A stretch of DNA of 41,444 nt, from positions 1 through 41,444 of the forward strand of contig NEEC01000093.1 in NCBI GenBank assembly GCA_002189035.1, given 5' to 3'. Of this stretch, positions 1-41,444 are shown in pieces (the stretch's first letter is position 1; the number at the start of each line of letters is the position of its first letter). The stretch comes from Utricularia gibba. Lineage: Eukaryota; Streptophyta; Magnoliopsida; Lamiales; Lentibulariaceae. The position numbers were made by a program, and so were the translations under genes. The notes under the pieces were generated by a model, which saw only the letters and a program-made list of their open reading frames with translations, was not told the origin of the DNA and ran no database searches.

Positions 1-3000
1 TAAGGGGTGGCCTCGCGCAGCCTTCGCCATTGACGCCACATCGTCCAAACGTTTAGAGTCACGCGACACACAGCATACCGTTTCGAAGCTCATTCGAGAC
101 GGTCGTTTTTCGTGTTGGGAGTTCGCCATCCGAGGAAAGTTCGAAGCTCGACGGATGGCCCTATATAAGCCTTGAATGGTGTCACAAAATGGCCTAGCCA
201 TTGGGGACGTTGGGACTCGTTTGCTCGTTTTTATGCGAAAACTAATCTCGGCTTGCGAAACACGCGTGATTCGTTAATATATGTCAAAATCTTGAATTTC
301 GCATCATTCTCATGCGTTTCTCCGAGTGTGCTCGGGCCCTGGGAATTCCTACATTAAGGGGTGGCCTCGCGCAGCCTTCCATTGACGCCAATCGTCCAAA
401 CCGTTTAGAGTCACGCGACACACAGCATACCGTTTCGAAGCTCATTCCGAGACGGTCGTTTTTTCGTGTTGGGAGTTGCCCATCCGAGGAAAGTTCGAAG
501 CTCGAAGGATGGCCTTATATTAGCCTTCAATGGTTTCAGAAATGGTCTAGCCATTGGGGACGTTGGACTCGTTTGCTCGTTTTTATGCGAAAACTAATCT
601 CGGCTTGCGAAACACGCGTGATTCGTTAATATATGTCAAAATCTTGAATTTCGGCATTCTCATGCGTTTCTATGGGTGTGCTCGGGTACTGGGACTTCCT
701 ACACCAAGGGGTGGCCTCGCGCAGCCTTCGCCATTGACGCCACAACTTCCAAACCGTTTAGAGTCACGTGGCACAAAGCATTTCGTTTCGAAGCTCATTC
801 TGAGACGGTCAATTTTCGTGTTGAGAGTTCGCCCATCCGAGGAAAGTTCGAAGCTCGACGGATGGCCCTATATAAGCCTTGAATGGTGTCACAAAATGGC
901 CTAGCCATTGGGGACGTTGGGACTCGTTTGCTCGTTTTTATGCGAAAACTAATCTCGGCTTGCGAAACACGCGTGATTCGTTAATATATGTCAAAATCTT
1001 GAATTTCGCGGCATTCTCATGCGTTTCTACGGGTGTGCTCGGGCCCCGGGACTTCCTACACCAAGGGGTGGCCTCGCGCACCTTCGCCATTGACGCCATC
1101 GTCCAAACCGTTTAGAGTCACACGACACACAGCATACCGTTTCGAAGCTCATTCTGAGACGATCGTTTTTCGTGTTGGGAGTTCGCCCATCCGAGGAAAG
1201 TTCGAAGCTCGACGGATGGCCCTATATAAGCCTTGAATGGTGTCACAAAATGGCCTAGCCATTGGGGACGTTGGGACTCGTTTGCTCGTTTTTATGCGAA
1301 AACTAATCTCGGCTTGCGAAACACGCGTGATTCGTTAATATATGTCAAAATCCTGAATTTCGCGGCATTCTCATGCGTTTCTCCGAGTGTGCTCGGGCCC
1401 TGGGATTCCTACATTAAGGGGTGGCCTCGCGCAGCCTTCGCCATTGACGCCACATCGTCCAAACCTTTTAGAGTCACGCGACACAAAGCATACCGTTTCG
1501 AAGCTCATTCCGAGACGATCGTTTTTCGTGTTGGGAAATCGCCCATCCGAGGAAAGTTCGAAGCTCGACGGATGGCCCTATATAAGCCTTGAATGGTGTC
1601 ACAAAATGGCCTAGCCATTGGGGACGTTGGGACTCGTTTGCTCGTTTTTATGCGAAAACTAATCTCGGCTTGCGAAACACGCGTGATTCGTTAATATATG
1701 TCAAAATCTTGAATTTCGCGCATTCTCATGCGTTTCTCCGAGTGCTCGGGCCCTGGGAATTCCTACATTAAGGGGTGGCCTCACGCAGCCTTCGCAATTG
1801 ACGCCACATCTTCCAAACCGTTTAGAGTCACGTGGCACAAAGCATTTCGTTTCGAAGCTCATTCTGAGACGGTCGTTTTTCGTGTTGGGAGCTTGCCCAT
1901 CCGAGGAAAGTTCGAAGCTCGAAGGATGGCCTTATATTAGCCTTCAATGGTTTTAGAAAGTGGTCTAGCCATTGGGGACATTGCGACTCCTTTGCTCGTT
2001 TTTATGCGAAAACTAATCTCGGCTTCGAAACACGCGTGATTCGTTAATATATGTCAAAATCTTGAATTTCGCGGCATTCTCATGCGTTTCTCCAAGTGTG
2101 CTCGGGCCCTGGGAATTTCTACATTAAGGGTGGCCTCGCGCAGCCTTCGCAATTGACGCCACATCTTCCAAACCGTTTAGAGTCACGTGGCACAAAGCAT
2201 TTCAATTCGAAGCTCATTCTGAGACGATCGTTTTTCGTGTTGGGAGTTCGCCCATCCGAGGAAAGTTCGAAGCTCGACGGATGGCCTATATAAGCCTTGA
2301 ATGGTGTCACAAAATGGCCTAGCCATTGGGGACGTTGGGACTCGTTTGCTCGTTTTTATGCGAAAAGTGATTCTCGGCTTGCGAAACACGCGTGATTCGT
2401 TAATACATGTCAAAATCTTGAATTTCGCGGCATTCTCATGCGTTTCTACGGGTGTGCTCGGGCCCGGGACTTCCTACACAAAGTTGTGGCCTCGCGCAGC
2501 CTTCGCCATTGATGCCACATCGTCCAAACCGTTTAGAGTCACGCGACACACAGCAAACCGTTTCGAAGCTCATTCCGAGACGGTCGTTTTTCGTGTTCGG
2601 AGCTTGCCCATCCGAGGAAAGTTCGAAGCTCGAAGATGGCCTTATATTAGCCTTCAATAGTGTCCAAAATGGCCTAGCCATTGGGACGTTGGGATTCGTT
2701 TGCTCGTTTTTATGCGAAAACTAATCTCGGCTTGCGAAACACGCGTGATTCGTTAATATATGTAAAAATCCTGAATTTCGCATCATTCTCATGCGTTTCT
2801 CCGAGTGTGCTCGGGCCCTGGGAATTCCTACATTAAGGGTGGCCTCGCGCAACCTTCGCCATTGATGCCACATCGTCCAAACCGTTTAGAGTCACACGAC
2901 ACACAGCAACCGTTTCGAAGCTCATTCCAAGACGGTCGTTTTTCGTGTTCGGAGCTTGCCCATCCGAGGAAAGTTCGAAGCTCGAAGATGGCCTATATTA

Positions 3001-6000
3001 GCCTTCAATAGTGTCCCAAAATGGTCTAGCCATTGGGGACATCGCGACTCCTTTGCTCGTTTTTATGCGAAAATTATTCTCGGATTGCGAAACACGCGTG
3101 ATTCGTTAATATATGTCAAAATCTTGAATTTCGCGGCATTCTCATGCGTTTCTACGGGTGTGCTCGGGCCCGGGACTTCCTACACCAAGGGGTGGCCTCG
3201 CGCAGCCTTCGCAATTGACGCCACATCTTTCAAACCGTTTAGAGTCACATGGCACAAAGATACCGTTTCGAAGCTCATTCCGAGACGGTCGTTTTTCGTG
3301 TTGGGAGCTCGCCCATCCGAGGAAAGTTCGAAGCTCGACGGATGGACCTATATAAGCCTTCAATGGTGTCACAAGATGGCCTAGCCATTGGGGACGTTGG
3401 GACTCGTTTGCTCGTTTTATGCGAAAGTGATTCTCGGCTTGCGAAACACGCGTGATTCGTTAGTATATGTCAAAATCTTGAATTTCGCGGCATTCTCATG
3501 CGTTTCTCCGAGTGTGCTCGGGCCTGGGAATTCCTACACCAAGGGGGGGCCTCGCGCAGCTTCGCAATTGACGCCACATCTTCCAAACCGTTTAGAGTCA
3601 CGTGACAAAGCATTTCGTTTCGAAGCTCATTCTGAGACGTCAATTTTCGTGTTGGGAGCTTGCCCATCCGAGGAAAGTTCGAAACTCGAAGGATGCCTTA
3701 TATTAGCCTTCAATGGTGTCACAAAATGGTCTAGCCATTGGGACATCGCGACTCCATTGCCGTTTTTATGCGAAAATTGTTCTCGGATTGCGAAACACGC
3801 GTGATTCGTTAATATATGTCAAAATCTTTAATTTCGCGGCATTCTCATGCGTTTCAACGGTGTGCTCGGCCCTGGGAATTCCTACACAAAGGGTGGCCTC
3901 GCGCAGCCCTCACCATTGACGCCACATTGTCCAAACCGTTTAGATCACGCGACACACAGCATACCGTTTCGAAGCTCATTCTGAGACGATCGTTTTTCGT
4001 GTTGGGAGTTCGCCCATCCGAGGAAAGTTCGAAGCTCGACGGATGGCCCTATATAAGCCTTGAATGGTGTCAAAAATGGCCTAGCCATTGGGACGTTCGG
4101 ACTCGTTTGCTTGTTTTGATGCGAAAGTGATTCTCGGCTTGCAAAACACGCGTAATTCGTTAATATATTTCAAAATCTTGAATTTCGCGGCATTCTCATG
4201 CGTTTCTCCGAGTGTGCTCGGGCCCTGGGAATTCCTACATTAAGGGGTGGCCTCGCGCAGCCTTCGCAATTGACGCCACTTCCAAACCGTTTAGAGTCAC
4301 GGCACAAGCATTTCGTTTCGAAGCTCATTCCGAGACGGTCGTTTTTCGTGTTGGAGCTTGCCCATCCGAGGAAAGTTCGAAGCTCGAAGATGGCCTTATA
4401 TTAGCCTTCAATAGTGTCCAAAATGGCCTAGCCATTGGGGACGTTGGGATTCGTTTGCTCGTTTTATGCGAAAACTAATCTCGGCTTGCGAAACACGCGT
4501 GATTCGTTAATATATGTCAAAATCTTGAATTTCGCGGCATTCTCATGCGTTTCTCCGAGTGTGCTCGGGCCCTGGGAATTCCTACATTAAGGGGTGGCCT
4601 CGCGCAACCTTCGCCATTGACGCCACATCGTCCAAACCGTTTAGAGTCACACGACACACAGCATACCGTTTCGAAGCTCATTCCGAGACGGTCGTTTTTC
4701 GTGTTCGGAGCTTGCCCATCCGAGGAAAGTTCGAAGCTCGAAGATGGCCTTATATTAGCCTTCAATAGTGTCCAAAATGGCCTAGCCATTGGGACGTTGG
4801 GATTCGTTTGCTCGTTTTTATGCGAAAACTAATCTCGGCTTGCGAAACACGCGTGATTCGTTAATATATGTCAAAATCTTGAATTTCGCGGCATTCTCAT
4901 GCGTTTCTCCGAGTGTGCTCGGGCCCTGGGAATTCCTATTAAGGGGTGGCCTCGCGCAGCCTTCGCCATTGACGCCACATCGTCCAAACCGTTTAGAGTC
5001 ACGCGACACACAGCATACCGTTTCGAAGCTCATTCCGAGACGGTCGTTTTTCGTGTTGGGAGCTTGCCCATCCGAGGAAAGTTCGAAGCTCGAAGGATGG
5101 CCTTATATTAGCCTTCAATAGTGTCCCAAAATGGTCTAGCCATTGGGGACATGCGACTCCTTTGCTCGTTTTTATGCGAAAATTATTCTCGGATTGCGAA
5201 ACACGCGTGATTCGTTAATATATGTCAAATCTTGAATTTCGCGGCATTCTCATGCGTTTCTCCGAGTGTGCTCGAGCCCTGGGAATTCCTACATTAAGGG
5301 GTGGCCTCGCGCAGCCTTCGCCATTGACGCCACATCGTCCAAACCGTTTAGAGTCACGCGGCACACAGCTTACCGTTTCGAAGCTAATTCCGAGACGGTC
5401 GTTTTTCGTGTTGAGATCTCGCCCAGCAGAGGAAAGTTTGAAGCTCGAAGGATGGCCTTATATTAGCCTTCAAAGGTGTCACAAAATGGTCTAGCCATTG
5501 GGGTCGTTGCGACTCTTTGCTCGTTTTCATGCGAAAGTTGTTCTCGCTTGCGAAACACGCGTGATTCGTTAATATATGTCAAAATCTCTAATTTCGCGGC
5601 ATTCTCATGCGTTTCTACGGGTGTGCTCGGTCCCTGGGACTTCCTACACCAAGGGGTGGCCTCGCGCAGCCTTCGCCATTGACGCCACATCGTCCAAACC
5701 GTTTAGAGTCACGCAACACACAGCATACCGTTTCGAAACTCATTCTGAGACGATCGTTTTTTCGTGTTGGAAGTTCGCCCATCCGAGGAAAGTTCGAAGC
5801 TCGACGGATGGCCCTATATAAGCCTTAAATGGTGTCACAATATGGCCTAGCCATTGGGGACATCGCGACTCCTTTGCTCGTTTTTATGCGAAAATTATTC
5901 TCGGATTGCGAAACACGCGTGATTCGTTAATATATGTCAAAATCTTGAATTTCGCGGCATTCTCATGCGTTTCTCCGAGTGTGCTCGGGCCCTGGAATTC

Positions 6001-6680
6001 CTACATTAAGGGGTGGCCTCGCGCAGCCTTCGCCATTGACGCCACATCGTCCAAACCTTTTAGAGTCACGCGACACAAAGCATACCATTTCGAAGCTCAT
6101 TCCGAGACGATCGTTTTTCGTGTTGGGAGTTCGCCCATCCGAGGAAAGTTCGAAGCTCGACGGATGGCCCTATATAAGCCTTGAATGGTGTCACAAAATG
6201 GCCTAGCCATTGGGGACGTTGGGATTCGTTTGCTCGTTTTTATGCGAAAACTAATCTCGGCTTCCGAAACACGCGTGATTCGTTAATATATGTCAAAATC
6301 TTGAATTTCGCGGCATTCTCATGCGTTTCTCCGAGTGTGCTCGGGCCCTGGGAATTCCTACATTAAGGGGTGGCCTCGCGCAACCTTCGCCATTGACGCC
6401 ACATCGTCCAAACCGTTTAGAGTCACACGACACACACAGCAACCGTTTCGAAGCTCATTCCAAGACGGTCGTTTTCGTGTTGAGCTTGCCCATCCGACGA
6501 AAGTTCGAAGGTCGAAGGATGGCCTTATATTAGCCTTCAATGGTGTCACAAAATGGTCTAGCCATTGGGGACGTTGCGACTCTTTGCTCGTTTTCATGCG
6601 AAAGTTGTTCTCGGCTTGCGAAACACGCGTGATTCTTTAATGTATGTCAAAATCTTGAATTTCGCGGCATTCTCATGCGT
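1..6680. repeat. Indel-rich satellite sub-block
   Basis: Here the GTGTGCTCGG landmark recurs at about 326, 676, 1033, 1387, 2096, 2452, 2805, 3158, 3512, 3860, 4212 and 4559. The spacing is 347-357 bases instead of a steady 357. The shortening comes from many scattered 1-3 base losses, for example GCGCAGCTTCG for GCGCAGCCTTCG near 3555 and GCCATCGTCC for GCCACATCGTCC near 1096. Substitution differences between neighbours are modest. The block therefore looks like the core monomer with an excess of small deletions. Either the true array carries these indels or the consensus is less well polished here. The deletion-type frame breaks in the genes to the right favour the second reading. Confidence 0.8.
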
Positions 6681-7026
6681 TTCTCCGAGTGTGCTCGAAC
6701 CCTGGACTTTCTAACCAAGGGGTGGCCTCGCGCAGCCTTCGCAATTGACGCCACATCGTCCAAACCGTTTAGAGTCACGCGACACACAGCTTACCGTTTC
6801 GAAGCTGATTCCGAGACGGTCGTTTTTCGTGTTGGGATCTCGCCCAGCGAGGAAAGTTTGAAGCTCGAAGGATGGCCTTATATTAGCCTTCAAGGTGTCA
6901 AAAATGGCCTAGCCATTGGGGACGTTGGGACTCGTTTGCTCGTTTTGATGCGAAAGTGATTCTCGGCTTGCGAAACACGCGTGATTCGTTAAGATATGTC
7001 ACAATCTTGAATTTCGTAGCATTCTT

Positions 7027-7384
7027 ATGCATTTCTCCGAGTGTGCTCGGGCTCTGGGACTTCCTACACCAAGGGGTGGCCTCGCGCAGCCTTCGCCATT
7101 GACGCCACATCTTCAAAACCGTTTACAGTCACGTCGCACAAAGCATACCGTTTCGAAACTTTTTCCGAGACGGTCGTTTTTCGTGTTGGCAGCTCGCCCT
7201 GCCGAGGAAAGTTTGAAGCTCGAAGGATGGCCTTATATTAGTTTTCAACGGTCTCACAAAATGGCCTAGCCATTGGAGACGTTGCGACTCATTTGCTCGT
7301 TTTCATGCAAAAGTTGATCTCGGCTTGCGAGAACACGCGTGATTCTTTAATGTATGTCAAAATCTTGAATTTCACGGCATTCTC
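7027..7384. repeat. Rare monomer variant, recurs at 18086
   Basis: This monomer carries a distinctive set of changes: CAAAACCGTTTACAGTCACG in the middle box, a TCGCACAAAGCATACC segment, and a TTTTTCCGAGACGG segment. It is preceded by the unusual AAGATATGTCACAATCTTG and TTCGTAGCATTCTTATGC. The same combination appears at 18,044-18,442, 11,059 bases (31 monomers) downstream. In both places the next monomer is the CCGAGTGTGCTCGAAC...CTTTCTAACCC type. Shared rare variants with the same neighbour indicate that the two sites descend from one segment. Confidence 0.75.
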
Positions 7385-8098
7385 ATGCGTTTCTCCGAGT
7401 GTGCTCGAACTCTGGGACTTTCTAACCCAAGGGGTGGCCTCGCGCAGCCTTCGCAATTGACGCCACATCGTCCAAACCGTTTAGAGTCACGCGACACACA
7501 GCTTACCGTTTCGAAGCTGATTCCGAGACGGTCGTTTTTCGTGTTGGGATCTCGCCCAGCAGAGGAAAGTTTGAAGCTCGAAGGATGGCCTTATATTAGC
7601 CTTCAAAGGTGTCACAAAATGGTCTAGCCATTGGGGACGTTGCGACTCCTTTGCTCGTTTTCATGCGAAAGTTGTTCTCGGCTTGCGAAACATGCGTGAT
7701 TCGTTAATATATGTCAAAATCTCTAATTTCGCGGCATTCTCATGCGTTTCTACGGGTGTGCTCGGTCCCTGGGACTTCCTACACCAAGGGGTGGCCTCGC
7801 GCACCCTTCGCCATTGACGCCGCATCGTCCAAACCGTTTAGAGTCACGCAACACACAGCATACCGCTTCGAAGCTCATTCCGAGACGGTTGTTTTTTGTG
7901 TTGGGAGCTCGCCCATCCGACGAAAGTTCGAAGGTCGAAGGATGGCCTTATATTAGCCTTGAATGGTGTCAGAAAATGGCCTAGCCATTGGGGACGTTGC
8001 GACTCCTTTGCTCGTTTTTATGCGAAAATTGTTCTCGGATTGCGAAACACGCGAGATTCGTTAATATATGTAAAAATCCTGAATTTCGCGGCATTCTC

Positions 8099-10595
8099 AT
8101 GCATTTCTCCGAGTGTGCTCGAACCCTGGGACTTTCTAACCCAAGGGGTGGCCTCGCGCAGCCTTCGCAATTGACGCCACATCGTCCAAACCGTTTAGAG
8201 TCACGCGACACACAGCTTACCGTTTCGAAGCTGATTCCGACACGATCGTTTTTCGTGTTGGGATCTCGCCCAGCAGAGGAAAGTTTGAAGCTCGAAGGAT
8301 GGCCTTATATTAGCCTTCAAAGGTGTCACAAAATGGCCTAGCCATTAGGGACGTTGCGGCTCCTTTGCTCGTTTCTATGCGAAAATTGTTCTCGGCTTGC
8401 GAAACACGCGTGATTCGTTAATATATGTCAAAATCTTGAATTTCGCGGCATTCTCATGCGTTTCTACGGGTGTGCTCGGGCCCCGGGACTTCCTACACCA
8501 AGGGGTGGCCTCGCGCAGCCTTCGCCTTTCACGCCACATCGTCCAAACCATTTAGAGTCACGCAACACACAGCATACCGTTTCGAAACTCATTCCGAGAC
8601 GGTCGTTTTTCGTGTTGCGAGCTCGCCCATCCGAGGAAAGTTCGAAGGTCGAAGGATGGCCTTATATTAGCCTTCAATGGTGTCACAAAATGGTCTAGCC
8701 ATTGGGGACGTTGCGACTCCTTTGCTCGTTTTCATGCGAAAGGATTTCTCGGCTTGCGAAAGACGCGTGATTCGTTAATATATATCAAAATCTTGAATTT
8801 CGCGGCATTCTCATGCGTTTCTCCGAGTGTGCTCGGGCCCTAGGACTTCCTACACCAAGGGGTGGCCTCGCGCAGCCTTCGCCATTAACGCAACATCGTC
8901 CAAACCGTTTAGAGTCACGTGACACACAACATGCCGTTTCACAGCTCATTCTGAGACGATCGTTTTTCGTGATGGGAGATCGCCCATCCGAGGAAAGTTC
9001 GAAGCTCGACGGATGGCCCTATATAAGCCTTCAATGGTGTCACAAAATGGTCTAGCCATTGGGGACGTTGGGACTCGTTTGCTCATTTTCATGCGAAAGT
9101 GATTCTCGGCTTGCGAAACACGCGTGATTCGTTAATATATGTCAAAATCTCTAATTTCGCGGCATTCTCATGCGTTTCTACGGGTGTGCTCGGTCCCTGG
9201 GACTTCCTACACCAAGGGGTGGCCTCGCGCAGCCTTCGCCATTGACGCCACATCGTCCAAACCGTTTAGAGTCACGCAACACACAGCATACCGCTTCGAA
9301 GCTCATTCCGAGACGGTTGTTTTTTGTGTTGGGAGCTCGCCCATCCGACGAAAGTTCGAAGGTCGAAGGATGGCCTTATATTAGCCTTCAATGGTGTCAC
9401 AAAATGGTCTAGCCATTGGGGACGTTGCGACTCCTTTGCTCGTTTTCATGCGAAAGTTGTTCTCGGCTTGCGAAACACGCGTGATTCTTTAATGTATGTC
9501 AAAATCTTGAATTTCACGGCATTCTCATGCGTTTCTCCGAGTGTGCTCGAACCCTGGGACTTTCTAACCAAGGGGTGGCCTCGCGCAGCCTTCGCCATTG
9601 ACGCAACATCGTCCAAACCGTTTAGAGTCACGTGACACACAACATGCCGTTTCACAGCTCATTCTGAGACGATCGTTTTTCGTGTTGGGAGCTCGCCCAT
9701 CCGAGGAAAGTTCGAAGCTCGATGGATGGCCCTATATAAGCCTTCAATGGTGTCACAAAATGGTCTAGCCATTGGGGACGTTGGGACTCGTTTGCTCATT
9801 TTCATGCGAAAGTGATTCTCGGCTTGCGAAACACGCGTGATTCGTTAATATATGTCAAAATCTCTAATTTCGCGGCATTCTCATGCGTTTCTACGGGTGT
9901 GCTCGGTCCCTGGGACTTCCTACACCAAGGGGTGGCCTCGCGCAGCCTTCGCCATTGACGCCACATCGTCCAAACCGTTTAGAGTCACGCAACACACAGC
10001 ATACCGCTTCGAAGCTCATTCCGAGACGGTTGTTTTTTGTGTTGGGAGCTCGCCCATCCGACGAAAGTTCGAAGGTCGAAGGATGGCCTTATATTAGCCT
10101 TCAATGGTGTCACAAAATGGTCTAGCCATTGGGGACATCGCGACTCCATTGCCCGTTTTTATGCGAAAATTGTTCTCGGATTGCGAAACACGCGTGATTC
10201 GTTAATATATGTCAAAATCTTTAATTTCGCATCATTCTCATGCGTTTCAACGGCTGTGCTCGGGCCCTGGGAATTCCTACACCAAGGGTGGCCTCGCGCA
10301 ACCCTCACCATTGACGCCACATCGTCCAAACTGTTTAGAGTCACGCGACACACAGCATACCGTTTCGAAGCTCATTCTGAGACGATCGTTTATCGTGTTG
10401 GGAGTTCGCCCATCCGAGGAAAGTTCGAAGCTCGACGGATGGCCCTATATAAGCCTTGAATGGTGTCAGAAAATGGCCTAGCCATTGGGGACGTTGCGAC
10501 TCCTTTGCTCGTTTTTATGCGAAAATTGTTCTCGGATTGCGAAACACGCGAGATTCGTTAATATATGTAAAAATCCTGAATTTCGCGGCATTCTC
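8099..10595. repeat. Seven-monomer segment, copy 1 (2,497 bp)
   Basis: I named monomer types by diagnostic variants. This segment reads F (8099), E (8456), A (8813), B (9170), C' (9527), B (9883) and G (10240). F has CATTCTCATGCATTTCTCC and CTTTCTAACCC. E has TCGCCTTTCACGCC. A has GCCATTAACGCAACATCG with GATGGGAGATCG. B has TACCGCTTCGAAG with GGTTGTTTTTTGTG. The same F-E-A-B-C-B order starts again at 10596, a 2,497-base offset. This order shows amplification of multi-monomer blocks rather than single monomers. Confidence 0.8.
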
Positions 10596-12734
10596 ATGCA
10601 TTTCTCCGAGTGTGCTCGAACCCTGGGACTTTCTAACCCAAGGGGTGGCCTCGCGCAGCCTTCGCAATTGACGCCACATCGTCCAAACCGTTTAGAGTCA
10701 CGCGACACACAGCTTACCGTTTCGAAGCTGATTCTGACACGATCGTTTTTCGTGTTGGGATCTCGCCCAGCAGAGGAAAGTTTGAAGCTCGAAGGATGGC
10801 CTTATATTAGCCTTCAAAGGTGTCACAAAATGGCCTAGCCATTAGGGACGTTGCGGCTCCTTTGCTCGTTTTTATGCGAAAATTTTTCTCGGCTTGCGAA
10901 ACACGCGTGATTCGTTAATATATGTCAAAATCTTGAATTTCGCGGCATTCTCATGCGTTTCTACGGGTGTGCTCGGGCCCCGGGACTTCCTACACCAAGG
11001 GGTGGCCTCGCGCAGCCTTCGCCTTTCACGCCACATCGTCCAAACCATTTAGAGTCACGCAACACACAGCATACCGTTTCGAAACTCATTCCGAGACGGT
11101 CGTTTTTCGTGTTGCGAGCTCGCCCATCCGAGGAAAGTTCGAAGGTCGAAGGATGGCCTTATATTAGCCTTCAATGGTGTCACAAAATGGTCTAGCCATT
11201 GGGGACGTTGCGACTCCTTTGCTCGTTTTCATGCGAAAGGATTTCTCGGCTTGCGAAAGACGCGTGATTCGTTAATATATATCAAAATCTTGAATTTCGC
11301 GGCATTCTCATGCGTTTCTCCGAGTGTGCTCGGGCCCTAGGACTTCCTACACCAAGGGGTGGCCTCGCGCAGCCTTCGCCATTAACGCAACATCGTCCAA
11401 ACCGTTTAGAGTCACGTGACACACAACATGCCGTTTCAAGCTCATTCTGAGACGATCGTTTTTCGTGATGGGAGATCGCCCATCCGAGGAAAGTTCGAAG
11501 CTCGACGGATGGCCCTATATAAGCCTTCAATGGTGTCACAAAATGGTCTAGCCATTGGGGACGTTGGGACTCGTTTGCTCATTTTCATGCGAAAGTGATT
11601 CTCGGCTTGCGAAACACGCGTGATTCGTTAATATATGTCAAAATCTCTAATTTCGCGGCATTCTCATGCGTTTCTACGGGTGTGCTCGGTCCCTGGGACT
11701 TCCTACACCAAGGGGTGGCCTCGCGCAGCCTTCGCCATTGACGCCACATCGTCCAAACCGTTTAGAGTCACGCAACACACAGCATACCGCTTCGAAGCTC
11801 ATTCCGAGACGGTTGTTTTTTGTGTTGGGAGCTCGCCCATCCGACGAAAGTTCGAAGGTCGAAGGATGGCCTTATATTAGCCTTCAATGGTGTCACAAAA
11901 TGGTCTAGCCATTGGGGACGTTGCGACTCCTTTGCTCGTTTTCATGCGAAAGTTGTTCTCGGCTTGCGAAACACGCGTGATTCTTTAATGTATGTCAAAA
12001 TCTTGAATTTCACGGCATTCTCATGCGTTTCTCCGAGTGTGCTCGAACCCTGGGACTTTCTAACCCAAGGGGTGGCCTCGCGCAGCCTTCGCCATTGACG
12101 CAACATCGTCCAAACCGTTTAGAGTCACGTGACACACAACATGCCGTTTCACAGCTCATTCTGAGACGATCGTTTTTCGTGTTGGGAGCTCGCCCATCTG
12201 AGGAAAGTTCGAAGCTCGACGGATGGCCCTATATAAGCCTTCAATGGTGTCACAAAATGGTCTAGCCATTGGGGACGTTGGGACTCGTTTGCTCATTTTC
12301 ATGCGAAAGTGATTCTCGGCTTGCGAAACACGCGTGATTCGTTAATATATGTCAAAATCTCTAATTTCGCGGCATTCTCATGCGTTTCTACGGGTGTGCT
12401 CGGTCCCTGGGACTTCCTACACCAAGGGTGGCCTCGCGCAGCCTTCGCCATTGACGCCACATCGTCCAAACCGTTTAGAGTCACGCAACACACAGCATAC
12501 CGCTTCGAAGCTCATTCCGAGACGGTTGTTTTTTGTGTTGGGAGCTCGCCCATCCGACGAAAGTTCGAAGGTCGAAGGATGGCCTTATATTAGCCTTCAA
12601 TGGTGTCACAAAATGGTCTAGCCATTGGGACGTTGCGACTCCTTTGCTCGTTTTCATGCGAAAGGATTTCTCGGCTTGCGAAAGACGCGTGATTCGTTAA
12701 TATATATCAAAATCTTGAATTTCGCGGCATTCTC
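10596..12734. repeat. Six-monomer partial second copy of the 8099 segment
   Basis: Monomers F (10596), E (10953), A (11310), B (11666), C (12023) and B (12379) repeat the order seen from 8099, displaced by 2,497 bases. After the second B the array switches to an A monomer at 12735 instead of the G monomer found at 10240, marking a recombination breakpoint. Differences between copies are few. One is a small deletion in the A monomer, TTTCAAGCTC at 11436 where copy 1 has TTTCACAGCTC. Another is C (CATCTGAGG) versus C' (CATCCGAGG with CGATGGATGG). Confidence 0.75.
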
Positions 12735-14518
12735 ATGCGTTTCTCCGAGTGTGCTCGGGCCCTAGGACTTCCTACACCAAGGGGTGGCCTCGCGCAGCCT
12801 TCGCCATTAACGCAACATCGTCCAAACCGTTTAGAGTCACGTGACACACAACATGCCGTTTCACAGCTCATTCTGAGACGATCGTTTTTCGTGATGGGAG
12901 ATCGCCCATCCGAGGAAAGTTCGAAGCTCGACGGATGGCCCTATATAAGCCTTCAATGGTGTCACAAAATGGTCTAGCCATTGGGACGTTGGGACTCGTT
13001 TGCTCATTTTCATGCGAAAGTGATTCTCGGCTTGCGAAACACGCGTGATTCGTTAATATATGTCAAAATCTCTAATTTCGCGGCATTCTCATGCGTTTCT
13101 ACGGGTGTGCTCGGTCCCTGGGACTTCCTACACCAAGGGGTGGCCTCGCGCAGCCTTCGCCATTGACGCCACATCGTCCAAACCGTTTAGAGTCACGCAA
13201 CACACAGCATACCGCTTCGAAGCTCATTCCGAGACGGTTGTTTTTTGTGTTGGGAGCTCGCCCATCCGACGAAAGTTCGAAGGTCGAAGGATGGCCTTAT
13301 ATTAGCCTTCAATGGTGTCACAAAATGGTCTAGCCATTGGGGACGTTGCGACTCCTTTGCTCGTTTTCATGCGAAAGTTGTTCTCGGCTTGCGAAACACG
13401 CGTGATTCTTTAATGTATGTCAAAATCTTGAATTTCACGGCATTCTCATGCGTTTCTCCGAGTGTGCTCGAACCCTGGGACTTTCTAACCCAAGGGGTGG
13501 CCTCGCGCAGCCTTCGCCATTGACGCAACATCGTCCAAACCGTTTAGAGTCACGTGACACACAACATGCCGTTTCACAGCTCATTCTGAGACGATCGTTT
13601 TTCGTGTTGGGAGCTCGCCCATCTGAGGAAAGTTCGAAGCTCGACGGATGGCCCTATATAAGCCTTCAATGGTGTCACAAAATGGTCTAGCCATTGGGGA
13701 CGTTGGGACTCGTTTGCTCATTTTCATGCGAAAGTGATTCTCGGCTTGCGAAACACGCGTGATTCGTTAATATATGTCAAAATCTCTAATTTCGCGGCAT
13801 TCTCATGCGTTTCTACGGGTGTGCTCGGTCCCTGGGACTTCCTACACCAAGGGGTGGCCTCGCGCAGCCTTCGCAATTGACGCCACATCGTCCAAACCGT
13901 TTAGAGTCACGCGACACACAGCTTACCGTTTCGAAGCTGATTCTGACACGATCGTTTTTCGTGTTGGGATCTCGCCCAGCAGAGGAAAGTTTGAAGCTCG
14001 AAGGATGGCCTTATATTAGCCTTCAAAGGTGTCACAAAATGGCCTAGCCATTAGGGACGTTGCGGCTCCTTTGCTCGTTTTTATGCGAAAATTGTTCTCG
14101 GCTTGCGAAACACGCGTGATTCGTTAATATATGTCAAAATCTTGAATTTCGCGGCATTCTCATGCGTTTCTACGGGTGTGCTCGGGCCCCGGGACTTCCT
14201 ACACCAAGGGGTGGCCTCGCGCAGCCTTCGCCTTTCACGCCACATCGTCCAAACCATTTAGAGTCACGCAACACACAGCATACCGTTTCGAAACTCATTC
14301 CGAGACGGTCGTTTTTCGTGTTGCGAGCTCGCCCATCCGAGGAAAGTTCGAAGGTCGAAGGATGGCCTTATATTAGCCTTCAATGGTGTCACAAAATGGT
14401 CTAGCCATTGGGGACGTTGCGACTCCTTTGCTCGTTTTCATGCGAAAGGATTTCTCGGCTTGCGAAAGACGCGTGATTCGTTAATATATATCAAAATCTT
14501 GAATTTCGCGGCATTCTC
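12735..14518. repeat. Five-monomer higher-order repeat, copy 1 (A-B-C-D-E, 1,784 bp)
   Basis: The monomer order is A (12735), B (13091), C (13448), D (13805), E (14162), with lengths 356, 357, 357, 357 and 357. D carries the diagnostic GCTTACCGTTTCGAAGCTGATTCTGACACG and GCCATTAGGG. The one-base shortening of A is TTGGGACGTTGGG near 12,980 where other A monomers have TTGGGGACG. The next copy carries the same deletion at the equivalent site. The unit is followed directly by a second copy. Confidence 0.88.
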
Positions 14519-16301
14519 ATGCGTTTCTCCGAGTGTGCTCGGGCCCTAGGACTTCCTACACCAAGGGGTGGCCTCGCGCAGCCTTCGCCATTAACGCAAC
14601 ATCGTCCAAACCGTTTAGAGTCACGTGACACACAACATGCCGTTTCACAGCTCATTCTGAGACGATCGTTTTTCGTGATGGGAGATCGCCCATCCGAGGA
14701 AAGTTCGAAGCTCGACGGATGGCCCTATATAAGCCTTCAATGGTGTCACAAAATGGTCTAGCCATTGGGACGTTGGGACTCGTTTGCTCATTTTCATGCG
14801 AAAGTGATTCTCGGCTTGCGAAACACGCGTGATTCGTTAATATATGTCAAAATCTCTAATTTCGCGGCATTCTCATGCGTTTCTACGGGTGTGCTCGGTC
14901 CCTGGGACTTCCTACACCAAGGGGTGGCCTCGCGCAGCCTTCGCCATTGACGCCACATCGTCCAAACCGTTTAGAGTCACGCAACACACAGCATACCGCT
15001 TCGAAGCTCATTCCGAGACGGTTGTTTTTTGTGTTGGGAGCTCGCCCATCCGACGAAAGTTCGAAGGTCGAAGGATGGCCTTATATTAGCCTTCAATGGT
15101 GTCACAAAATGGTCTAGCCATTGGGGACGTTGCGACTCCTTTGCTCGTTTTCATGCGAAAGTTGTTCTCGGCTTGCGAAACACGCGTGATTCTTTAATGT
15201 ATGTCAAAATCTTGAATTTCACGGCATTCTCATGCGTTTCTCCGAGTGTGCTCGAACCCTGGGACTTTCTAACCCAAGGGGTGGCCTCGCGCAGCCTTCG
15301 CCATTGACGCAACATCGTCCAAACCGTTTAGAGTCACGTGACACACAACATGCCGTTTCACAGCTCATTCTGAGACGATCGTTTTTCGTGTTGGGAGCTC
15401 GCCCATCTGAGGAAAGTTCGAAGCTCGACGGATGGCCCTATATAAGCCTTCAATGGTGTCACAAAATGGTCTAGCCATTGGGGACGTTGGGACTCGTTTG
15501 CTCATTTTCATGCGAAAGTGATTCTCGGCTTGCGAAACACGCGTGATTCGTTAATATATGTCAAAATCTCTAATTTCGCGGCATTCTCATGCGTTTCTAC
15601 GGGTGTGCTCGGTCCCTGGGACTTCCTACACCAAGGGGTGGCCTCGCGCAGCCTTCGCAATTGACGCCACATCGTCCAAACCGTTTAGAGTCACGCGACA
15701 CACAGCTTACCGTTTCGAAGCTGATTCTGACACGATCGTTTTTCGTGTTGGGATCTCGCCCAGCAGAGGAAAGTTTGAAGCTCGAAGGATGGCCTTATAT
15801 TAGCCTTCAAAGGTGTCACAAAATGGCCTAGCCATTAGGGACGTTGCGGCTCCTTTGCTCGTTTTTATGCGAAAATTGTTCTCGGCTTGCGAAACACGCG
15901 TGATTCGTTAATATATGTCAAAATCTTGAATTTCGCGGCATTCTCATGCGTTTCTACGGGTGTGCTCGGGCCCCGGGACTTCCTACACCAAGGGGTGGCC
16001 TCGCGCAGCCTTCGCCTTTCACGCCACATCGTCCAAACCATTTAGAGTCACGCAACACACAGCATACCGTTTCGAAACTCATTCCGAGACGGTCGTTTTT
16101 CGTGTTGCGAGCTCGCCCATCCGAGGAAAGTTCGAAGGTCGAAGGATGGCCTTATATTAGCCTTCAATGGTGTCACAAAATGGTCTAGCCATTGGGGACG
16201 TTGCGACTCCTTTGCTCGTTTTCATGCGAAAGGATTCTCGGCTTGCGAAAGACGCGTGATTCGTTAATATATATCAAAATCTTGAATTTCGCGGCATTCT
16301 C
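14519..16301. repeat. Five-monomer higher-order repeat, copy 2 (A-B-C-D-E, 1,783 bp)
   Basis: The order is A (14519), B (14875), C (15232), D (15589), E (15946). By eye it is close to base-for-base identical with 12735-14518, including the TTGGGACG one-base loss in A near 14,764. The only length difference I noticed is one T fewer in E (AAGGATTCTC near 16,233 versus AAGGATTTCTC). Different monomer types within a unit differ far more from each other than the same type does between units. That is the definition of a higher-order repeat. Confidence 0.88.
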
Positions 16302-18085
16302 ATGCGTTTCTCCGAGTGTGCTCGGGCCCTAGGACTTCCTACACCAAGGGGTGGCCTCGCGCAGCCTTCGCCATTAACGCAACATCGTCCAAACCGTTTA
16401 GAGTCACGTGACACACAACATGCCGTTTCACAGCTCATTCTGAGACGATCGTTTTTCGTGATGGGAGATCGCCCATCCGAGGAAAGTTCGAAGCTCGACG
16501 GATGGCCCTATATAAGCCTTCAATGGTGTCACAAAATGGTCTAGCCATTGGGGACGTTGGGACTCGTTTGCTCATTTTCATGCGAAAGTGATTCTCGGCT
16601 TGCGAAACACGCGTGATTCGTTAATATATGTCAAAATCTCTAATTTCGCGGCATTCTCATGCGTTTCTACGGGTGTGCTCGGTCCCTGGGACTTCCTACA
16701 CCAAGGGGTGGCCTCGCGCAGCCTTCGCAATTGACGCCACATCGTCCAAACCGTTTAGAGTCACGCGACACACAGCTTACCGTTTCGAAGCTGATTCTGA
16801 CACGATCGTTTTTCGTGTTGGGATCTCGCCCAGCAGAGGAAAGTTTGAAGCTCGAAGGATGGCCTTATATTAGCCTTCAAAGGTGTCACAAAATGGCCTA
16901 GCCATTAGGGACGTTGCGGCTCCTTTGCTCGTTTTTATGCGAAAATTGTTCTCGGCTTGCGAAACACGCGTGATTCGTTAATATATGTCAAAATCTCTAA
17001 TTTCGCGGCATTCTCATGCGTTTCTACGGGTGTGCTCGGTCCCTGGGACTTCCTACACCAAGGGGTGGCCTCGCGCAGCCTTCGCCATTGACGCCACATC
17101 GTCCAAACCGTTTAGAGTCACGCAACACACAGCATACCGCTTCGAAGCTCATTCCGAGACGGTTGTTTTTTGTGTTGGGAGCTCGCCCATCCGACGAAAG
17201 TTCGAAGGTCGAAGGATGGCCTTATATTAGCCTTCAATGGTGTCACAAAATGGTCTAGCCATTGGGGACGTTGCGACTCCTTTGCTCGTTTTCATGCGAA
17301 AGTTGTTCTCGGCTTGCGAAACACGCGTGATTCTTTAATGTATGTCAAAATCTTGAATTTCACGGCATTCTCATGCGTTTCTCCGAGTGTGCTCGAACCC
17401 TGGGACTTTCTAACCCAAGGGTGGCCTCGCGCAGCCTTCGCCATTGACGCAACATCGTCCAAACCGTTTAGAGTCACGTGACACACAACATGCCGTTTCA
17501 CAGCTCATTCTGAGACGATCGTTTTTCGTGTTGGGAGCTCGCCCATCCGAGGAAAGTTCGAAGCTCGATGGATGGCCCTATATAAGCCTTCAATGGTGTC
17601 ACAAAATGGTCTAGCCATTGGGGACGTTGGGACTCGTTTGCTCATTTTCATGCGAAAGTGATTCTCGGCTTGCGAAACACGCGTGATTCGTTAATATATG
17701 TCAAAATCTCTAATTTCGCGGCATTCTCATGCGTTTCTACGGGTGTGCTCGGTCCCTGGGACTTCCTACACCAAGGGGTGGCCTCGCGCAGCCTTCGCAA
17801 TTGACGCCACATCGTCCAAACCGTTTAGAGTCACGCAACACACAGCATACCGCTTCGACGCTCATTCCGAGATGGTTGTTTTTTGTGTTGGGATCTCGCC
17901 CAGCAGAGGAAAGTTTGAAGCTCGAAAGATGGCCTTATATTAGCCTTCAAAGGTGTCACAAAATGGCCTAGCCATTGGGGACGTTGGGACTCCTTTGCTC
18001 GTTTTCATGCGAAAGTGATTCTCGGCTTGCGAAACACGCGTGATTCGTTAAGATATGTCACAATCTTGAATTTCGTAGCATTCTT
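16302..18085. repeat. Rearranged continuation of the higher-order repeat
   Basis: After the second five-monomer unit the order becomes A (16302), D (16659), B (17016), C' (17373), and a mosaic monomer at 17729. The A-to-D step skips B and C, as expected from an unequal exchange. The 17729 monomer starts like D, carries B-type TACCGCTTCG and GGTTGTTTTTTGTG in its middle, and returns to D-type CTCGCCCAGCAGAGG. That pattern suggests gene conversion or crossover inside the monomer. C' at 17373 shares CGATGGATGG with the C' at 9527. Confidence 0.7.
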
Positions 18086-18442
18086 ATGCATTTCTCCGAG
18101 TGTGCTCGGGCTCTGGGACTTCCTACACCAAGGGGTGGCCTCGCGCAGCCTTCGCCATTGACGCCACATCTTCAAAACCGTTTACAGTCACGTCGCACAA
18201 AGCATACCGTTTCGAAGCTTTTTCCGAGACGGTCGTTTTTCGTGTTGGCAGCTCGCCCAGCCGAGGAAAGTTTGAAGCTCGAAGGATGGCCTTATATTAG
18301 TCTTCAACGGTCTCACAAAATGGCCTAGCCATTGGAGACGTTGCGACTCATTTGCTCGTTTTCATGCGAAAGTTGATCTCGGCTTGCGAGACACGCGTGA
18401 TTCTTTAATGTATGTCAAAATCTTGAATTTCACGGCATTCTC

Positions 18443-20100
18443 ATGCGTTTCTCCGAGTGTGCTCGAACCCTGGGACTTTCTAACCCAAGGGTGGCCTCGC
18501 GCAGCCTTCGCAATTGACGCCACATCGTCCAAACCGTTTAGAGTCACGCGACACACAGCTTACCGTTTCGAAGCTGATTCCGAGACGGTCGTTTTTCGTG
18601 TTGGCAGCTCGCCCAGCCGAGGAAAGTTTGAAGCTCGAAGGATGGCCTTATATTAGTCTTCAACGGTCTCACAAAATGGCCTAGCCATTGGAGACGTTGC
18701 GACTCATTTGCTCGTTTTCATGCGAAAGTTGATCTCGGCTTGCGAGACACGCGTGATTCTTTAATGCATGTCAAAATCTTGAATTTCACGGCATTCTCAT
18801 GCGTTTCTCCGAGTGTGCTCGAACCCTGGGACTTTCTAACCCAAGGGGTGGCCTCGCGCAGCCTTCGCAATTGACGCCACATCGTCCAAACCGTTTAGAG
18901 TCACGCGACACACAGCTTACCGTTTCGAAGCTGATTCCGAGACGGTCGTTTTTCGTGTTGGGATCTCGCCCAGCAGAGGAAAGTTTGAAGCTCGAAGGAT
19001 GGCCTTATATTAGCCTTCAAAGGTGTCACAAAATGGCCTAGCCATTGGGGACGTTGCGACTCCTTTGCTCGTTTTCATGCGAAAGTTGTTCTCGGCTTGC
19101 GAAACACGCGTGATTCTTTAACGTATGTCAAAATCTTGAATTTCACGGCATTCTCATGCGTTTCTCCGAGTGTGCTCGAACCCTGGGACTTTCTAACCCA
19201 AGGGGTGGCCTCGCGCAGCCTTCGCAATTGACGCCACATCGTCCAAACCGTTTAGAGTCACGCGACACACAGCTTACCGTTTCGAAGCTGATTCTGAGAC
19301 GGTCGTTTTTCGTGTTGGGATCTCGCCCAGCAGAGGAAAGTTTGAAGCTCGAAGGATGGCCTTATATTAGTCTTCAACGGTCTCACAAAATGGCCTAGCC
19401 ATTGGTGACGTTGCGACTCCTTTGCTCGTTTTCATGCGAAAGTTGTTCTCGACTTGCGAAACACGCGTGATTCTTTAATGTATGTCAAAATCTTGAATTT
19501 CACGGCATTCTCATGCGTTTCTCCGAGTGTGCTCGAACCCTGGGACTTTCTAACCCAAGGGGTGGCCTCGCGCAGCCTTCGCAATTGACGCCACATCGTC
19601 CAAACCGTTTAGAGTCACGCGACACACAGCTTACCGTTTCGAAGCTGATTCCGACACGGTCGTTTTTCGTGTTGGGATCTCGCCCAGCAGAGGAAAGTTT
19701 GAAGCTCGAAGGATGGCCTTATATTAGCCTTCAAAGGTGTCACAAAATGGCCTAGCCATTAGGGACGTTGCGGCTCCTTTGCTCGTTTTTATGCAAAAAT
19801 TGTTCTCGGCTTGCGAAACACGCGTGATTCGTTAATATATGTCAAAATCTTGAATTTCGCGGCATTCTCATGCGTTTCTACGGGTGTGCTCGGGCCCCGG
19901 GACTTCCTACACCAAGGGGTGGCCTCGCGCAGCCTTCGCCTTTCACGCCACATCGTCCAAACCAGTTAGAGTCACGCGACACACAGCTTACCGTTTCGAA
20001 GCTGATTCCGAGACGGTCGTTTTTCGTGTTGGGAACTCGCCCAGCAGAGGAAAGTTTGAAGCTCGAAGGATGGCCTTATATTAGCCTTCAATGGTGTCAC
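18443..20100. repeat. Run of near-identical single-type monomers
   Basis: Monomers starting near 18443, 18799, 19156 and 19513 are all of one type: CCGAGTGTGCTCGAACCCTGGGACTTTCTAACCC, GCTTACCGTTTCGAAGCTGATTC, and CTCGCCCAGC(A/C)GAGG. The one at 19870 is E-like at its start and changes to this type in the middle. Here amplification acted on single monomers rather than on multi-monomer units. Confidence 0.7.
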
Positions 20101-20226
20101 AAAATGGCCAAGCCATTGTGGACGTTGTGATTCGTTGGCCCGTTTTGATGCGAAAGTTGTAATGGGCTTCCAAAACTCGCGTGATTCACTAATATATGTT
20201 AAATTCTAGAATTTCGCGGCATTCTC
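20101..20226. repeat. Edge-class satellite segment embedded next to the core
   Basis: This stretch has GCCATTGTGGACGTTGTGATTCGTTGGCCCGTTTTGATGCG, GGGCTTCCAAAACTCGCGTG and ATATATGTTAAATTCTAGAATTTCG. That combination is otherwise found only at 23,555-23,660, in the divergent right flank. The bases on both sides (before 20,100 and after 20,500) are core-like. The segment therefore marks a junction between two sequence classes of the array. Confidence 0.75.
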
Positions 20227-21074
20227 ATGCGTTTCTCCGGGTGTGCTCGAGCCCTAGGACTTCCTACACCAAGGGGTGGCCTCGTGCAACATTCGCAATT
20301 GACGCCACATCATCCAAATCGTTTAGAGTCACGCGACACACAGTATACCGTTTCGAAGCTCATTCTGAGACAGTCGTTTATCGTGTTGGGAGCTCGCCTA
20401 TTAAAACAAAGTTTGAAGCACGAGGACTGGCCTTATATAAGCCTTCAACGGTGTCACAAAATGGCCAAGCCTTTGGGGACGTTGGGACTCGTTTGCTCGT
20501 TTTCATGCGAAAATGATTCTCGGCTTGCGAAACACGCGTGATTCGTTATTATATGTCAAAATCTTGAATTTCGCGGCATTCTCATGCGTTTCTACGGGTG
20601 TGTTCGGGCCCTGAGACTTCTTACACCAAGGGGTGGCCTCGCGCAGCCTTCGCAATTGACGCCACATCGTCCGAACCGTTTAGAGTCACGCGACACACAG
20701 CATACCGTTTCGAAGCTTATTCCGAGACGGTCGTTTTTTGTGTGGGGAGATCGCCCATCCGAGGAAAGTTGGAAGCTCGAAGGATGGCCTTCTATTAGCC
20801 TTTAATGGTGTCACAAAATGGTCTAGCCATTGAGGACGTTGCAACTCCTTTGCTCGTTTTTATGCGAAAATTGTTTTTGGATTGGGAAACACTCGTGATT
20901 CGTTAATATATGTCAAAAGCTTGAATTTCACGGCATTCTCATGCCTTTCTCCGAGTGTGCTCGAGCCCTGGGACTTCCTACACCAAGGGGTGGCCTCGTG
21001 CAGCCATCGCCAATGACGCCACATCTTCCAACCCGTTTAGAGTCACGTGGCACAAAGCATACCGTTTCGAAGCC

Positions 21075-21925
21075 TATTCTTAGACGGTCGTTTTTCGTGT
21101 TAGGAGCTGGCCCATCCGAGGAAAGTTCGAAGCTCGAAGCATGGCCTTCTATTAGCCTTTAATGGTGTCACAAAATGGTCTAGCCATTAGGGACGTTGCG
21201 ACTTCTTTGCTCGTTTTCATGCGAAAGTTGTTCTCGGCTTTCGAAACACGCGTGATTCTTTAATATATGTCAAAATCTTGAATTTCGCAGCATTCTCAAG
21301 CGTTTCTCCGAGTGTGCTCGGGCCCTGGGACTTCCCACACCAAGGGGTGACCTCGCGCAGCCTTCGCAATTGACGCCACATCTTCCAACCCGTTTAGAGT
21401 CACGCGACACACAGCATACCGTTTCGAAGCTCATTCTTAGACGGTCGTTTTTCGTGTTAGGAGCTGGCCCATCCGAGGAAAGTTCGAAGCTCGAAGCATG
21501 GCCTTCTATTAGCCTTTAATGGTGTCACAAAATGGTCTAGCCATTAGGGACGTTGCGACTTCTTTGCTCGTTTTCATGCGAAAGTTGTTCTCGGCTTTCG
21601 AAACACGCGTGATTCTTTAATATATGTCAAAATCTTGAATTTCGCAGCATTCTCAAGCGTTTCTCCGAGTGTGCTCGGGCCCTGGGACTTCCCACACCAA
21701 GGGGTGACCTCGCGCAGCCTTCGCAATTGACGCCACATCTTCCAACCCGTTTAGAGTCACGCGACACACAGCATACCGTTTCGAAGCTCATTCTTAGACG
21801 GTCGTTTTTCGTGTTAGGAGCTGGCCCATCCGAGGAAAGTTCGAAGCTCGAAGCATGGCCTTCTATTAGCCTTTAATGGTGTCACAAAATGGTCTAGCCA
21901 TTAGGGACGTTGCGACTTCTTTGCT
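21075..21925. repeat. Local amplification of one monomer, about 2.4 near-identical copies
   Basis: The private variants ATTCTTAGACGGTCG, GTGTTAGGAGCTGGCCC, GAAGCATGGCCTTCTATTAGCC and GCCATTAGGGACGTTGCGACTTC occur at 21,077, 21,434 and 21,791, exactly 357 apart. Between them TTCTCAAGCG replaces TTCTCATGCG at 21,298 and 21,655. The copies are almost identical and differ from monomers on either side, so this is a young single-monomer tandem duplication. Confidence 0.8.
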
Positions 21926-23082
21926 CATTTTCATGCGAAAGTTGTTCTCGGCTTGCGAAACACGCGTGATTCGTTAATATATGTCAAAATCTTGAATTTC
22001 GCGGCATTCTCATGCGTTTCTCTGGGTGTGCTCGGGCCCTGGGAATTCCTACACCAAGGGGTGGCCTCGCGCAGCCCTCACCATTGACGCCACATCGTCC
22101 AAACCGTTTACAGTCACGCGACACACAGCATACCGTTTCGAAGCTCATTCTGAGACGATCGTTTTTCGTGTTGGGAGTTCGCCCATCCGAGGAAAGTTCG
22201 AAGCTCGACGGATGGCCCTATATAAGCCTTGAATGGTGTCACAAAATGGCCTAGCCATTGGGGACGTTGCAACTCCTTTGCTCGTTTTTATGCGAAAGTT
22301 GTTCTCGGCTTGCGAAACACGCGTGATTCGTTAATATATGTCAAAATCTTGAATTTCGCGGCATTCTCATGCGTTTCTCCGAGTGTGCTCGGGCCCTAGG
22401 ACTTCCCACACCAAGGGGTGGCCTCGCGCAGCCTTTGCAATTGACGCCACATCGTCCAAACCGTTTAGAGTCACGCGACACACAGCATACCGTTTCGAAG
22501 CTCATTTCGAGACGGTCGTTTTTCGTGTTGGGAGCTCCCCAATCCGAGGAAAGTTCGTAGATCGAAGGATGGCCTTCTATTAGCCTTTAATGGTGTCACA
22601 AAATGGTCTAGCCATTGGGCACGTTGCAACTCCTTTGCTCGTTTTTATGCAAAAATTGTTCTCGGATTGCGAAACACGCGTGAGTCGTTAATATATGTGA
22701 AAAGCTTGACGTTCGCGGCATTCTCATGCGTTTCTACGAGTGTGCTCGGGCCCTGGGACATCCTACACCAAGGGGTGGCCTCGCGCAACCTTCGCAATTG
22801 ACGCCACATTGTCCGGACCGTTTAGAGTCACGCGACACACAGTATACTGTTTCGAAGCTGATTCCGAGACGGTCGTTTTTCGTGTTGGGATCTCGCTCAG
22901 CCGAGGAAAGTTTGAAGCTCGAAGGATAGCCTTATATTAGCCTTCAAAGGTGTCACAAAATGGCCTAGCCATTGGGGACGTTGGGACTCGTTTGCTCGTT
23001 TTGATGCGAATGTGATTCTCGGCTTGCGAAACACGCGTGATTCGTTAATATATGTCAAAATCTTGAATTTCGCGGCATTCTC

Positions 23083-23309
23083 ATGCGTTTCTCCGAGTGT
23101 GCTCGGGCTCTGGGACTTCCTACACCAAGGGGTGGCCTCGCGCAGCCTTCACTATTGACGCCACATCTTCCAAACCGTTTACAGTCACGTCGCACAAAGC
23201 ATACCGTTTGCGACTCCTTTGCTCGTTTTCATGCAAAAGGATTTCTCGGCGTGCGAAAGACGCGTGATTCGTTAATATATGTCAAAATCTTGAATTTCGC
23301 GGCATTCTC
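23083..23309. repeat. Truncated 227-bp monomer with internal deletion
   Basis: Monomer starts at 23083 and 23310 are only 227 bases apart, 130 short of a full unit. The sequence runs normally to GCACAAAGCATACCGTTT near 23,209, then jumps to GCGACTCCTTTGCTCGTTTTC, which normally lies about 130 bases further on. The joined ends share a short CGTTTGCGAC/CGTTGCGAC match, so deletion at microhomology is plausible. Confidence 0.88.
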
Positions 23310-23535
23310 ATGCGTTTCTCCAAGTGTGCTCGGGCCCTGGGACTTTCTAACCCAAGGGGTGGCCTCGCGCAGCCTTCGCAATCGACGCCGTATCTTCCTA
23401 ACCGTCTTGATTCACGCGACACACAGCATACCGTTTCTAAGCTCATTCTGAGACGGTCGTTTTTCGTATTGGGAGCTCGCCCATCCGAGGAAAGTTTGAA
23501 GCTCGAAGGATGGCCTTATATTAGCCTTCAATGAT

Positions 23536-26500
23536 GTCACAAAATGGCCTAGCCATTGTGGACGTTGTGATTCGTTGGCCCGTTTTGATGCGAAAGTTGT
23601 TATGGGCTTCCAAAACTCGCGTGATTCACTAATATATGTTAAATTCTAGAATTTCGCGGCATTATCATGCAGTTTTTCGGGTGTGCTCGGACCCTTGGAT
23701 TTCCCATATCAAGGGGTGCCCTGGCGCAACCTTCGCGATCGATACGATATCTTCCAAACCATTTAGAGTCACGTGACACAAAGCATCGTTTCGAAGCTCG
23801 TTTCGGGACGGTCATTTTTTGTGTTGGTAGCTTGCTCATTCGAAGAAAGTTCGAAGCTCGAAGGATGGCCATATATTAGCCTTCAATGGTGTCACAAAAT
23901 GGCCTAGCCATTGGGATGTTGCAGCTCGTTGGCCCGTTTTGATGCGAAAGTTGTTATCGGCTTCCAAAACTCGCGTGATTCACTAATATATGTTAAATTC
24001 TTGAATTTCGCGGCATTCTCATGCATTTTTTTGGGTGTGCTCGGACTCTAGGATTTCTCATATCATGGGGTGGCCTAGCGCAGCCTTCGCGATCGGTGCG
24101 ATATCTTCCAAACTGTTTAGAGTCACGCGACACACAGCATACCATTTCGAAGTTCATTCTGGGACGGTCTTTTTTGTGTTATGAGCTTGCTCATCCAAAG
24201 AAAGCCTTAATTTCAAAGATGTTTCGAAGCTCGAATGATGGCCTTATCTTTAGTTTCAATCGTTTCACAAAATGGCCATGCTATTGGGGACGTTTCGATT
24301 TGCCCGTTTAGATTAATTCATATAGGTGGTTAATTCAATCGTGGTTCTCGGCTTATCTTTAGTTTCAATCGTGGTTCTCGGCTTGCAAAATTCGCATGAT
24401 TAATTCATATAGGTGAAATTCTTGAATTTTCCAGCAATCTCATGCACTTCTTCGAGTGTGCTCGGAACCTGGGATTTCCTAGATCAAAGGGTGGCTTCAC
24501 ACAATCTTCACGTCCGATGCGATATCTTCTAAACCATTTGAAGTCACACAACACACAGCATACCCTTTCAAAGATCGTTTTGAGACTGTTATTTTTTTTG
24601 TTGGGAGCTCGTTCATTCGAAGAAGTTTCAAAGCTTGAATGATCGTCTTATGTTAGCCTTCGGTGGTGTCACTAAATTTCCTTGCCACTAGGGACGTTTC
24701 GATTAGTGGGCCCGCTTTGATGCAAAAGTGGTTCTCGGCTTTCAATATACACGTGATTCATCAATATAGGTGAAATTCTTTAATCTCGCAGCAATCTCAT
24801 GCACTTTTCCGAGTGTGCTCAAAACCTAGGATTTCCTAGACCAAAGGGTGGCTTCGCGCAGCCTTCACGCCCAATGCGATATCTTCAAAACCGTTTTGAG
24901 TCTTGCAACACACAACATACAAATCTCGTTCCTAGACGGTCATTTTTTTTGGGAGCTCGTTAATCCAAAGAAGTTTTGAAGCTCGAATGATCGCCTTATG
25001 TTAGCGTTCCGTGGTGTTACAAATAGCCTTGCCATTGGGGACGTTTGGATGCGAAAGTGCTTGTTGGCTTGCAAAACACACATGATATATTAATACAGGT
25101 GAATTTCTCGAATCTCTCAGCAATCTCATGCACTTCTCCGGGTGTGTTCGGAACTTAGGATTTCCTAGACCAAAGAGTGGCTTCACGCAGCCTTCATGAC
25201 CGATGCGATATGTTCAAAACCATTTGAAGTCACACGACACACAGCACACCGTTTCACAGCTTGCTCTGAGACGATCGTTTTTCGTGTCTGGAGCTTGTTC
25301 ATCCGAAGAAGTTTTGAAGCTCGAATGATCGCCTTCTGTTCGCCTTCAATGGTGTCACAAAATGGCCTTCCAATTGGGGACGTTGCGATTTGTGAGTCCT
25401 TTTTAATGCGAAAGTGGTTCTCAACTAGCAAAATACGCGTGATTCATTAATATAGGTGAAATTCTTGAATCTCGCAGCAATCTCCGGGTGTGCTTGGAAC
25501 CTGGGATTTCCTCGACCAATGGGCTGCCCCGCGCAACCTTCACGACCGATGCGATATCTTCCAAATTGTTTGGAGTCACGTCACACACAGCATACTGTTT
25601 CAAATCTCATTTCGAGACGGTCCTTTTTTGTGTTGGGAGCTCGTTCATCCGAAGATTTTTTGAAGCTCGAATGATCGCCTTATGTTAGCCTTCAACGGTG
25701 TCACAAAATGGCATTTCCATTTGGGACGTTGTGATTTGTGGGCCCGTTTTGATGCGAAAGTGCTTCTCGGCTTGCAAAACATGCATGATTTATTAATACA
25801 GGTGAAATTCTCGAATCTTGCTACAATCTCATGCACTTCTCCGAGTGTGCTCGGACCATTGGATTTCCTAGACCAAAGGGTGGCTTTGCGCAGCCTTCAC
25901 AAATGATGCGATATCTTCCACGTAACAGACAGCATAATGTTTCGAAGCCCGTTCCAAGATGGTTGTTTTTAGTGTTGGGAGCTCGTTCTTCTAAAGAAGA
26001 TTCAAAGTTTGAATGATGGCTTTATCTTAGGCTTCAATGATGTCACAAAATGGCCTTACCATTGGGGACGTTGCGATTTCTCTGCATATTTTGATGCGAA
26101 AGTGGTTCTCGGCATGCAAAACACACGTGATTCTTTAATACAGGTGAAATTCTTCAATCTCGCTGCAATCCCATGCACTTCTCTGGATGTGCTCGAATCC
26201 TGGGATTTCCTAGACCAAAGGGTGACCTCAAACAGCCTTAACGACCGATGCGATATCTTCCAAACCATTTTGAGCCACGCAACACACAGCATACCATTTC
26301 AAAGATCGTTCCGAGATGTTCGTTTTTTTTTGTGTTGAGAGCTCGTTCATCCGAAGAAGTTTTGATGCTCGAATGATCGCCTTATCTTAGGCTTTAATGG
26401 TGTCACAAAATGGCCTTGCCATTGGGGAGGTTGCGATTTCTTGGCTTGTATTGATGCGAAAGTGGTTTTCGACCAGCAAAACACGCGTGATTCTTTAATA

Positions 26501-29230
26501 TAGGAGAAATTCTTGAATTTCGCAGCAATCTCATGCACTTCTTTGGGTGTGCTCGAAACCTGGGATTTCCTAGACCAAAGGGTGGTGTCGTGCAACCTTC
26601 ACGACCGATGCGATATCTTCCAAACCGTTTGAAGTCACGCAACACACAGCATACAGTTTCGAAGCTTGTTCCAAGACGCTCGTTTTTTGTGTTCAGAGCT
26701 CATTCATCCGAAGAAGTTTCGAAGCTCGAATGATGGCCTTATTTAAGGCTTCAATGTGTCACAAAATGTCCTTGCCATTGGGGACGTTGCGATTTGTGGA
26801 CCCGTTTTGATGCGAAAGTGGTTCTCGACTTTCAAAACACGCATGATTCATTAACATAGGTGAAATTCTCAAATTTCACGACAATCTCATGCGTTTCTCC
26901 GAGTGTGCTCAGACCCTTATATTTCCTAGACCAAAGGGTGGCCTCGCGCAGCCTTCGCGACCGATGCGATATCTTCCAAACCATTTGAAGTCATGCAACG
27001 CACAGCATATTGTTTCAAAGCTTGTTCCGAGGCGATCGTGTTTTATCTTGAGAGCTCACTCATCCGAAGAAGGCTTGAAGCTCGAATGATAGACTTATGT
27101 TAGTCTTCAATGGTATCACAAAGTGTCCATGCCGTTGGAGACGTTGTGATTCATGACCCCTGTTTTGATGCAAAAGTGGTTTTCGGCTTGGAAAACATGC
27201 GAAATTGATTAATTGAGGTGTAATTTTTCAATTGCAAGGCAATCTCATGCACTTCTTCAGGTGTTTTCGGACTATGGAGATTTCCTAGACCAATGGATGG
27301 CCTCGCGTAGCCTTCGCTACCAACGTGATATCTTCTTAACTGTGCTGAGTCATGTTACACACAGTATACCATTCCTAAGCTTGCTCTAAGCGGTCGTGTT
27401 TTGTGTTGAAGGACTATTTATCCGAGAAAGGCTCGAATTTCGAATAATGGCTTTCTTTTAGCTTTGAGTGGTTTCACAAAGTGAACAGGCGGTTCGCAAT
27501 GTTGAAATTCAAGTTTCTCATTTTGATGCAAAAGTGAAATTTTGGATTTGTGAGGCAACCTCTTGCACTTCTTTGGGTGTGTTCAGACTAGGGGATTTCC
27601 CTAGAAAGAAGGGTGGCTTCACGTAGACTTCGCTGCCGATGCGCTCCAAACCATCTTGAGTCACGCAACACATAGCACCATTTCAAAGCTCATTCCAAGA
27701 TAGTCATGTTTTGTGTTGAGAGCTTGCTCATCCAAAGAAGGCTTGAAGCTCAAATGATGACCTTATGTTAGCCTTCAGTGGTATCACAAAGTGGTCATAC
27801 CATTGGGGACGTTGTGACCCGACCCTCATCTTGATGCAAAAGTTGTTTTTGGCTTGAAACACCTGCGAGAGTGATTGAATGAGGTGAAATTTTTCAAATG
27901 CGAGGCAATCTCATGCACTTCTCCGAGTGTGTTTGGATCATAAACCAAAGGGTGGCCTTGTGCAGTGTTCGCAATTGATGCGATATCTTCTAAATCGTGT
28001 TGAGTCACATTACATACAGTATACCGTTTCAAAACTCATTCTAAGGTAGTCGTCTTTTTTGTTTGAAAACCGTTTGTCTGAGGAAACCATTGAGCTCGAT
28101 TGTTGGCCTTATGTTAGCTTTCATTGATTTGACGAATCGGCCAGGTCGTTCACAACTTTACAATTCCGAGCTCCCATCTTGATGCGAAAGTGATTTTCGA
28201 CTTGCAAAGCATGTGAGATTGATTGATTTAAGTGTGATTTTGGATTTCAACAATCCCTTGCACTTTTGCAATTGTGTCCAAACTCATGGGATGTCCATAG
28301 ACTAAAAGGTGGCCTCGCATAGCATTTGCAATTGATGCAATATCTTTCAGACCATGTTGAGTCATGTTGAGCATAGCATACAGTAAATTGAACTGAGTGC
28401 ATTCGTAACCGTGTGAGGCCCCTTGAGCAAAGGATGCCTTTGTGCATCATTCGGTTCCCATGCGATATCTTTCAAATCGTGATGATTCATCCTACACACA
28501 ATATACTATTTCAAAGCTCGTTCTGTGCCGATCATGTTGGTCGAGGAAACCTAATGGTCCAATGACGGTTTGGTATAACAAAGTGGCCAGGACACTCAGG
28601 GTGATGTGATTTGGGACTCAAATTTTAACATGAAGGTCATTTTCGGTCTCTAGGTCATGTGAATATAATAACTAATATAAAATTTGGGTTTCCGATGCCA
28701 TCTTTTGCATTGCTTTGGTTCAAGCCCATGGGAGGTTTGTAGAGAAAAGGTGTATTCGCACACTATTTGCTTCCAACGCAATATTTTCCTAAATGTGATG
28801 ATTTATCCTACACAGTATATCATTTTGAACCTCATTCTAAGAAGTTATGTTTGTCCATGAAAGGCTGAATGTTCGATAAAGGCTTGGTGCTCGAAAAATA
28901 GCCTTATGTTAGACTTCAATTGTGGTACAAAGTGGCGAGTACATTCAAGAAAATGTGATTCAGCACTCTCATTTTGACATGAAGGCGATTTTAAATTTGC
29001 AAAATATGCAAGTATGATAAAATGGCATATAATGTTTGGTTTCATATGTGATTCTATGGATTGCCCCAAAAGCATTCAAACTTGAGGGAGGCCTCTTGAT
29101 CAAGTGGCGCATTCACGTATTGTTCACTTCCAATGTAATATTTTCATGGCAATCGCGTTGAGTCACGAAAGGCATGTCACACAATGATAGCTTGTTGCTT
29201 GAAAGATGGACTTATTTCTCTCATACTCTT
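23536..29230. repeat. Progressively diverged satellite edge
   Basis: Monomers are still recognisable by GTGTGCTCGGA, the ATGCGATATCTTCCAAACC box, GAAGCTCGAATGAT(C/G)GCCTTAT, GGTGTCACAAAATGGCC and GATGCGAAAGTGGTTCTCGGC. Divergence grows rightward. By 27,000-28,700 only fragments of each landmark remain, and the last faint matches are near 29,200 (GTTGAGTCACGAAAGG). CpG sites are lost in step. In one comparable ~70-base segment I counted eight CpGs in the core (from 19,200), four at about 25,175 and one at about 28,305. This fits ancient, unhomogenised repeats with methyl-cytosine decay. Near 24,300-24,400 a ~30-base segment ending GTGGTTCTCGGCTT is locally duplicated. Confidence 0.9.
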
Positions 29231-29634
29231 AGTCAAAACAATTATACATAGGGTGTCCATTTTTTTCACACAATATCCCGCACATGTTAACTGTGGTCAA
29301 TGATGGAGTAGGACCAACTGTTACCAAATCTTACTTTTATGAGTTGCTTGTTAGTTGGAGGGAGTTGATGGGCCGACACTCGCAATGATGGGAAAAGAGC
29401 TTAATAGACCGAGTTGGACGGATGGGTGTTCCGCCGGAATGAGTTGATGGGTCAAACCCACAATGATAGAAAAGGGCCTCGGGTGGGCTCATGGGGGAGA
29501 AAAAGGAATATTAAATTGGAGGTTAAGCGGCGGCTAAGCGGAGGAAGACGGGACGGAAAGAGGAAAATCGCTGGGAAGCTGGTGGGCGGCGGCGATCGGA
29601 GGGCATGGGCCAGGCGCGCGGAGGTTAGCTCCAC
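29231..29634 (+). other. Satellite-to-gene boundary and ALG2 upstream region
   Basis: This is unique sequence between the last recognisable satellite and the ALG2 leader. It contains an imperfect ~39-base direct repeat beginning GAGTTGATGGG at 29,362 and again at 29,441. It then becomes purine- and GC-rich (about 29,480-29,630, with GGCGGCGGCGATCGGAGGGC). A GC-rich stretch of this kind just upstream of a plant housekeeping gene is likely promoter plus 5' UTR. I see no clear TATA box or second gene. Confidence 0.5.
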
Positions 29635-29777
29635 GTAAGAAAACTGTCACTTTGGGTTATATCGCGTTATTGCCGGGAGTTGCCGTTTGTAAGCGGTGAA
29701 ATCTGTGATGTCAATGATACATATAGGTTAAAAGGCTCTCAAGGTGTGGTTTTTTTTTTTTTTTGTTGTTTATGTAG
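29635..29777 (+). other. Possible 5' UTR intron of ALG2
   Basis: A consensus-like donor, CCAC|GTAAGAA, lies at 29,635. A long T-run (29,749-29,764) followed by GTTTATGTAG ends at 29,777. The ALG2 start codon is 42 bases further on. The T-run would serve as the polypyrimidine tract of the acceptor. This is inferred from splice-site appearance only. Confidence 0.35.
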
Positions 29778-29819
29778 CTTCTGGATCTGGGATAGTATCA
29801 AAGAATAACTGAGATTATC

Positions 29820-32080
29820 ATGGCAAGCAAAGACTCTCCCAAATTGAATATAGCAATTATTCACCCTGATCTTGGAATAGGTAGGGTGTAATTCTTTCAA
29901 TTGATTGAGATTTTGTGCCATGCACTGGTTTAAAACGTTATTGAAGAATTGGAAAGTTCCTTTTGCCTCCAATAGCTTTTTCATGAAACATGATTGATAA
30001 ATAGTGGATGAGTACCAGGGGAAGGTAATTGTTCAGAGTTAGCCAAAAGTTGTTGTAATGATCTCAGGATTAATAGTTTGTCATCTTTGGGTTCAAGTTT
30101 TCATTTTCCATGAGTTTATTTAATCTTCAAGAGAAGATTCAGTTGTTCTCTTTCTTGTTTCTGCATGTAGTGTCCTTTTTCATTCGATGGCAGCTGTTTC
30201 CAAGTCTTCCATCATTGCAGGTGGCGCTGAAAGGTTAATTGTTGATGCTGCTGTTGAACTCTCATCTTATGGGCATAATGTGCACATATTCACATCACAC
30301 CACGATAAAACCCATTGCTTTGAGGAAACTGTCTCTGGTATGCTTTACAATTTCTTTCTTTTTTCTCGTTTTTAAATTTATCAGATTCAGTATTTCACTT
30401 TGCCATTATCTGATTATTTACAGGGACATTTCCAGTTACTGTTTATGGAACATTCCTACCTCGGCATATTCTTTACCGTTTCCATGCAGTGTGTGCATAT
30501 CTACGATGCATCGTTGTTGCACTCTGTGTGTTGTTTCTGTATCCAGCTTTCGACATTGTACTTGCAGATCAAGTTTCCATTGTCAATCCTCTGATGAAAT
30601 TGAAAAAGGCATCGAAGGTTTGCATGCGCTGAGCACAAAATGACCTTTTTCTGCATTAAGTAGTGTTAGTTTTTAGGCTAGTGATGCCAAGACTTTGGTT
30701 CTTTTAAATATAACACGCCAGCCTCTTGGAAGTGCAGTTATATATCCTGGTTTTATCTAGGTTGTTTTCTATTGCCATTTTCCGGACCTCTTACTGGCTC
30801 AACGCACAACCATACTTCAGCGACTTTATCGAAAACCAGTAGATTGGCTAGAAGAAATAACGACAGGTTGAGCTCTCAACAGCTTTTTTTCCTCTTCTTT
30901 GTTACTCTACTTGTATGCTCCTAAGTGTTATATAACTTTTTTACACCTCATAGGGATGGCTGATTTAATTCTTGTGAACAGCGAATTCACTGCTCTTACT
31001 TTTGCGAAAACGTTCAAGTTTTTAAGTTCTCGAGGTGTTAAACCTGCTGTACTTTATCCGGCTGTCAATGTTCATCATTTCAAGGAACCTGATGCTGGGA
31101 CCAGGTAGAAGAGACTGTAAACGTGTTTTTCAATTTCAGTTGGTTTCCTACTCATCTATTCTCACTTCTACCGCTCATCTATTACTCCATTGGTCCACTG
31201 TAGGTTAACTTTCTTGTCAATAAACCGTTTTGAGCGGAAAAAGAACATAGAGCTTGCTATATCTGCGTTTGCCATGCTCTGCAATAGCCATGAAAACGTT
31301 CTTCAAGACAACGCTTATAATGAACTCTCTTTGATCGTTGCTGGTATTCCTTCTCCTCTTTACATGGTTCGACCATGAGAAACTAACTCATGCTTCATAG
31401 GAATGGGTGTTCTTCAAAAGTATACATGGTTCGACCATGAGAAACTAACTCATGCTTCATAGGAATGGGTGTTCTTCAAAAGTATACGGACTTTAAATTC
31501 ATGCTCTTTGCATTAAGAATGTCATGCGCATTCATTTTTTCAGGTGGATATGATACGCGCCTCCGGGAAAATGTGGAGTACTTGGAGGAGCTCAAAACCT
31601 TGGCTGATAAACAAGGCATATTGCATCGTGTCCGGTTCATCACATCATGCTCTACAGCAGATAGAAATAATCTTCTTTCTCAGTGTCTCTGTGTGGTATA
31701 CACTCCTAAGGTCAGTCTGCCAAGCATGCACATTGCCTTTAAAATAAGATTGTGAGTAACCTCTTGTAGGATTGATCATGAATCAGGATGAGCATTTTGG
31801 TATTGTTCCAATCGAAGCAATGGCTGCACACAAGCCAGTCATTGCATGCGATAGCGGAGGTCCAGTTGAGACCATAAAACATGGGGTCACCGGTTACCTC
31901 TGTGAGCCTAGCTCCAAAGCATTCTCAGCAGCCATGGCTAACTTTGTTCATGATCCTCAACTGTCCAAAACGATGGGCAGAGAAGCTCGAGAGCATGTCT
32001 CGGAATCCTTCTCCACAGTAATATTTGGGCAGCGCCTCAATTCGCATGTTGTTGATATAGCTAGGAAAAAGAGCCAGTGA
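29820..32080 (+). CDS. ALG2: ALG2, GDP-Man:Man1GlcNAc2-PP-dolichol alpha-1,3/1,6-mannosyltransferase
   Basis: ALG2 adds the second and third mannoses to the dolichol-linked N-glycan precursor on the cytosolic face of the ER. Eight exons can be joined by GT-AG introns in one open frame of 409 residues, close to the usual plant length: 29820-29880, 30221-30337, 30424-30617, 30761-30866, 30954-31104, 31204-31343, 31544-31710 and 31787-32080 (TGA). The N-terminus reads [20 protein letters not shown], with the GGAER loop at residues 21-25 typical of GT4/GT-B enzymes. A hydrophobic stretch follows near residues 90-105, a likely membrane-association segment. NRFERKKN (217-224) supplies the basic donor-site residues. 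The E-x7-E motif is EHFGIVPIE (E314, E322). The start is the first in-frame ATG ahead of the conserved N-terminus. All junction phases agree and no frame break is seen, unlike the three genes downstream. Intron 6 holds a 62-base tandem duplication. Confidence 0.95.
31361..31484. repeat. 62-bp perfect tandem duplication in ALG2 intron 6
   Basis: The unit beginning TACATGGTTCGACCATGAG at 31,361 is repeated without change at 31,423, followed by a 3-base start of a third copy (TAC at 31,485). It lies wholly inside the intron 31,344-31,543, between the exon ending ATCGTTGCTG and the exon starting GTGGATATGA. It should not affect the protein. The unit contains ATGGTTCGACCAT, a short inverted repeat. 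It is either a recent replication-slippage duplication or an assembly duplication. Confidence 0.93.
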
Positions 32081-32687
32081 CCAATCTAAGATCTCGATCC
32101 AGGATGGAGAAGAGGTTGGTGATATCGTATGCGACTTTGTTTTCTTCTTGTGTATTTTTTCTATTTAAAGAAAAATACTTTGTTTAGTGGCAATGAGTGC
32201 TTATAAGTTAAACCGTGTTATAGAATGTGAGAGTTAAGCCAGAGTTTGGAAACATGGTAAAATATACAATGTATGTCAAATCGTTGGGATAGATTCTTTG
32301 TTCCTAATTTCTAAATAACTGGTTTCATAGCCAACTTTAATATTCCTGGTTGACCTTATCGAGTACTTAATGAATTTATTTGCCTTAGGCATTAGGCAGC
32401 CGGCCAAACAGTGATTTTAATTAGGTGGCCGCATTAACTAACTAAATTAGTGAAGAATCAATTGTGTGCGCTATGCTGCGCTACTTCTACTTGTCCCCTC
32501 CCAAAAATGTCAACGAACTGTTTATCCTGATTTGTTCCTGTCCATTCTACTCTATTTATTTCATCAGTCGTCATTCAGGAATCTAACATTTCACCATTCT
32601 AACCTCTGCCCTGGTTAAGTTCTGTTCTCTTTTGCGAACATTCATGGTGGTGAGAAACTGATTTTCTTCTGTGGGGTGGTTCCGAAA
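32081..32687 (+). other. Intergenic: ALG2 3' UTR and TM9SF upstream region
   Basis: This is AT-rich single-copy sequence. The ALG2 3' UTR probably lies in the first ~200 bases. The 5' leader of the next gene probably lies in the last ~100, before ATG at 32,688. I see no additional gene, repeat or convincing TATA box. Confidence 0.5.
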
Positions 32688-34662
32688 ATGGGGAGCAAGT
32701 TAGAGATCTGTTTGTTCTTTGTTTTGTTGGCGTGTAATCAACTTGTGAAGGGGTTTTATCTCCCTGGAAGTTATCCTCACAAATATGGAGTTGGGGATTT
32801 CTTAAATATGAAGGTGAACTCCTTGACCTCAATTGATACGGAGTTGCCTTTTGGGTATTACAGTTTGCCATTCTGTCAGCCAGAAGGGGCATCAAGGACA
32901 GTGCTGAAAATCTTGGGGAGCTTCTTATGGGTGATAGAATTGAGAATTCTCCATACAGATTTAGGATGCTCAAGAATGAGACTGAGCTCTTTCTTTGCCA
33001 AACAAAGCCTTTAGCTGCTCATGAATTCAACCTTTTCAAAACCAGGATTGATGAGATGTATCAGGTGAATGTGATTCTGGATAACTTGCCTGCCATTCGA
33101 TACACCCGCAGGGACAATTTTGTGTTGCGATGGACTGGTTACCCTATTGGTGCCAAGGTGGGGAAGAACTACTACGTGTATAATCACCTGAAGTTCAATG
33201 TTCTCGTTCATAAGAAGGAGATGAGTGATACTGTTAGCCGTGTGGTGGCATCCGGTGATCCCACTGCCGTCATCTCCAAAGATAAGAAGGATCAGGGATC
33301 GGAAGTTGCCCCTGAATACATGGTTGTGGGTTTTGAGGTTGTTCCTTGTAGTTTCAAGCACGATCTTGAATCTGTGAAGAACTTGAAGATGTACGACAGG
33401 TACCCATCTAAAATCAATTGCATTCCTAATGCTGTTGCGGCTCCAATCAAGGTAAACGAGCCGATCACATTCTCGTACGAGGTTTCCTTTGTTGAGAGTG
33501 ATACCAAGTGGCCATCACGGTGGGATGCTTATCTTAAAATGGAAGGAGCCAAAGTCCACTGGTTTTCAATTCTGAACTCATTGACTGTCATTGCTTTCTT
33601 GGCTGGAATCGTGCTGGTGATCTTCATTAGGACTGTTCGACGTGATCTTGCTAACTATGATGAGCTTGATAAGGAAGCGCAGGCCCAGATGACTGAATTA
33701 ACGGGATGGAAGCTTGTCGTCGGCGATGTCTTCCGTGCTCCCAATGATCCATCACTTCTCTGCGTCATGGTTGGAGATGGAATCCAGATTCTGGGAATGG
33801 GAATCGTGACTATTCTCTTCGCAGCTCTAGGATTCATGTCTCCGGCTTCACGGGGAGCTCTTCTGACAGGAATGCTCTTTTTCTACATGATCCTCGGATT
33901 CGCAGCCGGCTACGTCGGCGTTCGACTCTGGAGGACCATCTGGTGCGGCGAGCACAATGACTGGGCCTCAATCTCATGGAAAGTGTCTTGGTTTTTCCCT
34001 GGAATCGCCTTCCTGATACTCACAACTCTGAATTTCCTACTGTGGAGCAGTGGCAGCACCGGAGCTATTCCCTTTTCATCCTTCCTCGCCCTGATCTCAC
34101 TCTGGTTCTGCGTCTCCCTCCCCCTCACTCTCCTGGGCGGTTACTTCGGTTCCAAAGCTCCCTTCATTGAATTCCCAGTTCGAACAAACCAAATCCCACG
34201 AGAGATCCCACAGCAGAAGTACCCATCTTGGCTTCTAGTCCTCGGAGCCGGTACCCTCCCTTCGGCACTCTCTTCATTGAGCTCTTCTTCATCATGTCTA
34301 GCTTATGGATGGGGCGCGTGTACTACGTCTTCGGGTTCCTGCTCATCGTTCTAGCGCTACTAGTAGCTGTCTGCGCCGAAGTATCTCTGGTTTTGACGTA
34401 CATGCATCTCTGCGTGGAGGACTGGAAATGGTGGTGGAAATCCTTCTTCGCGTCGGGATCAGTCGCCATCTACATCTTCTTTTACTCGATCAATTACTTG
34501 ATCTTCGATCTCAAGAGCCTGAGCGGCCCGGTGTCGGCGGTGCTGTACATCGGGTACTCTCTCCTCATGGCGGCTGCGATCATGCTCGCGACGGGGGCCG
34601 TCGGATTCCTCTCGTCTTTCTGGTTCGTGCACTACCTCTTCTCCTCCGTCAAACTGGATTGA
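32688..34662 (+). CDS. TM9SF / endomembrane protein 70 (TMN family) nine-TM protein, two frame breaks
   Basis: TM9SF proteins are Golgi/endosomal membrane proteins implicated in sorting of membrane cargo. The reading is intronless. It starts at ATG 32,688 with a signal peptide (MGSKLEICLFFVLLACNQL..., cleavage likely before FYLPGSYPHKYG) and gives about 658 residues once two frame breaks are allowed for. The luminal N-domain has YGVGDFLNMKVNSLTS, GDRIENSPYRF, LDNLPAIRY and YMVVGFEVVPCSF. TM1 is near VHWFSILNSLTVIAFLAG. The remaining segments include GDVFRAP, GFMSPASRGALLTGM, FPVRTNQIPREIPQQKYPSW and ELFFIMSSLWMGRVYY. The C-terminus is FVHYLFSSVKLD, with the FV ER-export and KxD Golgi-retention signals described for Arabidopsis EMP12. 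One base is missing at ~32,886-32,890 (a G run in the PEGG region) and one at ~34,256-34,261 (a C run in GTLPFGTLF). Frame resumes at once with conserved residues each time, so sequencing error is more likely than decay. A nearby in-frame GTG at 32,676 is not used as start. Confidence 0.93.
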
Positions 34663-37319
34663 GTGGGACCACTCGCGGTATCTTGTCTGAGTGGGAAAAT
34701 CGGATTATGAATATTATTATTTAAAATAGATTAAATTATGTGGGAAAATCAGACGATGTTTTCGTTTCAATAATCCTTTTTCAAATTTCAAAATAAAAAA
34801 TTTTAGTTAAGATTTTCACCCGATTTATGTTTTTTTATTATTTTCTCCCTATGGCATCAAAGTGTGTGTTTCATTGAATTTGCTTGAAACACTCGAACAT
34901 AAATAATTTTATTTTAAAATAATAAATATTTAAAAATATTTATTTTATAATAAAATTAAAAATAACTAACTTATATTTTATTAAAATATTTTAAAAAAAT
35001 GCTTTTAAATAAGTTGAACCAAATGCCATAGATTCTAGATTAAAAAAAAGAAAAATATCGAATTTATTTTTAAAAAGATATTCGTGTTCATTTTAAAAGA
35101 CGTTGTCGGCCTCCACGCAAGTGGGCGTTGTGTGGGGGCCACAAACGCAATTATGATGAAGCGTGGCGGCGCGTGAAGGTGTGGGAAGTGGGCCGTCGGC
35201 GCGTGGTCCCGTCCGGAGGAAAGCTCTTTAAAAAAAATTATCTTTAATATGTGGGTTGTAATTATTTTAGTTTAAAATAATTGAATTCAAAAGTTTTTTT
35301 TAATTGTACGAAATTATGTGATTATCCATGTATTTTCAAATTTATTCTCCAGAAAAAAAAAATATTTGTATTTATTTTATGCAAATGATCATATGCACTC
35401 AATTTCTCCACCATAGAATTTTATCATCCACATATTTTCTTTAAAATAATTAATGCAGAGCTCTGCTTTAATGATTACTATTTAAATATTAATTAAAAAC
35501 ACAATAAAATAGGACAACATTCAATTAAAATAGACAAATTGAGGAAAATGGGGCAACCAGAGCACCACATGTTTGAATATTGGGTGTTGCAAAATTAAGT
35601 TGGTAGGTCCCCATCTTATCAGATTCAGCATTTCAGTCCTATTCTCACAATTATGAATTTATGACAATCAAGAATATTTTCACCATCTACAATCAGAATA
35701 ACAAGTAATAAATATTGACAGTGAAAAAAATAATTAGAATACTAAATTGAAAAAAAAGAAACACAATAAATACCTTAAAACTCCCATGTCTGGTTTGAGG
35801 TGGGCAAAAGCATAGGAATGATAGTCATTACTATTTTTTTTTTCTGAGACATTTCTTGTGGGGATCAGATACTCAGGATTTAGGGTTTAGTTTCGAAATA
35901 TTTTACATTTAAGTAATTTTCTACTTTGATATTATTCTTTAACAACTATTCTTTCTAATCACTCGTTTTTTAAAATCTTTTCATTCAAACATGATTATTC
36001 AAGCATCATCTTTTGGAACAAGTTTGCACATAATGCTGACAAATCAAATATAAGAAAACAAAAAAAACCATCCATAAATCACCTCTTTACACCAAAACTA
36101 TGAATTAAATTCGATCCGATTCGATTTAAATTTTTTTCATATAATTTGGCTTAAATGCGGAGGTGAATTAAAAAAAAAAAAAAGACCATGCATCAGTAAT
36201 TGTGTGAAAAAAATGTACATACTATATATAAATTTTTTGATTATGAAATAGAAATTGTTAGTATTAGGGAACAATTTCGCATGAGCACAATTATCAAAAT
36301 GGATCCGCCTTGTGGAACGTGCCATAAGACGTTAGTTAACCAACAACGTTGTTACACTAAAATGACAATCAATGCTGTCTGCAATTGGTCGCTGTTGAAT
36401 GATTAAATTCTGTTTCTCTAAAACAAATAAATAAAATGGTCCCTATATTTTCATTATCACTCCATGGTCCCTAAATGTCACTAACCAATGTAAGGGGTCC
36501 ATAAATTGAAAATCACCACCACACCGAATGAGGCTCTAAAACGCACCATATACGAGTGATTAGCGATTAATCTCTAACCTCAAAACACTCAAAGACTAAT
36601 ATTGATTGTTTAATGAGAACTACAAAGATTGTTGATTCGAAAAATGAAAAAATTAGACATGTTCCATATTCTATATAATGATCTTTTACAAGTATTTTAG
36701 ATGTAAGTTCTTGTCGATCATCAATACAATTGTGTGTTTGTAAATAATTTCGAAGTTATTTTATATCACTTATTTTACTAGTCATATACAATATTTTTAA
36801 TTTTAGATATTTAGATTGTATTTGGTTGGATGAGTGAGAATTGATAGGTTTTACTTTTAAAATTATTAAAGATTTGTAGGTATCGTATTTTTTTTATTTG
36901 ATAAAAAAATATTTTAGGGGTATTTTTTTTATTTTTAACGAAGTGATAAAAAAAACTCATCTCCTTCTAAGAGTTTATTTTTAACTAACATAACATGATA
37001 TTAATCAATCAAATATATAAATAATATTTATTTTTCCATATAAAATATATATATTATACTCCAAAAAAATAATTTGTTAGATTTCTCTATGTTAGTTTAT
37101 TTGACGCGACGATTATTTATTTAGTACCATGGTCAATGTATCCTAAATATGGTAAAAATTGTGAGTTACTATATATGTACTCGGGCTGAGGATGAATGGG
37201 TTGGCATTAATTGGGTGGGGTCCCCAGCTTTCTATTTCCGCTGTGGCTGCCCAAACTATAAACAGAAACAGGTATATGTGTACAAGGTCAGAGCTTGGGA
37301 TTGAGCTCATCGAAGTTCC
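34663..37319. other. AT-rich intergenic region between TM9SF and KNOX genes
   Basis: About 2.65 kb without a convincing gene. It holds the TM9SF 3' UTR, long A/T runs, a short GC-rich island (35,099-35,220) and a single TTTAGGG-type telobox near 35,880. Near 36,437-36,480 two TGGTCCCT(A)(T/A)A motifs lie about 33 bases apart, a pattern often seen in degraded plant repeats. No terminal inverted repeats, target-site duplications or transposase-like frames were found. The last ~200 bases, with ACTATATATG at 37,169 and ACTATAAACA at 37,254, are the probable KNOX promoter and leader. Confidence 0.6.
35099..35220. other. GC-rich island in AT-rich intergenic DNA
   Basis: This stretch of about 120 bases includes GGCGGCGCGTGAAGG and GGGCCGTCGGCGCGTGG and is abruptly GC-rich. 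The flanks on both sides are A/T-dominated for hundreds of bases. It has no open frame of note, and I cannot assign it. Candidates are a remnant of an inserted element, an unannotated transcription start, or a piece of organellar or structural RNA origin. I do not recognise it as rRNA or tRNA. Confidence 0.45.
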
Positions 37320-38634
37320 ATGGCGTTTCAAGAGCCATATCCCCAGACTTTCCATACCCAGAATCAACCGCAGGAAATATCATTCAGCCACCACTCGGCG
37401 CCGCCGCCGACCCTTTTCGATCACCCCGACGATGATAAACCGCAGCCGTCGACCTGGGTCAACAACACCCAGTGGCTCCCGTCGACCCAGAGCCCGACCT
37501 CTACTTCTAAAAGCAGTAATGATCATCACGATGGCGGCAACTGGGAGAGAGATAAGTGCAAGGCGGATGTCCTGAATCACCCACTCTACGAGGAGCTGCT
37601 GTCGGCTCACGTGGCCTGCCTCCGAATCGCGACGCCGGTGGACCAGTTGCCCAGAATAGATGCCCAGCTCGCGCAGTCGCACCAAGTCCTCGCTAAGTAT
37701 CCCCTTCTCGGGCCACCCCTTGATCAAAAGGACCTCGATCAATTCATGGTGCGCTAAAATCGATTATTTCACTTGGGTCTTACGATTAATCGAGATGGGT
37801 TTATTTGAATCGAGCTCTTGAACATGGGATTGAGATTTCTAATGGAATCGTGACTGCCAATCCAGTATTAAATGGAATCTGTTTTCTGTGACTTTTTTTT
37901 TTGTGTAGACGCATTATGTTCTGTTGCTGTCATCGTTCAAAGAACAGCTTCAGCAGCATGTTCGGGTACACGCCATGGAAGCAGTGATGGCTTGTTGGGA
38001 GCTTGAGCATCTTTGCAAAGTTTGACAGGTTCTGTAACAAGCTAGTCTGCAAAATATTGATTTCATTTCTGCAACCTTATTTCGATGGTTTTTTGTATCG
38101 AACAGGGGTGGCACCAGGAGAAGGCACAGGAGCAACAATGTCTGATGATGATGAGGAGCAAGTTGAAAGTGAAAACAGTCTGTTTGACGCAAGTCTTGAA
38201 GGAGGGGACAACATGGGATTTGGTCCTCTGGTTCCTACCGAGTCAGAGAGAACTCTGATGGAGCGAGTGAGGCAGGAATTGAAGCATGAGCTTAAGCAGG
38301 GTTACAAAGACAAGATTGCGGATATTAGAGAAGAAATTCTTCGGAAACGGAGAGCCGGAAAGCTCCCGGAGACACCACCTCTGTGTTGAAAGCCTGGTGG
38401 CAAGCTCACTCCAAATGGCCGTATCCAACAGTAAGCACTTGCTTGGATCTAACTCATCTGGTTCATCATCATATTGTAACTGGTGTGTAGGAGGAAGACA
38501 AGGCAAGATTGGTTCAGGAAACAGGGCTGCAACTGAAGCAGATAAACAACTGGTTCATCAACCAACGTAAACGCAATTGGCACAGCAACCCCTCGTCTTC
38601 ATCTTCTCAGAAAAGCAAGCGCAAGAGGTTGTAG
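37320..38634 (+). CDS. KNAT3-like: Class II KNOX homeobox transcription factor (KNAT3/4/5-like), two frame breaks
   Basis: This is a nuclear TALE homeodomain regulator; class II KNOX proteins pair with BELL proteins and promote differentiation. Exons are 37320-37748, 37909-38028, 38106-38430 and 38491-38634 (TAG), giving 339 residues after allowing for two lost bases. The start is [11 protein letters not shown], as in KNAT3-type proteins (MAF). In order: a Gln/Pro/Ser-rich N-terminus; KNOX1 (about 81-123, [20 protein letters not shown]); KNOX2 (about 137-183, ending in [12 protein letters not shown]); an acidic linker with [14 protein letters not shown] (about 241-262, [20 protein letters not shown]); and a TALE homeodomain (about 263-325) with [19 protein letters not shown]. 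The last intron splits the homeodomain after WPYPT, the classic KNOX position. Single-base losses occur at ~38,009 (GAGCATCT for GAGCAATCT) and ~38,367-38,370 (CCGGAGAC for CCGGGAGAC). Both fall in near-invariant protein segments and look like sequence errors. The protein is shorter at the N-terminus than Arabidopsis KNAT3. Confidence 0.94.
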
Positions 38635-39540
38635 TAGTAGGATTCAAGATCCTCTCCTGATTTCATTATTTGAGAACTAATCTCTGCCAGCTTCTGCTTC
38701 TGTTGTCAAAGTAGCGTGGGAGGTGACAAAGCGGGCGATGAGCGCTATCTATGAGGGAAGAATCATTCAAGTTTCAACAGGCACAAAACCAACCAAGGTG
38801 ACTGAAAGTCAGAGCTGCTCCTGCTGCTGCATCTCTTCCTGCCCTGGTGAGCACCAAGCATTGCAGCTGCAGGTCGACCTTTTCGACAATCTGTGTGTTT
38901 CAACGAGATTCTTCCGTTGCTATGTACTGTATCCCACCGCTGTGTCAACACTTCGAAACGTGTAAATGCTCATACATAACACGAGCAGGAGGGAAATCTC
39001 ATCAGTTTGAGATTATAGTTTAAGTTGGATATCATATATAAGTTAAGTTTGGAAATCAATTCCATTTTCGTAAAACAATTTTATTATCATTTTCAATATA
39101 TATTAAATTTTATTTTACAAAAATATATTTTTTTAGAATCATTTTACTTCTCATAAAAATATAGAATACTGATTTCTCTATATGAATTTAGAATTATACT
39201 TATTCTTTATAAAAAATACAATCAATGTATTTTTTTTAAATAAATTATTTATTACATTTTAATAATGTAATCGATACACTTTTCCTTGTATTATAATTTT
39301 AATACAAATATTTATATTATAGTAATAATATAAATATAGTTATGATTAATAATTAACATAAGTAAATATATTATTTAATTATAAAAATTGATACTCGTTT
39401 CTTTACATCACAAACATGAATCAATTCTACAATAATCATTTCTAAAAATTAATTCCAAACATATACTATTTCTTATTCTATTAAAAAATGCAAATTGAAA
39501 TTAAGTGGCATAAATGGGGTTTAATTAGGGCAAATGAGGA
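38635..39540. other. KNOX 3' UTR and AT-rich intergenic DNA
   Basis: The first ~330 bases (38,635-38,970) have balanced composition and probably form the KNOX 3' UTR. The 80-codon open frame at 38,723-38,965 resembles nothing known to me and I do not call it a gene. From about 39,010 to 39,500 the sequence is strongly A/T-rich and featureless. Confidence 0.55.
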
Positions 39541-40149
39541 GGAAGGAAGAGAACTCACGGTAGAAGAAATTGGAATCTTCTGGATGTGATATCTTGCTTC
39601 CATGTGCAGCCGAGTGGCATTCCACGTACCCCAATTGGGCCCTCCCGATCTACGCCTTGCTTCCGGGAAATGAGTATTGTTTTGCAGAAATTCCCCATTT
39701 TACAACTATCTTGGCGAATTGAATGCCTTTTACAGCTGACCTTGGCAGAATTCGCAGATTGAAAGCGACCTCTTTTCTGCTTGCCTTCCCCTGGGTTTGT
39801 TGGTTTCCTGTTGAAGGGAAACTCAAATATGCCACCGGAACGCCTGACAGAGGAATGGGTTTGCATTTTTCGTTCCTAGGATCGCGCATTTTCATGATTA
39901 AGAGGTGTGCGAGCGGAGTTTACTGAAAAGGGAGAACAGGAAGGGTTTTTGGAGAAGCCCATTGCGCCAGTTTTCTGATCAAAGCCTCCCCGTGCTGTTT
40001 GAGAAAATAAGGTGATTTTTTTGTTTTGTTTTGTGTAAGGCAATTCTTTTCGGAACGAGAAACCGTGTCATTGTAGGTGGTTGACAGATCTGCCATGCGT
40101 TTCAGGTAGAAATAATCCTGCGTGTTACTTGGGATTGTTACAATCAGTG
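39541..40149 (+). other. Promoter and 5' leader of the PB1 kinase gene
   Basis: Base composition rises from the AT-rich spacer to genic levels about 600 bases before the start codon at 40,150. The region contains a possible leader intron, for example donor AAAATAAG|GTGATT at 40,012 and acceptor TGCGTTTCAG at 40,106, but other pairings are possible. Reverse-strand frames at 39,555-39,895 and 39,920-40,381 have no recognisable similarity and are not called. Confidence 0.4.
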
Positions 40150-41444
40150 ATGAACTTCGATCAAAACTCTGTACCTCAAGATTTGCGTCCGGTAAATGTT
40201 GTGAGAAATGTGATTGATGAGTCTCGAATTGGTCCCGTGCCTTCATCAGGGCGAGGCATCGATGGTTACTATGCAGGCCCACCGGCTGATATTGGGGGTA
40301 GTCCCGGTGCAATGCCGGCTGTCTATTATACCACAACAGTTTCCGATCCTGGATTTGTGCCTTTGGGTTTAATAGCGCCATCCCTGCGGTTACTGGGTGG
40401 GTGCAGCATATTGTTGCTCCTCAGCCTAAGCAAGTTGCTATCGGTGCTGCTCCAGTTGTTAGTTCGTCGTGTGGATATGCCAACTCTTCGCAGCATGGAA
40501 TGAAGGTGGAGCATCCGGTTCTTCTGATCAAACTAGTGAAGCTGGAGGTGGCGATTCTGATTCTGGTATGAAGGTCAAGTTTTTGTGTAGTTTTGGTGGC
40601 AAAATATTGCCACGCCGAGTGATGGAGCTTTGAGATATGTAGGTGGGCAAACTAGGATAATTAGTTTTAGGAAGGATGTTACATTCTCTGAATTTGTGCA
40701 GAAATTAGTGATATGTACTTACCGAATGTGGTGGTCAAGTATCAGTTGCCGGATGAGGACCTTGATGCGCTGGTTTCTATTTCTTGCGCTGATGATCTTG
40801 AGAATATGATGGATGAATATAGAAGGTTTGCTGAGACTTCTCTGGATGAGTCTGCTAAGCTGAGGATATTTCTGTTTTTACCTTCAGAGCTTGAGACTGT
40901 TTCTCTGATGCATATTGAGGATGTACAAAATAGTGGACAGAAGTATGTTGAAGCTGTGAATGGGTTAATGGATGGATATAGTCGAGGGACATGCATTGCA
41001 CGGAAGGAGAGCATCGAGAGCACAGTTTCTGCTCAGAATTCAGATACTAGTGGAAACGACATTGCTGATGGTTCTGTGGAAGCTAATGGCCTTCCCATGA
41101 CCAGCAATATTTTGCCCAAGTGTCCTGATATGAAACCAAGAGTTTCTTCTGGTGATCCTAGTTCTTTACTAAATTTTGATGCTCCTGCTCCACAGACTAC
41201 TACCTCCAACAAAAATGTGCCCATTTCTGGGCAATTGGCTGAGACATCTGCATCGTTTAATGTGACTCAGTCACTACCTCCTTTTATAGATCCTTTCCCA
41301 GGGAGTTTAGCTCGAAGTAATTATGTTCCAATTCCTTCTCAAGTTGGTTATCCTGCACAAGTTTTAACTCCTGTTTTTGCTCAATTTCCTACTCCTATGG
41401 GGACTGCTCCTCAGCAGCCTTCTCCTACTTTACACATGACCATG
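40150..41444 (+). CDS. PB1-domain Raf-like MAPKKK (probably subgroup B4), 5' part, four frame breaks
   Basis: This is the N-terminal part of a large plant protein kinase; the kinase domain would lie beyond the window. B4 Raf-like kinases act upstream of SnRK2s in osmotic-stress and hypoxia responses. The start at 40,150 gives MNFDQNSVPQDLRPVNVVRN, the conserved N-terminus of this group. A glycine/serine-rich linker follows, then a PB1 domain at about residues 142-244. It begins KVKFLCSFGGKILPRP (with the basic-cluster lysine), continues LRYVGGQTRIISFRKDV, and has the acidic OPCA-type segment YQLPDEDLDALVSIS. After it comes SGQKYVEAVNG, then a Ser/Pro/Gln-rich low-complexity region open to the window end; about 433 codons are present. 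Single-base losses are seen at ~40,370, ~40,517, ~40,615 and ~40,703. All fall within one ~335-base stretch, several in homopolymers. From ~40,704 on the frame is clean. Pseudogene status is possible but less likely, because the residues between breaks are fully conserved. I infer the subgroup from remembered family sequences. Confidence 0.88.

Follow-up and report, generated by a model that had tools for sequence, protein, structure and literature searches.

The analysed window, 41,444 bp of Utricularia gibba DNA, is the entire contig C385 of an assembly of 516 contigs and 100,091,633 bases, and the start of the contig falls inside a satellite array. The main features of the array and its flank are as follows:

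1-23209, + strand: tandem array of a 357-bp satellite, about 65 monomers (Tandem Repeats Finder and segmentation)
312-6674, + strand: deletion-rich part near the contig start, 18 monomers with a mean of 3.78 deletions per monomer
23113-41444, + strand: stretch apparently repeating the start of contig C411 (943,016 bp; parts compared)
23210-29100, + strand: decaying array edge, with identity to the core consensus falling from about 92% to about 70%
31760-32080, + strand: glycosyltransferase group 1 exon (Pfam)
32837-34662, + strand: EMP70 gene (Pfam), with a homoeologue on C505
37305-38389, + strand: exons of a KNOX gene, with KNOX1 and ELK domains (Pfam)
40692-41444, + strand: PB1-domain gene (Pfam)

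The repeats in 1-23209 constitute satellite DNA, a long array in which some 65 copies of a single 357-bp monomer family follow one another head to tail. A coding origin was rejected on the two to five stops in every frame of the core consensus, and a known structured RNA on the zero Rfam matches in the window. Matched circularly against itself, the core consensus reaches 32% at best, which reveals no clear sub-repeat inside it, and it contains no strict CENP-B box. Among the literature matches listed, titles and abstract openings describe no 357-bp satellite in Utricularia. The monomers in 312-6674 carry a mean of 18.2 substitutions against the core consensus, and this part is probably poorly polished sequence; the zone 6675-19869 is almost without deletions, at 0.46 per monomer. 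Neither a coding nor a sequence-specific function is proposed for the satellite, which may contribute at most to heterochromatin packing.

The array extends beyond the window. On the + strand, consensus 27-mers lie on C74, C382, C410, C385, and C411 (236 of 236) and consensus 66-mers on C74, C382, C410, and C385 (159 of 159); on the − strand, only 43 of 180 27-mers lie within the 38 kb of C402 examined. C74, C382, and C410 segment into the 357-bp monomer from end to end, except for five bad monomers in C410. The satellite totals approximately 370 kb, of which approximately 140 kb, partly inferred, is on C402. C385 is one edge of this larger array, and edge decay is observed at both sides, at 23-29 kb of C385 and 135-141 kb of C402. 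Among the matches listed, the closest homoeologues of the C385 and C402 flank genes are situated on C505, facing each other at a distance of 164 kb (C505:2927252-3091281), with an interval between them that is gene-rich and satellite-free where sampled; long DNA queries can miss perfect matches, and the homoeologue listings for the flanks may be incomplete. The flank KNOX gene has listed matches on C413, C244, and C1, and none at the C505 place; on C413, an EMP70 copy is located 6-10 kb away from the KNOX match, with no C402-flank match among those listed nearby. The facing homoeologues on C505 suggest that C385 and C402 may flank opposite sides of one array locus, to which the unanchored contigs presumably belong; the KNOX matches speak against it. 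Most probably, the array occupies a single locus, on one segment of a homoeologous set of several, where it lies amid ordinary genes and has a homogenised core and edges that decay.

Where compared, the flank of C385 occurs a second time in the assembly: 32837-34662 aligns to C411:9724-11550 at 100%, the two differing in length by one base, and 23113-25612 is identical to C411:1-2500. Within the array, the following elements are located between 8099 and 16728:

8099-10595, + strand: older seven-monomer block D'-E-A-B-C'-x-y (alignment)
10596-12734, + strand: second older block D'-E-A-B-C, then the hybrid monomer F (alignment)
12380-12734, + strand: hybrid monomer F, 5' part like B or x and 3' part like E
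12559-16728, + strand: entire duplicated tract without substitutions, lag 1784/1783, two 1-base indels in homopolymers
12735-14518, + strand: five-monomer unit, copy 1 (A 12735, B 13091, C 13448, D 13805, E 14162)
12983-12985, + strand: run of three G instead of four in A of copy 1, also at 14767-14769 in copy 2 and near 12627 in F
13805-14161, also 15589-15945, + strand: hybrid monomer D, first 42-70 bases like B, x, or the 17729 monomer and the rest like D'
14451-14451, + strand: sole difference between the units, one T of a T-run that is missing in copy 2 (direct alignment)
14519-16301, + strand: five-monomer unit, copy 2 (A 14519, B 14875, C 15232, D 15589, E 15946)

The preliminary description had placed two adjacent A-B-C-D-E units at 12735 and 14519, with a period of about 1,784 bp. 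Segmentation and alignment reproduce this order, the monomer phase, and the coordinates, with unit spacings of 1784 and then 1783. In the direct alignment of 12735-14518 with 14519-16301, 1783 positions are identical, with 0 substitutions and one 1-base indel; multiple alignments score this indel, located in E, as two to three substitutions, although the direct alignment resolves it as one missing base. Monomers inside a unit are 10-37 bases apart (mean identity 92.0%), and monomers five apart are, as expected from that description, far more alike than adjacent ones, with differences of 0, 0, 0, 0, 3 (the E indel), and 0 versus 29-37. Of the 1982 maximal matches of 40 bp or more in 1-23560, the longest exact repeat measures 1826 bp and pairs 12627-14452 with 14411-16236, at lag 1784. 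With indels allowed, 12559-14944 and 14342-16728 show 0 substitutions; hence, the tract spans about 2.3 units and not exactly two. It is bounded by mosaic monomers, F on the left and D'' on the right. Words private to A and to D are confined to C385, at five and four places, respectively. The one-base deletion shared by the two A copies is lacking in the A monomers at 8813 and 16302, as had been noted, and also at 11310; however, it recurs in the 12380 monomer (F) and is therefore not A-specific. Being a homopolymer change (G4 to G3) that F also carries, it is a weak marker, and the idea that it strongly identifies the unit was rejected.

Under the TRASH-type pairwise definition (blocks of at least three monomers with at most five variants each), six block pairs, the longest of six monomers, exist among 64 monomers. 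When the order of the 37 monomers in 7027-20226 was shuffled 2000 times, the observed values for count, longest run, and total (6, 6, and 25) were never reached, the shuffle maxima being 3, 5, and 9. By the pairwise definition, these results support a genuine higher-order block on C385, in a genome whose KNOX1, ELK, EMP70, and PB1 domains beside the array are those of a land plant. Of the classical traits, one is present, in that the units resemble each other much more closely than do the monomers inside them (0 substitutions versus about 92% identity). Many tandem copies of the unit forming an array, as the pentameric units of human alpha-satellite do, are absent: C385 contains about 2.3 copies. 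In the 20-kb core sample C402:100001-120000, blocks are not above shuffles (25 versus a mean of 25.8). C410 contains a second pentamer, built from other monomer types, in four full tandem copies 2-8 substitutions apart, which is the better higher-order example. Lag 11 is prominent in C385, C382, and C74 (z of −4.3, −5.2, and −3.0, uncorrected for the number of lags); a fixed 11-monomer core period was rejected, with multiples of 11 inconsistent in C74. The preliminary description is thereby extended by the older blocks joined by hybrids, the limited value of the homopolymer marker, the position at the array edge, and the fourfold C410 pentamer.

That description also held that higher-order organisation is less often documented in plants than in primate alpha satellite; published examples do not support the view that it is unusual in plants. 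Arabidopsis thaliana CEN178 resembles C385 as a plant satellite with pairwise block duplications of at least three monomers and at most five variants, but has a 178-bp monomer, megabase centromeric arrays, and 9,795,284 higher-order block pairs, compared with 357 bp and six pairs in C385 (PMC10199239). The Vicia VG-V satellite is likewise homogenised as a five-monomer higher-order repeat; that repeat measures 186 bp, with monomers of about 37 bp by division, whereas the C385 unit is 1784 bp in about 2.3 copies (PMC2543021). Poplar and willow arrays, some of them non-centromeric, contain higher-order repeats: Palv148 and Salix180 possess higher-order blocks in arrays without CENH3 peaks, and C385 possesses blocks too. 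These Salicaceae satellites are described as relatively ancient and occur on many chromosomes, unlike the C385 array with apparently one locus (PMC12046899). Lathyrus arrays also have higher-order repeats (PMC7004042). Higher-order repeats in plants are already well documented, and the C385 example adds little there. Outside plants, human alpha-satellite pentamers share with C385 five divergent monomers per unit and monomeric repeats at the edges, and their neighbouring units are up to 97-100% alike; they differ in a monomer identity of about 70% within the unit and in occurring on several chromosomes (PMC8122249). Their unit is also repeated in tandem many times, whereas C385 has about 2.3 copies, with monomers about 92% identical inside the unit. 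Within the Lentibulariaceae, Gn7c161 of Genlisea nigrocaulis is, like the 357-bp array, a satellite of a small-genome plant; compared by description, it is 161 bp, centromere-associated, and visible by FISH on each chromosome, and the Utricularia satellite is 357 bp and probably at one locus (PMC4542322).

The seven-monomer band proposed beforehand is genuine: 8099-9882 and 10596-12379 differ by five substitutions and two gaps. Compared with 0 substitutions between the D blocks, this indicates that the D' blocks separated earlier. F and D connect the older blocks with the duplicated units. As a one-crossover hybrid, with the crossover between approximately 12559 and 12664, F is explained with 0 mismatches (best single parent, eight), and D with one (best single parent, nine). 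The mean gain of the one-crossover fit is 5.73, versus 1.63 with permuted columns (largest of 200 permuted means, 2.68). Both F and D come after a C monomer, in the place of x in the older block. The 5' parent is ambiguous, B and x being indistinguishable (for D, the 17729 monomer too), and alternative fits exist for B as F|18799 (one mismatch) and D' as 18799|D (two mismatches). The fit does not fix the parent roles, so that growth from five to seven monomers is also possible.

These structures are probably best explained by misaligned recombination: a five-monomer block, derived from the older seven-monomer one, would recently have been duplicated in tandem within the edge zone of the 357-bp array. 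An unequal exchange between x and D' would have shortened D'-E-A-B-C-x-y, producing the hybrid monomer D and the cycle E-A-B-C-D, and a comparable exchange of x with E would have produced F. The five-monomer cycle would then have duplicated in place, with 0 substitutions since. Misaligned recombination in the form of unequal crossing-over, gene conversion, or break-induced replication would be sufficient, and the near-identity of the units could derive from recent gene conversion. We infer the direction from seven to five monomers, the order of events, and the exchange mechanism; confidence in this history is lowered by the hybrid fits, which leave the direction open, and by the location of the units on a redundant contig.

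Since the C385 flank repeats the start of C411 where compared, both units rest on one redundant contig, which raises the odds that the second unit is an assembly duplication, with one 1784-bp period inserted when reads were joined inside the repeat. The units differ by a single homopolymer base, an error to which the presumed read type is prone, and deletions are frequent in the first part of C385 (3.78 per monomer) and in C74, C382, and C410 (6.1, 7.8, and 5.8 per monomer). Such an artefact is nevertheless very improbable: the units lie in the almost deletion-free zone 6675-19869, the lag-1784 tract ends at the mosaic monomers F and D'', and related blocks at lags 7, 9, and 16 differ by substitutions. 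Mean U. gibba subreads of 10,385 bp also exceed the 4.2-kb tract (PMC5793159). In addition, the four tandem C410 pentamers are told apart by substitutions. A single tandem duplication that spanned five monomers by chance, and no classical higher-order repeat, is a possible but doubtful account; it agrees with the mere 2.3 copies, given that classical higher-order arrays repeat their unit many times, but the order D(D')-E-A-B-C recurs in both older blocks (8099 and 10596), so that the block was copied more than once. Reinsertion of an extrachromosomal five-monomer circle, in place of in-place exchange, is distinctly unlikely, with only about 2.3 copies present and with F and D each following C, the position expected if the older block underwent exchange in place, although sequence by itself barely distinguishes the two routes.

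The array may also be read as the centromere of one chromosome, its blocks being centromeric higher-order repeats as in Arabidopsis or human. Approximately 370 kb of head-to-tail satellite with higher-order blocks and edge decay would fit this reading, as would a monomer length that probably corresponds to about two nucleosome repeats. Exact satellite words are listed on none of C1-C73, among which C3 and C4 carry telomere repeats at each end, in listings that apparently follow contig order; diverged copies would escape such a listing, and chromosome-specific centromeres exist. Transposon domains are absent from the flank frames scanned (6 of 28 in C385 and 9 of 11 in C402), the homoeologous C505 interval is gene-rich where sampled, and Salicaceae have higher-order repeats in non-centromeric arrays (PMC12046899), which together render a centromere unlikely. 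Its special form, a young centromere on one homoeologous segment, where an interval that on C505 is still gene-rich and satellite-free where sampled would have gained the array after genome duplication, is highly unlikely.

With a recent in-place duplication at the array edge as the preferred reading, the block copying is a clear but ordinary case of array growth by unequal exchange. The locus shows, monomer by monomer, how longer and shorter blocks relate via hybrid monomers and then by duplication. Simultaneously, the homoeologous C505 segment offers an array-free comparison for the arrival and growth of a satellite in a gene-rich interval. If the young-centromere reading were true, the C385 and C410 blocks would document higher-order repeats at their origin, within a plant group whose putative centromeres were described as satellite-free.

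The assembly comprises 100,091,633 bases in 516 contigs, one of which, C385 (41,444 bp), is analyzed here in its entirety. Its satellite occupies the following stretch:

1–23209 (C385): tandem array of a 357-bp monomer

Monomers were cut by wrap-around alignment and then compared all-against-all. In direct alignment, the five-monomer units at 12735–14518 and 14519–16301 share 1783 identical positions with no substitution and differ by one missing T, a single indel that multiple alignments score as two to three substitutions. The longest exact repeat within the array spans 1826 bp at a lag of 1784, and the substitution-free similarity in direct alignment, pairing 12559–14944 with 14342–16728, exceeds two units, thus corresponding to ~2.3 units. 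From 12735 onward, adjacent monomers are 29–37 bases apart, whereas pairs five apart differ by 0, 0, 0, 0, 3, and 0. The monomer types A–E recur in the order that the preliminary description had proposed. In a genome-wide word search, the private words of A and D are found in C385 only, at 5 and 4 places, respectively. The one-base deletion described as shared by the two A copies corresponds to a G-run of four shortened to three (12983–12985 and 14767–14769). Both copies have it and the A monomers at 8813, 11310, and 16302 lack it, but the same shortening occurs near 12627 in F, the monomer at 12380. Being a homopolymer change, it marks the units only weakly; they rest on substitutions and not on the G-run deletion.

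Under the block definition of the TRASH paper (at least three monomers, at most five variants; PMC10199239), C385 contains six block pairs, with lags of 5, 7, 9, 16, 4, and 11, including both lags, 5 and 7, at which bands had been anticipated. In the 37 monomers of 7027–20226, the observed number (6), longest run (6), and total (25) are never reached in 2000 shuffles of monomer order, with maxima of 3, 5, and 9.

From 8099, the monomer order is D' E A B C' x y / D' E A B C F / A B C D E / A B C D E / A D'' B C'', where primed letters, x, y, and F denote related or other types. F matches B as far as 12664 and E starting at 12559, save two 1-base gaps; a one-crossover model that joins either B or x to E leaves 0 mismatches, compared with 8 to the best single parent. 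The first 60 bases of D are those of B and the remainder follows D' with one mismatch; when D is modeled as a hybrid in which B, x, or the monomer at 17729 is joined to D', 1 mismatch is left, compared with 9 to the best single parent. Across all 37 monomers, the one-crossover fit yields a mean gain of 5.73 mismatches, versus 1.63 with columns permuted (n = 200; largest permuted mean gain 2.68). The mosaicism is mutual: B can be fitted as F followed by 18799 (1 mismatch), and D' as 18799 followed by D (2 mismatches); therefore, the hybrid fit alone does not identify which monomer is the product. We favor D and F as exchange products rather than parents, because both stand after C, at the position of x in the older block, and because the two D' blocks are 5 substitutions apart, while the two D blocks are separated by none. 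An exchange between x and D' would remove y, turning seven monomers into five, and one between x and E would make F.

Deletions per monomer amount to 3.78 in 312–6674, 0.46 in 6675–19869, and 0.11 in 19870–23082, and both units fall in the clean, deletion-poor part. C385:23113–25612 is identical to the first 2500 bases of C411 (943,016 bp), and C385:32837–34662 matches C411:9724–11550 at 100% with one base difference in length, a comparison covering 4.3 of the 18.3 kb of overlap (23113–41444). Judged by these identities, C385 is an unmerged overlapping contig, redundant with C411. C411 opens at the edge of the array, from which C385 continues 23.1 kb inward, so that C385 is the one contig on which the units rest. 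Where the array passes into its strongly diverged edge, the monomer 23083–23309 is cut to 227 bp (130 bases missing), and the C411 start falls inside it. The monomer 22012–22368, with 8 substitutions from the core consensus amid edge monomers (19870–23082) with 25 to 42, seems to be a core monomer that was moved into the edge.

Beyond C385, satellite extends throughout C74 (84,521 bp; mean divergence 2.35%, 6.1 deletions per monomer) and C382 (33,702 bp; 2.9%, 7.8 deletions), and throughout C410 (81,575 bp) save five badly aligned monomers at 56–59 and 64–65 kb. These five (C410:56463–59300 and 64800–65600) carry 42–87 apparent substitutions with many inserted or missing bases, and are perhaps small insertions or reflect a bad consensus. 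C402 (2,629,907 bp) starts in satellite on the minus strand; the 38 kb examined (1–3000, 100001–120000, and 125001–140000) is all satellite-like, and 19 occurrences of a satellite word are spread over 6.6–105 kb, from which we infer that its entire first 140 kb is satellite. Genome-wide, a consensus 27-mer has 236 plus-strand and 180 minus-strand matches, and a 66-mer has 159 and 141. On the plus strand, C74, C382, C410, and C385 together hold 235 of 236 27-mers and all 159 66-mers, the last 27-mer being on C411 at a place common to C385. On the minus strand, the 38 kb of C402 holds 43 of 180 and 30 of 141; scaled to 140 kb, these become ~158 and ~111, which fall below the totals, so that a remainder may lie elsewhere. 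All 98 places of another satellite word are on C74, C382, C402, and C410 only. A lag of 11 (~3.9 kb) is prominent in C385, C382, and C74, and among the C410 blocks.

Within core-like sequence, C410 contains an island of divergent monomers with a few core-like ones (~13.8–37 kb), in which a different five-monomer unit is repeated four times in tandem, head to tail, at 17686–24804. As a higher-order repeat, it is stronger than that of C385. Consecutive monomer pairs number 15 at lag 5, 10 at lag 10, and 5 at lag 15, and the copies differ by 2–8 substitutions and 2–16 indel columns; in copy 4, the first and fourth monomers show 4 differences, and the third and fifth none. At least 23 substitutions separate A–E from the first five monomers of this pentamer; hence, the two pentamers are built of different monomer types, and their equal period may be chance. 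All of C410 yields 97 block pairs versus a shuffle mean of 30.7 (maximum 66, n = 200), C402:100001–120000 yields 25 versus 25.8, and a five-monomer block falls below the 5% permutation minimum at six lags in C74 and five in C382. Block duplication is therefore plain among divergent monomers and weak or absent among homogenized ones.

At the array edges, identity declines from ~92% to 70% across 23–29 kb of C385 and from ~96% to 82–86% across 135–140 kb of C402, where weak satellite persists at 140.0–141.5 kb. The C385 flank (27.3–41.4 kb; 6 of 28 listed open frames scanned) encodes glycosyltransferase group 1, EMP70 (two frames), KNOX1, ELK, and PB1 domains, the gene content of a land plant; a perfect 62-bp tandem duplication (31361–31484) lies beside the glycosyltransferase exons. 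Within 18.5 kb past the C402 edge, the 9 frames scanned of 11 listed yield matches to homeodomain-HALZ, ABC transporter, and hydrolase, with no transposon domain among them. The last 2 kb at the far end of C402 has neither a telomere repeat nor an Rfam match and closes in locally G+C-rich sequence.

Among the matches listed, the closest to the C385 flank 31331–34662 apart from C411 is C505:2924182–2927252 on the minus strand (81% over the main match, 87% for EMP70), and the closest to the C402 flank 155,890–160,000 apart from itself is C505:3091281–3103460 on the plus strand (72–84%). From these positions and strands, the array-facing flank ends point toward each other over 164 kb of C505. In four pieces (14.1 kb) of C505:2927252–3091281, clear satellite was not found (best local scores 20.5–25 versus shuffle maxima of 20–24), and 6 of 8 frames scanned there carry pectate lyase, transferase, CAP, DnaJ, DUF3444, and U-box domains. 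The best model is one array within a gene-rich interval of one homoeologue; C74, C382, and C410 presumably belong to that array. Against such a single locus, the KNOX exon matches listed are on C413, C244, and C1, with none at the C505 position; on C413, EMP70 and KNOX lie 6–10 kb from each other, without a nearby C402-flank match among those listed; and C402:141501–151500 has weak scattered matches only among those listed (best E 6.6e-12). The match lists for the C385 flank and C402:141501–151500 are incomplete, because the query's own place is missing from both. The segment C413:575767–585328, which contains EMP70 and KNOX, is one more homoeologue, known from search matches alone.

No description of this 357-bp satellite was found among the literature matches listed. 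According to a paper citing the genome paper (PMC8333044), putative U. gibba centromeres lack satellite repeats; the array is not at odds with this, since no exact satellite word is on C1–C73 among the matches listed, including C3 and C4 with telomere repeats at both ends. The preliminary observation is thus confirmed and its interpretation supported in part only: higher-order repeats are widely reported in plants (PMC10199239, PMC12046899, PMC7004042, and PMC2543021, the last describing one with five monomers, Vicia VG-V). The five-monomer unit is real, yet it is a commonplace outcome of satellite evolution; particular here are the homoeologue without satellite where sampled and the readable link between a seven-monomer and a five-monomer block.
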